Shown here: positions 1-64,000 of the stretch, piece after piece
Layout: each line of letters begins with the position of its first letter
Position numbering within the stretch: the first letter of the stretch is position 1
Source of the DNA: Streptomyces sp. I6
Lineage (GTDB): Bacteria; Actinomycetota; Actinomycetes; Streptomycetales; Streptomycetaceae
DNA: 64,000 bases
NCBI GenBank assembly: GCA_003725745.1
Contig: RHDP01000001.1
Coordinates: forward strand, 496,001 to 560,000
Reading direction: 5' to 3'
Position numbers and translations under genes: made by a program
The notes under the pieces: generated by a model
What the model was told of the DNA's origin: nothing
The model's input: the letters and a program-made list of their open reading frames with translations, nothing else
Database searches by the model: none

Positions 1-364
1 GACGGAGCATCCCGCCGACCGCGGCGGGCCCACCCCGGGCACCTTCGAACGACTGGCGGAGAAGGCCTCGAACTTCACCAGTTCACCGGTCTTCTTCGGT
101 TTCTGCCTGCTCCTGGTGCTCACCGTCGTCGCGGTGCACTTCGCGGACGTCTCCCTGAAGTGGAAGATCTTCGCCGGCGAGTGCATGACCGCCGTCACCC
201 TGATGCTCCTGGCGCTGCTGAAGAACTCGGAACTCCGCGGCGAGCGCGCGCTCCAGCGGAAACTGGACGCCATCGCCGCCGCGATCCTCGAAGCCCACCG
301 GGAGCAGGGCGGCAAGGCGCACGAGGACCTCAAGGCCGTCATCCGGCTGGAGGAGGAGACCTGA
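1..364 (+). CDS. Low-affinity iron permease family protein (5'-truncated)
   Basis: The frame is open from base 2 and ends at TGA 362-364, giving the last 120 residues of a protein whose start lies outside the window. What is visible is a soluble stretch, a hydrophobic segment running from 'FFGFCLLLVLTVVAVHF', a second hydrophobic segment around 'CMTAVTLMLLALL', and a charged amphipathic tail ending in 'IRLEEET'. Two helices followed by a helix carrying 'NSELRGERALQRKLDAI' is the pattern of the bacterial low-affinity iron permease family (PF04120), small membrane proteins named after yeast Fet4. Transport activity of the bacterial members is not well established, so the name is a family label. 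There is no neighbouring iron gene. Confidence 0.7.
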   Translation, partial: TEHPADRGGPTPGTFERLAEKASNFTSSPVFFGFCLLLVLTVVAVHFADVSLKWKIFAGECMTAVTLMLLALLKNSELRGERALQRKLDAIAAAILEAHREQGGKAHEDLKAVIRLEEET

Positions 365-768
365 GGGACCACGCCGGAACCGCCCGGTGAGCCCTCGACT
401 CGAGCCCTCGAGCCCTTCAGGGGGAGCGGATCGGCCCGCGCCGGGTGCCCGGGGCGCCCGGGCCCGCCGTGCGCCGCACCGTCGGCGGTCCCGGGCTCCC
501 TGGCCGCCGTGCACCCGCGGCCGGGGCGGCTGGCGTCAGGCTTCCGGCGGGCGGCACCACCTCGGGGCGGTCCCGGGCGGTGGTGCCGTCTGCCGCCTCA
601 CGGCGTTCCGCCGGCCGGAGGGCGACGGCCCGGGGCGGAAGGCGGTCGTGCGGCGGGGCAGTGGACTCGCCGGAGGCGGTTGCCCGGCGGGATCCCTGCC
701 CGCCCGTCGACTGGGCCATTGGTACAGTCGACGGGAAGAAACGGCGGGCTGCAGGGAGGCCGACGGCC
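365..768. other. Intergenic stretch, no gene seen
   Basis: These 404 bases between the permease and the Lrp regulator contain overlapping open frames on both strands but none with a convincing start or recognisable product. The last 20 bases carry a good ribosome binding site (AGGGAGG, 753-759) for the regulator. A TACAGT at 723-728 could be a -10 box but has no matching -35. Confidence 0.4.
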
Positions 769-1251
769 ATGGCGGTGGACGAGCTCGACACCCGCATCCT
801 GCGGCTGATGATCGATCAGCCGCGCACCAGCGTACGGGAGTACGCCCGCCTCCTCGGCATCGCGCGCGGCACCCTCCAGGCCAGGATCGACCGGCTGGAG
901 CGAGCCGGCGTGATCACGGGTACCGGCCCGGTGCTGTCCCCCTCCGCACTCGGTCACCCGGTGCTGGCGTTCGTCCATATCGAGGTCACACAGGGGCGTC
1001 TCGACGAGGTGGGCCACGCGCTGGCCGAGGTGCCGGAGATCGTCGAGGCGTTCTCCATCACGGGCGGCGGGGACCTGCTGACCAGGGTGGTCGCCCGGGA
1101 CAACGGTCATCTGGAGGATGTGGTCCAGCGTCTGATCAGTCTTCCGGGCGTCGTCCGGACCCGGACGGAGATGGCACTGCGCGAACGCGTGCCGCACCGG
1201 ATGCTGCCGCTGGTGGAGTCCATCGGCCGGGCCGCCCGCACGGCGCGCTGA
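769..1251 (+). CDS. Lrp/AsnC family transcriptional regulator
   Basis: A 160-residue DNA-binding regulator of the feast/famine family. Residues 1-60 hold the winged helix-turn-helix ('LDTRILRLMIDQPRTSVREY' followed by 'ARGTLQARIDRLERAGVI'). Residues 70-150 form the RAM ligand-sensing domain, with the typical 'VEAFSITGGGDLLTRVVA' strand-turn-strand. The length is normal for the family. I chose the ATG at 769 because AGGGAGG lies 10 bases upstream and the protein begins exactly at the family's usual 'DELDTRIL' start; the longer open frame upstream has no good initiation signal. The ligand is probably an amino acid or small metabolite, but nothing in the context shows which. It stands alone, convergent with pepP. 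Confidence 0.88.
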   Translation: MAVDELDTRILRLMIDQPRTSVREYARLLGIARGTLQARIDRLERAGVITGTGPVLSPSALGHPVLAFVHIEVTQGRLDEVGHALAEVPEIVEAFSITGGGDLLTRVVARDNGHLEDVVQRLISLPGVVRTRTEMALRERVPHRMLPLVESIGRAARTAR

Positions 1252-1351
1252 CCCGGGCCGGCCGCCCGCCCGCGGACAGGGCGGGGCGTCGCGCCCGCCG
1301 GACGACCGGCCGGTCCCGGAGGGGGCCATCGCCCGGCCGTGCGCCGGGCCA

Positions 1352-2871
1352 CTACCGCGTGCTTCGGTCTCCTGCCGCATCCGACACCCGCGCCATCCAC
1401 TCCTCCACTTCACGCGAACCGCTCGGCATCGCGGCGGACAGGTTCTCGCAGCCGTCCTCGGTCACCAGCACGTCGTCCTCGATGCGCACCCCGATCCCGC
1501 GGAACTCCTCCGGTGCCAGCAGATCGTCCGCCTTGAAGTACAGGCCCGGCTCGACCGTGAGGACCATCCCCGGCTTCAACTCGCCGTCCATGTAGTCCTC
1601 GCGCAGCAGCAGCTGGCAGTCGTGCACGTCCATGCCCAGGTGGTGGGAGGTCCCGTGGACCATCCAGCGGCGGTGCCAGCCCCCGTGCTCCGGATCGAGG
1701 GTCTGCTCGAGCGTGACCCCGTCGGGCAGCAGCCCCCACTCGTGCAGGCGGCGTGCGATGACCTCGTTCGCGGCGGCGTGGACGTCGCTGAACCTGTTGC
1801 CGGGCCGCACCGCCGCCATGCCTGCCCGCTGCGCCTCGTGGACCGCGTCGTAGATCCTGCGCTGCACGTCGGTGAAGCGGCCGTTCACCGGGAGGGTGCG
1901 GGTGATGTCGGCGGTGAACAGGGAGTCGACCTCGATCCCCGCGTCGATCAGGATCAGGTCGCCGTCCCGGACCCCGCCGCTGTTCCTCGTCCAGTGGATG
2001 GTGTTGGCGTGGTCACCGGAAGCGCAGATCGACTCGTATCCGACGCCGTTGCCCCGGTGGCGGGCGTAGAGGCCGAACATCCCTCCACCCACCGCTCGCC
2101 GCGCCCCTTGCGCACGGCCTCCGGCAGGGTGGCGATGACCGCCTCGAAGCCCTCGTGGGTGGCGGCGATCGCCTTGCGCATCTCGCCGATCTCCCACTCG
2201 TCCTTGACGATCCGCATCCCGGACAGATGGCGGGCCAGTTCCTCGTCGGCGTCCTCCTGCTGCTCCACGGACAGGGACGTGCCCGACTGGGCGCGGGTGG
2301 TGTCCACCAGCCCGGCGAGCTGCGGATCGGCCGATCGGACCACGCGCAGCCGGGCGGCGGCGTCGTCCTTGGCCAGATCGTCGGCGAGCGAGTCGATATG
2401 GCGGGCGGTCAGGCCGAGTTGCGACTCGACGTCGGCGACGGCGGGCCGGGAGCCGACCCAGAACTCCCCGTACCGGGAGTCGGTGTAGAACTCCTCGGTG
2501 TCCCGCGGGGCCGGCGGCCGGAAGTACAGGACGGCGTGGTGGCCGCCCTCCGGACCGGGATGCAGCACCAGGACGCTGTCGGGCTCGGCGTGTGCGCCGA
2601 GCCCGGACAGGTGGGCGAAAGCGGTGTGCGGACGGAAGGTGTAGTCGGTGTCGTTGCTGCGCACCTTCAGGCCGCCACCGGGGATGACGAGCCGCTCGCC
2701 GGGGAACCGCAGGGACAGCGCCGCCCGTCTGCGGGCGGCGTGGTCGGCGACCTCGGCACGGGGTGTGGGCGAACGGTCGTCGGTAGCCCATCCGGAGGCC
2801 ATGAACTCGCGGAACTCGGTGCTGGTGGGAGTGCCGCGGTGGCCGGCCTTGGGTTGGTTCTCGCTCGTCAT
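1352..2871 (-). CDS. pepP: Aminopeptidase P (Xaa-Pro aminopeptidase, M24B), frameshifted
   Basis: A metallopeptidase that removes N-terminal residues preceding proline. The N-terminal creatinase-like domain is in one frame and the catalytic pita-bread domain in the next. The catalytic half carries all five metal ligands: Asp in 'LIDAGIEVDS', Asp in 'TADITRTLP', His in 'HLGMDVHD', Glu in 'LTVEPGLYF' and Glu in 'GVRIEDDVLV'. The frame breaks in a C run at 2081-2083: the upstream frame reads 'ERWVEGC', while restoring one base gives 'ERWVEGMFGLYARH', which matches the family. A single missing base is therefore likely, probably a sequencing error. Start chosen at ATG 2871 ('MTSENQ'); an in-frame ATG 20 codons upstream is less likely. 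TAG stop at 1352-1354. Confidence 0.85.
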
Positions 2872-2983
2872 GCCGGCCATCCTGTCAGACCGACCGACCA
2901 TTCGGGCCCCCTGTGGATAACTGACGATCATTCAGGGCGGTGGCGCCGGACGGACCGTCGCGAAGACCGGCCGCGCCGCCGCG

Positions 2984-3493
2984 TCACCCGCCTTCTGCGG
3001 GGTTCGCCTCCTCGCGGCAGCGGACCATGAAGGAACGCTCGAAGACGATGACGGTCTCCCCCGTCGCCTTCGTGCCCGTCGTCTCCACCGTGATGATGCC
3101 CTGCCCCGGCCGGGACCGGGACAGCCGCTTGCCGAGGATCCGGCTCGTCGCATAGAGGGTGTCGCCGACGAAGACGGGACTCTTCAGGCGAACCCTGTCC
3201 CAGCCCAGGTTGGCCACCGCCCGCGCCGACAGCGCCTGTACGGTCATCCCGCCGACCAGGCACAGCGTGATGCCGCTGTTCACCAGGACCTTGCCGTACT
3301 CGGCGCCGGTGCCGTAGTGCCGGTCGAAGTGGAGCGGATGCTGGTTCATCGTGAGCAGGGTCAGCCAGGTGTTGTCGGCCTCGGAGAGGGTGCGGCCCGG
3401 CCAGTGCCGGATCACCATGCCGGGCTCGAAGTCCTCGTAGTCCCCGCCGTGCTCCTCGGCGTACTCGTTGTCCTTGATATGACGCAGGGCCAT
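2984..3493 (-). CDS. MaoC family dehydratase (hotdog fold)
   Basis: A 169-residue single-hotdog enoyl-CoA hydratase/dehydratase-type protein. The hydratase-2 motif region is visible as 'LLTMNQHPLHFDRHYG', giving the N-x-H-P-x-H pattern expected of MaoC-like enzymes acting on mesaconyl- or fumaryl-CoA-type substrates. 'PVFVGDTLYATSRIL' is the usual second-half strand motif. It lies 119 bases downstream of the ATP-grasp gene on the same strand, at the end of the biosynthetic operon. I infer that it dehydrates a malyl-CoA-type product of the CitE-like aldolase encoded at 5977-6846, as proposed for the MaoC protein of ketomemicin clusters. It could equally be a primary-metabolism mesaconyl-CoA hydratase that happens to be adjacent. 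Confidence 0.8.
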   Translation of the reverse strand: MALRHIKDNEYAEEHGGDYEDFEPGMVIRHWPGRTLSEADNTWLTLLTMNQHPLHFDRHYGTGAEYGKVLVNSGITLCLVGGMTVQALSARAVANLGWDRVRLKSPVFVGDTLYATSRILGKRLSRSRPGQGIITVETTGTKATGETVIVFERSFMVRCREEANPAEGG

Positions 3494-3515
3494 GCGGTCC
3501 ACTTCCGGTGATGTC

Positions 3516-3566
3516 GCTGAACGGGGTCGGCGCGAACGGGATCGGCGCGAACGGGATCGGCGGGAG
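3516..3566. repeat. 15-bp direct repeat between MaoC and ATP-grasp genes
   Basis: The unit CGCGAACGGGATCGG occurs at 3531-3545 and again at 3546-3560, with a diverged partial copy before and after. It occupies much of the 119-base gap upstream of the MaoC start. No function is evident. Confidence 0.6.
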
Positions 3567-3612
3567 GCGCGGTCGCCGCGCCGGAACGCGGGCGGTGCGT
3601 GAGCGGCTGCCG

Positions 3613-4968
3613 TCAGATCACCACCATCACGTTGTCGGAGCTGCTGGTCCCGGCCCGGACGCTGACGATGCCGGCGGAGCCGTCGCCGTAGAACCGGCAG
3701 AACATCCCGGCCGGGCGACCGCCGAACAGCAGGGGACCCAGCACCGGGGCGACCTCGGCGTCGTGCGGCTCGTCGGAGCCGTCGGCGATCAGGGCGACCC
3801 GGCAGGTCTGCGGCTCCACGAAGTCCTGCACCACGCTGCCGACGCCGACGGCGTCGGCGACCGCGGACTCCCACCCGGCCTGGTCCACCTCACGGCCGAT
3901 CACCACCTGCTTCCCGCTCTCCCCGAGGCCGGCCTTGAGCACCAGCCGGTTCCGGTTCCCCAGCACGAACGGGAGCAGGTCCACCCGCCGGCCCTCGCGG
4001 TCGGTCTTCCGCTCCGAGAGGACCCGCGTCCACGGCAGGTACGTCTCGACCAGGTCGCGTTCGGCCCCGGTCATCCAGGGCCGCCCCTCCGACAGCAGGC
4101 CCATGGTGAGCTTGCTGTGCAGGAAGGTCGACGTCTGGGTGCCCACCAGCAGGCAGCCGTTGTCCAGCGCGTCCTGGACCGGCGCGGTGTCGAGGCCCGC
4201 CTCCAGCCAGTCCGGGATGGTGAAGTTCCGCAGTCCGAGCGGATGGCGCAGCCGCGGGGCGCAGTCCCACGCCTGGTGCAGCTCCTCCGGCTCGAAGAAG
4301 CGCGCGGTCAGGCCGTGGGCGTTGCAGTAGTCGGCCTCCCTCTCGAAGTACCGCCGCTCCACGCCCGTCACCCGGGCGCTGCCGACGACGGCCACCCGCG
4401 GTGCCAGCGCCAGCTCGGCGCTCAGCGAACGGAACATCTCGGCGCGCACGGCGAACGGGCTGGGCGAACGGAACGGGGTCCGGCCGTCCTCGTCGGCGTG
4501 GAGCCGGCGCCACACCGCAAGCCGGCTCTGCGTCTCCACCACCCCGCCGAGCGCCCCGCTGACGTTGAACTCCAGGAAGCGGGGCCCGTCCGGGCCGATG
4601 ACCAGATCCGGGCGGACCACGCAGTCGGCGTACCGCTCCTCGACGAACGGGTCGCGCATCCACAGCCGGTTCTCGGTGGCGGGCATGCCGTAGGCAGCCA
4701 GCCGCTCGGCGGTGGTGGCTCCGGTCTCCAGGGCGGTCCGGCGCAGCAGTTCGACCAGGGCGGCGCCCGCCCGGAAGATCTCGGCGTAGGACGCGCGCGG
4801 AATCGCCATCGGGGCCGCGGGGAGGAGCCGCTGGTACGGCCAGCCGGTGTCCCGGAGTTCGTGCCGCAGCAGCTGCCGGATCGTGTCCGCCGGGGCGGCG
4901 GGCCGCAGCCGGTGGCGGCCGAACCACGGGTGCCCGTTCGCCGTACCGAGATCCTCATACGTGTCCAT
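3613..4968 (-). CDS. ATP-grasp-like peptide/amide ligase 1 (glutathionylspermidine-synthase-like)
   Basis: A 451-residue protein I read as a circularly permuted ATP-grasp ligase, the type that joins a carboxylate to an amine through an acyl-phosphate. The evidence is a central 'FLEFNVSGALGGVVETQ' motif, recalling the E-x-N signature of glutathionylspermidine synthase-like enzymes, and a C-terminal 'LVLKAGLGESGKQVVIG' segment that looks like the lysine plus glycine-rich nucleotide loop. The protein encoded at 13046-14434 shares the same two motifs, so the cluster encodes two related ligases. Start at ATG 4968 is preceded by GGGAGGGAG; it overlaps the 3' end of the cyclodeaminase gene by 14 bases, implying co-translation. 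Substrates are unknown. Family assignment is from motifs only. Confidence 0.65.
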   Translation of the reverse strand: MDTYEDLGTANGHPWFGRHRLRPAAPADTIRQLLRHELRDTGWPYQRLLPAAPMAIPRASYAEIFRAGAALVELLRRTALETGATTAERLAAYGMPATENRLWMRDPFVEERYADCVVRPDLVIGPDGPRFLEFNVSGALGGVVETQSRLAVWRRLHADEDGRTPFRSPSPFAVRAEMFRSLSAELALAPRVAVVGSARVTGVERRYFEREADYCNAHGLTARFFEPEELHQAWDCAPRLRHPLGLRNFTIPDWLEAGLDTAPVQDALDNGCLLVGTQTSTFLHSKLTMGLLSEGRPWMTGAERDLVETYLPWTRVLSERKTDREGRRVDLLPFVLGNRNRLVLKAGLGESGKQVVIGREVDQAGWESAVADAVGVGSVVQDFVEPQTCRVALIADGSDEPHDAEVAPVLGPLLFGGRPAGMFCRFYGDGSAGIVSVRAGTSSSDNVMVVI

Positions 4969-5980
4969 CCGGCACTCCCTCCCCTGGTGGCGGAACGGCG
5001 GGCGGTCCTCCCGTTCCCCGTCCGGCGGCACGGCGCGGCTCGAACAGCGCCAGCGCGGCCGCGGTGTCCTCCACGGCCATGCCGACCGTGCGCAGGACCG
5101 AGGTCCGGCCGCCGGGGTCGGCCCCGCCGCTCACCAGCCGGCCCAGCTCGTGCAGGTCCTCGGCCCGGATCAGCCCGCCGGCCACGGCGGCCCGGACCTC
5201 GCCCGCGCCGTCCAGCGCCGCGGTCCGGTCCTCGACGACCGTCATGGCACCGGCCAGCAGGGCCGGGTCGAGTTCGACGGCGTCCGGGTGGGTTCCGCCG
5301 ATCACGTTCACATGCGCGCCGGGGGCCACCCAGTCCGCCTCCACCACGGGCGTCCCGTCGGACGTCGAGGTGGCGGTGCAGACGATCGGCGCGTCGGCGA
5401 CGGCGTCCCGCGCGTTGTCGCAGACCACGGCGCGGATCGGGCGGGGTGCGCCGTCCTGGACCCAGTCGGCGAGCCGGTCGGCCCCGGCACGGGTGCGCGA
5501 GTGGATCCGGACGGTGCGGATCGGGCGTACCGCGGCCGTCGCCCGGATCAGGGCACGCGCCTGCACCCCCGCGCCGATCACCGCCATGGTGTCGGTGTCG
5601 TCGGGAGTGCACCGGCGGGTCGCCAGGGCGGTGACCGCTCCGGTGCGGACGGCGGTGAGCTCGGCGCCGTCCAGCAGGGCGATGATCTGGCCCGTCTCCA
5701 GGTCGGTGAGCGCGACGATGCCGTGGATCAGCGGCAGTCCGCGTGCCGGGTTGTCCGGGGTGAGCGTGGTGACCTTGACGCTGCCCACGCCGCGCCGTTC
5801 CCAGACGGCGGGGCTGACCAGCAGGACGCGCCGGTCGCCGTGGTCGACGACGGTGCGGGCCGGGGACCGGGTCCGGCCGGCGGCCAGGTCGGCGAACATC
5901 TCGCCGAGCACGTCGATGACCCGGGTCATCCGCCGGGTGCCGGACATGTCGGCGGCGTGGATCATCACCGGTGCGGTCAT
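4955..5980 (-). CDS. Ornithine cyclodeaminase / mu-crystallin family oxidoreductase
   Basis: A 341-residue NAD(P)-dependent enzyme. The Rossmann loop is clear in 'MAVIGAGVQARALI'; before it come 'GSVKVTTLTPDNPARGLPLI' and 'LTAVRTGAVTALATR', the substrate-side motifs typical of this family. Members catalyse ornithine to proline cyclisation, reduce cyclic ketimines, or act in making unusual amino acids (for example SbnB, alanine dehydrogenase). The start codon overlaps the stop of the CitE-like gene as ATGA (5977-5980), so it is translationally coupled within the biosynthetic operon. I infer a role as an imine/enamine or C=C/C=N reductase, or as supplier of a non-proteinogenic amino acid; the sequence does not decide between these. 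Confidence 0.82.
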   Translation of the reverse strand: MTAPVMIHAADMSGTRRMTRVIDVLGEMFADLAAGRTRSPARTVVDHGDRRVLLVSPAVWERRGVGSVKVTTLTPDNPARGLPLIHGIVALTDLETGQIIALLDGAELTAVRTGAVTALATRRCTPDDTDTMAVIGAGVQARALIRATAAVRPIRTVRIHSRTRAGADRLADWVQDGAPRPIRAVVCDNARDAVADAPIVCTATSTSDGTPVVEADWVAPGAHVNVIGGTHPDAVELDPALLAGAMTVVEDRTAALDGAGEVRAAVAGGLIRAEDLHELGRLVSGGADPGGRTSVLRTVGMAVEDTAAALALFEPRRAAGRGTGGPPAVPPPGEGVPDGHV

Positions 5981-6846
5981 GCGGTTCCGCCGTCGCCGCC
6001 GAACCGGTCCGTCCAGGCCTCCCCGCGGGCCGCCGTGGTGCGCGCCAGCCGGGCGAACGGCGGGCCGACCATGTTGCCGTCCAGGACGGCTATCCCGCCG
6101 TCGGCCGCCGTCACGGCCTCCGCCACCCGGCGCGCCCGTGCCAGTTCGTCGGGCCGGGGCCGCAGGATGCGGTTGATCACGTCGAGTTCGCCCGGGTGCA
6201 CCGTCGCCTTGCCGTGGAAGCCGAGTGCCCGCACCCGGGTCGTCTCCTCGGCGAGGGCGGCCGGCTCGGCGAGCCGGAAATTGGCGGTGTCGACGCACGC
6301 CGTGCCGTGCCGGGCGCAGGCCATCGCCATCGCCTGCCGGGCGGCCAGCATGGCCTCCCAGGTGATCTCGACGCCGATCGTGGCGGCCAGGTCGGCCGAG
6401 CCGAGCACCAGGCCGTCGGCGGCACGCGCGATGGCGTCGATGCCGGTGACCGCCTCGACCGTCTCCACCGTCACATAGATCTCCGGGTGCGCGTCCGCCG
6501 ACGCCAGGATCCGGCGCAGCAGGTCGACCTCGGCGGCCGAGTTCACCATCGTCATCACGACGATGCCTGGCGGCACCGGGCTGTCGGTCAGCATCAGCAC
6601 GTCGTGCACGGCCGCGAGGCTGCCGAGTTCGTTGACGCGTACGGCGACGTTCGCCGGGCGCGCCGACTTCTCCAGTGCGGCCCGGCAGACCGCGCGGGCG
6701 GCCGGCTTGTCCGCGGGCGGTACGGAGTCCTCGAGGTCGACGAGGTGGACGTCCGCGTCGTACGACCAGGCCTTCACCACGCGTTCCAGGGACAGCGCGG
6801 GCGTGTACAGGATGCTGCGCGGGATCGCCCGCACCGCGCCGGTCAC
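5977..6846 (-). CDS. CitE-like CoA-ester lyase/aldolase (HpcH/HpaI superfamily)
   Basis: A 289-residue TIM-barrel enzyme of the citrate lyase beta / malyl-CoA lyase family, which makes or breaks the bond between an acyl-CoA alpha-carbon and a 2-oxo acid. Visible hallmarks are 'RSILYTP' at the N-terminus, 'VDLEDSV' (Mg-binding acidic pair, residues 37-42), 'VTVETVEAV', 'LGSADLAATIG' and 'HGKATVHPGE'. It starts with GTG at 6846, overlapping the stop of the PLP enzyme. By analogy to KtmA of the ketomemicin pathway, which is known to condense a 2-oxo acid with malonyl-CoA, I infer that it works in the synthetic direction here; the 2-oxo acid could be the product of the aldolase at 9007-10020. Confidence 0.85.
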   Translation of the reverse strand: MTGAVRAIPRSILYTPALSLERVVKAWSYDADVHLVDLEDSVPPADKPAARAVCRAALEKSARPANVAVRVNELGSLAAVHDVLMLTDSPVPPGIVVMTMVNSAAEVDLLRRILASADAHPEIYVTVETVEAVTGIDAIARAADGLVLGSADLAATIGVEITWEAMLAARQAMAMACARHGTACVDTANFRLAEPAALAEETTRVRALGFHGKATVHPGELDVINRILRPRPDELARARRVAEAVTAADGGIAVLDGNMVGPPFARLARTTAARGEAWTDRFGGDGGTA

Positions 6847-8096
6847 CGGGACACCGGCTCGGGCAGCGGGGCCGCGGGGAGCGCCCCGGCCTCGACCAGG
6901 GCCGAGCAGAGCCGCGTGATCTGCTCCTCGGTCTGGCCGGCCCGCAGCATGACCCGCAGACCGGCGGTGCCGCGGGCGACGATCGGGAAGAACACCGGCG
7001 AGGTGTAGAACCCGGCCGCGAAGACCTGCTTGGCGGCGTCGACGACCGTCTCGTCGCTCATCGGCACCACCCGGATCGGGTAGCTGCTGCCGGACTGGGC
7101 GGTCGCCACCAGCGAGTCGAACAGCGCGATGCGGGACCGCAGGCGCCCCTGCAGCCGAGTGAGTTCGTCGGTGCGGTGGATCTCGGCCGAGGCGAGCGCC
7201 GCGCCGACCGCGGCGGCGTTCATCTTCTGCGAGTAGCCCAGCGGGCCGGCGAACCGTTCGATGAGCCGCCGGGTGTCCTGGGCGTACCCGTCGAGCAGGA
7301 TCGCCGTGCCGCCGGCGCCGAAGCCCTTGCTCAGGGTCGCCACGGTGATGGTGCGCTCGTCGAGCACCGGAGAGTGCAAGCGGACGTAGCCGATGCCGCG
7401 CTCACCGTACGCGGACAGCGAGTGCGAGTCGTCGTAGAAGACCAGCAGGTTGTACTTCTCCTGGAGTTCGGCGAGCTCGTCGACGGGCGCGTAGCCGCCG
7501 AGGCTGTCCGAGCCGTCCACCACGTAGCAGACCCGCTCGTAGCTGCGGCACATGTCCTTGAGGAAGTCGAGGTCGTGGTGGCGGCAGGTCACCACCTCGG
7601 TCTCGTCGGCGCAGCTCGGTTTGGCGTTGGCCATCGAGACATGGGCGTTCTTGTCGAAGACCATCAGCGGCCGGGTGCCGTTGCCGAGGTGGCCCGAAGC
7701 GACCAGCGGCAGCAGCCCGGTGCTGGCCGCCGCGGTGGAGATGGCGCTGATCACCATGGCGCCGAACAGCTCGCCCAGCGACTCCTCCAGCTCCAGCAGC
7801 ACCGGCGTCTGGACGCGGGTGCGCGGGATGCAGTGGTCCAGCACGCCGAAGCGGCGCAGCGAGGCGACCGCGCCGTCGATGACCCTGGGGTGGGTGTCGA
7901 GGTCCAGGTAGGAGCAGACCGTGAAGTTGACGAACTCGTGCCCGTCGGGCATGTGGAACACGCCGTCCTCGAGGTCGCCGACGATGCCGGCGACCCCGTG
8001 CTCGTAGGACATGTTCCAGAAGGTGTTGCCGATCCCGATGAGCCTGTCGTTGTCGCGGTACCGGTGGGTGGGGGTGATGGTCTTGCGCTCGCTCAT
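6843..8096 (-). CDS. Alpha-oxoamine synthase-type PLP enzyme (class II aminotransferase fold)
   Basis: A 417-residue fold-type I PLP enzyme of the family of 8-amino-7-oxononanoate synthase, glycine C-acetyltransferase and serine palmitoyltransferase, which condense an amino acid with an acyl-CoA and lose CO2. The Schiff-base lysine is K257 in 'TLSKGFGAGGTA'; the pyridine-nitrogen aspartate and stacking region are 'YDDSHSLSAYG' (D222/D223, H225); H152 in 'DKNAHVSM' fits the ring-stacking histidine; 'CSYLDLDTHP' matches the conserved N-terminal motif. It overlaps its neighbours by 4 bases on both sides. It differs clearly from the genuine bioF at 53273-54427. I infer it builds a ketone (carbonylmethylene) link between an acyl-CoA and an amino acid, as KtmB does. 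Confidence 0.82.
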   Translation of the reverse strand: MSERKTITPTHRYRDNDRLIGIGNTFWNMSYEHGVAGIVGDLEDGVFHMPDGHEFVNFTVCSYLDLDTHPRVIDGAVASLRRFGVLDHCIPRTRVQTPVLLELEESLGELFGAMVISAISTAAASTGLLPLVASGHLGNGTRPLMVFDKNAHVSMANAKPSCADETEVVTCRHHDLDFLKDMCRSYERVCYVVDGSDSLGGYAPVDELAELQEKYNLLVFYDDSHSLSAYGERGIGYVRLHSPVLDERTITVATLSKGFGAGGTAILLDGYAQDTRRLIERFAGPLGYSQKMNAAAVGAALASAEIHRTDELTRLQGRLRSRIALFDSLVATAQSGSSYPIRVVPMSDETVVDAAKQVFAAGFYTSPVFFPIVARGTAGLRVMLRAGQTEEQITRLCSALVEAGALPAAPLPEPVSR

Positions 8097-8962
8097 CTGG
8101 AGTTCACCTCGGTGGGCTGGTAGCTGTAGACGCCCTTGAACCTCCGGTAGGCGTACGTGTACAGCGCGACGCCGAGCACGTGCGGCCGGTGGAGGATCTT
8201 CTTGGACTTGAGCCAGAAGTTGACGTTGATGTTGATGTCGTCCAGCGACTCGGCCTGGTGCCACCAGCCGAGCGGCAGGTAGAGCATGTGGCCCGGCTCC
8301 AGGACGAAGTCGCGGCGCTGGGCGAGCTTGGCGGCCAGCCTCGGGTAGCGCTCCAGGTCGACGTCGTCGAGGTCGACCACCCGGGACTTGTCGCCGAACC
8401 CGCGCAGTACCGACCTCGGGTAGTAGGCCCGCACACCGGGGGGAGCGACGATGAACCGCTTGCGGCCCTCGAGCGCGATGTTGAAGTTCTCGAACTCGTC
8501 GAAGTGGTTCTTGGTGAACACCCCGCGGTGGCTGATCCACAGGTTCGCCGCGTAGAGGGAGTCGCCGTAGCCGAAGAGCTCGCCCGCGTCGAAGCCGATG
8601 ACGGCGTTCACGTCGGCCGGGCTGCTGCGGATGTTGGACACCACCCGGTGCCAGGTGTCCGGGCTGTTCAGGTGCCGCTCGTCGGCGAAGAACTCGCGGA
8701 GCTTGATGTCCCGTGTCTCCCAGCGGCCCGGGTGGTTCTTGTCGCCGGGCTCGGTGAACAGGGTGACGGTCATCTCGGCCAGGCGCGCCGCCACTTCGTC
8801 CCTGCCGAGTCCCTGCACACTGCTCGGCAGTTTGATCACCACGGGCCGGTCGGCCTTGAACAGCCCCCGGGGGCCGACGGCCGTGAACGCGTCGAACGAC
8901 ATGCGGGTGACCTCCACACCCGCCGTCCCCCTCGACCCGGGCACAGCGTCCGGTACTGCCAT
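8093..8962 (-). CDS. JmjC/cupin-like Fe(II)/2-oxoglutarate oxygenase
   Basis: A 289-residue cupin-like protein. The facial triad is visible: H153-x-D155 in 'FTKNHFDEFENFNIAL' and the distal H235 in 'LPLGWWHQAES'. K168 in 'EGRKRFIVAPP' sits where JmjC enzymes bind the 2-oxoglutarate carboxylate. The layout, with 'YYPRS' and 'EPGHMLYLPLGWWH', is typical of the FIH/TYW5-like hydroxylases. ATG at 8962 has GGGGAGGA upstream, and the stop overlaps the PLP enzyme start (ATGA). In this operon it most likely hydroxylates or otherwise oxidises the nascent metabolite; the target cannot be read from sequence. Confidence 0.8.
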   Translation of the reverse strand: MAVPDAVPGSRGTAGVEVTRMSFDAFTAVGPRGLFKADRPVVIKLPSSVQGLGRDEVAARLAEMTVTLFTEPGDKNHPGRWETRDIKLREFFADERHLNSPDTWHRVVSNIRSSPADVNAVIGFDAGELFGYGDSLYAANLWISHRGVFTKNHFDEFENFNIALEGRKRFIVAPPGVRAYYPRSVLRGFGDKSRVVDLDDVDLERYPRLAAKLAQRRDFVLEPGHMLYLPLGWWHQAESLDDININVNFWLKSKKILHRPHVLGVALYTYAYRRFKGVYSYQPTEVNSR

Positions 8963-9006
8963 GTCGTCTGTCCTCCCCTTTGTCGAAAAGCCGGTTGACT
9001 CGCCCG

Positions 9007-10020
9007 TCAGCCGCCGGTCCCGCGGCCGCTCAGCTCCGCCACCACGTCCACGATCAGGTCCTCCTGACCGGCGACGGCCTGCCGCCGGCCGAGTTCGAAG
9101 AAGACGTCACGCGGGTCCACCCCGGCGGCCGCGGAGAGTTCGACGACCCGGTGCTTGAATCCGGAGAACACCCCGGCCAGGCCGCTGACGATGCTCATCG
9201 ACGCGGTCACCGGAGGTGCGGGCATGAGTTCCCGCTCGGCGAGGTCGGCGGCGTCCAGCAGCGCGTACAGATCGATGCCGGTGGCGAACCCGCTCCGCTC
9301 CAGCACCGGGACCAGCACCTCGAGCTGGGTGTTGCCCGCCCCGGCGCCGAAGCCGCGGGCGCAGCCGTCGATGATCAGGGCGCCGGCCTCGGCCGCGGCC
9401 ACCGAGTTGGCGACGGCCATGCCGAGGTTGTTGTGCCCGTGGAAGATGACCGGGGTGGTGCCGACCGCCTCGGCGATCGCGCCGATCCGCGCGGTGACGT
9501 CCGGAGGCAGGAAGTGGCCGGCGGAGTCCATGATCCCCACGGCCTGGGCCCCGTACCCGACGGCCCGCGCGGCCTGCTCGGCCAGCTCGCCGGGGGAGGC
9601 CATATGACTCATCATCAGTACGCAGTGGGCCTCCGCGCCGGCGTCCCGCAGAAAGCCCAGATGGCGCTCGGCCAGCGAGGTCTCCGTGGCGTGCACGCCG
9701 ACGCGGAAGACGTCGACCCCGTGGGCGATCGCCCGCCGCAGGTCGTCGGAGGTACCCCAGCCCGGCAGCATGAAGGTACCCATCCGGCTGTGGCGCAGCG
9801 CCTCCCGGACGGTCGACAGCATCTCGTCGTCCCCCGCCGCGGCCTGCCCGACCTGAAGCGACGAGGCGCCCAGTCCGTTGCCGTGGCCGACCTCCACCAC
9901 CGGGATCCGCGCCGCGTCCGCCGCCTCCGCGTAGCGGCGCAGCGCGGCCGGCCCGAGCTGGTGGCGGACCGCGTGCTGGCCGTCCCGCAGCGTGGGGTCG
10001 TGGATCACCACCCGTGTCAT
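9007..10020 (-). CDS. 4-hydroxy-2-oxovalerate aldolase (DmpG/BphI/MhpE-like)
   Basis: A 337-residue HMG-CoA-lyase-like TIM barrel, normal length for the family. Signatures are '[10 protein letters not shown]' (metal and base residues near the N-terminus), '[13 protein letters not shown]', the metal-binding 'FHGHNNLG', and the C-terminal '[12 protein letters not shown]' that lines the channel to the partner dehydrogenase. The enzyme cleaves 4-hydroxy-2-oxopentanoate to pyruvate and acetaldehyde, or runs in reverse. It is coupled by ATGA to the dehydrogenase upstream, as in meta-cleavage operons, but none of the other meta-cleavage genes is here. That and the biosynthetic neighbours suggest it runs in the synthetic direction. 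44 bases separate it from the oxygenase gene. Confidence 0.88.
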
Positions 10021-10946
10021 GAGGCCACCCCTGTCCGGGACATGCGCTCCGGCCGGGCCGCGTACTGCTCGGCGACCAGGACGGCGGCGGAGTTGATGAT
10101 GTCGAGGTTGCCGGCGTACGGCGGCAGGACGTCGCTGTGCGCCATGACCTGGAGGGTGATCGTCACCCGGTCGCCGACCGCGGTGCAGGCGGTGACCTCG
10201 TAGCCGGGGGCGAAGGACCGCACCTCCTCGGCCGCCCGGTCGGCCACCGCGCGCACCGCCGCGGGGTCGGCGCCGGCCATGCGGGCGTGGACGGCCGTAC
10301 GGAAGGTCGCCGGCGGTACCGCCGGGCTGATGTTGAGGATCGCCTTGACGTCGGCCACGCCGGAGAACGCCGTCACGGCGTGACCGGTGGTCGCCACGTA
10401 CTCGTCGAGGTTCAGCCTGGTCGCACGGCCCGCTACATCGCTGGCGACGGTCGAGACGACCTCGAGGTACGTCACCGGGAAGCGGGCCGCGAGCGCGTGC
10501 ACGACCGGGATGGACGCCTGTCCGCCGCAGCTGATCAGGTTGACGTTGCGTCCGGTCGCTGCCGACACCCCGGTCACCGTGGGCGCGACCATCCGGCCGA
10601 TCTTGCTGGGCGTCAGGTCGATCACCAGCGTTCCGAGCGGCTCCAGCAGCGGCCAGTGGTCCCGGTGGGCTGCGGCGCTGGTGGCGTCGAAGACGACGTC
10701 GAACGGGCGGGCCGCAGCGAGTACGGCCTCGATGCCGGCGGCCGAGGTGGCATAGCCGAGGCTCTCCGCGTACCGCAGGCCCGCCGACTCGGGATTGCGT
10801 CCGGCGACCAGCCGGCAGTCCAGGGCGGGCGACCGGTCGATCTTGCTGACCAGATCACGGCCGATGGCTCCGGTGCCGATGACGGCGACCGTCACCGGTT
10901 CGACGACATCCGGTTGGGCTGTCGTCAGGCCCGCCGTGAGGCTCAC
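10017..10946 (-). CDS. Acetaldehyde dehydrogenase, acylating (DmpF/BphJ/MhpF-like)
   Basis: A 309-residue NAD-dependent CoA-acylating aldehyde dehydrogenase, first gene of the operon. Residues 15-35 contain the Rossmann loop '[17 protein letters not shown]'. The catalytic cysteine lies in '[16 protein letters not shown]'. The C-terminal '[14 protein letters not shown]' is the typical family end. It interconverts acetyl-CoA and acetaldehyde and forms a substrate-channelling complex with the aldolase whose gene overlaps it by 4 bases. I chose the GTG at 10946 because GGAGG lies 7 bases upstream and the reading frame further upstream is low-complexity. In this cluster the pair would convert acetyl-CoA plus pyruvate to 4-hydroxy-2-oxopentanoate. 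Confidence 0.87.
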
Positions 10947-11635
10947 CGTATGCCTCCGTGTGGCATGCGGTGGCAGGTCGGCGGACGACCCGAGAGGCAA
11001 CGGCGGGTGCCGGTCGCACGTCTCGCCGCATCCGGTTCGCTGGTTCCCCTGAACACCATGGACGTTGTCCTCACCTTCGATGTGCACGCGGCTCGCGGTG
11101 GCAGCCCTGGCGGCGGGCACCCGGGAGCCTCCCCCGGCCGTCCGTTCCGCACCGTGTGACGACGCGTGGTTCGCGACCGGAGGACGAGGAAGCCAGGACC
11201 GCTCGGCCGCGGACCGTCAGCATCGGCCCCGGGCACGAGTCAGGGGTCCTGGCGCAGTGTGTGCATGGCCCCGTTGACGGCATGCCCTCCCATGCATGCC
11301 CGTTGCCGGCATGCCCTCCCACGCATGCCCGTTGCCGGCCACCGGCTCAGCGCCCGGCGGCGGCGAACATACCAGAAGAACGCAGGACACAACCCCCTTC
11401 AGGAGCACGGGATTTGATCATCCTCGGAGGTGCCCGGCGGGTTCACCCGGCCTCCCGGGCGGCGGGTCCGCCCCTCTCCCGCCGGCTGGGCGCGACGTCT
11501 CCCGCGGACGGCGGACAGCGGATCTGATCTTGCCCTCGACGCCGCCGCGGACGCCGACTATTCTCGGCAGCTCCGTGCGCCGACCGCAGGGGGCTCGGCG
11601 AGCGACGACGGGGCGGCATATCCGAGGGGGAGACG
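10947..11635. other. Divergent promoter region of the biosynthetic cluster
   Basis: About 690 bases separate the minus-strand enzyme operon from the plus-strand exporter unit. I see no protein-coding gene in it. It holds a 29-bp tandem repeat (described separately), several GCATGC palindromes and a locally AT-richer patch near 11408-11424 (GGATTTGATCATCC). Both operons must start here, so this is the likely control region of the cluster. No regulator gene is present nearby. Confidence 0.55.
11281..11338. repeat. 29-bp tandem direct repeat in divergent promoter region
   Basis: Two adjacent copies, 11281-11309 and 11310-11338, differ at one base (CATGCATGCC versus CACGCATGCC in the middle). 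Each unit contains CATGCCCTCCC and ends in CCCGTTGCCGG; a shortened relative (CATGGCCCCGTTGACGG) precedes them at 11264-11280. The spacing and the palindromic GCATGC inside the unit make a tandem operator plausible, but that is inference. Confidence 0.85.
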
Positions 11636-11671
11636 ATGGACTGCCGGCTGCGCTGCCACACGGTGTCATGA
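11636..11671 (+). CDS. Short leader ORF (11 aa) coupled to the exporter gene
   Basis: ATG at 11636 is preceded by a strong ribosome binding site, GAGGGGGAG at 11624-11632, and opens an 11-codon frame reading MDCRLRCHTVS. Its TGA (11669-11671) overlaps the ATG of the MFS gene (11668-11670) as ATGA. The MFS start itself has no good ribosome binding site, so translation of the exporter probably depends on ribosomes finishing this leader. Whether the two Cys and two Arg codons have a sensing role is unknown. It is too short to support by homology. Confidence 0.5.
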   Translation: MDCRLRCHTVS

Positions 11672-12969
11672 GCGCGTCGACGACCGACTCCACCGGCTCG
11701 CAGCGCCCGCGGCTGGGACGGGACTTCCCCTGGCTGTGGTGCTCCGCCGCCGTGTCCTCACTCGGCGACGGGGCCACCATCGCCGCCGCCCCCCTGCTGG
11801 CGAGCCGGCTGACCGACGACCCCCGGCTGATCGGTGCGGCCTCGGTCGCCTTCACCGCGCCGTTCATCCTGTTCGGCATCCCGGCAGGGCTGCTCGTCGA
11901 CCGCCTCGACATCCGGGCGATGATGGTGCGCGTCGACCTCGCCCGGGCCGCCCTGCTCGCGGTGCTCACCGCCGGGATCCTCGGCGGCTGGGGCGGGTTG
12001 CCGCTGCTCTACGTGTGCATGTTCCTGCTCGGCACCGGCGAGGTCCTCTGCCGCAACGCCGCCCAGGTACTCGTCCCCTTCATCACCCCGAAGGACGGGC
12101 TCGCCACCGCCAACGCCCGCATCATGGCCGCACAGGAGGCCGGCGCCGGCTTCGTCGGCCCGCTGATCGGCGCGCTGCTGTTCGGTGTGGCGATGGCCCT
12201 GCCGTTCGGCGTGGACGCGGCCACCTTCCTGTGCTCCGCGGTACTGCTCAGCCGCATCCGCCGCACCCGGCCGGTCGAGTCGGGCACGGACCGGACCGGC
12301 GTGCTGTCGCAGATGCTGGCGGGCGCCAGATGGCTGTACGGGCACCACCTGCTGCGCAGCCTCGCCCTGGTGTCCTGTCTGATCAACCTCGCCGGGAGCG
12401 CGATGCTCGCCGTGCTCGTGGTGCACAGCGGGAGGGTGCTCCACCTGGGCCCCTTCGGGTACGGCGTCCTGCTCGCCTGCCAGGCCGTGGGAGCCGTTCT
12501 CGCCTCACGGTTCGCCCCCGCGCTGACGCAACGCCTCGGCAGGGAGGGCGCGCTGGTCGCCACCGCCGCCCTGATCGCCACGAGCGAGACGGTGCTGGCA
12601 GCAGCGTCGTCGGCGTACGCGGCCGGCGCGGCCCTCGCGATCTTCGCGTGCGGGACGGTGACATGGAACGTCGTCGTGGTCGTCCTGCGGCAGACCCTGG
12701 TGCCGCAGCACCTGCTCGGCCGGGCCAACAGCGTGTACCGGCTGGTCGCCTGGGGCGGACTGCCCGTCGGTGCGGCGGCCGGCGGCATCCTGGCCGCCGA
12801 GGTCGGCACCCGCGCCGTGTTCGGCGCCGGCGCGGTGGTCATGGCGGTCGTCGCGGCGGCGCTCCTCGCGGGCGCCCGCCGCCGGTGGATCACCCGCGCC
12901 GAACAGAACACCGAACGGAACACCGAACAGAGCGCCGAGCAGACTCCGCGGCCGACGGGCGAGGTCTGA
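11668..12969 (+). CDS. MFS transporter, putative exporter of the cluster product
   Basis: A 433-residue membrane protein with about twelve hydrophobic segments, of the MFS_3/enterobactin-exporter-like subgroup common in Streptomyces resistance and secretion. The loop between helices 2 and 3 shows the family-type 'AGLLVDRLDIRAMM' (G-x-x-x-D-R motif). The C-terminal tail is hydrophilic, with an Asn/Glu/Thr-rich stretch ('NTERNTEQSAEQT'). Start at ATG 11668, overlapping the leader ORF. It is followed after 76 bases by the second ATP-grasp gene on the same strand, so the two are probably one transcript. I infer export of the metabolite or self-resistance; no substrate can be read. Confidence 0.8.
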   Translation: MSASTTDSTGSQRPRLGRDFPWLWCSAAVSSLGDGATIAAAPLLASRLTDDPRLIGAASVAFTAPFILFGIPAGLLVDRLDIRAMMVRVDLARAALLAVLTAGILGGWGGLPLLYVCMFLLGTGEVLCRNAAQVLVPFITPKDGLATANARIMAAQEAGAGFVGPLIGALLFGVAMALPFGVDAATFLCSAVLLSRIRRTRPVESGTDRTGVLSQMLAGARWLYGHHLLRSLALVSCLINLAGSAMLAVLVVHSGRVLHLGPFGYGVLLACQAVGAVLASRFAPALTQRLGREGALVATAALIATSETVLAAASSAYAAGAALAIFACGTVTWNVVVVVLRQTLVPQHLLGRANSVYRLVAWGGLPVGAAAGGILAAEVGTRAVFGAGAVVMAVVAAALLAGARRRWITRAEQNTERNTEQSAEQTPRPTGEV

Positions 12970-13045
12970 GCCCGGCACCCGCCCGGCCCACGGCGCCGCC
13001 GCAGCGCCCCACCCCGCACACGGTCCGCTCCGGAAAGGACATGCA

Positions 13046-14434
13046 GTGACGACCAGCAGCCTGCCCCAGCCACCCAGGTCGCGGCTGGGCCACGCCTACC
13101 GGGAGCAGCTCGCGCGGCATGCGCCCCCCGGCCGTCCCACGGCCGCCGCCCGGGAGTCGGCCGCACTCACGCTGGCGTACCGGGACCGGTTCCTGAGCGG
13201 CCCCGCCTTCCTCGGCGAGACGGAGCGCCGCACCGTCGTGGACGACCTCCACACGGCCTACGGGCTGCTGCGCTCGCTGCCGGAGCGGGTGTTCGGGGGA
13301 AGCGTCACCGCACTGGCCGCGGCGGTAGGGCTGGATCCCCGGCAGTCGGCGCTGATCACCCGCAGCGCCCGGACCGGGGCGCTCCTCCCCCTGGGGCGGG
13401 CCGACCTCTACCACGACGGCACGGGCTTCAGACTCCTCGAGTTCAACATCACCAGCGCACTCGGCGGCTTCGAGAACGCGGACATCAACCGGGCGATGCT
13501 GGCGTACCCGCCACTGGAGGAGTTCGTACGGCAGCACGGCCTCCGCTACCGGGACACCCTGGGCTGCATGGTGCGGACCATGTACGCCGAGTGCGCCCCG
13601 GTCCTCCCCACCGATCGGGCGCCCGTCGTCGCCGTGGTCGACACTGCGGAGAACTTCGCCGTCGTGGGGCCCAGGCTGAGGGTGTTCGCGGCGAAGCTGG
13701 CCGACCACGGCGTCGAGGGGATCGCCTGCGACCTCGGCGAACTCCGCTACCCCGGCGGCCGTCCCACCGTCTTGGGCCGCGCCGTCGACGTCGTCTTCCG
13801 GTACTTCCTCGCCGAGGACCTCACCGACCCCGCCACGGCGGCCCTGCTGGAGCCGCTGCTGGTCGCCGTCGAGCAGGGAAGAGTGGGCCTGTTCAGCCGG
13901 CTGGACGCCGAACTGTACGGAAACAAGGGCACCTTGGCGATGCTCTCCGACGAACTGCACCGCGACCTGTTCGACGCCGCCGAACTGGCCTGCATCGACC
14001 GGCTTCTGCCCTGGACGCGGTACGTGCGCCCACGCACCACGGACCCCGGCGGCGCCCGGGTCGGCATGCTCTCCTACGCCCTGGCCCACCGGCAGGAGCT
14101 GATCCTGAAGCCGACCCTGCTGCACGGCGGCAACGGGATCACCGCCGGCTGGGAGGCGGACGCGGCGGAGTGGGAGAACAAGGTCGCCTCGGCCATGGAC
14201 GGCCCCTATGTGCTCCAGCACCGGGTACGCCCCGCCGCCGAGCCGTTTCCCGCCGACGCCGGCGGCGTGCGGGAACTCTTCCTCAACTGGGGCATCTACG
14301 TGAGCGGACGCGGGGCCGGCGACGACGGTTACGCCGGAGGCTTCGTACGGGGAAGCACCGATCCGGCCGCAGGGGTCGTCAGCATGGGCAGCGGTGCCGA
14401 GGTCGGTTGCGTCTTCCACGGCGGCGACCGCTGA
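13046..14434 (+). CDS. ATP-grasp-like peptide/amide ligase 2
   Basis: A 462-residue homologue of the protein encoded at 3613-4968. Shared features are the central 'RLLEFNITSALGGFENADI' block and, near the C-terminus, 'LILKPTLLHGGNGITAGW', which resembles an ATP-grasp lysine and glycine-rich loop; 'ELYGNKGTLAMLSDE' and 'DRLLPWTRYVRP' have counterparts ('STFLHSKLTMGLLSE' and 'ETYLPWTRVLSE') in the paralogue. It starts with GTG at 13046, with GGAAAGGAC upstream. Lying in the exporter unit on the opposite strand from the first ligase, it may catalyse the second amide bond of the product or a tailoring ligation. Ligase function is inferred from these motifs only. Confidence 0.62.
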   Translation: MTTSSLPQPPRSRLGHAYREQLARHAPPGRPTAAARESAALTLAYRDRFLSGPAFLGETERRTVVDDLHTAYGLLRSLPERVFGGSVTALAAAVGLDPRQSALITRSARTGALLPLGRADLYHDGTGFRLLEFNITSALGGFENADINRAMLAYPPLEEFVRQHGLRYRDTLGCMVRTMYAECAPVLPTDRAPVVAVVDTAENFAVVGPRLRVFAAKLADHGVEGIACDLGELRYPGGRPTVLGRAVDVVFRYFLAEDLTDPATAALLEPLLVAVEQGRVGLFSRLDAELYGNKGTLAMLSDELHRDLFDAAELACIDRLLPWTRYVRPRTTDPGGARVGMLSYALAHRQELILKPTLLHGGNGITAGWEADAAEWENKVASAMDGPYVLQHRVRPAAEPFPADAGGVRELFLNWGIYVSGRGAGDDGYAGGFVRGSTDPAAGVVSMGSGAEVGCVFHGGDR

Positions 14435-14669
14435 CGGCGCGCGGCCCGCGGCGGCACCACGCGATCGACCACCACCGCACGGTGCCGGCTGACCGGCACT
14501 CCACAGGGGACGACTCCGCAAACCGGTTCTCTCTCGCATGAGACGACGCCTATGATCACCGCTGCGCAGCAGGCGCCCCGGCACCGACTGCGCGACGCAA
14601 TAGCATGGTCGGCCAGCAGCTGAGAGGTGCCGGGTCCCGCAGACGGGCCCGGTACGGCTCGGAGGGAAC

Positions 14670-15407
14670 GTGCACACCGCCCTCGTCACGGTCACCCTCC
14701 TGGGCGTGCTCTTCGACGGTGCCGCCGCCGTCACGTACCTCACCGGCCACGACTACCCCAGGACCCAGGCCGACATGAAGGGCATCCCCCGGACGTACGT
14801 GCCGGTCCTGGGCGCGTTGCTGGCGGCGGGCACCCTGGGGCTGCCGGCCGGGCTCGCCGTGCCGGCCCTCGGTACGCTCGCCGCCTGCGGTCTCATCCTC
14901 TACTCCGTCGGCGCCATCATCGCCCACCTGCGCGTGGGCTCCCGCAACATCGTGGGCGGGATCGTCCTCCTGGCAACGGCGCCGTCCGTCCTCGTCCCGG
15001 GCACGCTCGACCGCGGCGCCTTGGTGACACGTCAGGCAGGGTTCGCCCGTCAAGGAGCGGCGTCCGGTGGGTGCATCGCAAGGCGCCGGATCGGCCTCGT
15101 CGTGGGCTTACTCGGTGATTCGTTGATTCGGTTGATTCGGTTGATTCGGCAACGCGGCGATTCGCCGAGCCTGCCGTGCCGGGCGTCGCGACGGGGCGAA
15201 CGCTGCCTGACTGCGGCCCTAGTGACACGTCGGCAGACGACCTGCGGGCACCCGTCCCCACAGCAGCTCCGCCACCCGGCGGACCTGCGCCGCGGTGACT
15301 CCGGTGACCCCGCGGCGCGGCCCTCGGGACCGAACCGGGACGGCCTCCGTCATGGTCGTCCGCGGGCTCTGCCATCGGCCGCGACCGCCCCCGGGGCCCG
15401 GCGGTAG
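14670..15407 (+). CDS. DoxX-like small membrane protein, C-terminal end uncertain
   Basis: GTG at 14670 follows a strong GGAGGGAA site. The first ~115 residues form a convincing DoxX-like four-helix membrane protein ('LVTVTLLGVLFDGAAAVTYL', 'GALLAAGTLGLPAGLAVPAL', 'ACGLILYSVGAIIAHLRVG'). Relatives usually end about there, yet the frame stays open for another ~130 residues of low-complexity sequence that includes a 9-bp repeat translated as 'SLIRLIRLIRQRG'. I think the true stop is lost, either through a base error near 15010-15060 or through a real extension; the frame itself is certain only for the first half. Function unknown. Confidence 0.5.
   Translation: MHTALVTVTLLGVLFDGAAAVTYLTGHDYPRTQADMKGIPRTYVPVLGALLAAGTLGLPAGLAVPALGTLAACGLILYSVGAIIAHLRVGSRNIVGGIVLLATAPSVLVPGTLDRGALVTRQAGFARQGAASGGCIARRRIGLVVGLLGDSLIRLIRLIRQRGDSPSLPCRASRRGERCLTAALVTRRQTTCGHPSPQQLRHPADLRRGDSGDPAARPSGPNRDGLRHGRPRALPSAATAPGARR
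15117..15150. repeat. 9-bp tandem repeat (GATTCGGTT)
   Basis: GATTCGTT, GATTCGGTT, GATTCGGTT, GATTCGGC follow each other. The sequence is AT-rich relative to its surroundings and lies in the doubtful tail of the DoxX-like frame. Confidence 0.8.
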
Positions 15408-15444
15408 CGCACCGCCGGGCCCGGGGCGGTCGGCGCGACGCCAC

Positions 15445-18400
15445 TCAGCGGCTCTCCGCCAGCCGCGACACGTAGTCCTGCCGCAGCGCGTCGAGGATCT
15501 GCCCGGCCTCCGCGAGGCCGGCCTTCTGGCAGCGCGCCACCGCCGTCGTCAGCCGGGCGATGGCTTCCTCGAACCGGCGCAGCGCGCCACCCTCGATCAG
15601 CGCGGCGATCCGGACCGCCTCGGCACGCGCCGACTCGCCCTCCTCGCCCCCCTGTTCGTGGGCGGCGACGGCCGCCTCCAGCTCGGCCAGGGCCTCCTCG
15701 AAACGCTCCGCCTCCGCCAGGACGCGGCCCCGGCGGTAGTGCACGGTGCCTCGCTCGAACCAGGGCGCGAAGCCCTCCGTGCCCTCCGGCACGGATGCCG
15801 CCAGCGCGTCCGCGTCGGCGAGATGCCTCAGCGCCGTCTCCAGGCCCTCCATGCCCTGCGCGTTCATGACCAGACGCGCGAACTCGCACATCATGTGCCT
15901 GAGCAGGGACGGGTTCGGCGCCTGCGCGTGCACCGCCAAGGCCCGCTCGTAGGCCGTGCCCGCCGCGTCCCAGCGGTCCGCCAGAGCCAGCGCGATGGCC
16001 GTGTCGGCGGTCACCATGGTCTGGATGGGGGCGTCGTCCTCCCAGCCGGAGACGGCGTCCGCCAGCCGCAGGAACTCCTCGGCCGACGGCAGGAACTCCT
16101 CGAGTTCCCGCAATCCGCGCGCCAGCATGAGCCGGGCCTGGGCGACCATCCGCTCGTCGAGCGCGGCCGCCGCCTCCTCGGCGACCAGCGACTCCAGGAC
16201 CGCGACCGCGTCGGCATGCTGACCCGTCCGCATCAGGACGTCGACCAGTTGCAGCCGCACGTCCGCCGCCTCCTCGGACGCTCCGGACTGGTCGAACCGT
16301 GCGGCCGCCTCCGACAGGTGGCGCACGGCCGCCGCGTGGTCGCCCAGGTGCGAGACCGCGTGGCCGAGCATCGCGTACGTCGGCGCCATGGGGAAGTCCG
16401 CGTCGTCGTACCGCACCGCGTCCGCGATCGCCTCGTGCAGCAGCTCCACCGCCTCCCGCGGTCGCTCCCGTGCCATCAGGATCTGGGCGAGCAGGGCGCG
16501 CGGGCGCGGACAGCGCCACGGCCGGCCGGCGGCCTCCAGGTCCTTCAGCGCGGCGCGCAGAGACTCCTCGGCGCGCACGAGGTCGCCGTGGCGGCCGGCC
16601 AGGTCCGCGACGAACTGCCGTGCGTTGGCGAGCTGGTGAGGGACGGACAGCCGCTCAGCCTCGGTGTGCAGGGCCCGGACGCACCGCTCGAAGCGCTCGA
16701 GGGCGCCTGGGGAGGCCTCCGGACCACCCCGGCCCAGCTCCTGGTAGGCCGCGTAGGTGCGCGCGTAGCACACCGTGAGGTACGCCAGCTTGCGCTCCTG
16801 CTCCAGGTCGTCGCAGGCCGCCGCCTCCGCCGCCCCGAGGGCCTCGCCGGTGAACGGAACCTCGGTGCACAGTTGTTCGGCCTCGCGGAGGAGTTCGTCA
16901 AGGGCGTCCCGGATCCCGTCGGAGTCCAGCCGCTCGGCTCCCCCGGCCTGCTCGGCGTCCCCGGCTTGCTCGGCTCCCCCGCCCTGCTCGGCTCCCCCGT
17001 CGGCCGGCGGGTTCATCCATGCGAGGGCACGGGCCCGCGTGGACAGCGCCTGCCACGGCATGCCGAGCCGCTCGTAAAGCTCCGCGGCCCGGCGCGCCTC
17101 CACGGTGGCCTCTTCGTGGCGTTCCGCCATCGTCAGCTCGCCCGCCCGCTGCTCGGCGAGTTCCGCCCGCAGCAGCTCCCGCGGGCCGAGCACGTCGTCG
17201 TGCACCGCGCTGCCGTCGGCCAGACGCTCCGCGATCCGGGTCCACAGCCGGGCGTCCCCGGGGTGACCCGCGCTCGCCATCCGCCGTGCCTCGCGTACCA
17301 GGGTCACGAAGTCCTCGGGGATCGCGACGGCGGGAGCCGCGGTGGCGGGAGCCGTCACCGGCGCAGCCGTGGCCGGGCGTGCGACGGACGTCCTCAGGCC
17401 CAGCGGCAGCGGCGCGTCGAGGAGCGGACGCTGCGACAGACGCTCCCGGCGACGGTCCCCTACCGCTGTCGTGCCGTTGCGGGCGTCGAACGCGGCCGTC
17501 AGCCGGTCCGCCTCGGCGCGGACGTGCGCGAGCAGTTCGTCCGCCGTCCAGCTCCGTCCCGGCGGACCCGCGACGACCGTGTCGGCGTGCCCGTCCTCGA
17601 CGATCCGGGCGAGCAGCAGCTCGACGCCGGTCAGGAAGTCCAGATGGGCCAGCGGAGCGCCGGTCGCCTCGAACAGCGGCCGGTTCTCGGCCAGGATCTC
17701 CAGGCCGCGCCCCTCGTTGCGGGACAGCACGCAGAACTCCAGGTGCCGGCCGACCCAGGCCTGCATGCCGGTGTTGCCGCGGACCCGGCGGTAGCCGGTG
17801 AGGTGGTGCGAGCGGGCCTCGTCGAGCCGGCCGGAGCGCAGTAGCGCTCCGAGCGCCAGCGCCTGGCTCACCTGCGGCTCCTCGGTGCAGCCGATCGCCT
17901 CGTCGAGGACCGGCCGCAGCGTGTCGAGCGCCCCGGCGTCGTCGCCCGCGTTCATCCGGTACGCGGCCAGGTGCCGGGTCTCGCACGCCTCGCAGTCGCT
18001 CAGCTCGGTGCGCGGCCGGGTGATCCACAGGTCGTACGCGTCCGCAACCCCCGCGCCCGTGTGGGCCGCGACGTGGTAGCGCATCGCCGCCACGGGCTGC
18101 ATGCCGTGCCCGGCCCTCTCGTACCGGCGCAGTGTCTCGTCGATCCAGCCGCGGATCGAGGTCAGCGGTACCTCGGGCACGTCGAGCAGCGAGGCCGCCA
18201 CCCACTTGAAGCGCCAGTAGACCTGGTGGGCCTCCCACTCGCTGAACTCCTCGGGAGACTCGTCCCACAGCCTCAGCAGCCGGCCGAAGACGACCGGTGA
18301 CTTGCGGTACTCGCCGGTGAACTCGTACGCCGTCATGAGCTCCAGCAGAGCGGTGACCAGGACGTCCGGCTTCTCGAACTGACCGGCCGCTTCGGCGAGT

Positions 18401-18489
18401 TCCTCGGCGGCGACCGTGCGCTGCGGACCGTGCGGGCGGTCGTGGTTCTCACGCAGTGCCTCGATCACGGCCTCGGGGGTGTCCAGCAT
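15445..18489 (-). CDS. Large helical (TPR-like) repeat protein partnered with an Hsp90-like ATPase
   Basis: A 1014-residue, Ala/Leu/Glu/Arg-rich protein built of antiparallel helical pairs with TPR spacing, clearest in the second half (for example 'PTYAMLGHAVSHLGDHAAAV', 'FEEALAELEAAVAAHEQGG'). A proline/alanine-rich linker ('PVTAPATAAPAVAIP') separates the halves, and a tandem 'GGAEQ/AGDAEQ' low-complexity run sits around residue 500. No catalytic motif is seen. The ATG at 18489 overlaps the stop of the Hsp90-like gene (ATGA), so the two are made together. TPR proteins often serve as Hsp90 co-chaperones, so a client-adaptor role is a reasonable inference. The much longer open frame that continues upstream is antisense shadow. 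Confidence 0.75.
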   Translation of the reverse strand: MLDTPEAVIEALRENHDRPHGPQRTVAAEELAEAAGQFEKPDVLVTALLELMTAYEFTGEYRKSPVVFGRLLRLWDESPEEFSEWEAHQVYWRFKWVAASLLDVPEVPLTSIRGWIDETLRRYERAGHGMQPVAAMRYHVAAHTGAGVADAYDLWITRPRTELSDCEACETRHLAAYRMNAGDDAGALDTLRPVLDEAIGCTEEPQVSQALALGALLRSGRLDEARSHHLTGYRRVRGNTGMQAWVGRHLEFCVLSRNEGRGLEILAENRPLFEATGAPLAHLDFLTGVELLLARIVEDGHADTVVAGPPGRSWTADELLAHVRAEADRLTAAFDARNGTTAVGDRRRERLSQRPLLDAPLPLGLRTSVARPATAAPVTAPATAAPAVAIPEDFVTLVREARRMASAGHPGDARLWTRIAERLADGSAVHDDVLGPRELLRAELAEQRAGELTMAERHEEATVEARRAAELYERLGMPWQALSTRARALAWMNPPADGGAEQGGGAEQAGDAEQAGGAERLDSDGIRDALDELLREAEQLCTEVPFTGEALGAAEAAACDDLEQERKLAYLTVCYARTYAAYQELGRGGPEASPGALERFERCVRALHTEAERLSVPHQLANARQFVADLAGRHGDLVRAEESLRAALKDLEAAGRPWRCPRPRALLAQILMARERPREAVELLHEAIADAVRYDDADFPMAPTYAMLGHAVSHLGDHAAAVRHLSEAAARFDQSGASEEAADVRLQLVDVLMRTGQHADAVAVLESLVAEEAAAALDERMVAQARLMLARGLRELEEFLPSAEEFLRLADAVSGWEDDAPIQTMVTADTAIALALADRWDAAGTAYERALAVHAQAPNPSLLRHMMCEFARLVMNAQGMEGLETALRHLADADALAASVPEGTEGFAPWFERGTVHYRRGRVLAEAERFEEALAELEAAVAAHEQGGEEGESARAEAVRIAALIEGGALRRFEEAIARLTTAVARCQKAGLAEAGQILDALRQDYVSRLAESR

Positions 18490-20351
18490 CAGTTGTCCTT
18501 CCGGGGCCCGGAGCCGTTCGCGTCCGTGCCGGGGTTGTGCATGGCGTGGGTGAGCAGGCCGATGAAGGCCCGGTTCAGCAGGGCGCTCTCGCTCGCCTTC
18601 AGCGGACGGCGGCTGAGCAGCAGGGCCTGCCCGTACAGCGCCTCGGCGGTGGTGACGGCCAGACCGCGCTCGGAGATCGTGATCGCCTGGCGCACCAGCG
18701 GGTTGAGGTGGTTCAGGACCAGCTGGGCGCGCGGCGTCTCGTGCCGCAGGGAGCCCAGGATGCCGGCCCACAGACCGTCGCTCTCGGCGGCGAGGCTCGA
18801 CCGGGTCCGCTCGTGGCGCGCCTCCCGGTTGTCGAGCAGCAAGGCCGGGGCGGTCACCGGCTGGAAGTCGCGCAGCACGACGTCGCAGCCGTGCACGCCG
18901 ATCGTCTCCCGGGCGACGAGCAGGAACGCCGCCGCTCGCAGTTCGGCCGTCGTGTCCACCGCGTCCAGATGGGCGGTGACCGTGGCCGGGTCGAGGTCGC
19001 TCACGGAGGTGCCGGGACGGATCTCCGGCAGCCGGTGCACGAGATCGCGGTCGTAGGTGTAGCCGCCGTTGACCACTCCCAGGCCGGCCGCCGCTGCGAT
19101 CGGGGCGACCTGCCGGAACTCCTCCACGCTGCGGGTCACCAGCAGCGTCGGGTGCGTGCGGGCGAACTCCTCCAGCGTGACGTTGCCGTCGGTGGTCTCG
19201 AACGGCAGCCACGGCAGCACCACCCGCAGCAGCTCGTCGTCGTAGCGCGCCAGGGCCTTCACCGCGAGGTGGTGGGTGTCGATGAACCGGTGCAGCAGCG
19301 CCGGGTCGCTGGCCGCGAGCCCGGTGAGCCAGTCCCGGATGCGGTCGCCCAGGGCGTCCCGTACCGCGGACAGCGTGCCGTCCTCGTACAGCGACTCGCG
19401 CGAGGCCGTCGGTCGCAGGCTCGTGGTGTCGACCACGCACCGCACGAAGAACGCCCAGTCCGGCAGCAGCTCGGGCGCCTGGTCGGTGAGCAGCATGCCC
19501 TTCAGGTGCACCCGGTGACCGGCGCGCTGCGCCGGGCTCACGGCCGTCGGCAGCACGTACGCGACACCGCGGAGCCCGGCCGCCGGAAGGTCCAGCTCGA
19601 TGCTGTCGAGCGGGGTGAAGTCGAACCGGTCCCGGCAGTACGCGGTCAGCGCCTCGCGGTGGGCGAGCGGGGAGCGGTGGGGCTGCTCCCACGGCGGCGT
19701 GTCGTTGATCCGCTCCTTCTCGCCGAGGGGGTCCACGACGGTGACCTCGTACCGCAGCAGGCTGCCGTAGTGCCGGGCCAGGTCGGCGACCCGCCGCGGG
19801 CTCGTCCACTCGGCGTTGTCGGCCCGGGGGACGAGCCGCACGGTGGTGCCCGGCTCCGGCACGGCCGAGGACGGCAGCGTACGGATCGTGTACCGGCCGT
19901 CGGAGTGGCCGCGCCACTCGACTGCGGGTGCCGCGGGGTCGGCCGCGGACCGGCTGAGCACGGTGATCTCGTCAGCGACGACGAAGCACGCCAGCAGACC
20001 GATGCCGAACTGGCCGATGAACTCGCCTCGGGCGGTCTCGAGTCCGGCGCCGTCCAGGGCGCCCTCGGCGGTCCGCTTGGAGCTGCGGCCGATGGTGGCG
20101 AGGAAACGGTGGACGTCGGCCTCGGTCAGTCCGATGCCGGTGTCCATGACGGTGAGCGTGTCACCGGTGCGCACGGTGATCGTGCCGGGCGCATCCGGGG
20201 CGACGGCCTGACGGGCGGTGATGGCGTCCACGGCGTTCTGCAGCAGCTCGCGAAGATAGACGCGGGGACTCGAGTAGAGGTGGTGGGAGAGCAGGTCGAC
20301 CAGGCCGCGCAGGTCGACCTGGAAGCTGTGGGCGGTCTCGGAAGAAGACAC
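18489..20351 (-). CDS. HSP90 family protein (GHKL ATPase)
   Basis: A 620-residue Hsp90-like protein. The N-terminal ATPase carries the Bergerat fold: 'RELLQNAVDAI' (E35, N39), 'VMDTGIGLT' (D70, glycines) and 'GQFGIGLLACF' (lid glycines). A middle domain follows with 'LPDWAFFVRCVVDTTSLRPT', equivalent to the HtpG segment 'F(L/V)RGVVDSxDLPLNxSRE', then 'ASRESLYED'. It ends soon after the middle domain, so the C-terminal dimerisation domain of HtpG appears reduced or divergent. The start is GTG at 20351 with AAGGA upstream. It lies in an operon with the TPR protein, and 113 bases downstream of a third gene on the same strand. Such HSP90-TPR pairs recur in actinobacteria with unknown clients. Confidence 0.85.
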   Translation of the reverse strand: MSSSETAHSFQVDLRGLVDLLSHHLYSSPRVYLRELLQNAVDAITARQAVAPDAPGTITVRTGDTLTVMDTGIGLTEADVHRFLATIGRSSKRTAEGALDGAGLETARGEFIGQFGIGLLACFVVADEITVLSRSAADPAAPAVEWRGHSDGRYTIRTLPSSAVPEPGTTVRLVPRADNAEWTSPRRVADLARHYGSLLRYEVTVVDPLGEKERINDTPPWEQPHRSPLAHREALTAYCRDRFDFTPLDSIELDLPAAGLRGVAYVLPTAVSPAQRAGHRVHLKGMLLTDQAPELLPDWAFFVRCVVDTTSLRPTASRESLYEDGTLSAVRDALGDRIRDWLTGLAASDPALLHRFIDTHHLAVKALARYDDELLRVVLPWLPFETTDGNVTLEEFARTHPTLLVTRSVEEFRQVAPIAAAAGLGVVNGGYTYDRDLVHRLPEIRPGTSVSDLDPATVTAHLDAVDTTAELRAAAFLLVARETIGVHGCDVVLRDFQPVTAPALLLDNREARHERTRSSLAAESDGLWAGILGSLRHETPRAQLVLNHLNPLVRQAITISERGLAVTTAEALYGQALLLSRRPLKASESALLNRAFIGLLTHAMHNPGTDANGSGPRKDN

Positions 20352-20464
20352 CGGACGGAATCCTTCACTGGCGCGCCCGCGTCGGCGAACGGCACGGGCG
20401 GAAAGACGGGCGAACGGAGGCAGGGGCGGGCGCGGCGCTCGTCTCGGCGTACGCGCCCCGCGGG

Positions 20465-21442
20465 TCAGCGCCCGGCGGCCGAGCGGTGCTTGCGGTAGGC
20501 GGCGACGGGGTCGGAGCCGTTCAGGTACCGCCACGGGGACTCCGTGACGCGCCCCTGTGTGGCCTGGAAGCACTCCCGCGCGCCGGCCCGGTCCCCGGCC
20601 AGCGAGAACGCCATCGCGAAACTGTTCAGCAGCCCCAGCGAGGAACCCTCGTGCACGAAGTCCGGATGCCGGTACGAGTGGTCCGCCGCGCGCCTCAGCG
20701 ACTCCACCACCTCGGGTCGGCGCATGTACGCGGCGTCGGGGCCCGAATCGAGCGACAGCCACTCCTCGATGTGCGCGTCCGGCACCAGCCGGCCCAGCGG
20801 CGTGCCGCCAGGAGCGTTGAACACGGATTCACGGGCGAACGCGTGCATCTCCTCGTGCGACCCGCCCCACTTCTCGCAGACCTGCTGCAACTGCTGTGTG
20901 TGCGCGCCCAGGTGGTACGGGTGCCGACGCACGGCCGCCTCGAACCGGCGGCGGGCCGTGACCTGCCCGACCTGCAGGCCCCGGCCGGTGACCTGGAGGA
21001 CGTGCCACGGCGAGGTCCAGCCCGGCTCGAGCTCCGCAGCCTCGTACAGCCACTCCTCGGCCTGGCGCAGCCGGGAGTGGAAGACCTCGAACTGCTCGCG
21101 CGAGACGTCCTTCGCGCGCGCCGAGGTCCGGGCCTCCCAGCCCCACCTGACGTAGCGGATTCCCGCGACGGTCAGCGCCAGCGCCGACTCGGGCTCCGTC
21201 TTCAGCACGTCGCCGATCCAGCGCTCGACGCCGGCCGTGTCGCCGACGACCCACAAGAGCACCGTGCGGTCCCGGCTCTCCGGCCGCCCTTCCAACAGGT
21301 CCCGCACGGCTGCCCAGTCGGCCGCGGCGGCCGCCTCGCGCACCCGCCCCGCGTCCGGATCGCCGGAGTCCTTCTCCAGCCGCGCCCCGGGCCGGCCGGT
21401 CCATCGTCCCAGCGTGAGGCCCCGATCACGGAGCAACGCCAT
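20465..21442 (-). CDS. Conserved protein of the Hsp90/TPR operon, unknown function
   Basis: A 325-residue soluble protein, Trp- and Glu-rich, helical throughout, with TPR-like spacing ('SRLRQAEEWLYEAAELEPGW', 'FAMAFSLAGDRAGARECFQA'). I do not recognise a catalytic motif. The start at ATG 21442 ('MALLRDRG') is chosen because the upstream extension is low-complexity. It is the first gene of a three-gene minus-strand unit followed by the Hsp90-like ATPase, so it may be another adaptor or a client. The 248 bases between its start and the IS element hold its promoter; they are somewhat AT-richer, around 21495-21545. Confidence 0.6.
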   Translation of the reverse strand: MALLRDRGLTLGRWTGRPGARLEKDSGDPDAGRVREAAAAADWAAVRDLLEGRPESRDRTVLLWVVGDTAGVERWIGDVLKTEPESALALTVAGIRYVRWGWEARTSARAKDVSREQFEVFHSRLRQAEEWLYEAAELEPGWTSPWHVLQVTGRGLQVGQVTARRRFEAAVRRHPYHLGAHTQQLQQVCEKWGGSHEEMHAFARESVFNAPGGTPLGRLVPDAHIEEWLSLDSGPDAAYMRRPEVVESLRRAADHSYRHPDFVHEGSSLGLLNSFAMAFSLAGDRAGARECFQATQGRVTESPWRYLNGSDPVAAYRKHRSAAGR

Positions 21443-21690
21443 TGTCCCCACCCCTTGGTGTCTCGCACGGGGAGGCCAGTGATCACCTCCCTCGTGGAGG
21501 TAGTGACTATCACGCGCGACTGACAATTCGCACATCCGTTTAGTGCCACCTGGTCGCGCGCCCGCTCCGGACGGGGTGGCTGGCGCCGGAAGTCCTGGCG
21601 GGACGCTCGCGCCATGGGCCGCCACGTCCGCGGTCGGCGCGATGGCGGCGGTACGGACGAGTGGGGAGCTGCAGGATGCTCCTATGGCTG

Positions 21691-22776
21691 TCAAGCCGCT
21701 GGAGCCAGGTCGGTTTGAGTGATTTGTTCGGTTGGTGTGCTGGTCAGGGCGCGGTAGACCTCGCGGGCGACGAATCGCTTGAGGCAGCGCATGATGTCCT
21801 TCTTGTTCAGCCCTTCCTTGGTGCGGCGTTCGACGTAGGCGCGGGTGCGTTCGTCGAAGCGCATGCGGGTGAGGACGATGGTGTGCAGGGCGTTGTTCGC
21901 CGCCCTGTCGCCACCGCGGTTGAGGCGGTGGCGGTGGGTTCGTCCGGACGAGGCCGGGACCGGTGCGACCCCCGCCAGGTGGGCGAACGCGCCCTCGGAC
22001 CGCATCCGCTCCGGGTTGTCCCCAGCCGAGGCCAGCAGCTGGCCGGCGGTCTCGGGGCCGACGCCGAACAGCTCCAGCAGCTGCGGGGCGGCTTGCTTGA
22101 CCAGCGGGCCGATCTCGGTATCGAGATCGGCGATCTCGGCGTCAAGTGCCTGGTGACGCCGGGCCAGGCGGCGCAGCGATGCCCGGGTCGCCGTCAGCGG
22201 CCGCGACAGATCGTCTCCGGGCCGCAGCCGGGTGAGTGTGCGTATCAGTGCGGCCCGGTCCAGACCGGTGACCTGTTCACGCAGCATCGCGGGGGCGGAG
22301 ACGAGCAGGCCGCGTATCTGGTTCATCGCCTGGGTGCGGGCCTTGACCGCGCTGCGGCGGGCGAGTCGCAGGACACGCACGGCCTCGACCACGCCGTCCC
22401 GGCTCTTCGGTGTGCCGGTGGCGCGTCCGGAGAGCACGGCCGTCGCGGCGGCGTAGGCGTCGATCGGGTCGGACTTGCCCTTCATCCGCCGCGTCTTGCG
22501 GTCCGGCCGGTCCACGTCGATGACCGTGACGCCCGCGGCGGTCAGCACCCGGGCGAGTTCGGCGCCGTAGGCGCCGGTGCCCTCCACCCCGACCGCGAGC
22601 AGCGTGCCGTGTGAGCGCATCCAGTCCAGCAGGTCGCGGTAGCCGCGGATGGTGGCGGGGAACTCCCGGTCGGCCAGGTGCCGGCCGACCGTGTCGATCA
22701 CGGCCGCGTGGTGGGTCAGGCCGTGGGTGTCGACTCCGCCGGTGATCTGCGGGTCGTCGTGCGTCATGCTGGTCAT
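21691..22776 (-). CDS. IS110-family transposase (element 1)
   Basis: A 361-residue recombinase. The N-terminal RuvC-like DEDD domain has D16 ('GVDTHGLTHHA'), E65 ('VGVEGTGAYG') and D103/D106 ('KGKSDPIDAYAA'). The C-terminal transposase-20 domain has 'LLASAGDNPERMRSEGAF' and the serine region 'APVPASSGRTHRHRLNRGG'. Both are complete, so the enzyme looks intact. Start at ATG 22776 ('MTSMTHDD'); ATG 22767 is an alternative. IS110 elements lack ordinary terminal repeats and encode a bridge RNA in a non-coding end, usually upstream of the gene. For this copy that end would lie within 22777-23000. Confidence 0.88.
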   Translation of the reverse strand: MTSMTHDDPQITGGVDTHGLTHHAAVIDTVGRHLADREFPATIRGYRDLLDWMRSHGTLLAVGVEGTGAYGAELARVLTAAGVTVIDVDRPDRKTRRMKGKSDPIDAYAAATAVLSGRATGTPKSRDGVVEAVRVLRLARRSAVKARTQAMNQIRGLLVSAPAMLREQVTGLDRAALIRTLTRLRPGDDLSRPLTATRASLRRLARRHQALDAEIADLDTEIGPLVKQAAPQLLELFGVGPETAGQLLASAGDNPERMRSEGAFAHLAGVAPVPASSGRTHRHRLNRGGDRAANNALHTIVLTRMRFDERTRAYVERRTKEGLNKKDIMRCLKRFVAREVYRALTSTPTEQITQTDLAPAA

Positions 22777-23052
22777 GTCCGTCCTTGTGGCGTGTCCGTT
22801 CCGAGGGCGGCACGCGCCGGTCGGGCGGGTGGACAAGACAGTGACGGGGCTTCTGGACCAAGCTCCTGACTTGTTGAATCGACCCCAGACGCTCGGTCTG
22901 CAGCCGTAGCGTCCAGGGTGTCGGTCGGCACGGGCCCGCAGTGCTCCTTGCCGCCCACGGGCTGGCTCTCTCATAGCGTGCCGCCGCCGGCCGACACCCG
23001 CGCGGTGTGGCTCGACAGAGGCATGAGGACGGCACGGTGACTTCAAGTCAGG
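22777..23052. mobile_element. Shared non-coding region between two head-to-head IS110 elements
   Basis: The 276 bases between two divergently transcribed IS110-family transposases must contain the upstream ends of both elements and the junction between them. In the family, the upstream end specifies the structured bridge RNA that selects target and donor, so two such RNAs may be encoded here in opposite directions. I could not fold it reliably by eye. A GTGACTTCA at 23037-23045 has an exact inverted partner downstream of element 2. Confidence 0.5.
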
Positions 23053-24159
23053 ATGCCCACCGCACTCCCTCCCCGCTCCCGTCGAGTGCAAGGCCAGCCT
23101 GTGATCCTGATCGGTATCGACCCGCACAAGTCCTCCCACACCGCCGTCGCCGTCGACGCCTCGGGGCACCAACTGGCCAAGCGCCGGTTCGTCGTCAACG
23201 CCGGTACGCTCCGCCAGCTCATGGCCTGGTGCGAGCAGTGGCCCGAGCGTCGCTTCGCCGTCGAGGGCGCCGGCGGGCTTGGCCGCTCGCTCGCCCAGCA
23301 GCTGGCCGCCGCCGGCGAGGACGTGGTCGACGTGCCGGCCACGCTCTCCGCCAGGGCCCGGCTGCTGGCCACCGGCGGCAACCGCAAGACCGACGAGGCA
23401 GACGCCCGCCACGTTGCCCAGGTCGCCCTGTTCCGCCCCGACCTGCGGCAGGTGACCGCCGAGGACCAGACGACGATCCTGCGGCTGCTGACCGAGCGGC
23501 GCGACGACCTGGTCCACGAGCGCACCCGCGTCCTGAACCGGCTGCACGCCGTCCTGCGTGACCTGTTGCCCGGCGGCGTGGCCACCGGTCTGTCCGCCGA
23601 CAAGGCCGCCGCCGCGATGAAGGGCATCCGCCCCGTCACCGCCACCGACAACTGCCGCCGCGACATAGCCCGCGACCTGCTGGCCGACCTGCGACGCCTG
23701 GACCGACTGGTCAAGGACAACGAGATCCAGATGCGCGAGGCACTGGCCGCCACCCGCACCACGCTCACCCGCCTGCCGGGCCTGGGAACCGTGCTGGCTG
23801 CCAAGGTCCTCGGGCACGTCGGCGACGTCACCCGCTTCCCCACCGAGCACCACTTCGCCAGCTACACAGGCACCGCGCCCCTGGACGCCTCCAGCGGCAA
23901 CAACGTCCGCCACCGACTCAACACCGGCGGCAACCGCGCGCTGAACTCGGTCCTGCACACGATCGCCGTCTGCCAGATCCGCGACGGCGGACGCGGGCAG
24001 GACTACTACCTCCGCAAGATCGCCGAGGGGAAGACCCCGCCCGAGGCCCGCCGAGCTCTCAAGCGACGGCTGTCCAACGTGGTTTACCGGATCATGCAAC
24101 GCGACCATCGGACCCAACTCGCTGCAGTCGCTTGACACACAGAGGCGCTATGAAGTCAC
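23037..24159 (+). mobile_element. IS110-family element 2 with 9-bp inverted repeats
   Basis: GTGACTTCA at 23037-23045 and TGAAGTCAC at 24151-24159 are perfect reverse complements and bracket the transposase. Subterminal inverted repeats are known for the IS1111 group of this family, so these may be recognition sites, with the true ends a little further out. The exact termini cannot be fixed from one copy. Confidence 0.45.
23053..24135 (+). CDS. IS110-family transposase (element 2)
   Basis: A 360-residue recombinase, clearly different in sequence from element 1. The DEDD residues are D23 ('IGIDPHKSSHTAV'), E71 ('FAVEGAGGLGRSL') and D114/D117 ('NRKTDEADARHVAQ'). The C-terminal half has 'LPGLGTVLAAKVLGHVGDV' and 'GTAPLDASSGNNVRHRLN', with the conserved serine. 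The frame is intact. ATG 23053 is used here; GTG 23101, directly before 'ILIGID', is an equally good start. An 8-bp direct repeat (ACAGAGGC at 23015-23022 and 24139-24146) and a 9-bp inverted pair (23037-23045, 24151-24159) flank the gene. Confidence 0.87.
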   Translation: MPTALPPRSRRVQGQPVILIGIDPHKSSHTAVAVDASGHQLAKRRFVVNAGTLRQLMAWCEQWPERRFAVEGAGGLGRSLAQQLAAAGEDVVDVPATLSARARLLATGGNRKTDEADARHVAQVALFRPDLRQVTAEDQTTILRLLTERRDDLVHERTRVLNRLHAVLRDLLPGGVATGLSADKAAAAMKGIRPVTATDNCRRDIARDLLADLRRLDRLVKDNEIQMREALAATRTTLTRLPGLGTVLAAKVLGHVGDVTRFPTEHHFASYTGTAPLDASSGNNVRHRLNTGGNRALNSVLHTIAVCQIRDGGRGQDYYLRKIAEGKTPPEARRALKRRLSNVVYRIMQRDHRTQLAAVA

Positions 24160-24450
24160 AAACGCCCGTCCGGCCGCGTGCGTGGTGACGCCCGGCGGGC
24201 CGACAAATCCCAAACAGGACAGTCGAGACGTCAGTCAGCCGAGGGGTCAGACCCACCAGCAGCGTCACCACGTCCCATCCTCACTGTCAGCCGAGGTTCG
24301 GCAGATGGACGAGCCGGTCGACGGCGGTCGGGTTGTCGGCGGTGGAAGCGGCCCTCGCCCGCTCGCAGGGGGTCGCAGCCGGTACCGCCCGTCTCAGGGG
24401 CCGTCAGGTGCGGCCGGAGTATCGGCCCTCCGGCCCTGGCCACGTCAGGG
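24160..24450. other. Region downstream of the IS element, no gene seen
   Basis: 291 bases between the IS and the yjbQ-like gene. Some short open frames exist but none has a start signal or a recognisable product. The right end of the IS is probably within the first 50-100 bases. Confidence 0.4.
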
Positions 24451-24873
24451 CTATCCGAGGAACGACAGGCGGACCTGGCGCTCGGGATTGTCCTTGTTGG
24501 TGTCGACCAGGCAGACCGACTGCCAGGTGCCGAGTTCCAGCCTTCCGCCGACCACCGGCAGGGTGGCATGGGGCGGCACCAGCGCGGGAAGGACGTGGTC
24601 CCTGCCGTGGCCCGGACTGCCGTGGCGGTGCTGGTAGCGGTCGTCCGCGGGAAGCAGCACATGCAGTGCGGAGAGCAGGTCGTTGTCGCTGCCCGCGCCG
24701 GTCTCGATCAGTGCGATGCCCGCGGTGGCGTGGGGCACGAACACGTTCAGGAGACCGTCACGGCCGCCGGCGGCGTCCGCGAGGAACTCCTCGCAGGCGC
24801 GGGTCAGGTCGGTCACGGTCTCCGCCGTGCCGGTGGTGAGGTCGAGGACGCGGGTGGTGAAGGCTTCGGGCAT
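24451..24873 (-). CDS. YjbQ family protein (UPF0047)
   Basis: A 140-residue single-domain protein. Hallmarks are 'GLLNVFVPHATAGIALIE' (the conserved H-A-T), 'GSDNDLLSALHVLLP', 'HRHGSPGHGRDHVLPAL' with several conserved histidines, 'LGTWQSVCLVDTNKDNPERQ' (G-x-W-Q) and a C-terminal 'VRLSF'. The family is sometimes annotated as secondary thiamine-phosphate synthase, based on weak activity of the E. coli protein; its real role is uncertain. Length is normal. Start at ATG 24873. Confidence 0.88.
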   Translation of the reverse strand: MPEAFTTRVLDLTTGTAETVTDLTRACEEFLADAAGGRDGLLNVFVPHATAGIALIETGAGSDNDLLSALHVLLPADDRYQHRHGSPGHGRDHVLPALVPPHATLPVVGGRLELGTWQSVCLVDTNKDNPERQVRLSFLG

Positions 24874-25169
24874 GCCCCCATACTCCCGCCCCGCCCCGCA
24901 AGATGGCGCGTCCGGTGCCGCGACACCGTTGACCGGCCGTCGAAAGGGTCACGTGTGCCGCAGCCCGACTCGCACGCGCCCCCACTCCTCGCGCGGCCAC
25001 CCGGAGCCGCCGCCGACGTCTCCGCTCCGGCTGCCCTGGCACCTCCTCAGCGTGGGTGCAGCCGGTGGTACTTGCACTCGGGCGGCGGAGACGGTCCCGT
25101 GGGAGGACCCGCGCGCGGACTTCCGTGGGCCGTGACGCACGACGGCCGAGGAGCAGGGCGGCCCGGGTG

Positions 25170-25209
25170 GGCTCCGGGGCGGACTCCGGGGCGGACTCCG
25201 GGGCGGACT
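25170..25209. repeat. 12-bp tandem repeat (GGACTCCGGGGC)
   Basis: About 3.3 units run from 25170, ending 34 bases before the ABC transporter stop codon. It lies in the 369-base gap between yjbQ and the ABC gene (24874-25242), in which I see no gene. Confidence 0.8.
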
Positions 25210-25242
25210 CCGAGATCGAGCCCGACCGCACCGGCACCCGGC

Positions 25243-27087
25243 TCAGGACACGACCGGCGCCAACCGACCGTCCCCGCCCACCGTCAACCGGCCGTCCCCG
25301 CGCACCAGGGCGGCGTAGCGCCCGTTCCGCTCGATCAGCTCCTCGTGGGTCCCGCGCTCGGCGATCCGGCCCCTCTCGAGGACCACGATCTGGTCGGCGT
25401 CCCGCACGGTGGAGAGCCGGTGGGCGATGGTGATCGTCGTGCGTCCGGCGGAGAGTGCGTCGACGGCCCGCTGCACGGCGTGCTCCGTGCGGGTGTCGAG
25501 CGCGCTCGTGGCCTCGTCCAGGATGAGCACCGGCGGGTCGCGCAGGATCGTCCGGGCGATGGCGAGCCGCTGCTTCTCACCTCCGGAGAAGCGGTATCCC
25601 CGCTCGCCCACCAGCGTGTCGTAGCCGTCGGGCAGCGAGGCGATGTGGTCGTGGATCTGCGCCGCGCGCGCCGCCTCCTCCACCTCGTCGTCGGACGCGT
25701 CCGGTTTGGCGAACCGCAGGTTGTCCGCGACCGACGCGTGGAAGAGGTACGTCTCCTGGGAGACGACGCCCACGGCCCGGGAGAGGGTGTCGAAGTCGAG
25801 GTCGCGGACGTCGACGCCGTCGAGTGTGACCCGGCCTTCGGTGACGTCGTAGAGCCGGGGCACGAGATAGCTGAGGGTGGACTTCCCGGAGCCGGTGGCC
25901 CCCACCACGGCGAGGCTGCTGCCGGCCGGGACCGTGATCCCGATGTCGGCGAGCGTCGGCCCGCCGCCGGCGTCGTAGCTGAAGCCGGCCTTCTCGAACC
26001 GCACCTCCCCGGCGACCCGGTCCAGCCGGACCGGGTGCTCCGGCTCGGTGATGTCCACCCGCAGGTCCAGATACTCGAAGATCCGCTGGAACAGGGCGAG
26101 TGAGGTCTGTATCTGGACGCCCGTGGAGAGCAGGCTCACCGCCGGACGGAACAGCCCCTGCTGCAGCGAGACGAAGGCGACGAGGGTGCCGATCGAGATC
26201 GCGGACCCGCCGGACTGCAGGGCCAGTCCGGCGGCCCAGTACAGGAAGGCGGGCATCGCGGCCATGACGATCCCGATGACGGCCATCCGCCACCGCCCGG
26301 CCATGCTGGAGCGGACCTCCAGGCCGACGAGGCGCTCCGACTCCTCGGCGAAGGACCGGGTGAGCGAGTCGGCCCGGCCCATCGTGCGGCCGAGGAGGAT
26401 GCCACTGACCGACAGCGACTCGGTGACCGTCGCGGCCATGGCCGCCATCTGCTTCTGCCGCTGGGTGGTGACGGCCTTGCGCTCACGCCCGACGCGGCGG
26501 CTGATCCACACGAACACGGGCAGCAGCACCAGTGAGACGAGGGTGAGCCGCCAGTCGAGCGCGAGCATCGCGACGATCGTGGCGACGACGGCCGTCGCAT
26601 TGGAGACCAGGGAGGTCGCCGTGGACGTGACGGTCGCCTGCATGCCGCCGATGTCGTTGGCGATGCGGGACTGGACCTCACCGGTACGCGTCCGGGTGAA
26701 GAACGCGAGCGGCATGCGTTGCAGCCGGGCGTAGACGCCGGTGCGCAGGTCGTGCATCACCCGCTGGCCGACCGTGGTCGAGATCAGGGTCTGCAGCACG
26801 CCGAGGACACCGGTCGTCACGGCGGCGGCGATCATTCCGAGGGCGAGCAGCGTCAGCAGGCCCGTGCGGCCCTGCGGGATCGCGGTGTCGAGGATCTCGC
26901 GCAGCAGGAAGGGCGAGGCGACGGAGACCAGCGAGGAAGCTCCGACGAGCAGCCCCACCACGGCGAGCCGTGCGCGGTAGGGCCGGAAGAGCAGGAGGAT
27001 GCGCCGCACCTGGGCGGGCTGGGCGGGCCGCGCGGGGTCCAGCGGCCGGTCGGGAGGCGTCCAGGAGGGACCGTCGTGCTCGCGCAT
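25243..27087 (-). CDS. ABC transporter, fused permease-ATPase (exporter half-transporter)
   Basis: A 614-residue half-transporter. Residues ~30-320 hold six membrane helices of the type I exporter fold; residues ~370-600 hold the ATPase with Walker A 'VVGATGSGKSTLSYL', Q-loop 'GVVSQETYLF', signature 'FSGGEKQRLAIARTI' (FSGGE in place of LSGGQ), Walker B 'PVLILDEATSALD' and switch 'IAHRLSTV'. It would act as a homodimer or with an unlinked partner. ATG 27087 is preceded by GGAGGGAG. A MarR regulator is transcribed divergently 117 bases away, with a palindrome in between, so the exporter is probably induced by a MarR ligand. Substrate is likely a drug or lipid. Confidence 0.9.
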   Translation of the reverse strand: MREHDGPSWTPPDRPLDPARPAQPAQVRRILLLFRPYRARLAVVGLLVGASSLVSVASPFLLREILDTAIPQGRTGLLTLLALGMIAAAVTTGVLGVLQTLISTTVGQRVMHDLRTGVYARLQRMPLAFFTRTRTGEVQSRIANDIGGMQATVTSTATSLVSNATAVVATIVAMLALDWRLTLVSLVLLPVFVWISRRVGRERKAVTTQRQKQMAAMAATVTESLSVSGILLGRTMGRADSLTRSFAEESERLVGLEVRSSMAGRWRMAVIGIVMAAMPAFLYWAAGLALQSGGSAISIGTLVAFVSLQQGLFRPAVSLLSTGVQIQTSLALFQRIFEYLDLRVDITEPEHPVRLDRVAGEVRFEKAGFSYDAGGGPTLADIGITVPAGSSLAVVGATGSGKSTLSYLVPRLYDVTEGRVTLDGVDVRDLDFDTLSRAVGVVSQETYLFHASVADNLRFAKPDASDDEVEEAARAAQIHDHIASLPDGYDTLVGERGYRFSGGEKQRLAIARTILRDPPVLILDEATSALDTRTEHAVQRAVDALSAGRTTITIAHRLSTVRDADQIVVLERGRIAERGTHEELIERNGRYAALVRGDGRLTVGGDGRLAPVVS

Positions 27088-27149
27088 GGGCTCCCTCCGC
27101 GGGTGGGGACGTGGGCAGCTGCGGGCCTGGGCCCGGACAGCTCGAAGAG

Positions 27150-27170
27150 CATAGCTCATTATTACCTATG
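27150..27170. promoter_or_regulatory. Candidate MarR operator between ABC exporter and marR
   Basis: CATAG at 27150-27154 and CTATG at 27166-27170 are inverted, with a central TCATTATTA that is strikingly AT-rich for this genome. It lies upstream of both divergent genes, where a MarR dimer site is expected. Confidence 0.5.
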
Positions 27171-27204
27171 TTCACCATGAGTGTGGTCCTGATATCGTCC
27201 GGAC

Positions 27205-27669
27205 ATGACCACTCCAGGGCCCGTCACCGACGCGGACGGCGTGCTCGCCGAGCAGCTGCTGCGGCTGACGCGCCGACTGCACCGCGTTCAGCGGCAGCAT
27301 CTGCAGCCGGTCGGCATCACCCCCGCCCAGGCGCGGCTGCTGCGCGTCGTCGCCCAGTACGAGACGGCACCGCGGATGGCCGATCTGGCCGCCCGCCTGG
27401 AGGTGGTGCCGCGTGCGGTCACCACGCTGGTCGACGCGCTGGAGGGCGCCGGCCGGGTCCGCCGGGTTCCGGATCCGGCGAACCGCCGGGTGGTGCGGGT
27501 GGAACTCACCGATCTCGGACGCTCCACGCTGCGGGAGCTGCGCGGTGCCCGGCGCGCCGCCGCCGAGGACATCCTTGCGCCGCTGACGACCGAGCAGCGG
27601 GAGGCGCTGGGAATGCTGCTGTCCGCGCTCATAGACGGAGCGGCGGGGCCCGCCCGCCAGGAGCCCTGA
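27205..27669 (+). CDS. MarR family transcriptional regulator
   Basis: A 154-residue winged-helix regulator. Helices are visible as 'EQLLRLTRRLHRVQRQHL', the recognition region 'PRMADLAARLEVVPRAVTTL', and the wing 'GRVRRVPDPANRRVVRVELT' with the conserved D-x-R-x-x. Length is typical. ATG 27205 is the first plausible start. It is divergent from the ABC exporter and most likely represses it and itself through a site in the 117-base gap. Confidence 0.88.
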   Translation: MTTPGPVTDADGVLAEQLLRLTRRLHRVQRQHLQPVGITPAQARLLRVVAQYETAPRMADLAARLEVVPRAVTTLVDALEGAGRVRRVPDPANRRVVRVELTDLGRSTLRELRGARRAAAEDILAPLTTEQREALGMLLSALIDGAAGPARQEP

Positions 27670-27815
27670 CCGGTGCCTTCCGTGTCGCGCGTCGCAGGAC
27701 CGGACGTGCGGGCGGAACGTCCGCGGCGGGTTCGCCGTCGCCCTCGCGCAGGAAGGCCGCGACGCCCCGCGCCCAGGTCCACGAGCCGTGCGGGGCCCGG
27801 CGGGACGCGCACGCC

Positions 27816-28486
27816 TCAGGTCCGGGGCGGGCTCTTCCGGGTCCGCCGGGGCAGCGCCTTCCGGGTCCGCCGGGACAGCCAGGCACGCGCGGGGATCGCG
27901 GCCAGCCACCAGAGCTGCGCGGCTGCGGGCGAAGCGAAGGCCAGCGGCACCGAGGTGGCGAAGACGAACACCATGACCAGCCCCTCGTACACGGAGACGC
28001 GCAGCCGGCCGGGCTCCGTGCCCGGGTGGCCAGCTCGGGCCGGAGCAGCAGCCGCAGTGACATCGCGGCGAGCAGTCCGGAGGCGAGGGCGATGGACCCG
28101 GAGTACACGGCCGTCGCCGCCGAGGTGTCCGCGTACTCGCTGATCAGACGGGTCGGGAAGGGCAGCGCGGCGATGACGGCGAGCAGCGCGAGATAGAGGT
28201 GGAGCAGAGCGGAGTCGAGTCCGGCGACGCGGTGGAAAAGGGTGTGCTGGCTGATCCACAGCACTCCGATGACGACGAAGCTCAGCAGATACGCGCCGAT
28301 GTCGGAGAGAGCCCGGTGGAGCGCCCGGCCGAGGTCGCGGGCCTCCAGGTCGGCCGGCACGGTGATGTCGAGGGCGAGCAGGGTGATCGCGATGGCGAAG
28401 ACCGCGTCACCGAAGGCGAGCAGCCGATCGGGCCCGATGATCGCACCGGCGCTCTCGTCCTCGTCACCGTGTGTCGGTGTGCTCAC
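27816..28486 (-). CDS. TMEM175-like potassium channel family protein (DUF1211), frameshifted
   Basis: The first frame gives a membrane protein starting 'RLLAFGDAVFAIAITLLALD', a variant of the FSD-x-x-x-A-I-x-x-T-L-L-x-L motif that lines the pore in TMEM175 channels; further helices follow ('IGAYLLSFVVIGVLWISQHT'). The frame breaks near 28021-28026, where CCCGGG probably lacks one G; the continuation in the next frame ('VSVYEGLVMVFVFATSVPLA', then 'LWWLAAIP') fits the family's last helix. About 223 residues in total. Start GTG 28486 is inferred from family alignment; its ribosome binding site is poor. Channel function in bacteria is shown for some members only. Confidence 0.72.
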
Positions 28487-28686
28487 GGCGAGGACGCTAC
28501 CTGCGGGAACGGGGGGCGGCACCCGCTGCTGGGCCGGACGCCGGGACCTCGCCCGGGACCTCGCCCGGGCGCAGCACCCCGCGGGAGGCGCGACCGTACC
28601 GGGGTGCCGTACCGGAGCACCCTGCCGGAGCACCCGTACAGAGGCGCCGCACAGGGGCGGCGCACACAGGCGGCGCACAGGGCGGA

Positions 28687-29478
28687 TCAGATGACGTTCA
28701 GGGCCGCCGCCGCTCCCACTCCCCCGAGCAGCATGAACGCCGGCATGAGGACCTTCAGCTCGACCCAGCTGCCGGCCCGGAAGCGCATCCCCTTGGGCGG
28801 CCCCAGGGGGTGCCAGCGCTTGTTGCCGACCGGTATGGGCCAGAGCACGGGGCAGCCCGAGACCGTCAGTGCGTCCCCGAGGTCGTGCACCAGGGCGCCG
28901 AGGACGACGGGGAGCCCCAGCCACAGGTACTCCTGGCCGGGACCGGTGAAGAGCCACTCGGCACCGCTGCCCGGCTTGTCGAGGATGCCGGCGAGGATCC
29001 AGGCGCTCGTCGCCCCGAGCAGCCACACCAGGACGTCGCTGGACACCCGCGCGGCCCGCCACAGCAGGCCCTCGACGGCGAGCACCAGATGGACGAAGAG
29101 GATCGCGAGGACCGCCCATCGCCCTCCGGTCGTCGCCAGCAGCGAGGTGCCGCCTCCGATCAGCACCGCCCACAGCCAGGTGTGGGTGAGCGTGCGGTGA
29201 CCGCCGGTCCGGCGCTTGTCCCCCGGTTTCCTGGTCGCCTTGTAGACCGCGTACGAGAGCTTGTCGACCACTTCGCACAGGCCGCGGGAGAACGGCCCGA
29301 AGGCGCGGGAGATCGTCGCCGCCTTGTGGTCGAGGTCCGGCGCGAGCGCGGCGCCCGCGCAGATCAGCGCGCCGACGACCAGCACGGGCCATGGCATCGG
29401 ATGGTCCAGTGCGGCCGCCGCCGCCCCCACCCCCAGCCAGGCGGCCGCCCCGGACAGGGAGTGCGCCGGTCCCATCAT
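28687..29478 (-). CDS. YdjM-like membrane-bound metal-dependent hydrolase family
   Basis: A 263-residue membrane protein of the YdjM/DUF457 type. It shows 'MMGPAHSLSGAAAWLG', 'AALAPDLDHKAATISRAFG' (D-x-D-H), 'HRTLTHTWLWAV' (H-R-x-x-T-H) and 'VLGALVHDLGDALT' (H-D-x-x-D-x-x-T), the putative metal ligands of this family, set among hydrophobic helices. Enzymatic activity has not been established; E. coli YdjM is a LexA-regulated inner-membrane protein. Start at ATG 29478; ATG 29475 directly follows. Confidence 0.8.
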   Translation of the reverse strand: MMGPAHSLSGAAAWLGVGAAAAALDHPMPWPVLVVGALICAGAALAPDLDHKAATISRAFGPFSRGLCEVVDKLSYAVYKATRKPGDKRRTGGHRTLTHTWLWAVLIGGGTSLLATTGGRWAVLAILFVHLVLAVEGLLWRAARVSSDVLVWLLGATSAWILAGILDKPGSGAEWLFTGPGQEYLWLGLPVVLGALVHDLGDALTVSGCPVLWPIPVGNKRWHPLGPPKGMRFRAGSWVELKVLMPAFMLLGGVGAAAALNVI

Positions 29479-29664
29479 GCTCGTTCCCGCCCCATCTGCC
29501 GTTGTCCCCGTGCCCTGTTGACCCGGGCCCCGATGGCCCGGGCCGTGTCGGCCCGAGCCGCATCGCGCCGCATCGCGCCGCATCGAGGGGACAGGCTACC
29601 GGTGGCGATCTTCCTCCCGGCGGCCGGTTCCCCGTCCCGGCGGCGGGCCAGGCAAGATGGTGGG

Positions 29665-32178
29665 GTGACCCTTATCGATCAGCTGCCGCCGGACGCCGAC
29701 CCCGATGCCCTCTTCGAAGCCTTCACATCATGGGCCGGGGACCGGGGCATCTCCCTCTACCCGGCCCAGGAGGAGGCGCTGATCGAGGTGGTCTCGGGGG
29801 CCAACGTGATCCTCTCCACGCCGACCGGCTCCGGAAAGAGCCTGGTCGCCGCGGGTGCGCACTTCGCGGCCCTCGCCCGCGACGAGGTCACGTTCTACAC
29901 CGCGCCGATCAAGGCCCTGGTGTCGGAGAAGTTCTTCGACCTCTGCAAGCTCTTCGGCACGGAGAACGTCGGCATGCTCACCGGCGACGCGTCGGTGAAC
30001 GCGGACGCGCCGGTCATCTGCTGCACCGCCGAGGTACTGGCGTCGATCGCCCTGCGGGACGGCAAGAACGCCGACATCGGCCAGGTGGTGATGGACGAGT
30101 TCCACTTCTACGCGGAACCCGACCGCGGCTGGGCCTGGCAGATCCCGCTCCTCGAACTCCCCCAGGCGCAGTTCGTGCTGATGTCGGCGACGCTCGGCGA
30201 CGTGTCGATGTTCGAGAAGGACCTCACCCGCCGCACCGGCCGCGAGACCGCCGTCGTGCGCTCGGCGACCCGGCCCGTGCCGCTCTCCTACGAGTACCGC
30301 ACGACCCCGATCACGGAGACGCTGACCGAACTGCTGGAGACGAAGCAGGCGCCGGTCTACATCGTGCACTTCACCCAGGCGCAGGCGGTCGAGCGGGCGC
30401 AGTCGCTGATGAGCATCAACATGTGCACGCGCGAGGAGAAGGACCGCATCGCCGACCTGATCGGCAACTTCCGCTTCACCACCACGTTCGGACGGAACCT
30501 CTCCCGGTACGTCCGCCACGGCATCGGCGTGCATCACGCCGGCATGCTGCCCAAGTACCGCCGTCTCGTGGAGAAGCTGGCGCAGGCCGGACTGCTGAAG
30601 GTGATCTGCGGTACGGACACCCTCGGCGTGGGCGTCAACGTCCCCATCCGCACCGTGCTGTTCACCGCCCTCACCAAGTACGACGGCAGCCGGGTCCGTA
30701 CGCTGCGCTCCCGGGAGTTCCACCAGATCGCGGGCCGGGCCGGCCGGGCCGGCTTCGACACCGCCGGCTTCGTCGTCGCCCAGGCGCCCGACCACGTCGT
30801 CGAGAACGAGAAGGCCCTCGCCAAGGCCGGCGACGACCCGAAGAAGAAGCGCAAGGTCGTGCGCAAGAAGGCACCCGAGGGCTTCGTCGGCTGGACGCAG
30901 AACTCCTTCGAGAAACTGATCGCCTCCGACCCCGAGCCGCTCACCTCCCGCTTCAAGGTCACCCACGCCATGCTGCTGTCGGTGATCGCCCGCCCGGGCA
31001 ACGCCTTCGAGGCGATGCGCAAGCTGCTCGAGGACAACCACGAGCCCCGCAAGCAGCAGCTCCGGCACATCCGCCGGGCCATCGCCGTCTACCGCTCGCT
31101 GCTCGACGGAGGCATCGTCGAGCGCCTCGACACCCCCGACGCCCAGGGCAGGATCGTCCGGCTCACCGTCGACTTCCAGCAGGACTTCGCCCTCAACCAG
31201 GCGCTGTCCACCTTCGCACTCGCGGCGTTCGACCTGCTGGATCCCGAATCGCCGTCGTACGCACTGGACATGGTGTCCGTCGTCGAGTCGACGCTCGACG
31301 ACCCGCGGCAGATCCTCGCCGCGCAGGAGAACAAGGCGCGGGGCGAGGCCGTCGCCGCGATGAAGGCGGACGGGGTCGAGTACGAGGAGCGGATGGAGCG
31401 GCTCCAGGAGATCTCGTACCCGAAGCCTCTGGAGGAGCTGCTCTGGCACGCCTACGGCACCTACCGGACGTCGCACCCCTGGGTGGGTGACCACCCGGTC
31501 TCGCCCAAGTCGGTGATCCGGGACATGTACGAACGGGCCCTTTCCTTCACGGAGTTCACGTCCTTCTACGAGCTGGCCCGCACCGAGGGCATCGTGCTGC
31601 GCTATCTGGCGAGCGCGTACAAGGCCCTCGAGCACACCGTCCCGGACGATCTGAAGACCGAGGACCTGCAGGATCTGATCGCCTGGCTGGGCGAAATGGT
31701 CCGCCAGGTCGACTCCAGCCTCCTCGACGAGTGGGAGCAGCTGGCCAATCCCGAGGTGGAGACCGCGGAGGAGGCCCAGGAGAAGGCCGACCAGGTGAAG
31801 CCGGTCACCGCCAACGCCCGCGCCTTCCGGGTGCTGGTCCGCAACGCGATGTTCCGCCGGGTGGAGCTGGCGGCGCTCGACCGCGTCGACGAACTGGGCC
31901 GGCTGGACGCCGAGTCGGGCTGGGACGAGGACGCCTGGGGCGAGGCGATGGACGGGTACTGGGACGAGTACGACGACCTCGGCACCGGTCCGGACGCGCG
32001 CGGGCCGAAACTCCTCGCCATCGAGGAGGACCTCAGGCACGGTCTCTGGCGGGTCAGGCAGACGTTCGCCGACCCGAACGGCGACCACGACTGGGGCATC
32101 AGCGCGGAGGTCGACCTGGCGGCCTCCGACGAGGAGGGCCGGGCCGTCGTCCGCGTCACGTCCGTGGGCCGGCTGTGA
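29665..32178 (+). CDS. DEAD/DEAH-box helicase (Ski2/Mtr4-like, DUF3516 type)
   Basis: An 837-residue superfamily 2 helicase. RecA1 carries Walker A 'LSTPTGSGKSLVAAG', motif Ia 'FYTAPIKALVSEKF', motif II 'VVMDEFHFYAEPDRGWAW' (DEFH) and motif III 'LMSATLGD'. RecA2 has 'GVHHAGMLPKYRRLVEKL', 'VICGTDTLGVGVNVPIRTV' and motif VI '[17 protein letters not shown]', close to Ski2-like RNA helicases. A lysine-rich patch ('DPKKKRKVVRKKAPEG') follows, then a long helical and acidic C-terminal region typical of the actinobacterial DUF3516 helicases. Probable role in RNA turnover or processing. GTG at 29665 is used, since homologues begin at 'LIDQLP'. Confidence 0.88.
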   Translation: MTLIDQLPPDADPDALFEAFTSWAGDRGISLYPAQEEALIEVVSGANVILSTPTGSGKSLVAAGAHFAALARDEVTFYTAPIKALVSEKFFDLCKLFGTENVGMLTGDASVNADAPVICCTAEVLASIALRDGKNADIGQVVMDEFHFYAEPDRGWAWQIPLLELPQAQFVLMSATLGDVSMFEKDLTRRTGRETAVVRSATRPVPLSYEYRTTPITETLTELLETKQAPVYIVHFTQAQAVERAQSLMSINMCTREEKDRIADLIGNFRFTTTFGRNLSRYVRHGIGVHHAGMLPKYRRLVEKLAQAGLLKVICGTDTLGVGVNVPIRTVLFTALTKYDGSRVRTLRSREFHQIAGRAGRAGFDTAGFVVAQAPDHVVENEKALAKAGDDPKKKRKVVRKKAPEGFVGWTQNSFEKLIASDPEPLTSRFKVTHAMLLSVIARPGNAFEAMRKLLEDNHEPRKQQLRHIRRAIAVYRSLLDGGIVERLDTPDAQGRIVRLTVDFQQDFALNQALSTFALAAFDLLDPESPSYALDMVSVVESTLDDPRQILAAQENKARGEAVAAMKADGVEYEERMERLQEISYPKPLEELLWHAYGTYRTSHPWVGDHPVSPKSVIRDMYERALSFTEFTSFYELARTEGIVLRYLASAYKALEHTVPDDLKTEDLQDLIAWLGEMVRQVDSSLLDEWEQLANPEVETAEEAQEKADQVKPVTANARAFRVLVRNAMFRRVELAALDRVDELGRLDAESGWDEDAWGEAMDGYWDEYDDLGTGPDARGPKLLAIEEDLRHGLWRVRQTFADPNGDHDWGISAEVDLAASDEEGRAVVRVTSVGRL

Positions 32179-32361
32179 GACGGGGGGCCGCACGACCCGC
32201 CGACGGCGGTCGCCCCGACGGGAGGGGCCGTCCCGCCGGCCGGGCGGCCGAGGGCGTGGGCGCGTTCATCCGCGGTCCTGCTCGGGTCACCGGAGGCAGA
32301 ACGCGCGCACGCTACACGAAGAACACGAACCACATACATCCGAGGTACCAAGGAGTCCCTG

Positions 32362-32850
32362 ATGTCCGTCCATGACATCCCTCTGCGCACTCTGTCCGGC
32401 GAGGAGGCATCGCTGGCCGACCACCGAGGCAAGGCCGTGCTCGTGGTGAACGTCGCCTCCCGCTGCGGTCTCACACCCCAGTACGAGGGGCTGGAACGGC
32501 TGCAGAAGACGTACGCGGACCGGGGTTTCACGGTGCTCGGGGTGCCGTGCAACCAGTTCCTGGGCCAGGAGCCGGGCAGCGCCGAGGAGATCGCCGCGTT
32601 CTGCTCGGCCACGTACGGGGTCACGTTCCCGCTGCTGGAGAAGTCGGACGTGAACGGCGACCAGCGGCATCCGCTCTACGCCGAGCTGACCCGCTTCCCG
32701 GACGCCGACGGGGAGGCCGGTGACGTGCAGTGGAACTTCGAGAAGTTCCTCGTCTCCCCGCAGGGCGAGGTGGTCGCCCGCTTCCGGCCGCGGACTGAGC
32801 CCGAGGCGGTGGAGGTCGTCGCGGCGATCGAGGCGCAGCTCGCGGTGTGA
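32362..32850 (+). CDS. Glutathione peroxidase family protein
   Basis: A 162-residue thioredoxin-fold peroxidase. The peroxidatic residue is C35 in 'VVNVASRCGLTPQYEGLE', so this is the cysteine (not selenocysteine) form. Q65 in 'VPCNQFLGQEPGS' and the tryptophan of 'VQWNFEKFLV' complete the catalytic tetrad. Streptomyces lacks glutathione, so the electron donor is most likely thioredoxin. AAGGAG stands 7 bases before the ATG. Confidence 0.92.
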   Translation: MSVHDIPLRTLSGEEASLADHRGKAVLVVNVASRCGLTPQYEGLERLQKTYADRGFTVLGVPCNQFLGQEPGSAEEIAAFCSATYGVTFPLLEKSDVNGDQRHPLYAELTRFPDADGEAGDVQWNFEKFLVSPQGEVVARFRPRTEPEAVEVVAAIEAQLAV

Positions 32851-32859
32851 CCGGTGACA

Positions 32860-32900
32860 CGACGGGGCGCCGGCCCGGACGAGCGGGCGGCGCCCCGTCG
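32860..32900. terminator. Bidirectional terminator between gpx-like and acyl-CoA dehydrogenase genes
   Basis: CGACGGGGCGCCG at 32860-32872 and CGGCGCCCCGTCG at 32888-32900 form a perfect 13-bp stem with a 15-base loop, between two convergent genes. It has no U-tract, as is usual in Streptomyces. Confidence 0.75.
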
Positions 32901-32918
32901 CGTGCGGGAGCCTTCGCG

Positions 32919-34143
32919 TCAGCGGATGGGCAGGCCGGAGAGCGTGCGGGCGATCACCAGGCGCTGGATCTCGCTGGTGCCTTCGAAGATCGTGTAGATG
33001 GCGGCGTCCCGGTGCATGCGCTCGACGGGGTACTCACGGGTGAAGCCGTTCCCGCCGAGGATCTGGACGGCCTGGGCGGTGACCCTCTGGGCCACCTCGC
33101 TGGCGAAGAGCTTGGACATCGAGCCCTCGGCCGCGGTGAAGGGCTTGCCGCTGACCGCCATCCAGGAGGCGCGCCAGACCAGCAGCCGGGCGGCGTCGAT
33201 CCGGGTGCGCATGTCCGCCAGCTGGAAGGCGACACCCTGGTTGTCGATGATGGGGCGGCCGAACTGCTTCCGCTCCTTGGCGTATTCGAGGGCGTAGTCG
33301 TACGCCGCCCGCGCGGTGCCGACCGCCATCGCGCCGACGGCCGGGCGGGAGGCCTCGAAGGTGGCCATGGCCGCGTTCTTCATCCGCTCCCCGCCCGCCC
33401 GGGCCCGCTCGCGGGAGCGGGCGAGCCGCTCGTCCAGCCTCTCCTTGCCGCCGAGCAGGCAGGAGCCGGGGACGCGGACGTCCTCCAGGACGACCTCGGC
33501 GGTGTGCGAGGCGCGGATGCCGTGCTTCTTGAACTTCTGGCCCTGGGAGAGGCCGGGGTGTTCGGGGGCACGATGAAGGAGGCGTGGCCCTTGGTGCCGA
33601 GGTCGGGGTCGACGACGGCCACGACGACATGGACGTTGGCGATTCCGCCGTTGGTGGCCCAGGTCTTGGTGCCGTTGAGCACCCATTCGTCCTTGGCCTC
33701 GTCGTAGACCGCGCGTGTGCGCATCGCGCCGACATCGGAGCCGGCGTCGGGCTCGGAGGAGCAGAAGGCGGCGACCTTCACATCGTCGGTGTCGCCGTAC
33801 ATCTGCGGGATCCAGGTACCGATCTGCTCCTCGGTGCCGTTGGCGAGGACACCGACCGCGGCCAGGCCCGTACCGACGATGGAGAGGGCGATACCGGCAT
33901 CGCCCCAGAACAGCTCCTCCACGGCCATCGGGATGCCGAGCCCGGTGGGGTCGAAGAACTGCTGGGCGTAGAAGTCGAGGGAGTAGATGCCGACCTTGGC
34001 GGCCTCCTGGATGACCGGCCAGGGGTCTCCTCGCGCTCGTCCCACTCGGCGGCGGCCGGGCGGATCACGTCCCTGGCGAAGCCGTGCAGCCAGGCGCGGA
34101 CCTGCTTCTGATCATCGTTGAGATCGAGCGCGAACTCGGTCAT
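32919..34143 (-). CDS. Acyl-CoA dehydrogenase, two frameshifts
   Basis: A flavoenzyme of fatty acid beta-oxidation, about 407 residues if repaired. Three consecutive frames are needed. The N-terminus is 'MTEFALDLNDDQKQVRAWLH'; after a break at the G run 34022-34025 comes the middle domain ('AAFCSSEPDAGSDVGAMRTR', 'WVLNGTKTWATNGG'); after a second break at 33553-33558 comes the C-terminal domain with 'AKERKQFGRPIIDNQGVAFQ', 'AVQILGGNGFTREYPVER' and the catalytic glutamate in 'IYTIFEGTSEIQRLVIAR'. Each break is repaired by one added base. ATG 34143 is preceded by an ideal AGGAGGGG. A TetR gene is divergent, so it is probably fatty-acid regulated. Confidence 0.85.
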
Positions 34144-34171
34144 GTCCCCTCCTGATGTGCACAGCACACAT

Positions 34172-34186
34172 GTTACTACCGGTAAC
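34172..34186. promoter_or_regulatory. Candidate TetR operator
   Basis: GTTAC at 34172-34176 and GTAAC at 34182-34186 form an inverted repeat (GTTACTACCGGTAAC) in the 160-base gap between acyl-CoA dehydrogenase and tetR. A second TGTTACT lies at 34194-34200. Placement and AT-richness fit an autoregulatory site. Confidence 0.5.
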
Positions 34187-34303
34187 CACAGTCTGTTACT
34201 GGCGCGTAGGCGCTGTCAACCGTGACCGGCTCGATCGGCGGTCGAGGCCTGCGGAGTGTTACGTTGCGCAGGCCTCAGGATTCAGCACGGGCGGGGAGAG
34301 AGC

Positions 34304-34972
34304 ATGGAGACCACCACCACTCAGCAGGGTGACCAGCAGCGCTCGGCCGACCAGCAGCGCTCGGCCGACCGGCGTCGGCGTGAGCTGCTCGAGGCCGCCG
34401 ACCGCGTGGTACTCCGGGACGGCCCGCAGGCCTCCATGAACGCGATCGCCGCCGAGGCGGGGATCACCAAGCCCATCCTGTACCGGCACTTCGGCGACAA
34501 GAGCGGGCTCTACCGGGCACTCGCCAAGCGTCACACCGACGGACTGCTGGCCGCCCTGCGCAGGGCGATCGACGCCAGCTCCGACCGGCGGGAGCGCGTG
34601 GAGCACACCCTCGACACCTACCTCGCCGCGATCGAGGCCAGGCCGCAGGTCTACCGCTTCCTGATGCACCCCGCCGAGGAGTCCCACCAGTCCGAGCAGG
34701 GCTTCGACGTCGGCAGGCACACGGCCCCGCTGCTGCGCAGACTGGGTGAGGAGCTGGGCACGGTGATCGCCGAACGCGTCGACCTCGGCCCCGGCGGGGA
34801 CCAGCTGGCCCGGATCTGGGCCCACGGCATCGTCGGCATGATGCACGGCGCCGGCGACTGGTGGCTCGGCGAACGGCCCTGCTCGCGGGAGCAGTTGGTG
34901 CGCAGTCTCGCGGACCTGCTCTGGGGTGGCCTCTCCGTCGCCGAGGACCGCCCGGGCAGCCCGGGCTTCTGA
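34304..34972 (+). CDS. TetR family transcriptional regulator
   Basis: A 222-residue regulator. After a Gln/Asp-rich leader containing a duplicated 'DQQRSA' comes the helix-turn-helix: 'RRELLEAADRVVLRDGPQAS', 'NAIAAEAGITKPILYRHFGD' and 'KSGLYRALAKRHTDGLLAAL'. The C-terminal ligand domain includes 'ARPQVYRFLMHPAEESHQ' and 'IVGMMHGAGDWWLGE'. It resembles the FadR-like TetR proteins that control fatty-acid degradation in actinobacteria, which fits the divergent acyl-CoA dehydrogenase. Start ATG 34304. Confidence 0.88.
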   Translation: METTTTQQGDQQRSADQQRSADRRRRELLEAADRVVLRDGPQASMNAIAAEAGITKPILYRHFGDKSGLYRALAKRHTDGLLAALRRAIDASSDRRERVEHTLDTYLAAIEARPQVYRFLMHPAEESHQSEQGFDVGRHTAPLLRRLGEELGTVIAERVDLGPGGDQLARIWAHGIVGMMHGAGDWWLGERPCSREQLVRSLADLLWGGLSVAEDRPGSPGF

Positions 34973-35135
34973 CACCACGGGCACCAGCAGCACCACAGGC
35001 ACCCGCGGCGGCCCATACATCACCGGCACAGGCCCAGGCACCCCCTCCCGCCGCCGAGGGCAGCACGGCTCCCCGGGTGCCGCGCACCGGCAGCGGCACC
35101 GGCACGGGTCCGGCCGTACCGTCCGGAACGGGTCG

Positions 35136-35678
35136 CTACCGGCGTCCCCACGGGGCGCGGCGGACGGCGCGCAGGGCACGGGCGCGACGCAGACCGGTGA
35201 GCCGGTCCACATACACCCCGCCCTCCAGGTGGTCGCACTCGTGCTGCAGGCACCGCGCGAAGAACCCCGTGCCCTCCACCCGCACCGGCTCGCCGTCGCG
35301 TGTGACGCCCTCGACCACCGCGTGGTCGTACCGCGGCGTCCCCGCCTCGACGCCGGGCAGCGACAGACAACCCTCCGGGCCGCGCACCTCCACACCTCCG
35401 GCGGCGACGAGCCGAGGGTTGACCACGTGACCGAGGCGGCGGACGTCCTCGTCGTCGGGGCAGTCGTAGACGAACACCCGCAGCGGCACGCCGATCTGGT
35501 TGGCGGCGAGGCCCACGCCGTTCGCCGCGTACATGGTGGCGTACATGTCCTCGATCAGCCGGCCGAGGGAGGGGCCGAAGTCGGTGACGGGTTCGCACGG
35601 CGCGTGCAGCACCGGATCACCGAACAGGCTCATGGCCCGGACGAGGCCGGAACTGCCGGGGATCGGACGGTTTCGCAT
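35136..35678 (-). CDS. def: Peptide deformylase
   Basis: A 180-residue metalloenzyme that removes the formyl group from nascent proteins. All three motifs are intact: 'GVGLAANQIG' (residues 54-63), 'EGCLSLPG' with metal ligand C104, and 'QHECDHLEG' with H146, E147 and H150. The C-terminal tail is Arg-rich. Start at ATG 35678 ('MRNRPIPGSSG'). It is divergent from murT. Streptomyces carries several deformylase copies, so this one need not be the essential one. Confidence 0.93.
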   Translation of the reverse strand: MRNRPIPGSSGLVRAMSLFGDPVLHAPCEPVTDFGPSLGRLIEDMYATMYAANGVGLAANQIGVPLRVFVYDCPDDEDVRRLGHVVNPRLVAAGGVEVRGPEGCLSLPGVEAGTPRYDHAVVEGVTRDGEPVRVEGTGFFARCLQHECDHLEGGVYVDRLTGLRRARALRAVRRAPWGRR

Positions 35679-35803
35679 GGCCGTAAGGGTACGTTCCGCA
35701 CATCGCGCCGGTGACCTCCGGGTTCCTGACGGAGCCGCAGTTCGGGCCGCCGCCCGGAGGTCGATAGGCTGAGCCCCGACCGACGCAAGGAGGATCAAGG
35801 ACG

Positions 35804-37050
35804 ATGGCAGGACACCCTGACAACGCAGAGCCGCTGTCGCCGCGCGCCAAGCTGGCCGTGACGGCCGGCAAGGCAGCGGCGGCGGTGTCGCGCGCGGCGG
35901 GACGCGGCAGCGGATCGGTCATCGGCGGTCGGGTCGCCCTGAAACTCGACCCCGATCTGCTGAGCAGGCTCGCGCAGCACCTGGACGTGATCCTGGTTTC
36001 GGCGACGAACGGCAAGACCACCACCACCCGGCTGATCGCCGAGGCCCTGCGTGCCGCCGGGCCGGTCGTCTCGAACGCCCTCGGCGCGAACATGCCGGCC
36101 GGAATCACGTCCGCGCTGGCGGGGGGCTCGGACGCCCGCTTCGGCGTGATCGAGGTCGACGAGAAGTACCTCGCCGGGGTCGCCCGCGACACCACGCCGA
36201 AGGCCATCGCCCTGCTCAACCTCTCCCGCGACCAGCTGGACCGCGCGGCGGAGACCCGGATGCTGGCCGAGAAGTGGCGCGAGGGCCTGTCCGGCAGCAA
36301 GGCCGTCGTGATCGCCAACGCCGACGACCCCCTGATCGTGTGGGCCGCGTCCTCCTCCCCCAATGTCGTCTGGGTCGCCGCAGGCCAGGAGTGGAAGGAC
36401 GACGCCTGGTCGTGTCCCGCCTGCGGTGGTGTGATGCAGCGCCCGGGGACGAGTGGTTCTGCGGCGAGTGCGGGTTCCGCCGGCCGTCGGTGACCTGGGC
36501 CCTCAGTGGTGACCACGTCCTCGACCCGCACGGGTCGGCCTGGCCGATCCACCTCCAGCTGCCGGGCCGCGCCAACAAGGCCAACGCCGCCACCTCCGCC
36601 GCCGTCGCCGCGGTGTTCGGCGTCCCGCCGCAGGTCGCCCTCGAGCGCATGTACCAGGTACAGGCCGTGGCCGGCCGGTACGACGTCGTGTCCTTCCTCG
36701 GCCGTGACGTGCGGCTGCTGCTAGCGAAGAACCCGGCCGGCTGGCTGGAGACGTTCTCCCTGATCGACCCGCCGCCCACCCCGGTGATCCTCTCCGTCAA
36801 CGCGCGCGGCGCCGACGGCACCGACACCTCCTGGCTCTGGGACGTCGACTACACCCGGCTCGCCGGGCACCCGATCGTCGTGATCGGCGACCGCAAGCTG
36901 GACCTGGCCGTACGTCTGGAGGTCGCCGGACTGGACTTCCGCGTCGCCGAGGACATGGACGAGGCGGTGCGGCTCTCCCCTCCCGGGCGGATCGAGCTGA
37001 TCGCCAACTACACCGCCTTCCAGGACGTCCGCCGCCGCGTCGGCAACTGA
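35804..37050 (+). CDS. murT: MurT: lipid II isoglutaminyl synthase, Mur-ligase-like subunit (frameshifted)
   Basis: About 415 residues if repaired. With GatD it amidates the alpha-carboxyl of D-Glu in the peptidoglycan stem. The ATP loop is 'VSATNGKTTTTRLIAEAL'; 'IEVDEKYLAG' and 'LLNLSRDQLDRAAE' are Mur-ligase motifs. A CPAC...CGEC zinc ribbon, characteristic of MurT, is interrupted by the frameshift: the GGGG at 36445-36448 should have five G, giving 'CGGVMQRPGDEWFCGECGF'. After that the DUF1727 domain runs to the TGA at 37048-37050. AAGGAGGATC precedes the ATG. A sequencing error is the likely cause, since the gene is normally essential for growth. Confidence 0.88.
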
Positions 37051-37060
37051 CCCCGCCGGC

Positions 37061-37096
37061 CGCACTGACCGCACTGACCGCACTGACCGCACTGAC
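37061..37096. repeat. 9-bp tandem repeat between murT and gatD
   Basis: CGCACTGAC is repeated exactly four times, followed by CGCAG and the ribosome binding site of gatD. It fills nearly the whole intergenic gap, so copy number would set the spacing between the two genes. Confidence 0.85.
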
Positions 37097-37113
37097 CGCA
37101 GAGGAACACGAGC

Positions 37114-37841
37114 ATGAGCGACAGCAGCCTGCGCCTGGTGTGGGTCTACCCGGACCTGCTCAGCACGTACGGTGACCAGGGGAACGCCCTGGTCGTGGAG
37201 CGCCGCGCACGCCAGCGCGGCCTGGGCGTCACCCGTGTCGACGTCCGCAGCGACCAGCCGGTGCCGACGTCCGGCGACGTCTATCTGATCGGCGGCGGCG
37301 AGGACCGGCCGCAGCGGCTGGCGGCCGAGCGGCTGCGCCGCGACGGCGGGCTCGCCCGGGCCGCCTCCAACGGCGCGATCATCTTCTCGGTCTGCGCCGG
37401 CTACCAGATCCTGGGCCACGAGTTCATCAACGACCTCGGGAGCGGGAGCCGGGCCTCGGCCTGCTCGACGTGGTCTCCACCCGCGGCGAGGGCGAGCGGT
37501 GCGTCGGCGACGTGCTGGCGGACATCGACCCGCGACTGGGCCTGCCGCAGCTCACCGGCTTCGAGAACCACCAGGGCATCACCCACCTCGGACCGACGGC
37601 GCGTCCGTTCGCGCGGACCGTCCTCGGCAAGGGCAACGGCACCGGTGACGGCACCGAGGGTGCGTACAACGACACCGTCTTCGGCACGTACATGCACGGG
37701 CCGGTGATGGCCCGCAATCCGCAGATCGCGGATCTGCTGCTGAAGCTGGCGCTCGACGTGAACGCGCTGCCGCCCACCGACGACCGGTGGTACGAGGCGC
37801 TGCGCGCCGAGCGCATCGCCACCGCCACCCAGCCCGCCTGA
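37114..37841 (+). CDS. gatD: GatD: lipid II isoglutaminyl synthase, glutamine amidotransferase subunit (frameshifted)
   Basis: A class I glutamine amidotransferase (~243 residues) that supplies ammonia to MurT. It shows 'LRLVWVYPDLLSTYGDQGNA', 'DVYLIGGGEDRPQRLAAERL', the nucleophile region 'FSVCAGYQILGHEF' and the catalytic histidine in 'FGTYMHGPVMARNPQIADLL'. The frame breaks at the GGG run 37438-37440; adding one G yields 'DLGEREPGLGLLDVVSTRGEG', matching the family. GAGGAA lies upstream of the ATG. It is co-transcribed with murT. Confidence 0.88.
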
Positions 37842-37889
37842 GAGACCGGCCGCCGGAGGCACCGCCGGCTCACGGACCCGCCTCCCCGG

Positions 37890-37918
37890 GCCCGCCCGAG
37901 ACCGGCCCCCGGGCGGGC
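37890..37918 (+). terminator. Putative terminator after gatD
   Basis: GCCCGCCCG (37890-37898) pairs with CGGGCGGGC (37910-37918), an 11-base loop between them, 48 bases after the gatD stop. Confidence 0.5.
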
Positions 37919-38000
37919 GCCTTCGGGGCTACCCGGGTCGTTCGGGGCCACGGTGTCCACTGTTCGGACGCCCGGTTCGGCTCACGCCGCCCCGCGCCGG

Positions 38001-38006
38001 TAGGGT
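38001..38006 (+). promoter_or_regulatory. Candidate -10 element of pfkA
   Basis: TAGGGT, a good match to the Streptomyces housekeeping -10 (TAGRRT), lies 63 bases before the pfkA start. TTCGGC at 37976-37981 is a poor -35 with 19-base spacing. Confidence 0.4.
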
Positions 38007-38069
38007 GGCAGGGATCCAACCGGACGACGTGGTCCGGGAGTCGGCCCACGTTGCAAAGGTTTTCGGGCT

Positions 38070-39095
38070 ATGCGCATTGGTGTCCTCACCTCCGGCGGCG
38101 ACTGCCCCGGGCTCAACGCGGTCATCCGCTCCGTCGTGCACCGCGCCGTCGTCGACCACGGCGACGAGGTGATCGGCTTCCACGACGGCTGGAAGGGCCT
38201 GCTGGAGGCCGACTACCGCAAGCTCGACCTCGACGCCGTGGCGGGTATCCTCGCCCGCGGCGGCACGATCCTCGGCTCCTCCCGGGTGCAGCCCGCGCAT
38301 CTGGTCGACGGCGTCGAGCGGGCCAAGGGGCACGTCGCCGAGCTGGGCCTCGACGCGATCATCCCGATCGGCGGCGAGGGGACGCTGAAGGCCGCGAACC
38401 TGCTGGCCCAGGCCGGTCTGCCGATCGTCGGCGTGCCCAAGACCATCGACAACGACATCGCCTCGACCGACGTCACCTTCGGCTTCGACACCGCCGTCGG
38501 CGTCGCGACCGAGGCCCTCGACCGGCTGAAGACCACCGCCGAGTCCCACCAGCGGGTGCTGATCGTCGAGGTCATGGGCCGGCACACCGGGTGGATCGCC
38601 CTGCACTCCGGTATGGCCGCCGGTGCGCACGCCATCGTCGTGCCGGAGCGGCCCTTCGACATCGAGGAGCTGACCCGGCGGGTCGGGGCCCGGTTCGAGG
38701 CCGGCAAGCGGTTCGCGATCGTCGTGGCCGCCGAGGGGGCCAAGCCGCGGGAGGGCTCCATGGAGTTCGACGAGGGCGGCAAGGACGTGTACGGCCACGA
38801 GCGCTTCGCCGGTGTCGCCCGGCAGCTGTCCGTCGAGCTCGAGGAACGGCTCGGCAAGGAGGCCCGGCCGGTCATCCTCGGCCACGTCCAGCGCGGGGGC
38901 ACGCCGACCGCGTACGACCGCGTCCTCGCCACCCGGTTCGGCTGGCACGCGGTCGAGGCGGCGCACCGGGGCGAGTTCGGCATGATGACCGCGCTGCGCG
39001 GCACGGACATCACGATGGTGCCACTGGCGCAGGCGGTGGAGACGCTGAAGACGGTCCCGCAGGAGCGGTACGAAGAGGCCGAGACGGTCCTCTGA
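38070..39095 (+). CDS. pfkA: ATP-dependent 6-phosphofructokinase
   Basis: A 341-residue glycolytic enzyme converting fructose 6-phosphate to the 1,6-bisphosphate. 'GVLTSGGDCPGLNAVIR' is the N-terminal nucleotide site; 'IGGEGTLKAAN' has Gly104, the residue that favours ATP over pyrophosphate; 'PKTIDNDI' holds the catalytic Asp; 'VEVMGRHTGWIAL' and 'ILGHVQRGGTPTAYDR' bind the sugar phosphate. Length is typical of the actinobacterial group III enzymes. Streptomyces usually has three paralogues; by neighbourhood this looks like the pfkA3 position, from memory of S. coelicolor. The start 'MRIGVLTSGG' is unambiguous. Confidence 0.93.
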   Translation: MRIGVLTSGGDCPGLNAVIRSVVHRAVVDHGDEVIGFHDGWKGLLEADYRKLDLDAVAGILARGGTILGSSRVQPAHLVDGVERAKGHVAELGLDAIIPIGGEGTLKAANLLAQAGLPIVGVPKTIDNDIASTDVTFGFDTAVGVATEALDRLKTTAESHQRVLIVEVMGRHTGWIALHSGMAAGAHAIVVPERPFDIEELTRRVGARFEAGKRFAIVVAAEGAKPREGSMEFDEGGKDVYGHERFAGVARQLSVELEERLGKEARPVILGHVQRGGTPTAYDRVLATRFGWHAVEAAHRGEFGMMTALRGTDITMVPLAQAVETLKTVPQERYEEAETVL

Positions 39096-39114
39096 CCACG
39101 GCTTCCCGGCGGTG

Positions 39115-39152
39115 GAACCGCCCCCGGTCGCAACGGCGGCCGGGGGCGGTTC
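39115..39152 (+). terminator. Terminator after pfkA
   Basis: GAACCGCCCCCGG (39115-39127) and CCGGGGGCGGTTC (39140-39152) form a perfect 13-bp stem, followed by TAGTCTTG, 20 bases after the pfkA stop. Confidence 0.8.
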
Positions 39153-39203
39153 TAGTCTTGCCCGGACAACAAGCGCGAATCAGGACGTCCCAGGAGTACG
39201 CAG

Positions 39204-40163
39204 ATGGATCACAGCGGGCACGGCGAGCACGGAATGCAGATGGACCTGCCGCCGTTCACGCTGGGTAGGGGGCTGGAACTCTCCGTCGATCCGTTCTTCC
39301 TGACCGGCTGCCTGCTGGCACTGGCGCTCTACGCCTGGGGCGTGGCGCGGCTGCTCCGGCGCGGGGACGCCTGGCCGGTGAGCCGGACGGTCTTCTTCAC
39401 CGTGGGTGTGCTGAGCGTCGCGCTGGTGATGTGCACCGGCCTGAACGACTACGGCATGGTCATCTTTAGCGTGCACATGGTCCAGCACATGGTGATCAGC
39501 ATGCTGTCGCCGATCCTGCTGCTGCTGGGCGCACCGGTGACCCTGGCCCTGCGCGCCCTGCCCCCGGCGGGCCGCGGCCGCACGGGCCCCCGCGAGCTGC
39601 TGCTGGCCCTGCTGCACAGCCGCTACATCAAGATCATCACGCATCCCGCGTTCACGATCCCGATGTTCATCGCGAGCCTGTACGGCCTCTACTTCACCCC
39701 CCTGTTCGACTTCCTCATGGGGTCCAGGGCCGGGCACATCGGGATGATGGTGCACTTCCTCGCCGTCGGGCTGGTCTTCTTCTGGCCGATCATGGGCGTG
39801 GACCCGGGCCCGCACCGCCCCGGCTATGTGATGCGGATGCTGGAGCTCTTCGCCGGCATGCCCTTCCACGCGTTCTTCGGCATCGCGCTGATGATGGCGT
39901 CCGAGCCGATGGTGCGGACGTACGCCGATCCACCCGCGTCGCTCGGCATCAGCGCGCTCTCCGACCAGAACGCGGCGGGCGGCATCGCCTGGGCGTTCAG
40001 CGAGATCCCTTCGGTGCTGGTGCTCATCGCCCTGGTGTTCCAGTGGTACCGCTCCGAGCAGCGCCAGGCCGTCCGCAAGGACCGGGCCGCGGACCGGGAC
40101 GGCGACAAGGAGCTGGAGGCGTACAACGCGTATCTGGCCTCGCTCCAGGCACGCAGCCGCTGA
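39204..40163 (+). CDS. Cytochrome c oxidase assembly protein, CtaG family (Caa3_CtaG)
   Basis: A 319-residue membrane protein with about seven helices. After a His/Met-rich start ('MDHSGHGEHGMQMDLPPF', possible copper ligands) come 'VHMVQHMVISMLSPILLLLG' with the conserved H-x-x-Q-H, 'GHIGMMVHFLAVGLVFFWPI' and 'AGMPFHAFFGIALMM', all typical of the caa3-type CtaG family required for copper loading of cytochrome oxidase. The C-terminal tail is charged. AGGAGT precedes the ATG. This is the actinobacterial family and is not homologous to the Cox11/CtaG of proteobacteria. Confidence 0.9.
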   Translation: MDHSGHGEHGMQMDLPPFTLGRGLELSVDPFFLTGCLLALALYAWGVARLLRRGDAWPVSRTVFFTVGVLSVALVMCTGLNDYGMVIFSVHMVQHMVISMLSPILLLLGAPVTLALRALPPAGRGRTGPRELLLALLHSRYIKIITHPAFTIPMFIASLYGLYFTPLFDFLMGSRAGHIGMMVHFLAVGLVFFWPIMGVDPGPHRPGYVMRMLELFAGMPFHAFFGIALMMASEPMVRTYADPPASLGISALSDQNAAGGIAWAFSEIPSVLVLIALVFQWYRSEQRQAVRKDRAADRDGDKELEAYNAYLASLQARSR

Positions 40164-40322
40164 GCACGGTCCCCCTCCGGGGACGACTCGCCGGGGCGGG
40201 GCTCTCCTCCCACCGCGGCACCTCCGGCCGGAGAGTAGCGCGCCCCCCTCGTCAGGGGTGACGATGGCTGCACGGCCCCGACCGCGGGTCCAGCCGCGGC
40301 GCCGGCCCGGAGGAGGGCGAGC

Positions 40323-40481
40323 ATGTCCGGTTCCACGAAGACGATGGGTGTGCTGACCGTGGCGTCCCTGGTGGTCGTGACGGCCTACACCGCGGCGCTC
40401 GGCAGCAACGGCTGGCTGTGGTTCGCCTGGGTCGTGCTGGGTCTCGTCACACTGGGGATGCTGGTGTCGAAGCCCACGTGA
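40323..40481 (+). CDS. Small membrane protein, 52 aa
   Basis: ATG 40323 follows a strong GGAGG (40309-40313). The 52 residues contain two hydrophobic segments, 'GVLTVASLVVVTAYTAAL' and 'WLWFAWVVLGLVTLGMLV', joined by 'GSNG', and end in 'SKPT'. Such two-helix proteins commonly follow ctaG in Streptomyces, and a link to the oxidase is possible. It lies 159 bases downstream of ctaG on the same strand. No known family recognised. Confidence 0.7.
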   Translation: MSGSTKTMGVLTVASLVVVTAYTAALGSNGWLWFAWVVLGLVTLGMLVSKPT

Positions 40482-41003
40482 GGGCCGTGGCCGGTCCCGC
40501 GGGTCGTCGCCGCCCGTGGATCATCAAGGGTCCCGTACCGCGTCCCCGGATTCCGTACCGCGTCCCCGGTTCTCTGATCGTCAGCGGTCCCCCGGAGCAG
40601 GGGGGTTCCGGCGCGCGGGGCCGTCGGCCTGTGCGGCGCCGCCCCGTCCGCCCTGGGTCGGCACCCGTCACCGACCCGGTCAGCGGTGGCAGTGTCGGTC
40701 GCGGTGGCAGTGGGTGGTGGCAGTGGGTGGTGGAGGTGGCTGGTGGCGGGGAGAGCGAACGGGCCGGGGGCTCCTTGCCCGCGGACCGGCCTGACGACGA
40801 TCGGTCACCTCAGCGCCCAGGTGCCCCGACCACCCATGGCGGTACCTGAAACGCTGCCATACAACTGGGCAGGGAGCCGGCAGGCGTCCGGCCGGGCCGA
40901 GGGCGGATGATCGGACGTGCGGATCGATCTGCCGGGTGCAGTCACGCCGTGATCCGGCCCCACCCGGCCCCTGAGCCTGAACGGTAGAGTTGGGAGCGAC
41001 ACC
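40482..41003. other. Repeat-bearing intergenic region before plsC
   Basis: No gene is supported in these 522 bases. They contain a near-duplicated CCGTACCGCGTCCCCGG (about 40533-40549 and 40553-40569) and a GT-rich run of imperfect GGTGGCAGTGGGTGGT units (about 40684-40750). TAGAGT at 40985-40990 is a likely -10 for plsC, 13 bases before its GTG. Confidence 0.5.
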
Positions 41004-41719
41004 GTGTTCTACTACGTGCTCAAGTACGTCGTCCTCGGCCCGTTGCTGCGACTGCTGTTCCGGCCCAGGATCGAGGGGCTGGAGCACATCCCGGCGGACG
41101 GCGCGGCGATCGTCGCCGGAAACCACCTGTCGTTCTCCGACCACTTCCTGATGCCGGCCATCCTGAAGCGGCGGATCACCTTCCTCGCCAAGGCGGAGTA
41201 CTTCACCGGGCCGGGACTGAAAGGGCGGCTGACGGCCGCCTTCTTCCGCAGCGCCGGGCAGATCCCGGTGGACCGTTCCGGCAAGGATGCGGGCCAGGCG
41301 GCGATCCGCGAGGGCCTCGGCGTGCTGGCCAAGGGCGAGTTGCTCGGCATCTACCCGGAGGGCACCCGCTCCCACGACGGCCGGCTCTACAAGGGCAAGG
41401 TCGGCGTCGCGGTCATGGCGCTCACCGCGCGGGTGCCGGTCGTACCCTGCGCGATGGTCGGGACCTTCGAGTCCAGCCGCCGGGGCAGGTCCTGCCGAAG
41501 ATCAAGCGGGTGACGATCCGCTTCGGCGAACCGCTGGACTTCTCCCGCTACGCGGGGATGGAGAACGAGAAGGCGGTCCTGCGCGCCGTGACCGACGAGA
41601 TCATGTACGAGATCCTCGCCCTGTCCGGACAGCAGTACGTGGACGAGTACGCGGTGAAGGTGAAGGCCGCCCGGGCGGACGGGCCGAAGGGCGGCCGGAT
41701 CCCCCGGCTGCGGCGCTGA
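41004..41719 (+). CDS. 1-acyl-sn-glycerol-3-phosphate acyltransferase family (PlsC), frameshifted
   Basis: About 238 residues if repaired. The acyltransferase motifs are intact: 'VAGNHLSFSDHFLMP' (H-x4-D), 'GQIPVDRSGKDA', 'LGIYPEGTRSHDGRLYKGK' (P-E-G-T-R) and 'ARVPVVPCAMVGTFE'. It makes phosphatidic acid or a related lipid. The frame breaks near 41473-41474: CC should probably be CCC, giving 'GTFESQPPGQVLPKIKRVTI', after which the C-terminal frame ends in 'GGRIPRLRR'. GTG 41004 is the start. Convergent with the urease operon. Confidence 0.85.
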
Positions 41720-41839
41720 GGCTCTGACGTGCCCGGGCGGGCTGGTGCGTCCGGGCATGCGACGGCGCTCCGGGGCCGCCGGCATCCCGAGGCGACGGAC
41801 CCGTGCCCGGTACCCCGTACGACAGGGGCCGCGAGGCGG

Positions 41840-41890
41840 CGGCGGCCGTGTGCGACGGCACCCCGAGGCGACGGCGGCCGTGTGCGACGG
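41840..41890. repeat. 19-bp direct repeat between plsC and ureD
   Basis: CGGCGGCCGTGTGCGACGG occurs at 41840-41858 and 41872-41890, in the 197-base gap between the two convergent genes. Confidence 0.75.
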
Positions 41891-41916
41891 GGGCCGCGGC
41901 GCGGCGCGCGCTCGGG

Positions 41917-42657
41917 TCAGCCGCCGGTGACGTCGCTCAGGGCGGCGTCGAGCGTCCGGCGCAGGCACAGCGCATCGGGGGCGACGGCGGTGACGAGGAG
42001 TGCCGGGCCCGCGAGCGGGGTGAGCGCCGCGGTCTCGCCCAGCGGGCGCGGCTCCGGGGGCCGATCCCCGAAGCCGGGGTCCACCACGAGGAGCTGACCG
42101 ACCGCCCGGTGCCCGCCGAGCACGGCACCGCCGTCCCATCCGCCGGGCGCGCCCGGGCCGAAGGCGAGTTCCTGGTCCAGCAGGGGGCGCCCGGCGCGGT
42201 GGACGGTCAGGCGCGTGACGAGTGTGCCGGTCTCCTCGCCGTGCCGGCCGAGGATCTGCTCCTCGCGCAGCACCAGGCGCGCCGTAGCGGCGAGTTCGAC
42301 ACCCGTGCGCATCCGCAGCTCGCTCCCACGGGCCGAGATCAGCTGCTCGGGCAGCCAGCGCAGTTCGGCGCCCTCCCCCACGCCCAGTGAGATGTCGTAC
42401 TCGGCCGCTGTCCGGGTGCGTCCGGGCAGCGCCACGGTGGCCGCCGCGGAGTCCATGTGGAGCCGGGTGCCCTCGCGCACCTCGGCCTCGATCGCCAGCC
42501 GGTCCCCGCCGAGCGGGGCGCTCATGGCGCCGACGACGGTGACCCGTGTGTACGGCCCTTCGGCGCGGGTGCGGCGCAGGGCCAGCGGGCCACCGCTCTG
42601 CAGCACGGGGAGCCCGTCGCGCTCGGCGACGACCCGTGCCGTGGCCCGGACGCTCAT
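41917..42657 (-). CDS. ureD: Urease accessory protein UreD
   Basis: A 246-residue scaffold protein that, with UreF and UreG, delivers nickel to apo-urease. It shows 'GVGEGAELRWLPEQLISARG', 'ATARLVLREEQILGRHGEE' and 'LLDQELAFGPGAPGGWDGG', typical of UreD/UreH. It is the last gene of the urease operon, 7 bases after ureG. Start ATG 42657 with GAGGG upstream. Confidence 0.9.
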   Translation of the reverse strand: MSVRATARVVAERDGLPVLQSGGPLALRRTRAEGPYTRVTVVGAMSAPLGGDRLAIEAEVREGTRLHMDSAAATVALPGRTRTAAEYDISLGVGEGAELRWLPEQLISARGSELRMRTGVELAATARLVLREEQILGRHGEETGTLVTRLTVHRAGRPLLDQELAFGPGAPGGWDGGAVLGGHRAVGQLLVVDPGFGDRPPEPRPLGETAALTPLAGPALLVTAVAPDALCLRRTLDAALSDVTGG

Positions 42658-42664
42658 CCGGCCC

Positions 42665-43351
42665 TCACCCGGCGGTCCAGGCGCGGAGCCGGTCGCCCAC
42701 CCACTCGGCGACCGAACGGACACCGTCCGCGCCGGTCAGCGAGGTGAACACCACGGGGCGTCCGCCCCGCTGCCGTCCGGCGTCGCGGGCCATGCGCTCG
42801 AGGTCGGAGCCGACGTACGGGGCGAGATCGGTCTTGTTGACGACGAGGAGGTCGGCGGTGGTGACGCCGGGTCCGCCCTTGCGCGGGATGTCGTCGCCCC
42901 CGGCCACGTCGATCACGAAGATCTGCGCGTCCACGAGGCCCCTGGAGAAGGTGGCGGTGAGGTTGTCGCCGCCGGACTCGACGAGGATCAGGTCCAGTGG
43001 CCCGACGGCGTCCTCCAGGTCCTCGACGGCTTCGAGGTTGGCGGAGATGTCGTCGCGGATCGCTGTGTGCGGGCAGGCGCCGGTCTCGACGGCCCGGATC
43101 CGCTCGGGTGGCAGGACGGCGTTGCGCAGCAGGAAGTCGGCGTCCTCCCGGGTGTAGATGTCGTTGGTGACGACGGCGATGGACAGGTGGTCGCGCAGGG
43201 TCCGGCAGAGCGCGGCGACGGTGGCGGTCTTGCCGGAGCCGACCGGCCCGCCGAGGCCGACACGCAGGGCGCGCCGGGTGCCGTCGGGGCGTACGGCGTC
43301 GGCGCTCACCGCCGCCGGGCCGGGGCGTTCGTGTGTGTGTCCGAGATGCAT
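42665..43351 (-). CDS. ureG: Urease accessory GTPase UreG
   Basis: A 228-residue GTPase that powers nickel insertion. It begins with a short His-rich stretch ('[11 protein letters not shown]') and has the P-loop '[18 protein letters not shown]', '[15 protein letters not shown]', the nickel-binding C-P-H in '[14 protein letters not shown]', '[16 protein letters not shown]' and the base-specificity motif '[14 protein letters not shown]'. ATG 43351; a GGGAG site lies about 10 bases upstream. It is separated from ureF by 360 bases of non-coding sequence, unusual within this operon. Confidence 0.94.
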
Positions 43352-43711
43352 GGGGCGGCTCCCTGGTGGTGGTGCGGAGCGTGCGCTGCTCCGGGGTGCG
43401 TGGTTCCGGCGTCTGGCGGCCGGTGGTGGGGTGACGGGGCGGTGGGCTCCGGGGTACGTGGCTCGGAGGTACCTGACCCGGAGGAGCCTGGCCGGGTTGC
43501 GTGGCCCGGGATCCCGCGGTCCGGGCCCGTGGTGCTGTCGGGGAGGCCGGGGCCGAGGCCGCGAGGGCTCGCCGGGACGCGCGCGGTGCACCGGTGCGGT
43601 GCGTCGCACGGCGAAGGGCCACCCTCGCACCGGACGTCCTCGGGTGGTGCGACGACGCGGCGGGGTGCCGGGCCGGGCAGCGCGTGCGGGTGGACGTCTC
43701 CGGTCACGGCT
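43352..43711. other. Non-coding gap inside the urease operon
   Basis: 360 bases between ureF and ureG, with no gene supported on either strand. On the plus strand it shows loosely repeated CCGGGGTGCGTGG, CCGGGGTACGTGG and CCGGGTTGCGTGG blocks. ureE would be expected in some operons but is not here. Confidence 0.5.
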
Positions 43712-44541
43712 CTAGGAGGCGAAGAGCCGTACGGGCCACGAGGCGTGCTGCTCGGCGGCGATGTCCAGCAGCGGGGCCGAGGCCGCGGGGAGGGCGTCGG
43801 TGCCCCGTTCGAGGGCCTGGGTGGCGGCGGCCACCGCCTGCCCGGCGACCCGGTCCAGGTCGGGAGCCAGCCGGGCGAGCACGGCGGTGGCCTCGAAGGG
43901 GTCGAGGCCGAGCAGGCGCACGGCGGCCGTGGCGGGGCCGCCGACCGCCTCGTACACGGCGCAGTGGGCGGCGTCCTCGGGCCGAGGCCCGCGGACCGGG
44001 CGGTGACCCCGAGTACGACGGGCTGGTGCGCCCCCTTCGGCAGGGCGCGGGCGAGGGCGTCCAGTTCCGGTGACGGCCAGGCTGCGCGCGCGGCTCTGAT
44101 CAGTTGCCGGCCGAGTCTCCGGGCCGCCGCGCGCAGTGCGGGCGACGGGGTGCGGGCGTCGGCGGCCGCGTCGAGTGCGAGCGGGTCCAGCCCGAGCGCG
44201 GCGGCGGCGGCCAGCCCGGCGGCGGTGAGTCCCGAGGTGTGCAGCCGTCCCCGGCAGAACGCGGCGAGGTCCCGCGCGTCGCCGAGCCGGCCTGCCCGCA
44301 CCGCCGCCTCGGCTCCGCCCGAGTGGGCGTGTCCGCCCGCGGGGAACCGCCCGTCGGCGAGGACGAGCAGCGCGGCTCTCGCCGGGGCACCGGCCCGGGG
44401 GCCGGCCTCCTCCGCCCGGCGCGGCCCCGGGGCCGCCTGCCCGTCCCCGGTCGCCCCGGCACCCCGGTCCGGGCCGGGGTGCCGGGGCGGACCCTGGCCG
44501 TCGCGCCGGGCCTCCCGCCGCGGCTCCAAGACGTCGCTCAT
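43712..44541 (-). CDS. ureF: Urease accessory protein UreF, frameshifted
   Basis: About 277 residues if repaired. An Arg/Gly/Pro-rich N-terminal extension of ~55 residues precedes the family domain ('ALLVLADGRFPAGGHAHSGG', 'GRLGDARDLAAFCRGRLHTS'). The break is in a G run at 43979-43981 (plus strand); restoring one base joins 'GVTARSAGLGP' to 'EDAAHCAVYEAVGGPA', and the last frame ends 'SWPVRLFAS'. UreF is the activator that gates UreG. Start ATG 44541, 2 bases after the ureC stop. Confidence 0.86.
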
Positions 44542-44543
44542 GG

Positions 44544-46265
44544 TCAGAACAGGAAGTAGCGCTGGGCCATGGGCAGTTCGCGCGCCGGGGCGGGCTCCAC
44601 CGCATCGCCGTCGATGGTCACCGTGAAGGTGTCGGCGTCGACCTCGACCCGGGGCAGGGCGTCGTTCTCCTTCATGTCCGCCTTGGTGACGCCGCGGGTG
44701 CTGCGGATCGGGACGAAGCGCTTGCCCAGGCCGAGCCGTCCGGGCAGGCCGTCCTCGACGGCCGCCCCGGAGACGAAGTTGAGCGAGTTGGCCGCCGGGG
44801 CCCTGCCCAGCGCGCCGAACATGGGGCGCGGCAGGACGGGCTGGGGGGTGGGGATGGAGGCGTTCGCGTCGCCCATCTGCGCGTAGGCGATCTGGCCTCC
44901 CTTGAGGACGAGTCGGGGCTTCACCCCGAAGAACGCCGGCTCCCACAGCACCAGGTCGGCGAGCTTCCCGGGCTCGACCGAGCCGATCTCGTGGTCGATG
45001 CCCTGGGCCACCGCGGGGTTGATCGTGTACTTGGCGACGTACCGGCGGGCCCTGAGGTTGTCGGCCCGGCCGTCGCCCGGGAGGGAACCGCGGCGCAGCT
45101 TCATCGCGTGCGCGGTCTGCCAGGTGCGCAGGACGACCTCGCCGACGCGCCCCATGGCCTGGGAGTCGGACGAGACGATGGAGATGGCGCCGATGTCGTG
45201 GAGGACGTCCTCGGCGGCGATCGTCGACGGCCTGATCCTGGACTCGGCGAAGGCGAGGTCCTCCGGAACCGCCGGGTTCAGGTGGTGGCAGACCATCAGC
45301 ATGTCGAGGTGTTCCTCGACGGTGTTGACGGTGTGCGGCCGGGTCGGGTTGGTGGAGCTGGGCAGGACGTACGGCTCCGCGACGACGGTGATGATGTCCG
45401 GTGCGTGCCCTCCGCCCGCTCCCTCGGTGTGGTAGGCGTGGATCGTCCGGCCCGCGATCGCCGCGAGGGTGTCGCCCACGAACCCGGCCTCGTTGAGCGT
45501 GTCGGTGTGGAGGGCGAGCTGTGCGCCGGTCTCCTCGCACACACCGAGGCAGGCGTCGATGGCGGCCGGAGTGGCTCCCCAGTCCTCGTGGATCTTGAAG
45601 CCGAGCGCGCCGCCGCGGAGTTGGGAGTACATGCCTTCGCGGGAGGTCGTGTTGCCCTTGCCCAGCAGCCCGATGTTGACGGGGAAGGACTCGAGTGCCT
45701 CGAACATGCGGGCGAGGTGCCAGGGGCCGGGGGTGATCGTGGTGGCCTTGGTCCCCTCGGCGGGCCCGGTGCCCCCGCCGACGAGTGTGGTGATCCCGGA
45801 CGTCAGGGCCTGCTCGACGACGGTGGGCGAGATGAAGTGGACGTGGGCGTCCACGGCGCCCGCCGTGACGATCTTCCCGTTGCCCGCGATGACCTCGGTC
45901 TCCGGCCCGATGACGAGTTCCGGGTGGACCCCGTCCATCGTGTCGGGATTGCCGGCCTTGCCGATACCGGTGATGCGTCCGTCGCGGATGCCGATGTCCG
46001 CCTTGACGACTCCCCAGTGGTCGATGATCACCGCGCCGGTCACGATCGTGTCCGGGGCGCCCTCGGCGCGTGTCGTACGCGACTGGCCCATGGATTCGCG
46101 GATCACCTTGCCACCGCCGAACACCGCCTCGTCGCCGGCGCGTCCGGGGCCGCCGCAGCGGTCCTCCTCGATCTCGACGAGGAGTTCGGTGTCGGCGAGG
46201 CGGATCCGGTCGCCGGTCGTGGGACCGAAGAGGTCGGCGTACGCCGCGCGGGTCAGCTCAGGCAC
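44544..46265 (-). CDS. ureC: Urease subunit alpha
   Basis: A 573-residue catalytic subunit, full length. The nickel centre is complete: '[11 protein letters not shown]' (H-x-H), the carbamylated lysine in '[19 protein letters not shown]', the histidines in '[10 protein letters not shown]' and '[18 protein letters not shown]', and the mobile-flap catalytic histidine in '[20 protein letters not shown]'. '[20 protein letters not shown]' is the conserved metal-binding aspartate region. GTG start at 46265 overlaps ureB by 8 bases. Confidence 0.97.
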
Positions 46266-46611
46266 GGGAGCCTCCGTGCTCCGTCCGGGCTCCGCCCGCG
46301 CCGGTGCCGAGCGGCCCGGCGGTCTCCCCGCGCAGGCCCGCGACGATGCGCAGTCCGGCGAGCGGAACGAGTTCGACCTCGACCGGGATCCCGGGTTCGA
46401 ACCGGACGGCGGTACCCGCCGCGATGCCCAGCCGGAGGCCCCGCGCGGCGGCGCGGTCGAAGTCGAGCCCGGGGTTGGCCTCGGCGAAGTGGTAGTGGGA
46501 GCCGACCTGTACGGGCCGGTCGGCTGCGTTGAGCACCGTGAGACGGGTGGTCTCGCGGCCCTCGTTCAGCCGGACCGGCCCCTCGGCGTGGAGGATCTCT
46601 CCGGGGATCAT
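46258..46611 (-). CDS. ureB: Urease subunit beta
   Basis: A 117-residue subunit. '[20 protein letters not shown]', '[20 protein letters not shown]', '[20 protein letters not shown]' and 'RFEPG' are the standard UreB sequence landmarks. It is 13 bases downstream of ureA. The C-terminal 15 residues are Gly/Arg-rich and vary between species. Confidence 0.95.
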
Positions 46612-46624
46612 CGGCGCGCCCCCC

Positions 46625-46927
46625 TCAGACGATCGGGTCGTGGACGGTGACGAGCTTGGTGCCGTCGGGGAACGTCGCCTCCACCTGGACGTCGTGGATC
46701 ATCTCGGGGATGCCGTCCATGACGTCGTCGCGGGTGAGCACCTTGCGTCCGGACGCCATGAGTTCGGCGACGGTGCGCCCGTCCCGCGCGCCTTCCAGGA
46801 TGTGGGTGGTGATGAGGGCCACGGCCTCGGGGTGGTTGAGCCTCACCCCGCGTGCCCTGCGCTTCTCCGCGACGTCCGCGGCGACATGGATGAGCAGCCG
46901 TTCCTGCTCGTGCGGCGTCAGTTGCAC
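46625..46927 (-). CDS. ureA: Urease subunit gamma
   Basis: A 100-residue subunit and the first gene of the operon. It reads '[20 protein letters not shown]', then '[20 protein letters not shown]' and '[20 protein letters not shown]', the near-invariant UreA core. I prefer the GTG at 46927 because it gives the family's normal N-terminus and has GAGGTGGGG just upstream; a GTG at 46936 would add three residues. Operon order is ureA-B-C-F-G-D, without ureE. Confidence 0.94.
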
Positions 46928-47371
46928 GTTCCCCACCTCACAGTCGGCCTGCCCGGACGGGACCGGGTGCGGCGGACGATGCCGGACGCCGGCGGGTCCG
47001 CCGGCGTTCCGCGGCCCTTCGGCCGCCGAGGTCTGAACGTTAGGGCGGAAGTTTTTCCGGCGCGTTAACTGGCCTCCGGTACCCGCAAGGACATGAGCGC
47101 GCGAAGCCCGTCCTCGAGCACTTCGGCACGCACATCGCCGAACAGGGCCTGCTGGGCGATGCCCCGCGCACGGGCCGTCAGCGTCCCTCCGCTGGCGCCG
47201 GGGCGTGTCCCGACACGGGACAGCCCTTCACCCGGGCGCCGGCGGCCGGCTGGGTACCCCCCGGTACCCGGGACGCAGACCGCCCCCGGCGCCGAAGTGC
47301 GCCGGGGGCGGTCTGCGTGACTAGACGAGCAGCACCCTGCCACCCGGACCGGTCACTGTCGCGGGCTCGAC
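46928..47371. other. Gap upstream of the urease operon, containing a strong terminator
   Basis: About 440 bases. The urease promoter should be in the first 150 bases. A minus-strand open frame at 47065-47343 ('[20 protein letters not shown]') looks like a remnant rather than a gene. The right end holds the long hairpin listed separately. Confidence 0.4.
47274..47317. terminator. Strong hairpin, 19-bp perfect stem
   Basis: CGCAGACCGCCCCCGGCGC (47274-47292) and its exact complement GCGCCGGGGGCGGTCTGCG (47299-47317) flank a 6-base loop (CGAAGT). It is one of the most stable stems in the window, but no intact gene ends into it, suggesting the gene it served has decayed. Confidence 0.8.
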
Positions 47372-47957
47372 GTGATCTTCAGGCGTCCGGCGCCGGCCGG
47401 GGTGGCAGCGGGTGCGATGGTGACCGGACCCGGACTGCGCGGCATCCGGTCGGTGGTGGCGCCGAGCGGGGCTGCCGCGCTCACGGGCCTCACCGCGACC
47501 CGGCAGACGCCCAGCCGGCTCGGGGTCCCGGCGGGCGGCTGGTGGGCGGAGGCGGGAGCACTCACGCCGGCCGCCCTGGCCGTGGGTGCCGCCGTCGCAG
47601 CTCTCGCGGCGCTTCTGGGACCCGCCGGAATCGGCCTGGGCTCGCTGCTGGTCGTCCTGCTGGGCAACCCGTTCTCCGGCGTGGCGACCGCACCGGAACC
47701 GCTGCCGGAGCCGGCCGGTCCGATCGGCCGGTGCCTGCCGCCGGGCGCCGGCGGGTCACTGCTGCGGTCGGTGGCGCTACTTCGGCGGCAACGGCGCCGG
47801 CGGGCCGGCCCTGCCCTGGCACGGGGCGGCCCCGGGCCTGACCGCCGTCCTGGTCGGCGGCCGCCGCCGCACCACCGTCCCCCGCACTCGCCGCGACGCG
47901 CCCCTCCGGACCGGCACCGGCCGGATGGCTGCGGGCGAACGCCGGGTGAGGGTCTGA
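47372..47957 (+). pseudogene. Remnant of a multi-helix membrane protein (ABC-2/YhgE-like type)
   Basis: Only a 3' portion remains. One frame gives 'TPAALAVGAAVAALAALLGP', 'GLGSLLVVLLGNPFSGVATA' and 'PPGAGGSLLRSVA'; after a break near 47775 another frame continues 'YFGGNGAGGPALPW'. The string 'LLGNPFSG...LPPGAG..LLRS' is characteristic of the last helices of a large Streptomyces membrane protein family that normally exceeds 300 residues. The N-terminal membrane segments are missing, so this is truncated as well as frameshifted. Confidence 0.55.
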
Positions 47958-48175
47958 ACGGGCCCGGCGCCCCGGCGGCACGCGCCTTCCCGTTGGAGCG
48001 GACGGAAGCGCGCGGCTCCGCCGTTCCGCCGCTCGGGCGGGACGGCACGCCGTCGGCACGAACCCCGTGGCGACCGGCTGCCACCGCCCCGCCGGCGCCA
48101 CCCGGGTGCGCGAGGAACCGGTTCGCGGCCGCCGGGCCGGCGTGGTGGCGCCTCGGCGCTTTCCGGGAGTGTGGA

Positions 48176-48466
48176 TCAGGAGCCGTCGCCCGTGCCCGGA
48201 GTCCGGTGCTCGGCCGCGATGCCGAAGCGGCCGCGTTCGCCGGCGTCGGACGGCCTGGCTGGGGCCGGCGACGACACCGAGGTGGTCGCGGAGCCGCCCA
48301 GCGCGTGCTCCGCGGTCTCCAGTCGCTCCAGGTCGGCGGCGGACACCAGAGCCACGAGCGGCTTCCCGTGGCGCGTCACGACGACCCGCTCGCCACCGTA
48401 GACGACACGGTTGATCAGGTCGGCGAGTTCAGCTCGCGCTTGCGTCACCGGAATCTCGTAGACCAT
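48176..48466 (-). CDS. Phd/YefM-type antitoxin, apparently orphan
   Basis: A 96-residue protein whose first 60 residues are a clear Phd/YefM domain: 'YEIPVTQARAELADLINRVV', 'GGERVVVTRHGKPLVALVSA' and 'ADLERLE'. The remainder is a disordered Ser/Pro/Ala tail. GAGGAG stands before ATG 48466; ATG 48475 is an alternative. The 3' neighbour should be a RelE or Doc toxin, but nothing of that kind follows on the minus strand, so it is an orphan or the toxin is lost. Confidence 0.8.
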   Translation of the reverse strand: MVYEIPVTQARAELADLINRVVYGGERVVVTRHGKPLVALVSAADLERLETAEHALGGSATTSVSSPAPARPSDAGERGRFGIAAEHRTPGTGDGS

Positions 48467-48567
48467 GCTCCTCATTCTAGCCGCCTGTACGTCCTGTACA
48501 TTTTTGCAGGAGGCCGCAGCAGACACCGCAGACCTGGCCCCCGCGGCCACCGGAGGAGAGGTACGCC

Positions 48568-49203
48568 GTCAACCATCCGTCCGCCCGACATGTCCTGCCC
48601 GAGTTCACCGAACACACGAGCGTCGCCCGGCGCACGCTCGATCCGTACTCCAAGCTGCTGTCCGAGCGGATCGTCCTCATCGGGACACCCGTCGACGACA
48701 CCACGGCCAACGACGTCATCGCGCAGTTGCTGTACCTGGAGTACGCCGCGCCGGACCGGGACATCGCGCTCTACATCAACTCGCCCGGCGGCCCGGTCAG
48801 CGCCATGTCGGCCGTCTACGACACCATGCAAACGGTGATGTGCGACATCGCCACCACCTGTCTGGGCCAGGCCGCGTCGACCGCCGCCGTGCTGCTGGCG
48901 GCGGGCGCCCCGGGCAAGCGCGCGGCGCTGACCGGCGCCCGGGTGCTCGTCCGGCAGCCCTCACTGCCGGAACCGGTGCAGGGTCAGCCCACCGATCTTG
49001 ACCTCGCGGCACAGGAGTTGCTGCGACTGCGGGAGCAGCTCACCGCCACGCTCGCCCGCCACTGCGGCCGGAGCGTACAGCGCGTCGCCGCCGACCTGGA
49101 GCGCGACACGGTGTTCGACGCCGCGGGAGCCCGGGCGTACGGGCTGATCGACCACGTCGTCAAGAACCGGAAGTCCGCCCCGACTTCCGCCGGCGGCCGG
49201 TGA
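48568..49203 (+). CDS. ClpP-like protease subunit, start codon missing and catalytic His replaced
   Basis: The frame encodes a ClpP-type subunit (Streptomyces ClpP3-like): '[16 protein letters not shown]', '[20 protein letters not shown]', '[20 protein letters not shown]', then the serine in '[20 protein letters not shown]' and the aspartate region '[20 protein letters not shown]'. The catalytic histidine position reads 'RVLVRQPSL' where active ClpP has I-H-Q-P, so the triad is incomplete. Homology begins at GTCAACCATCCG (48568), 7 bases after GGAGGAGAGG, but GTC is not a start codon and no ATG, GTG or TTG precedes it in frame; the first is TTG 48727, far inside. The gene may be dead, or GTG has been misread as GTC. 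Confidence 0.7.
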
Positions 49204-49210
49204 GGGGGCG

Positions 49211-49519
49211 GTGCCGCCACCCGAACCGCCGCCGCTGCCCGCCCTGACGCACGCCGAGAGCGAGTTCATCGACAGCTATCTCGAAGTGGTCGACCAGCCG
49301 GCGAGGATCAACCCGGCACGCGGGGCGCACACGTATGGCGCTCTGCGCGCCGCACAGGCGCTGGTCGCCGGGGCCGCGGCACTCCGCGACGCTCTGACGG
49401 TCATGCACCAGCGCGGTGAGAGCGAGCTGCACGCCGCCACATTGGCCCGCGCGCTGCGGGTGTTGGGCGGGGAGCGCAGAGCATCGCGCATCAGCGTGCC
49501 GCCGGAGGACGCGAGTTGA
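49211..49519 (+). CDS. Hypothetical protein, 102 aa
   Basis: GTG at 49211 lies 7 bases after the ClpP-like stop, so the two are probably co-transcribed. It opens with a proline-rich stretch ('PPPEPPPLPALTHAESEF'), followed by a helical region ('ALRAAQALVAGAAALRDALT'). I do not recognise a family. Base composition and codon use look like real coding sequence, but the evidence is modest. Confidence 0.45.
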   Translation: MPPPEPPPLPALTHAESEFIDSYLEVVDQPARINPARGAHTYGALRAAQALVAGAAALRDALTVMHQRGESELHAATLARALRVLGGERRASRISVPPEDAS

Positions 49520-49895
49520 CGACCCGCCGCATACGCCCTGCCGTGGGCCCTCCGGCGCGCCCGCGATGCGTACGACCGGGTGTCGCCCATCCGGACCACG
49601 AGCGGCTTCGGCTTTCGTGCGGTGCAAGTTGCGCGACGGCATGGCCCGATCGGCCCAACGACCGGCTCCACCGCAGGTACGGGGCTCATCACCGGAGGAC
49701 GCCGGGTCCCTCTAACGGCTCTGTCCACTCGAACAGATCAGTGGTGAGGAGCCTCACAAATCGTCGTTTCGACTCGGAAATCGGGCAGTTCATGGGTCAA
49801 GATCCCTGGGACGACAAGCCCCCGCCACCGCGGCGGGGCGGTCCGGGCGGACGCCGAGTCCTGCCGCCGCACCGGATGCCTGGTCGACATGAGGG
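49520..49895. other. Promoter region upstream of the riboswitch
   Basis: 376 bases with no convincing gene. The stretch 49720-49800 is AT-richer than its surroundings and is the likely promoter of the riboswitch-controlled NlpC/P60 transcript. The long plus-strand open frame that runs through it into the hydrolase gene is not used. Confidence 0.45.
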
Positions 49896-50035
49896 CTTCG
49901 GCAGGAGTGGAGGACCCAGCAGTACGGGCCGGCCGCCGGATCGGTGGCGGGTCCTCGGGGTGAAGCCGCTTACGCGGCCGGGCGTCTTCGCCGGTCCGAA
50001 CCCGACAGGTCATCCTTCACAGGCGGCTGACGAAG
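49896..50035 (+). ncRNA. c-di-AMP riboswitch (ydaO-yuaA type)
   Basis: Conserved blocks of the ydaO element occur in order: GGAGGACCCAGCAG (49909 onward), CTCGGGGTGAAGCCGC, then GGTCCGAACCCGACAGGTCA, followed by CCTTCACAGGCGG. These correspond to GGGGGACCCAAUAG, UUGGGGUGAAUCC and CCCGAAUCCGUCAGCUAACC of the B. subtilis element. CTTCG-GCAG at 49896-49904 pairs with CTGA-CGAAG at 50027-50035 to close P1. The ribosome binding site of the next gene (GAAGGG, 50032-50037) is part of that P1 strand, so ligand binding could hide it. In Streptomyces such elements repress cell-wall hydrolase genes when c-di-AMP is high. Confidence 0.88.
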
Positions 50036-50043
50036 GGTTGCGC

Positions 50044-50520
50044 ATGACTGCGCAGACACATCTCCCGTCCCTGCTGTCCCGGACGGGTGCCGTCTCGGCA
50101 CTCACGATCGCCGCCGTCGGCGGCTCACTGATCGTGCCGGGCGGCGCTCCGGAGGCCCACGCCGCATCGGCTCACGCGACGAAGGCTCTCAAGGTCGCCG
50201 CGTCGAAGAAGGGAGCCCCGTACAGGTACGGAGCCGCCGGTCCGAACCGCTTCGACTGCTCGGGGCTCACGCTCTACGCCTACAAGAAGGCGGGCAAGAA
50301 GCTGCCCCGCACGGCCCAGCAGCAGTACAACCGCACCCGCCATATCTCCGCCTCTCAGCGCGAGCGCGGTGACCTGGTGTTCTTCCACTCGCGTGGATAC
50401 GTGTACCACGTCGGGATCTACGCCGGGGCGGGCAAGATCTGGCACTCGCCCAAGACCGGTTCCGTGGTGAAACTGACCAAGATCTGGTCCAAGAGCGTCC
50501 GTTACGGACGGGTTCGCTAG
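50044..50520 (+). CDS. Secreted NlpC/P60 cell-wall peptidase
   Basis: A 158-residue exported hydrolase. Residues 1-41 are a signal peptide (hydrophobic 'VSALTIAAVGGSLIVPGG', likely cleavage after 'EAHA'). The NlpC/P60 domain follows directly: C72 in 'NRFDCSGLTLYAYKKAG', H122 in 'YVYHVGIYAGAG' and H134 in 'KIWHSPKTG'. It should cleave peptide stems of peptidoglycan. There is no LysM or other binding domain. Its mRNA leader carries the c-di-AMP riboswitch, tying its expression to wall turnover, dormancy or osmotic control. ATG 50044. Confidence 0.93.
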   Translation: MTAQTHLPSLLSRTGAVSALTIAAVGGSLIVPGGAPEAHAASAHATKALKVAASKKGAPYRYGAAGPNRFDCSGLTLYAYKKAGKKLPRTAQQQYNRTRHISASQRERGDLVFFHSRGYVYHVGIYAGAGKIWHSPKTGSVVKLTKIWSKSVRYGRVR

Positions 50521-50586
50521 CTCGGTTCTCCGGACAACCGGGCCGGTACGGCCGCCGCCCCGGGTGCCGCCGAGCGCACCGGGCGG

Positions 50587-50630
50587 CGGTGACGCCCCGG
50601 ACTGCGGTGACGTCCCGCCGGGCGTCACCG
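50587..50630 (+). terminator. Putative terminator after the NlpC/P60 gene
   Basis: CGGTGACGCC (50587-50596) and GGCGTCACCG (50621-50630) form a perfect 10-bp stem, 67 bases after the stop codon. The loop is long (24 bases). Confidence 0.5.
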
Positions 50631-51235
50631 CAGCGGTGGATCCGCGGAGCCATGCAGCCGTGGGCCGATCATGGGCGTCAGCCCCGGAGCGTGCGGATCC
50701 CGGCCGCTCGACCTCCAGAGCACCCCGGACGGGCGGCCGGCACGGCTGAGCGTCCACGCCGGCCCACGAGCCGCGCCAGGCAGCACCGCGCCATGCGATG
50801 CCGTGCCATGTCGTGCCCCGTGCCGGGACGGGAACCCGATCCGCGGCCGGGGAACGGTGACCGCCGCGGGCCGTGCGGTGGGCGGCAGCGCGGCGCTCCA
50901 TGAGCGGCGCACCGGTGGCGGGCCGGTGAACGGCACCGGCGCTTCCCGACCGGGAGGCACGCGCGTCCGGCCCGAGGCGCCGCACGGGCTCACCGGCCGG
51001 CGCGCCCGCCCGGGGCCACGTCGCCCCGGGAGTCACGTCGCCCCGGGAGTCACGTGGTACGGGGACCCGGTGTGTGGGCACGGTGGGCACGGTGGGCACG
51101 GTGGGCACGGTGGGCACGGTCCGTCCCGGCGCCCGTTCGGCTCTCCGGCCCGCTGGCCGCGGGGTGTTCCTCCCCGGACGGCGAAGGGGGGACAGGCCCG
51201 CGGCCCGGCAGCCCCCCGTTCCCGGTCTTCGGCAC
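50631..51235. other. Non-coding region with tandem repeats
   Basis: No gene is supported in these 605 bases. It holds a 17-bp direct repeat with CACGTCGCCCCGGGAGT as unit (about 51017-51052) and the 9-bp minisatellite at 51076-51120. The long open frames on both strands here are a consequence of the GC content. Confidence 0.5.
51076..51120. repeat. 9-bp minisatellite, five perfect copies
   Basis: GGGCACGGT is repeated five times without mismatch. The unit length is a multiple of three, so it leaves neighbouring open frames intact, but no real gene covers it. Confidence 0.9.
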
Positions 51236-51676
51236 TCACCGTGGATGGTCGGCGGCGGCCGCTCTCCAGGGCATGGCGATCCAGACGGTCTTGCCGCCCT
51301 CGGGCGTGGGATCCACGTAAAGCCTGCCCCCCCGTTCCGCGGTGAGCCAGCGGATGATTACCATGCCGCGGCCGTTGTCCTGCTGCACGGCCGCGGGGAG
51401 GCGCTGGGGCCGGCGCGGATGGCTGTCCGTCACTCCGACGCACAGGCGCTCATCGCGCTCGAGGCGGACGTCGACGGTGAAGGTCGGGGACAGCCCGAAG
51501 GTGTGCTGGACGGCGTTGGTGGCGAGTTCGGAGACGATGAGACGGACCGCGTCGGCGGTTTCGTCCTCCCCCGGCAGCCCCCACTCGGCGAGGACATCGG
51601 AGACGTATCTGCGCGCGGCGGATACCGAGGCGGGATCGCTCGGCAGTGTGACGGAGGCTTCCTGAAGGTCTGCCAT
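51236..51676 (-). CDS. ATP-binding protein, RsbW-like anti-sigma kinase fold (HATPase_c_2)
   Basis: A 146-residue single-domain GHKL ATPase, a family greatly expanded in Streptomyces. Landmarks are 'SVSAARRYVSDVLAEWGL', the N box 'VRLIVSELATNAVQHTFG', 'LCVGVTDSHPRRPQRLP' (G1, D-S) and 'DNGRGMVIIRWLTAERGG' (G2). It may act as an anti-sigma factor or serine kinase on an unlinked partner. Its neighbours, an XRE regulator and a DUF397 protein, are typical company for this family. Start ATG 51676 ('MADLQEASVTL'). Confidence 0.88.
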   Translation of the reverse strand: MADLQEASVTLPSDPASVSAARRYVSDVLAEWGLPGEDETADAVRLIVSELATNAVQHTFGLSPTFTVDVRLERDERLCVGVTDSHPRRPQRLPAAVQQDNGRGMVIIRWLTAERGGRLYVDPTPEGGKTVWIAMPWRAAAADHPR

Positions 51677-51990
51677 GGTGAGCTGTCCCTTTCCCACCGG
51701 GGCTGCCGGAGCGCGGCACACAGCGGATTGGATGCCGGAACAGCCTCGGACTGCGCTTCGCGCCAGACTGCCACTGTTGCCGCCCCCATGGGAGCGGATC
51801 CACCAGGATATGCATATATCTGTCGCTCAATGCGGTGAACTCTGCTACTCGAGAGCGTATTTGGGCTCAGACTGGGCGCTTGACACCGCGCCGGCCGGTC
51901 ACCCGTGGCGGGCGGCCCGGCAGGCCCGGCGGCCCCGGCGGCCCCGGCGGCCGTCGCAGGAGAGCACGAGGAGACACGAGGAGACACGGC

Positions 51991-52847
51991 ATGCGGCAGG
52001 GTCCCGCGGTACGCCGGCGCAAGCTCGGGGAGGAGCTGCGGGGTCTGCGGCTGGGCGTCGGCCTCACGAGCCGGGAGGCGGCACTCCTGGTGGGCTGGAA
52101 CCAGTCGAAAGTCAGCCGCATAGAGACCGGAACGAGCGGCGTGAAACCGGCCGATGTCGCGCGGCTGCTGGACGCCTACGGAGTGGCCGACCAGCGGCTG
52201 CGCGAGCTGCTGGGAACGCTGGCCGACACGGCGGACGGCGGGGGAAGGGGCTGGTGGCATGCGTATCGCGGGTGATTCCCCCGCAGTACCGGGACTTCAT
52301 CAGCCTGGAGTCCCAGGCGAGCGCGGTCCGCACACTGGAGACCTCCGTGGTGCCCGGGTTGCTCCAGACGCCCGACTACGCGCGGGCGGTGACCCGTTCC
52401 GCACTGGAGGGTGTGCCGACGGCGACGGTCGACTCGCTGGTCGAGGTGCGCATCGCGCGCCAGCGCGTCTTAAGGGCGGAACGCCCGCTGACCTTCGGTG
52501 CCGTACTGGACGAGGCGGTCCTCCGGCGCCGGGTAGGGGGCCGGGATGTGATGCGGGGTCAGCTGCGGCAGGTGCTGGAGATGGCCCAACTCCCGCATGT
52601 GCGGCTCCAGGTGCTGCCCTTCTCCACGGGTGGTTACGTAGGACTGACCGGATCTTTCGTTATCTTCTCCTTTCCGAACACTTCCGATCTAGACGTGGTT
52701 GTTCTCGACCACTTGACGAGTAGTCTCTACCTCGAACGGAAGGAAGATCTCGAGACGTACGGCGCCGCCTTCCGCACGATGCAGGCGCATGCGCTCTCAC
52801 CGACCGACTCGTTGGATCTCGTCGCAGGGATCCGTGACGGCGTGTAG
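51991..52847 (+). CDS. XRE-family regulator with DUF5753 domain, frameshifted
   Basis: About 285 residues if repaired. The N-terminus is an XRE helix-turn-helix ('KLGEELRGLRLGVGLTSREA', 'LVGWNQSKVSRIETGTSGVK'). The break is in the GGG run 52270-52272; one more G gives 'WWHAYRGVIPPQYRDFISLE', the standard junction to DUF5753, which then runs through 'SVVPGLLQTPDYARAVTRSA', 'LRRRVGGRDVMRGQLRQVLE' and 'VLPFSTGGYVGLTGSFVIFS'. GGAG precedes ATG 51991. Such proteins pair with DUF397 proteins, often to control development or antibiotic production. Its stop codon lies inside the adjacent inverted-repeat element. Confidence 0.87.
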
Positions 52848-52910
52848 GGCGTGTTGCGAAAGTGGCTCCGTCCGCCCGCAGGGCAGGAGGGACTTTCACC
52901 ACACGCCCTA
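52845..52910. repeat. 66-bp inverted-repeat element (MITE-like)
   Basis: The arms 52845-52863 and 52892-52910 are complementary over 19 positions apart from a small internal mismatch (outer TAGGGCGTGT with ACACGCCCTA, inner GAAAGT with ACTTTC). Both ends are TA. It sits between the XRE regulator and its DUF397 partner and supplies the regulator's TAG stop. Its size and ends suggest a miniature non-autonomous IS derivative; a strong terminator is the alternative reading. Confidence 0.65.
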
Positions 52911-52926
52911 GGGAAGGCACCCCCCG

Positions 52927-53142
52927 ATGTCTGCTCACGACGCACGTGTACGCCCGCTGCCCGGCATGTCCTGGCAGCGCAGCAGCCGCAGTGTCGGAAT
53001 GAACAACTGCGTGGAGACCGCACGGTGCGCCGACGGCGCCCTGGCCGTACGCGACTCGAAGAACCCCGGACTGCGCCACCTGGTGTTCTCCCCCGGCGCC
53101 TGGACCGGATTCGTCCGCGGGCTGGACGCTCCGCCGCGCTGA
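52927..53142 (+). CDS. DUF397 domain protein
   Basis: A 71-residue protein with the DUF397 signature: 'MSWQRSSRSVGMNNCVETAR', 'GALAVRDSKNPGLRHLVFSP' and 'AWTGFVRGL'. These small proteins act with the XRE/DUF5753 regulator encoded just upstream (79 bases away), as in the WhiJ- and AbaA-type systems. GGGAAGG precedes the ATG. Confidence 0.9.
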   Translation: MSAHDARVRPLPGMSWQRSSRSVGMNNCVETARCADGALAVRDSKNPGLRHLVFSPGAWTGFVRGLDAPPR

Positions 53143-53272
53143 CCGGCCCGCCCGGCGGACTGGACGCTCCGCGGCGCCGGACCGCGGGCCCGCCGCGTCC
53201 CGGCTGTGGGCCGTCGGCTGCCGGCTCTCGCCGCGGCCCCCTCCCGGTGCCGTCTCCGGGACGGCGGCCGCC

Positions 53273-54427
53273 TCACCCTCCCGGTGCCGCCTCCAGGACC
53301 GTGGCCACCGCCGCCCCGATCTGACGATCGGTGAGGTCGGCGCGCGCGGTGAGCCTGATCCGTGAGACGCCGTCCGGCACGGACGGCGGGCGGAAGCACC
53401 CCACCGCGAGACCGGCGGCACGGCAGTCCGCCGCCCAGCGCACCGCCGCCTCCGGTGAGGGGGCCTGCACGGAGACGACGGCCGCGTCCGGCCGGGCGGC
53501 GGTCAGTCCGGCCTCCGTCAACCGAGCGTGCAGGATGCCCGCCACGCTCCGGGCCCGGTCCGCGAGGGCGGGCTCACGGCGCAGCAGCCGCAGACTCGCG
53601 AGAGCCGCGCCCACCGCGGCCGGGGCGAGTCCGGTGTCGAAGATGAAGGTACGGGCGGCGTTGACGAGATGCTCGATGACCCGCGCCGGACCGAGGACCG
53701 CTCCGCCCTGGCTGCCCAGGGACTTGGACAGGGTGAGCGTGGCGACGACGCCCGTGGCCCCCGCCAGGCCCGCCGCCTGCAGGGCCCCCCTGCCGCCCTC
53801 GCCGAGGACGCCGAAGCCGTGCGCGTCGTCCACGACCAGGGCGGCCCCGTGGGCTCGGCACACCCCGGCGAAGGACGCCAGCGGCGCGGCGTCGCCGTCC
53901 ACCGAGAACACCGAGTCCGACACCAGCAGGGCGCGTCTGCCGCGGTGGGCGTCGAGGGTCTTGGCCACGGCCTCCGGGTCGGCGTGCGCCACCACGGCGG
54001 TCTCCGCCCGGGACAGCCGGCAGCCGTCCACGATCGAGGCGTGGTTGCCGGCGTCCGAGACGATCAGGGTCCCGTGCGCGCTGAGCGCCGTGAGCACCGC
54101 GAGGTTCGCCGCGTACCCGGAGGAGAACACCAGGGCGGACTCGAACCCGCAGAACCGGGCCAGTTCGTGCTCCAGTTCCGCGTGCAGTTCGGTGCTTCCG
54201 GTCACCAGCCGGGATCCGGTGGCCCCCGCGCCCCAGCGCCGGGCGGCCGAGGCGGCCGCCTCGGTGACCTCGGGCCTGCGGGTGAGACCCAGGTAGTCGT
54301 TGCTCGCCAGGTCGAGCAGAGCCGATTCCGCCGGGCGGGGGCGGAGCGCACGGACGAGGCCGGCGTCCGCACGGCGGCGCGCCGCAGCGTCCGTCCAGTC
54401 GAAAGGATCCTGCGGCACTGCGGGCAT
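53273..54427 (-). CDS. bioF: 8-amino-7-oxononanoate synthase (biotin biosynthesis)
   Basis: A 384-residue PLP enzyme condensing pimeloyl-thioester with L-alanine. It has 'LLDLASNDYLGLTRRPEV', 'GATGSRLVTGSTELHAELEH', 'SDAGNHASIVDGCRLSRA' (stacking His), 'LVVDDAHGFGVLGEGGRG' (D-x-A-H) and the Schiff-base lysine in 'LTLSKSLGSQGGAVLG'. Divergent from bioB by 142 bases. A TAGGGT on the minus strand (54462-54457) is a possible -10. Start ATG 54427 with AAAGGA upstream. Confidence 0.95.
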   Translation of the reverse strand: MPAVPQDPFDWTDAAARRRADAGLVRALRPRPAESALLDLASNDYLGLTRRPEVTEAAASAARRWGAGATGSRLVTGSTELHAELEHELARFCGFESALVFSSGYAANLAVLTALSAHGTLIVSDAGNHASIVDGCRLSRAETAVVAHADPEAVAKTLDAHRGRRALLVSDSVFSVDGDAAPLASFAGVCRAHGAALVVDDAHGFGVLGEGGRGALQAAGLAGATGVVATLTLSKSLGSQGGAVLGPARVIEHLVNAARTFIFDTGLAPAAVGAALASLRLLRREPALADRARSVAGILHARLTEAGLTAARPDAAVVSVQAPSPEAAVRWAADCRAAGLAVGCFRPPSVPDGVSRIRLTARADLTDRQIGAAVATVLEAAPGG

Positions 54428-54569
54428 GGTCCGGTCCTTTTGTAGGCAGCGAACAGACCCTAGCGGGGGACGCCGGAGGGCAGAGTGTGGCCATACACAC
54501 ACCTCAAACGGGGGCCGTTGTGGAGTTCCTCCTTGGCCGGGGGGTGTCCGGTAGGCGAGGATCTGCGCC

Positions 54570-55741
54570 ATGGACCTCCTGAACACGCTGGTGGACAAGG
54601 GCCTGCGGCGTGAGCTGCCGACCCGCGAAGAAGCGCTCGCCGTGCTGGCGACCTCCGACGACGATCTGCTCGATGTGGTGGCCTCGGCCGGAAAGGTGCG
54701 CCGCCAGTGGTTCGGGCGGCGGGTGAAACTGAACTACCTGGTCAACCTGAAGTCCGGGCTCTGTCCCGAGGACTGCTCGTACTGTTCCCAGCGGCTCGGT
54801 TCCACGGCGGAGATCCTCAAGTACACCTGGCTGAAGCCGGACGAGGCGTCCCAGGCCGCCGCCGCAGGGGTCGCGGGCGGCGCGAAGCGGGTCTGCCTGG
54901 TCGCCAGCGGCCGCGGCCCGACGGACCGGGACGTCGACCGCGTCTCGAAGACCATCGAGGCCATCAAGGAGCGGAACGAGGGCGTCGAGGTGTGCGCGTG
55001 CCTGGGGCTGCTCTCCGAGGGCCAGGCCGAGCGGCTGCGCGAGGCCGGCGCGGACGCCTACAACCACAACCTCAACACGTCCGAGGGACGTACGGGGAGA
55101 TCACGACCACCCACACGTACGCGGACCGGGTGGACACGGTGCAGAAGGCGCACGCGGCAGGGCTGTCCGCCTGCTCGGGCCTGATCGCGGGCATGGGCGA
55201 GAGCGACGAGGACCTGGTCGACGTGGTGTTCGCCCTGCGGGAGCTGGACCCCGACTCGGTGCCGGTGAACTTTCTGATCCCGTTCGAGGGCACTCCCCTG
55301 GCGAAGGAGTGGAATCTGACGCCCCAGCGGGCGCTGCGCATCCTCGCCATGGTGCGGTTCGTCTGCCCTGACGTGGAGGTACGCCTCGCGGGCGGCCGCG
55401 AGGTCCATCTGCGCACGCTGCAGCCGCTGGCACTGCACCTGGTCAACTCGATCTTCCTCGGCGACTACCTCACCAGCGAGGGCCAGGCCGGCAAGGCGGA
55501 CCTGGAGATGATCGCGGACGCGGGCTTCGAGGTGGAGGGCGCGGACACCACCACCCTTCCGGCGCACCGTGCGGACGCCGCCTCCGGCGGCTGCGGTTCG
55601 CACGGCGGCGGGGACTGCGCCCCGTGCGGCGACACCGCCGGGGAGACCGGGCAGCAGGCGGCCGGCACGCCCGGAGCGCGCCCCGATCTGGTGTCCGTCC
55701 GCCGCCGCGGCGCGGGAACCGGCCTCGCCCCCAATGCGTAG
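54570..55741 (+). CDS. bioB: Biotin synthase, frameshifted
   Basis: A radical-SAM enzyme inserting sulfur into dethiobiotin, about 390 residues if repaired. The cluster motif is '[10 protein letters not shown]'; '[13 protein letters not shown]' and '[20 protein letters not shown]' bracket a break in the GGG run 55085-55087 (one G short, otherwise 'NTSEGTYGEI'). The rest, '[15 protein letters not shown]' and '[13 protein letters not shown]', is normal. The C-terminus has an extra Cys/Gly-rich tail ('[15 protein letters not shown]') seen in some actinobacterial forms. It overlaps bioA by 8 bases. Confidence 0.92.
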
Positions 55742-57035
55742 CTCCGGCGCACGCGAACTGGTGGCCCTGGACCGGGCCCATGTCTGGCATCCGTACGGTC
55801 CCATGCCGGGGCGCACGGACCCGCTGGTCGTGGAGTCCGCGTCCGGAGTGCGGCTGCGGCTCGCCGAACCGGTCCACGGGCACACCGAACTGGTGGACGG
55901 CATGTCCTCCTGGTGGTCGGCGGTCCACGGCTACAACCACCCCGTGCTGAACGCCGCCGCGCACGGCCAGCTGGAGCGGATGAGTCATGTGATGTTCGGC
56001 GGGCTCACCCATGAGCCCGCCGTACGGCTCGCGACCCGGCTCGTCGAGATCACTCCGGAACCCCTTCAGCACGTCTTCCTCTGCGACTCGGGCTCGGTGT
56101 CCGTCGAGGTCGCGGTGAAGATGTGCCTCCAGTACTGGCGTTCGACGGGCCGTCCGGACAAGCGCAGACTGCTGACCTGGCGCGGCGGCTACCACGGCGA
56201 CACCTGGCAGCCCATGTCGGTGTGCGACCCCGAGGGCGGGATGCACGACCTGTGGGCGGGCGTGCTGCCCCGGCAGGTCTTCGCCGACGCGCCCCCGGCC
56301 GGCCACGACCTGCCCTACGACCCCGCGTACGGGGACCATCTGCGCGAACTCGTCGCCCGGCACGCGGACGAGCTGGCCGCCGTGATCGTGGAACCGGTGG
56401 TACAGGGCGCGGGCGGGATGCAGTTCCACTCCCCCTCCTATCTGCGGGTGCTGCGGGAGGCATGCGACGAGCACGGCGTGCTGCTGGTCTTCGACGAGAT
56501 CGCCACCGGGTTCGGGCGCACCGGCAGGCTCTTCGCGGCTGAGCACGCGGGGATCTCACCCGACGTGATGTGCCTCGGCAAGGCGCTGACCGGCGGCTAT
56601 CTGACCATGGCGGCGACGCTGTGCACGGGGAGGGTGGCCGAGGGGATCTCGCAGGGCGAGGTGCCCGTGCTGGCCCACGGACCGACCTTCATGGGCAATC
56701 CGCTGGCGGCCGCGGTCGCCTGCGCGTCGATCGGCCTGCTGCTCTCCCAGGACTGGCAGCAGGAGGTCAAGCGCCTGGAGAGCGGGCTCCGCGAAGGTCT
56801 CGCGGAGGCGGCGGGCACCGGTGGTGTCCGGGACGTCCGCGTGCTCGGCGGTATCGGCGTCGTCCAGCTCGACCACCCGGTGGACACGGCGGCGGCGACC
56901 GAGGCCGCCGTGCGCGAGGGCGTGTGGCTGCGGCCCTTCCGCGATCTGATCTACACCATGCCGCCGTACGTCACGGGCGACGCGGATCTCGCACGCATCA
57001 CGCGGGCGGTCCGGGCCGCGGCCGCGGCAGGCTGA
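55734..57035 (+). CDS. bioA: Adenosylmethionine-8-amino-7-oxononanoate aminotransferase
   Basis: A 433-residue class III aminotransferase using SAM as amino donor to make 7,8-diaminopelargonate. Landmarks: '[11 protein letters not shown]', '[16 protein letters not shown]', '[19 protein letters not shown]', '[19 protein letters not shown]', '[17 protein letters not shown]' (PLP Asp) and the lysine in '[16 protein letters not shown]'. ATG 55734 overlaps the end of bioB, so expression is coupled. Confidence 0.96.
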
Positions 57036-57093
57036 ACCGGGGGCGTCCGCGGGGCCCTTCCCTCCCGCACGTCCATCACCAGCAAGGAGCGCC

Positions 57094-57822
57094 ATGGGTG
57101 TCATCGTCGTCAGCGGGACCGGTACCGAGATCGGGAAGACCGTCGTCACCGCGGCCGTCGCCGCCGCGGCCGCCGCGCGGGGACGGACCGTGGCGGTGCT
57201 GAAACCCGCCCAGACCGGGCTCTCGCACGGCGAGCCGGGGGATGCCCGGGAGGCGGCGCGGCTGGCCGGCCCCGGCGTCACCGGGACCGAGCTCGCCCGG
57301 TACCCCGAGCCGCTCGCCCCGGCGACGGCCGCCCGGCGGGCGGGCATGGCGCCGGTGGCACCGCACGAGGTCGCCGAGACGGCCGTGAAGCTGGCGGTGG
57401 AGCACGACCTGGTACTGGTCGAGGGCGCGGGCGGGCTGCTCGTACGCCTCGACGGCCAGGGCGGCACCCTCGCGGACGCCGCCCGCCTGCTGGGCGCGCC
57501 GGTGCTGGTGGTGGCCCCCGCCGGGCTCGGCACGCTCAACTCCACCGCGCTCACCGCGGAAGCCCTGCGCTCCCGCTCCCTGGAGCCGCTGGGGATCGTG
57601 GTCGGCAGCTGGCCCGCGGCACCGGACCTCGCCGCCCGCTGCAATCTCGCCGATCTGCCGGAGTCGGCCGGGGCGGCGCTGCTCGGGGCCGTCCCCGAGG
57701 GGGCCGGCTCGCTGGCTCCCGAGGTTTTCCGGGCCGCGGCGCCGAGCTGGCTGGCACCCGCGCTCGGCGGGACCTGGGACGGTGAGGCGTTCGCGGCGGA
57801 GTTCGGGCCGGCCGTACGCTGA
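57094..57822 (+). CDS. bioD: Dethiobiotin synthetase
   Basis: A 242-residue ATP-dependent carboxylase closing the ureido ring. The P-loop is 'VSGTGTEIGKTVVTAAVA'; the substrate lysine region is 'VAVLKPAQTG'; 'LVLVEGAGGLLVRL' binds Mg and phosphate. AAGGAG stands upstream of the ATG, and it is the last gene of the bioB-bioA-bioD unit. Confidence 0.95.
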   Translation: MGVIVVSGTGTEIGKTVVTAAVAAAAAARGRTVAVLKPAQTGLSHGEPGDAREAARLAGPGVTGTELARYPEPLAPATAARRAGMAPVAPHEVAETAVKLAVEHDLVLVEGAGGLLVRLDGQGGTLADAARLLGAPVLVVAPAGLGTLNSTALTAEALRSRSLEPLGIVVGSWPAAPDLAARCNLADLPESAGAALLGAVPEGAGSLAPEVFRAAAPSWLAPALGGTWDGEAFAAEFGPAVR

Positions 57823-58099
57823 GCGCCCTACGGGCCGCTTCCAGGTGTTGCCGGACCGGGAGGGGAACGGGTTCCGCTCCGCCGGCGGCCGGCGGGCGGG
57901 TTCCCACGGCTGCGTCCGGCGGCTGGGGCTGCGTCCGCGGCCTGGGAGGCGCTTCCGTCCCGGCCGCGCCCGGGCCCCGCGCCGAAGGGGTCGACTGAGG
58001 AGGGGCGCCCGGGGGGAGAATCATTCTGTCCGCCGTCCCTCCGCCGGGGGCGGTACGCGCGGCGGACCGGCCCGAGTCGTGCTCCGGAGGAGGCCAGCC

Positions 58100-58777
58100 A
58101 TGCGGTCGTGCAGCTCCAAGGTCCCCCGGGACGCCGTACACCATCCGCTGTTCGCCCGCTTCTACGCCCGCTTCAGCGTGGCGGCCGACGTCAGGGGCGT
58201 CGTCGCGCACCGCCGGGAGCTGCTGGACGGCCTCTCGGGCCGCGTGATCGAGATCGGCGCGGGGAACGGGCTGAACTTCACCCACTACCCGGCAGCGGTG
58301 TCCGAGGTCGTCGCCCTGGAACCGGAGCGTACGCTGCGGCAGTTGGCGTTCACGGCCGCGAGGCACGCGGAGGTGCCGGTCGACGTGGTCCCGGGCGCGG
58401 CGGAGGCGCTGCCCGTGAAGAGCGAGGCTTTCGACGCGGCGGTCGCCTCGCTGGTGCTGTGCAGCGTCCGGGATGTGCCGCGCGCGCTGTCGGAGATCAA
58501 GCGCGTGCTGCGCCCCGGCGGCGAACTGCGGTTCTTCGAGCACGGGGCCGCCCCGGGCCGGCCGATGGCCACGGTGCAGCGGGCCCTGGACCGTACCGTG
58601 TGGCCACGCGTCTTCGGCGGCTGCCACACGGCCCGGGACACGCTCGGCGCGATCGAGGCCGCCGGCTTCGAACTGGGGACGTACCGAAGACTGTGCGTGC
58701 CCGGGAAGGGACCCCGGCTTCCGACCTCCTTCTGTGTGCTGGGGGTCGCACGCCGGCCGCACGAGGACGCGCGCTGA
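58100..58777 (+). CDS. SAM-dependent methyltransferase (class I, UbiE-like)
   Basis: A 225-residue methyltransferase. Motif I is 'RVIEIGAGNGLNFTHYP', followed by 'VVALEPERTLRQLA', 'GAAEALPVKSEAFDAAVASL' and 'IKRVLRPGGELRFFEHG'. A small cysteine-containing N-terminus precedes the domain. The shape resembles membrane-associated methyltransferase-like proteins (METTL7-type); the substrate is unknown. GGAGGAGG precedes ATG 58100. No relation to the biotin genes is implied by the 277-base gap. Confidence 0.83.
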   Translation: MRSCSSKVPRDAVHHPLFARFYARFSVAADVRGVVAHRRELLDGLSGRVIEIGAGNGLNFTHYPAAVSEVVALEPERTLRQLAFTAARHAEVPVDVVPGAAEALPVKSEAFDAAVASLVLCSVRDVPRALSEIKRVLRPGGELRFFEHGAAPGRPMATVQRALDRTVWPRVFGGCHTARDTLGAIEAAGFELGTYRRLCVPGKGPRLPTSFCVLGVARRPHEDAR

Positions 58778-59009
58778 GCCTCCCGCCCGGACCGGCCAGC
58801 GCACGCCTCCGCCTGCCCCCTCCGGCGGGTTCGGCACCGGACCGGCCGTGTGTCGCCCGCCGGTCCGGCAGCGGACCGGGCCCCGGGTCATCGGGCCGGC
58901 CGCACGCGGTCGGACCCGGCCCGGGTCTCCGGATCGGCTGCCGCACGCCTCCGTCGGCACGTCGTCGCACCAGCCGCCGGCCCGGGCCGGATGCCGCCGT
59001 GCCACCGGG

Positions 59010-59381
59010 TCACTGGACCCAGCCGCGCAGCTCACGTGCGATCCCGTGGACTCCGGTCTTGCCCTCCTTCACCAGCCGGGCGAGATCACGCACGCTCTCG
59101 GCGGACGTCGCCACCCGCAGTCCGCTCGCGACGAGGTAGCCGTAGGCGACGGCCGTCGCGAACATCGCGTTGGAGTGCTCCAGGGCGGGAACATGCAGAA
59201 GTACCTGCATCAAGGCCGCCGCGCGGGTGTACGGGTCGTCGTACACGGCCATTCCGAAGATCTCCGCCTCATGCCGGCTCACCGCGGCGATCAGCGCACC
59301 CCAGTCGGTGACCTGCGGATCGCCGGGCGTCTTCTGCTCGGCGACCATGAGCAGCCAGGCGAGATCGACCGACAGGCTCAA
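59010..59381 (-). CDS. Fic/Doc-family toxin-like protein (degenerate motif)
   Basis: A 123-residue helical protein of the Doc-like toxin group found with RHH antitoxins in Streptomyces. It shows 'DLAWLLMVAEQKTPGDPQVT', 'EAEIFGMAVYDDPYTRAAAL' and 'LHVPALEHSNAMFATAVAYG'. The last block occupies the position of the Fic motif (H-x-F-x-D/E-x-N-x-K/R) but lacks its full set of residues, so catalytic AMPylation or phosphorylation is doubtful. I infer a TTG start at 59381, which overlaps the antitoxin stop as TTGA (59381-59378). Confidence 0.72.
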   Translation of the reverse strand: MSLSVDLAWLLMVAEQKTPGDPQVTDWGALIAAVSRHEAEIFGMAVYDDPYTRAAALMQVLLHVPALEHSNAMFATAVAYGYLVASGLRVATSAESVRDLARLVKEGKTGVHGIARELRGWVQ

Positions 59382-59703
59382 CGTTCGCCCTGCGCGGCGG
59401 ACTTGCTGCGCCGGGAGCGGCGCCCGGAACCGGTGGCGCCTCCCCCGGGCCCGCATCCCCGCCACCCGTCGGGCTCATGGCGGCGACCGGGGCCGGGGTG
59501 CCGAACTCCTCGGCGAACACCGACTCGTACTGCTTCATGAAGTCGGCCGCCGCCTCGACGAAGGCACGCCCCGCCTCACCCGCGTCCTGCTTGACGAGTT
59601 CCTCGATGTACCGGTTCACGCTGAGCCCGCGCTGCTGCGCCCGCCGGCGCGCCGCCGCCGCGGTGCTCTCGTCCACCCGCACGTTCAACTGTGTCTTGGC
59701 CAC
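59378..59703 (-). CDS. RHH-type antitoxin of the Doc-like module, frameshifted
   Basis: The first part, 'MAKTQLNVRVDESTAAAARR' then 'RAQQRGLSVNRYIEELVKQD', is a ribbon-helix-helix DNA-binding antitoxin with a helical extension. The C run at 59442-59446 seems one base short: adding it changes the tail to 'GRRSRRSKSAAQGER' followed by TGA at 59380-59378, the usual basic C-terminus of this family, and brings the stop into overlap with the toxin start. As sequenced, the frame instead runs on to 59269. Confidence 0.75.
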
Positions 59704-60288
59704 CCCTTCAAGCTAGCGGCGCGACGCTAGCACCGGCAAGGGGGCGGGGCACGGCGGGCGGACGGAGGAACCACGCGGCGGACGAACCGCCGCACCAGGG
59801 GCATGGCCGGACCGGTTGCGGGAAAGCGCGTGTCGGAACGGCGGCGCGCGAGGGCGTGCCGGTGGAGCGGCTGCGGGGAGGCACGGACGTGGCCGAGGGC
59901 ATGCGACGGGCGGCCGATCGCGCCACGGCGGGCGGGTGGCGGGCGCCGCGGTGGCCGCCCTCTTCCCACCCGTCCGGCCCGCCTCACCCGTCCGGCCGGT
60001 GGACGAGGGAAGACCGGGTCCTCGCGAGCGGCGGACGTACCGCGCCCGGGCCGGTCCGTCCACCGCCTGCCGTACCGGCGGAGGGCCACATGCCGTACCG
60101 GCTCAGGGCCCGGAGGGGCCGGCTCCGGGACCAGGAGGGGGCTGCTCCGGGGCCAGGAGGGGCTTGCTCCTCTCCCGTGAAGCGAACCGTGCAGCGAAAG
60201 GTGTGAGCACAGGCCCATGGGCGAGCCTCTGGTGGCGGACATCGCGCGATCCCCCGCGCCCTGGCCGACGATGGGACGGAGGTGACCC
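59704..60288. other. Intergenic region without a recognised gene
   Basis: 585 bases. A 22-bp imperfect direct repeat lies at about 60126-60169 (units beginning CCGGGACCAGGAGG and CCGGGGCCAGGAGG). A ribosome binding site (GGAGG, 60278-60282) for the CNNM gene is at the end. The open frames crossing it are low-complexity. Confidence 0.45.
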
Positions 60289-62077
60289 ATGACCGAAGTG
60301 CTCCTGCTCCTCCTGGCGGTGCTGCTCTCACTCGCCTGCGGGGGATTCGTCGCCGCCGAGTTCTCCCTCACCACCGTCGAGCGCAGCGAGCTCGAGCGAG
60401 CGGCGGAACGGGGTGAGCGCGGCGCCGCGAGCGCCCTGAAGGCGGTGCGGGAACTCACCTTCCACCTCTCCGGCGCCCAACTCGGCATCACGGTCACCAA
60501 CCTGGTCGTCGGCATGCTCGCCGAGCCGTCCATCGCCAGGCTGATCAGCGGCCCGCTGAGGGCCCTGGGCGCCGCACCGTCCGTCGCGTCGCCACTCGCC
60601 CTCGTCATCGGCACGGGACTGTCCACGGTGTTCCTGATGGTGGTGGGCGAGCTGGTGCCCAAGAACTGGGCGATCTCGCGCCCGCTCGGGGTCGCCAGAG
60701 TGGTCGCCACCCCCAGCGGATCTTCTCCTCGGTCTTCCGCCCGCTGATCCGCCATCTCAACGACACCGCCAATCGGGTCGTGCGCCGACTCGGTCTGGAG
60801 CCCACGGAGGAGCTGGCCTCGGCGCGCAGCCCGCAGGAGCTCGTCGCCCTCGCCCGCCACTCCGCGCGGGAGGGGGCGCTGGAGGCCGACACCGCGGAGA
60901 TATTCGTCCGGACCCTGATGCTGGCCGAGCTGACCGCGGAGAACGTGATGACGCCGCGCGTGCAGGTCACTTCCCTCGACGTGCAGGCCACCGCGGAGGA
61001 CGTCGCCAACGCCGCACGCGCCACGGGACTGTCCCGCTTCCCCGTGTACCGGGGCGGTCTGGACACCGTCGTCGGGGTCGCCCACATCAAGGACGTCCTG
61101 AGCGTTCCGGCCGAGCGCCGCCACCGCCATCCGGTCACCGAACTCATGCGCGAACCGCTGCTGGTACCGGCCACCCTTCCCGTCGACCGGCTGCTCGACC
61201 AGCTGTCGGGCAAACGGACCATGGCCGTCGTCATCGACGAGTACGGCGGTACGGCCGGGGTGGTGACCCTGGAGGACATCGTCGAGGAAGTCGTCGGCGA
61301 GGTCCGGGACGAGCACGATCCGCACGAGACGCCGGATCTCGCCCGAGCGGGTGAGGACGCGGACGGCCGCGCGCTGTGGTCGGCCGACGGTGCCGCCCGC
61401 ATGGACCAGCTCGACGTCATCGGGCTGCGGGTACCGGAAGGGCCGTACGAGACGCTGGCCGGGCTGATCGCGACGCGGCTGGGCCGGATCCCCGCCGTGG
61501 GGGACACCGTCGAACTGGCCGGATGGCGGCTGGATGTGGTGGACGCCTCGGGGCGGCGGGCGGCTCGGGTCCTGCTGCATGAGCCGCGGGAAGCGGAGGA
61601 CGCGCCGGACCGCGACGGCCGGGTCGAGGGGCGGCGACAGGCGGGGGCCGAGGCGTACGGGCGCTCCGACAAACCCGGGGCGCCGGGCGGGCGAGGGCAC
61701 CGGAGCGGTCCCGAGAGCCCCGGCGGGCCCGAGGACTCCCGCGCGAGGACACCAGGAGGTGCGGCGGACCGATCAGGCGGCCCGTCGGACGGGTCGGCCG
61801 GGACCGGGGACCGGACCGTCTCCGGCGGGACCCCGGGTGGCCCGGGTTCCACCGGCCGGGTCGTCGGCGCGGGAGGACCGGAAGGCGCGGAAGGCGCGGA
61901 AGGCGCGGGAGACGCGGGAGACGCGGGAGACGCGGGAGGACCTGGCGACTCGGTGGAAACCGGCTCCCTTGCGGACCCGGACGGCTCGGCGGAACGAGAC
62001 GGCTCGGCGGGAGGCCCGGACGGTGTGGGCATGCCGGCGGATCCACGGGCCACAGCCGGAAGAGGGGTGCACGATGA
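60289..62077 (+). CDS. CNNM/CorC family membrane protein 1 (DUF21-CBS-CorC), two frameshifts
   Basis: The N-terminal DUF21 membrane domain ('LACGGFVAAEFSLTTVERSE', 'SGAQLGITVTNLVVGMLAEP', 'VFLMVVGELVPKNWAISRPL') is followed, after a break in the C run 60710-60714, by a CBS pair ('AENVMTPRVQVTSLDVQATA', 'LSRFPVYRGGLDTVVGVAHI', 'MAVVIDEYGGTAGVVTLEDI') and a CorC_HlyC domain. A ~150-residue Gly/Glu/Asp/Pro-rich tail with (EGA)3(GDA)3 repeats ends the protein. The frame then runs into the next gene; adding one G to the run 62064-62067 would give a TGA at 62075 overlapping the next ATG, which is the natural end. Relatives take part in magnesium or cobalt transport. Confidence 0.82.
61881..61934. 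repeat. 9-bp repeats in the CNNM 1 tail
   Basis: Three copies of GAAGGCGCG then three of GAGACGCGG-type units encode alternating Glu-Gly-Ala and Gly-Asp-Ala triplets in the disordered tail. Confidence 0.8.
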
Positions 62078-63096
62078 CCGCCGTTCAGCTCCTCATCGGC
62101 TTTCTGATGCTGGTCGCCAACGCCTTCTTCGTCGGCGCGGAATTCGCGATGATCTCCGTGCGCCGCAGCCAGATCGAACCCAGGGCGGATGCCGGGAACC
62201 GGCGCGCCCGGAGCGTGATGTGGGGTCTGGAACACGTCTCGGCCCTGCTCGCCTCGGCCCAGCTCGGCATCACTCTCTCCACGCTGGTGCTCGGGGTGGT
62301 CGCGGAACCGGCCATCGCCCATCTGCTGGAGCCGGTCCTCGACGCCGTCGGCGTGCCCCACGGGCTGATCCATCCGATCTCGTTCGTGATCGCCCTCTCG
62401 GTGGCCACCTATCTGCACATGCTGGTCGGCGAGATGGTCCCCAAGAACATCTCCCTGGCGGAGCCCACCCGGGCCGCCCTGCTCCTCGGCCCTCCGCTCG
62501 TCGGGCTCACCCGTGCTCTGCGGCCGGTGATCTTCACGATCAACTCCTTCGCCAACGCACTGCTGAAACTGCTGCGGGTGGAGACCAGGGACGAGGTCGC
62601 GGCCAGCTTCTCGGACGACGAGCTCGCCCGGATGGTCAGTGACTCCGGAGCCGCGGGACTGCTCGACGACCGGGCCGCCGGGCGGCTGCAGGACGCCCTG
62701 GAACTGGGCCGCCGCCCGGTCGTGGACGTGGTGACGCCCGTGGAGCGCGTGATCTACGCGCAGGTCGGCACGACGCCCGAGGAACTGGAAGGGCTCGCGT
62801 CGGAGTCCGGGTTCTCCCGCTTCCCGGTCGTCGACAGCACCCGCAGGATCCTCGGCTACCTGCATGTGAAGGACGCCCTGGACCAGGCGCCCCGCAACAT
62901 GCCGTTCCCGGTCTCGGCGCTGCGCCCGATCGCCCGGGTGCGGGCCGGGACGCCGCTCGACGACATACTGACCGCGATGCGGCGCAGCCGCACCCATCTG
63001 GCGGCGGTCCTCGACGAGCACGGGAAGCTGGCGGGCCTGGTCACCATGGAGGACGTGCTCCGCATCCTGGTGGGCCCTCCCGGGCAGACCCGCTGA
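62074..63096 (+). CDS. CNNM/CorC family membrane protein 2
   Basis: A 340-residue paralogue of the upstream gene, frame intact. The DUF21 domain starts 'LLIGFLMLVANAFFVGAEFA' and includes 'ASAQLGITLSTLVLGVVAEP' and 'LHMLVGEMVPKNISLAEPTR'; the CBS pair includes 'PVERVIYAQVGTTPEELEGL', 'ESGFSRFPVVDSTRRILGYL' and 'HLAAVLDEHGKLAGLVTMED'. It lacks the CorC_HlyC domain, so the pair probably works as a heteromeric complex with the first protein supplying it. AGAGGGG precedes ATG 62074. Confidence 0.9.
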   Translation: MTAVQLLIGFLMLVANAFFVGAEFAMISVRRSQIEPRADAGNRRARSVMWGLEHVSALLASAQLGITLSTLVLGVVAEPAIAHLLEPVLDAVGVPHGLIHPISFVIALSVATYLHMLVGEMVPKNISLAEPTRAALLLGPPLVGLTRALRPVIFTINSFANALLKLLRVETRDEVAASFSDDELARMVSDSGAAGLLDDRAAGRLQDALELGRRPVVDVVTPVERVIYAQVGTTPEELEGLASESGFSRFPVVDSTRRILGYLHVKDALDQAPRNMPFPVSALRPIARVRAGTPLDDILTAMRRSRTHLAAVLDEHGKLAGLVTMEDVLRILVGPPGQTR

Positions 63097-63116
63097 GACC
63101 GCGACCGTGCCGGTGT

Positions 63117-63196
63117 GGGACCTCGCGGGACCTCGCGGGACCTCGCGGGACCTCGCGGGACCTCGCGGGACCTCGTGGGACCTCGTGGGACCTCGT
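63117..63196. repeat. 10-bp minisatellite, eight copies
   Basis: GGGACCTCGC is repeated five times and GGGACCTCGT three times without other change. It begins 20 bases after the CNNM 2 stop. The unit is close to one helical turn. No gene covers it. Confidence 0.92.
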
Positions 63197-63284
63197 GGGC
63201 GAGCCTGCCGGGAGTGCCCGAAGTGCCCGGAGTGCCGGCCGCAGCGACTCAGGGCCGCGGCAGGGGGTGCGACTTACCGGGCGG

Positions 63285-63290
63285 TAGGAT
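63285..63290 (+). promoter_or_regulatory. Candidate -10 of a leaderless SGNH-hydrolase transcript
   Basis: TAGGAT ends 9 bases before the ATG at 63300, too close for a leader with a ribosome binding site. Transcription from it would begin at or near the start codon. No clear -35 is seen. Confidence 0.45.
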
Positions 63291-63299
63291 CACACCGCC

Positions 63300-64000
63300 A
63301 TGGAGATGAATGCCTCATACACCAGTTTCGTCGCGGTAGGCGACTCGTTCACCGAAGGCATGTCGGACCTGCTCCCCGACGGCACGTACCGGGCTGGGCA
63401 GATCTCCTCGCCGCCCGGCTGGCCACCCGCTCCCCCGGCTTCCGGTACGCGAACCTGGCGGTCCGGGGCAAGCTCATCGGCCAGATCGTCGAGGAGCAGG
63501 TCGGTCCCGCCGCCGCCATGCGGGCGGACGTGGTGACGATGGTCGGCGGCCTCAACGACGCACTGCGCCCCAGGTGCGACCTGGGGCGGGTACGGGACCG
63601 GCTCGAGGAGGCCGTGGAGCGCCTCGCGCCGAGCTGCCGCCGGCTGGTGCTGATGCGCAGCCCGGGACGGCGGGGCCCGGTCATGGAACGCTTCCGGCCC
63701 CGCATGGAGGCGCTGTTCGAGCACATCGACGGTCTGGCGGCCCGGCACGGCGCGCTGGTGGTCGACCTGTACGGGGCCGAGGCGCTCGGCGACCAGCGCA
63801 TGTGGGACGTGGACCGGCTGCATCTCACGGCCGAGGGACACCGGAGGGTCGCCGAAGCCGTCTGGCAGGGACTCGGTCTGGCCCCCGAGGACGACTGGCG
63901 GTCCCCCCTGCCCCCGTCGGTGCCCCTCGGCTGGACGGCCCGGCGGACCGCCGACGTCCGGTTCGCCCGGGAGCACCTGGCCCCGTGGATCGGCCGGCGC
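63300..64000 (+). CDS. SGNH/GDSL-type hydrolase, frameshifted, runs off the window
   Basis: Block I is 'FVAVGDSFTEGMSDLLPDG' with the nucleophile serine. The frame breaks in the G run at 63391-63393; adding one base gives 'GTYRGWADLLAARLATRSPG', the normal continuation. Block III is 'VTMVGGLNDALRPRCDLGR' (G-x-N-D) and block V 'WDVDRLHLTAEGHRRVAEAV' (D-x-x-H). The protein is intact through all catalytic residues and continues past base 64000. It is of the Streptomyces intracellular or secreted esterase type; no signal peptide is seen. ATG 63300 or 63306. Confidence 0.86.

Follow-up and report, generated by a model that had tools for sequence, protein, structure and literature searches.

The cluster described here belongs to a soil bacterium, Streptomyces sp. 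I6, and comprises about ten linked genes within the window, the whole 64,000-nucleotide stretch of DNA that was analysed. Eight genes form a minus-strand operon (2984–10946) facing an exporter and a second ligase on the plus strand (11668–14434). In order of position, the operon holds a MaoC-type enoyl-CoA hydratase/dehydratase, RipB/Ich-like (2984–3493; PF01575); a predicted ATP-grasp ligase of the glutathione-synthetase fold (ligase 1; 3613–4968); an OCD/mu-crystallin-family reductase, presumably of an imine (4955–5980; PF02423, 197.5 bits); a CitE/HpcH-type aldolase, expected to form or cleave a C–C bond in acyl-CoA substrates (5977–6846; PF03328); a PLP-dependent alpha-oxoamine synthase of subfamily PRK07505 (6843–8096; 546 bits, cut-off 342); a JmjC/Cupin_8 protein, presumed to be an Fe/2-oxoglutarate oxygenase (8093–8902; PF13621); a DmpG-like 4-hydroxy-2-oxo-acid aldolase (9007–10020; TIGR03217, 351 bits, passing the cut-off of 286); and a DmpF-like acylating aldehyde dehydrogenase (10017–10946; TIGR03215, 296 bits, passing the cut-off of 282). 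Overlaps of 14, 4, 4 and 4 bases couple the genes for ligase 1, the OCD reductase, CitE, the PLP enzyme and the JmjC protein, and those for MaoC and DmpG are separated from this coupled block by 119 and 104 bases, respectively. To judge from gene positions, the divergent intergenic region (10947–11667) probably carries the promoters of both facing units; a 16-base element within it is common to both facing starts and is not conserved in relatives. On the plus strand lie the MFS exporter (11668–12969; PF07690, PF05977) and the ATP-grasp-like ligase 2 (13046–14434). No NRPS or PKS gene was seen in the cluster.

The genes named in the first-pass annotation of this DNA are all in place and belong to the families it gave them, and the coupled operon does face an exporter and a ligase. 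Its inventory missed three genes: the operon runs on past the JmjC gene to DmpG and then DmpF, and just beyond MaoC, on its downstream side, lies a gene for an M24 aminopeptidase P. The M24 copy is split over two minus-strand reading frames, the N-terminal part at 1954–2901 and the C-terminal part at 1352–2140, which match residues 1–274 and 272–460, respectively, of the copy at locus L111, each at 92%. In another relative (G274/L035) the homologue is a single open frame.

The cluster was compared with 58 other loci found through its PLP enzyme. The PLP enzyme, CitE, MaoC and the OCD reductase occur together in 54 of them, and all eight operon families in 37, either ligase being counted; the gene set is therefore kept as a unit in other genomes, as had been proposed. 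In a sample of 396 genomes spread over the phylum, 3 carry the PLP family at E ≤ 1e-60, the window's own genome counted. Chance does not explain a gene set found again in 58 loci when its PLP family is so uncommon. The loci lie in Streptomyces, Kitasatospora, Salinispora, Micromonospora, Actinokineospora, Nocardia and even Trinickia. Among the open-access papers found by literature searches, none seems to describe such a cluster.

The annotation had also supposed that the cluster follows the logic of ketomemicin (ktm) biosynthesis, with KtmF as the MaoC dehydratase. The published list of six ktm genes gives the dehydratase as KtmC and the dehydrogenase as KtmF (PMC11943689). A Salinispora locus, L155, was taken as ktm-type by a gene content that fits this list, not by published sequences; it encodes a zinc-binding dehydrogenase, a ligase with PreAtp-grasp and PGM1_C domains, and a presumed KtmE of 384 residues with no Pfam match. 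The window's PLP enzyme, CitE and MaoC are homologous to those of L155 (45%, 36% and 52% identity), and both PLP enzymes fall in PRK07505 (540 bits for the ktm-type one). To this extent the supposed logic stands. A tblastn search at E 0.001, however, detected the L155 dehydrogenase, ligase and presumed amidinotransferase in neither the window nor the 58 loci, and an OCD-family reductase is found instead.

Trees point the same way for the three shared enzymes. The PLP enzyme groups with ktm-type proteins, apart from the paralogues collected (SH-aLRT 100), and CitE and MaoC do likewise with SH-aLRT values of 93 and 83, both under the tool's mark of 95, so that the sequences support these two groupings moderately. 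The groupings that had been named as refuting, CitE and MaoC with ethylmalonyl-CoA-pathway enzymes and the PLP enzyme with a primary-metabolism KBL, did not appear among the paralogues at hand; the nine CitE and five MaoC proteins among these include none identified as an enzyme of the ethylmalonyl-CoA pathway, which limits the comparison for CitE and MaoC. In the PLP enzyme K257, which we take to be the PLP lysine, and D222, H225 and H152, presumably the neighbouring residues typical of the alpha-oxoamine synthase family, are present in 59 of 59 aligned sequences, and six checked residues of CitE are kept in 58 of 58.

The best PDB match of the OCD reductase is delta1-pyrroline-2-carboxylate reductase (6t3e). 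R42 and K69, which we presume to form the imino-acid site, are found in 58 of 58 sequences and R112 in 51 (Lys in the other 7); D233, taken for the catalytic aspartate, is found in 36 of 58. The reductase is present in all four groups of loci (I, II, Trinickia and distant) and absent from the three ktm-type loci L155–L157. The JmjC protein, whose nearest solved relative by profile match is FIH, retains its HxD...H triad in 51 of 51 sequences, and DmpF retains C140 in 43 of 43. DmpF/DmpG, the likeliest candidates for supplying the postulated "different starter", were not called in 16 of the 58 loci, and paralogues at 38–43% lie elsewhere in 7 of 8 genomes searched; the pair may thus be dispensable for the family, or paralogues elsewhere may stand in. 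In the distant group a LeuA-type synthase is another candidate maker of the 2-oxo acid, in the place of DmpG.

At E 0.001 no Pfam or NCBIfam match backs the ATP-grasp assignment of the ligases. For ligase 1 a glutathione-synthetase fold of the ATP-grasp type is supported by its AlphaFold2 model (mean pLDDT 85.7), which finds glutathione synthetases as the best PDB matches in Foldseek, the human enzyme at E 7e-16 and TM 0.60, and also Cp1B. An ATP-grasp-like assignment of ligase 2 draws on its 28% identity to ligase 1 and on six residues (R119, D121, E133, N135, K286 and K345) shared by all 62 aligned sequences of the two ligases. No ligase match was found in the Nocardia, Rhodococcus and Amycolatopsis loci, so the word "peptide" may not fit every member of the family.

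The M24 peptidase is the best clue to the target of the product. It was called in 33 of the 58 loci; the 25 without a call include those of Actinokineospora and of the S. griseus group, and some of the 25 reach contig edges. The three ktm-type loci, compared over 12 to 19 kb each, gave no M24 match. The Salinispora homologue has Pfam M24 and AMP_N domains, and the aligned cluster copies retain all five metal ligands, which we place by presumed correspondence with E. coli PepP. Of 20 genomes searched, 19 gave an M24 match, and the coordinates show one or more copies outside the cluster in every one of the 19. On the M24 tree, linkage to the cluster must have changed five times or more, which suggests that the gene has been recruited repeatedly, either to provide self-resistance through a copy of the target or to serve in maturation.

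From these parts we infer the following course, its substrates and the order of its last two steps included. DmpF would turn an acyl-CoA into an aldehyde, to which DmpG would add pyruvate, yielding a 4-hydroxy-2-oxo acid. CitE would join the 2-oxo acid to acetyl- or malonyl-CoA, and MaoC would remove water from the resulting 2-hydroxy-2-substituted succinyl-CoA. The alpha-oxoamine synthase would then couple the acyl-CoA to an amino acid in a decarboxylative condensation, to give an alpha-amino ketone in which a carbonylmethylene group replaces the amide. The OCD reductase would reduce a C=N bond adjoining a carboxylate and the JmjC enzyme would hydroxylate; finally, the two ligases would add amino acids and the MFS protein would export the product. 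The M24 copy may be a further version of the target that the product does not inhibit, conferring self-resistance, or it may trim the product. On balance we lean slightly towards a small, oxidised, ketone-bearing pseudopeptide made in this way, with M24 in such a role, and the carbonylmethylene pseudopeptide so formed is perhaps an aminopeptidase P inhibitor. We counted against a pseudopeptide the OCD reductase, with its variable D233 and its want of a ktm-type counterpart, the loci without calls for DmpF/DmpG or M24, the three genera without a ligase match, and the moderate CitE and MaoC trees.

The affinity of the OCD reductase for delta1-pyrroline-2-carboxylate reductase, among solved structures, raises a less probable alternative, in which the amino ketone closes on a carbonyl or double bond and the reductase acts on the cyclic imine to give a proline- or pipecolate-like amino acid. 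The ligases would then build a di- or tripeptide, and M24, of an Xaa-Pro-specific family, would act on the product or be its target. The distribution of the OCD and M24 genes, both found in loci of the present type and both missing from the three ktm-type loci, fits such a cyclic product; ring closure, however, is not fixed by the gene set, and D233 is not conserved. A related and bolder proposal, which we offer tentatively, is that OCD-containing clusters are widespread, undescribed sources of non-NRPS protease inhibitors: Xaa-Pro mimics directed at aminopeptidase P, with a proline-like ring made through the OCD reductase, a ketone replacing the scissile amide, and a duplicate aminopeptidase P that producers took up time and again for self-resistance. 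Within the preferred pseudopeptide explanation, M24 could instead serve in processing or salvage, releasing the active part of the molecule from a precursor in which it is bound to a peptide. The intact metal ligands of the aligned cluster copies agree with this, but we think it doubtful, for the gene looks dispensable, and its repeated changes of linkage are what a resistance gene, more than a biosynthetic enzyme, would be expected to show.

Two further explanations seem very improbable. Family names alone would allow a catabolic operon, in which CitE and MaoC degrade itaconate or citramalate, DmpG and DmpF break down a meta-cleavage product, and the other genes have accessory roles. Yet MaoC scores 194 bits against RipB_Ich (cut-off 340) and CitE 185 against RipC_Ccl (cut-off 375). 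Among the family matches listed for the ten scanned proteins, neither a CoA-transferase nor a dioxygenase or hydratase of meta-cleavage catabolism is named. An oxoamine synthase and ligases keep company with these enzymes, and CitE, MaoC and the PLP enzyme all fall with ktm-type proteins in the trees. The three homologous genes would also fit a simple variant of the ktm cluster that yields an analogue of ketomemicin, and we give this no more credence than degradation: the other three L155 genes go unmatched in the window and in all 58 loci, and Salinispora pacifica, S. fenicalii and S. cortesiana each hold both a cluster of the present type and a ktm-type cluster.

Several known systems share part of this gene set. 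The cluster resembles RipABC itaconate degradation in its RipB-like MaoC and RipC-like CitE and departs from it in the low scores and in the lack of a CoA-transferase among the family matches of the scanned genes. Dynaplanin likewise comes from a small cluster around a PLP C-acyltransferase that usual cluster-finding algorithms overlook, although its required genes are only dynZ, for the PLP enzyme, and dynY, for an N-acetyltransferase (PMC9239090). The closest PDB matches of the PLP enzyme are 8xha, 8xhd, 8xhk and 8i7u (about 318 bits); 8xha is Alb29 of albogrisin biosynthesis, which makes aminoketones from L-glutamate and acyl-CoAs (PMC11906848). The fungal E-64 pathway also makes a protease inhibitor without an NRPS. 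It uses an Fe/2-oxoglutarate oxygenase together with Cp1B, an ATP-grasp ligase whose fold resembles that of ligase 1 and whose R-D and E-N pattern, reported as needed, has a similar counterpart in both ligases here; E-64 differs in its epoxysuccinate warhead, and the available part of its report makes no mention of CitE, PLP or OCD enzymes (PMC12568646). The nearest parallel is the ktm cluster, with its homologous CitE aldolase, MaoC dehydratase and PLP oxoamine synthase close together, and its ATP-grasp ligase; in the present cluster, too, no NRPS or PKS gene was seen. The present cluster differs in having an OCD-family reductase where the ktm-type cluster has a zinc-binding dehydrogenase, in a ligase unrelated by match to the PGM1-type one, in the unmatched amidinotransferase, and in the added JmjC, DmpF/DmpG, second ligase, MFS exporter and M24 genes. 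As far as sequences indicate, its chemistry is ketomemicin-like but the cluster itself is not a ktm cluster, since three ktm genes are unmatched and the reductase comes from another family. If the pseudopeptide reading is correct, the cluster carries a built-in lead to its own target, and the proposed 2-oxo acid maker, which varies by branch (DmpG or LeuA-type), would allow modular change of the residue after the ketone. Arphamenines and ketomemicins are named as the only natural ketomethylene pseudopeptides known (PMC11943689), and the present family would add beside them a second, chemically richer branch.

The minus-strand operon opens with DmpF (10017-10946) and DmpG (9007-10020), followed in transcription order by a JmjC/Cupin_8 protein (8093-8902), an alpha-oxoamine synthase, here called the PLP enzyme (6843-8096), CitE (5977-6846), an OCD-family reductase (OCD, 4955-5980), the ATP-grasp-like ligase 1 (3613-4968) and finally MaoC (2984-3493). 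It faces an MFS gene (11668-12969) and, beyond this, ligase 2 (13046-14434). An M24 aminopeptidase P gene, divided between two minus-strand frames (1352-2140 and 1954-2901), follows MaoC. Gene calls and family scans bore out every gene that the first-pass annotation had named, in position and in family. Four joints of the operon are 4-base overlaps and one is a 14-base overlap; gaps of 119 and 104 bases separate MaoC and DmpG, respectively, from their operon neighbours. A catabolic role is rejected, since RipB/RipC scores fall far under the cut-offs and the operon region holds ligases and an oxoamine synthase.

Two 16-base arms, 88% complementary, stand directly before the divergent starts (10950-10965 and 11654-11669). 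Their core, GCCACACGG, is present in only 2 of 21 relatives examined, as one intragenic copy each, and near-matches to the element within the window show no excess over chance; the pair was therefore dropped as an operator of the divergent region. An Lrp/AsnC gene (769-1251) was likewise dropped as the cluster's regulator, because among the loci compared it matches only L035 (94%) and L072 (32%). Farther out, a large TPR protein adjoins an HSP90/histidine-kinase-type ATPase protein (15445-18489 and 18489-20351, minus strand), a pair not counted as part of the cluster, and a second, distant oxoamine synthase homologue (28%; L004, about 53285-54313, minus strand) lies about 45 kb away.

Among 394 family genomes, the genome's own copy aside, ligase 1 has six matches of 82-98% and one of 68%. 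All eight operon genes occur in each of the six close relatives. Two of these six appear to be the genomes that also supply L064 and L066, and to that extent the two sets overlap; within the six L037 has no M24 nearby and L039 no MFS match. A search of a single genome for each species with an alignment of seven oxoamine synthases gave 90 pattern matches, 58 of which encode a relative. These loci, called over up to about 21 kb, form clade I, which is window-like (n = 19), clade II (n = 31), a single Trinickia fusca locus and a distant group (n = 7). The PLP enzyme, CitE, MaoC and OCD were called together in 54 of the 58, and all eight operon families in 37, with ligases 1 and 2 merged into one family, 'grasp1'. 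CitE, OCD and MaoC were not called in L058, nor MaoC in L074 and L084, the last of which stops at a contig edge. The gene caller overlooked the window's own OCD as well as two features that tblastn detects, MaoC in L098 and a partial M24 gene where the L075 contig ends.

Because the loci were collected through the PLP enzyme, such counts give the frequency with which other genes accompany it, and the loci are not fully independent, since some share a genome or contig (L082/L108; L058/L097). DmpF and DmpG accompany it in 12/19 loci of clade I, 29/31 of clade II, the Trinickia fusca locus (1/1) and 0/7 of the distant group; for JmjC the figures are 19/19, 31/31, 0/1 and 0/7. The PLP family is rare, being found in 3 of 396 genomes across the phylum, this one counted. 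The other two hold L217, a distant-type cluster, and L216, whose PLP enzyme, CitE and MaoC are nearest to the ketomemicin (ktm) type.

The AlphaFold2 model of ligase 1 (mean pLDDT 85.7, pTM 0.89) retrieves glutathione synthetases at the top of a Foldseek search and the ligase Cp1B in seventh place; a ligase profile found nothing at E 0.01 among PDB sequences. Ligase residues R119, D121, E133 and N135, kept in 62 of 62 aligned members, resemble R139, D141, E163 and N165 of Cp1B, matched by pattern rather than by superposition; alanine at any of these harmed Cp1B, according to PMC12568646. The closest solved relative of the oxoamine synthase is Alb29; the passages on albogrisin in PMC9672321 and PMC8399204 contain nothing on its biosynthetic genes. 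For OCD the closest solved relative is delta1-pyrroline-2-carboxylate reductase, and for JmjC it is FIH, an asparagine hydroxylase. The JmjC assignment is based on Pfam and the profile match to FIH, its predicted structure (mean pLDDT 38.4) having been set aside. The residues that we take to be catalytic show little or no variation in CitE, the PLP enzyme, DmpG, DmpF, JmjC and MaoC. In OCD two of the presumed catalytic residues are invariant; R112 is replaced by lysine in seven members, among them the distant L103 and L108, and D233 is aspartate in only 36 of 58. This variation speaks against every member using a standard OCD mechanism.

In the proposed mechanism CitE would take a 2-oxo acid supplied by a neighbouring enzyme. 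The strongest hint of such a step comes from the distant clusters, which have a LeuA-type synthase where the window has DmpG; this family was called in 7/7 distant loci, with 644.7 bits to PRK03739 in L103. The OCD step is the weakest point: the family acts on imines next to a carboxylate, and the placement of such an intermediate is uncertain. The boldest reading, which we regard as possible but rather doubtful, is a ring-closed, proline-like product; if true, it would bring OCD and the Xaa-Pro peptidase into one scheme.

Several related loci depart from the window's arrangement. L103-L109, L217, L219 and L220 represent a second cluster type, found described nowhere in the literature searched. 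It comprises a LeuA-type synthase, MaoC, a gene resembling Fe/2OG oxygenases, CitE, a 300-residue protein without a Pfam match, an esterase, the PLP enzyme, OCD and an amidase, joined in most loci by a ligase and by M24 (one gene or two); the neighbours in L108 resemble LeuB, LeuC and LeuD by eye. The Trinickia fusca locus has a carbamoyltransferase (Pfam; L158:10722-12875 / L100:7810-9963) inserted between the genes for DmpF and the PLP enzyme, hinting at a hydroxyl open to carbamoylation; after OCD come an SDR and a protein that matches ATP-grasp enzymes weakly.

The split of the window's M24 gene (1352-2901, minus strand) is likely an assembly error caused by indels, since the assembly is 87.4% complete and the same genome's other M24 gene (C1:3300382-3301613) is likewise in two frames; in the close relative G274 the homologue occupies one open frame. 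M24 was called in 33 of the 58 loci (clade I 14/19, clade II 14/31, Trinickia fusca 0/1, distant group 5/7). By a hand estimate, proximity by chance would be about 1% (21 kb of 8 Mb, few copies per genome). At E<=1e-20, 19 of 20 genomes have one to four M24 matches, fragments counted, and G411 alone has none; by coordinates, each of the 19 carries at least one copy away from the cluster.

The final M24 tree holds 53 sequences, 37 from clusters and 16 from elsewhere. The window's own copy was left out of the M24 trees because of its two frames, as was L205 (14 residues recovered); L200 and L213 were omitted from the final tree as duplicates of the L109 and L078 cluster genes, L198 and L210, which proved to lie beside distant-type clusters, had their rows replaced or their label changed from 'elsewhere' to 'cluster', and L217 was added. 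The cluster label needs five changes, which may be gains or losses, compared with seven before rows were dropped and relabelled, two rows having received new labels after their position had been seen; five changes are forced by well-supported branches, and bootstraps give 5-6. Clade-I copies form a single long-stemmed branch (100/100), and 13 clade-II copies group with those that sit at the far ends of two clusters of the distant type (100/99). Other copies fall into two further lineages, and the L093 copy lies among housekeeping copies. The presumed metal ligands are intact in the aligned copies. The simplest reading is that the cluster M24 duplicates a target and so confers resistance; the alternative is that it trims the product.

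Two further observations concern proteases and M24 genes. In Amycolatopsis xylanica, whose genome has three other ClpP-like matches, two ClpP genes (Pfam; L074:13114-14309) directly follow the operon's OCD, with no M24, MaoC or ligase seen around them, and they are possibly another protease-type resistance. In S. griseus NCTC13033 (the L112 genome), OCD-family and M24 matches lie about 1 kb apart on contig C54, off the cluster (L218). Ectoine-utilisation genes combine these two families, and the pair may belong to them.

No description of the cluster was found in the open-access literature, judged by titles, abstract openings and passages; 'undescribed' is limited to that literature. The nearest known system is that of the ketomemicins. 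A second PLP homologue of 45-46% identity occurs in three of five Salinispora genomes. Its neighbours in L155 are MaoC, CitE, a zinc-binding dehydrogenase, a ligase with PreAtp-grasp and PGM1_C domains and a protein of 384 residues that has no Pfam hit and is presumably the amidinotransferase; L156 and L157 have all the same genes. For the dehydrogenase, ligase and presumed amidinotransferase of L155, neither the window nor any of the 58 loci gives a hit at E 0.001. Identity of the window's proteins to the Salinispora ktm-type proteins is 45% for the PLP enzyme, 36% for CitE and 52% for MaoC. The first-pass annotation had likened these three proteins to their ktm counterparts. Quick trees, in which paralogue branches are very long, separate the PLP enzyme from paralogues: cluster, ktm-type and distant-group enzymes stand together against seven homologues of 24-28% identity, presumably BioF/KBL-like (SH-aLRT 100). 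For CitE (93) and MaoC (83) the separation is suggestive only. The assignment of the L155-type loci to ktm is by gene content, which fits the six-gene ktm list in PMC11943689. The same paper mentions two ktm-like types, as yet uncharacterised, in strains that carry ktmA-F homologues; the present cluster lacks the full ktmA-F set. L216 (genome G563), at 51% (PLP enzyme), 44% (CitE) and 58% (MaoC) identity to the ktm type, may by these sequence measures be a further ktm-like type.
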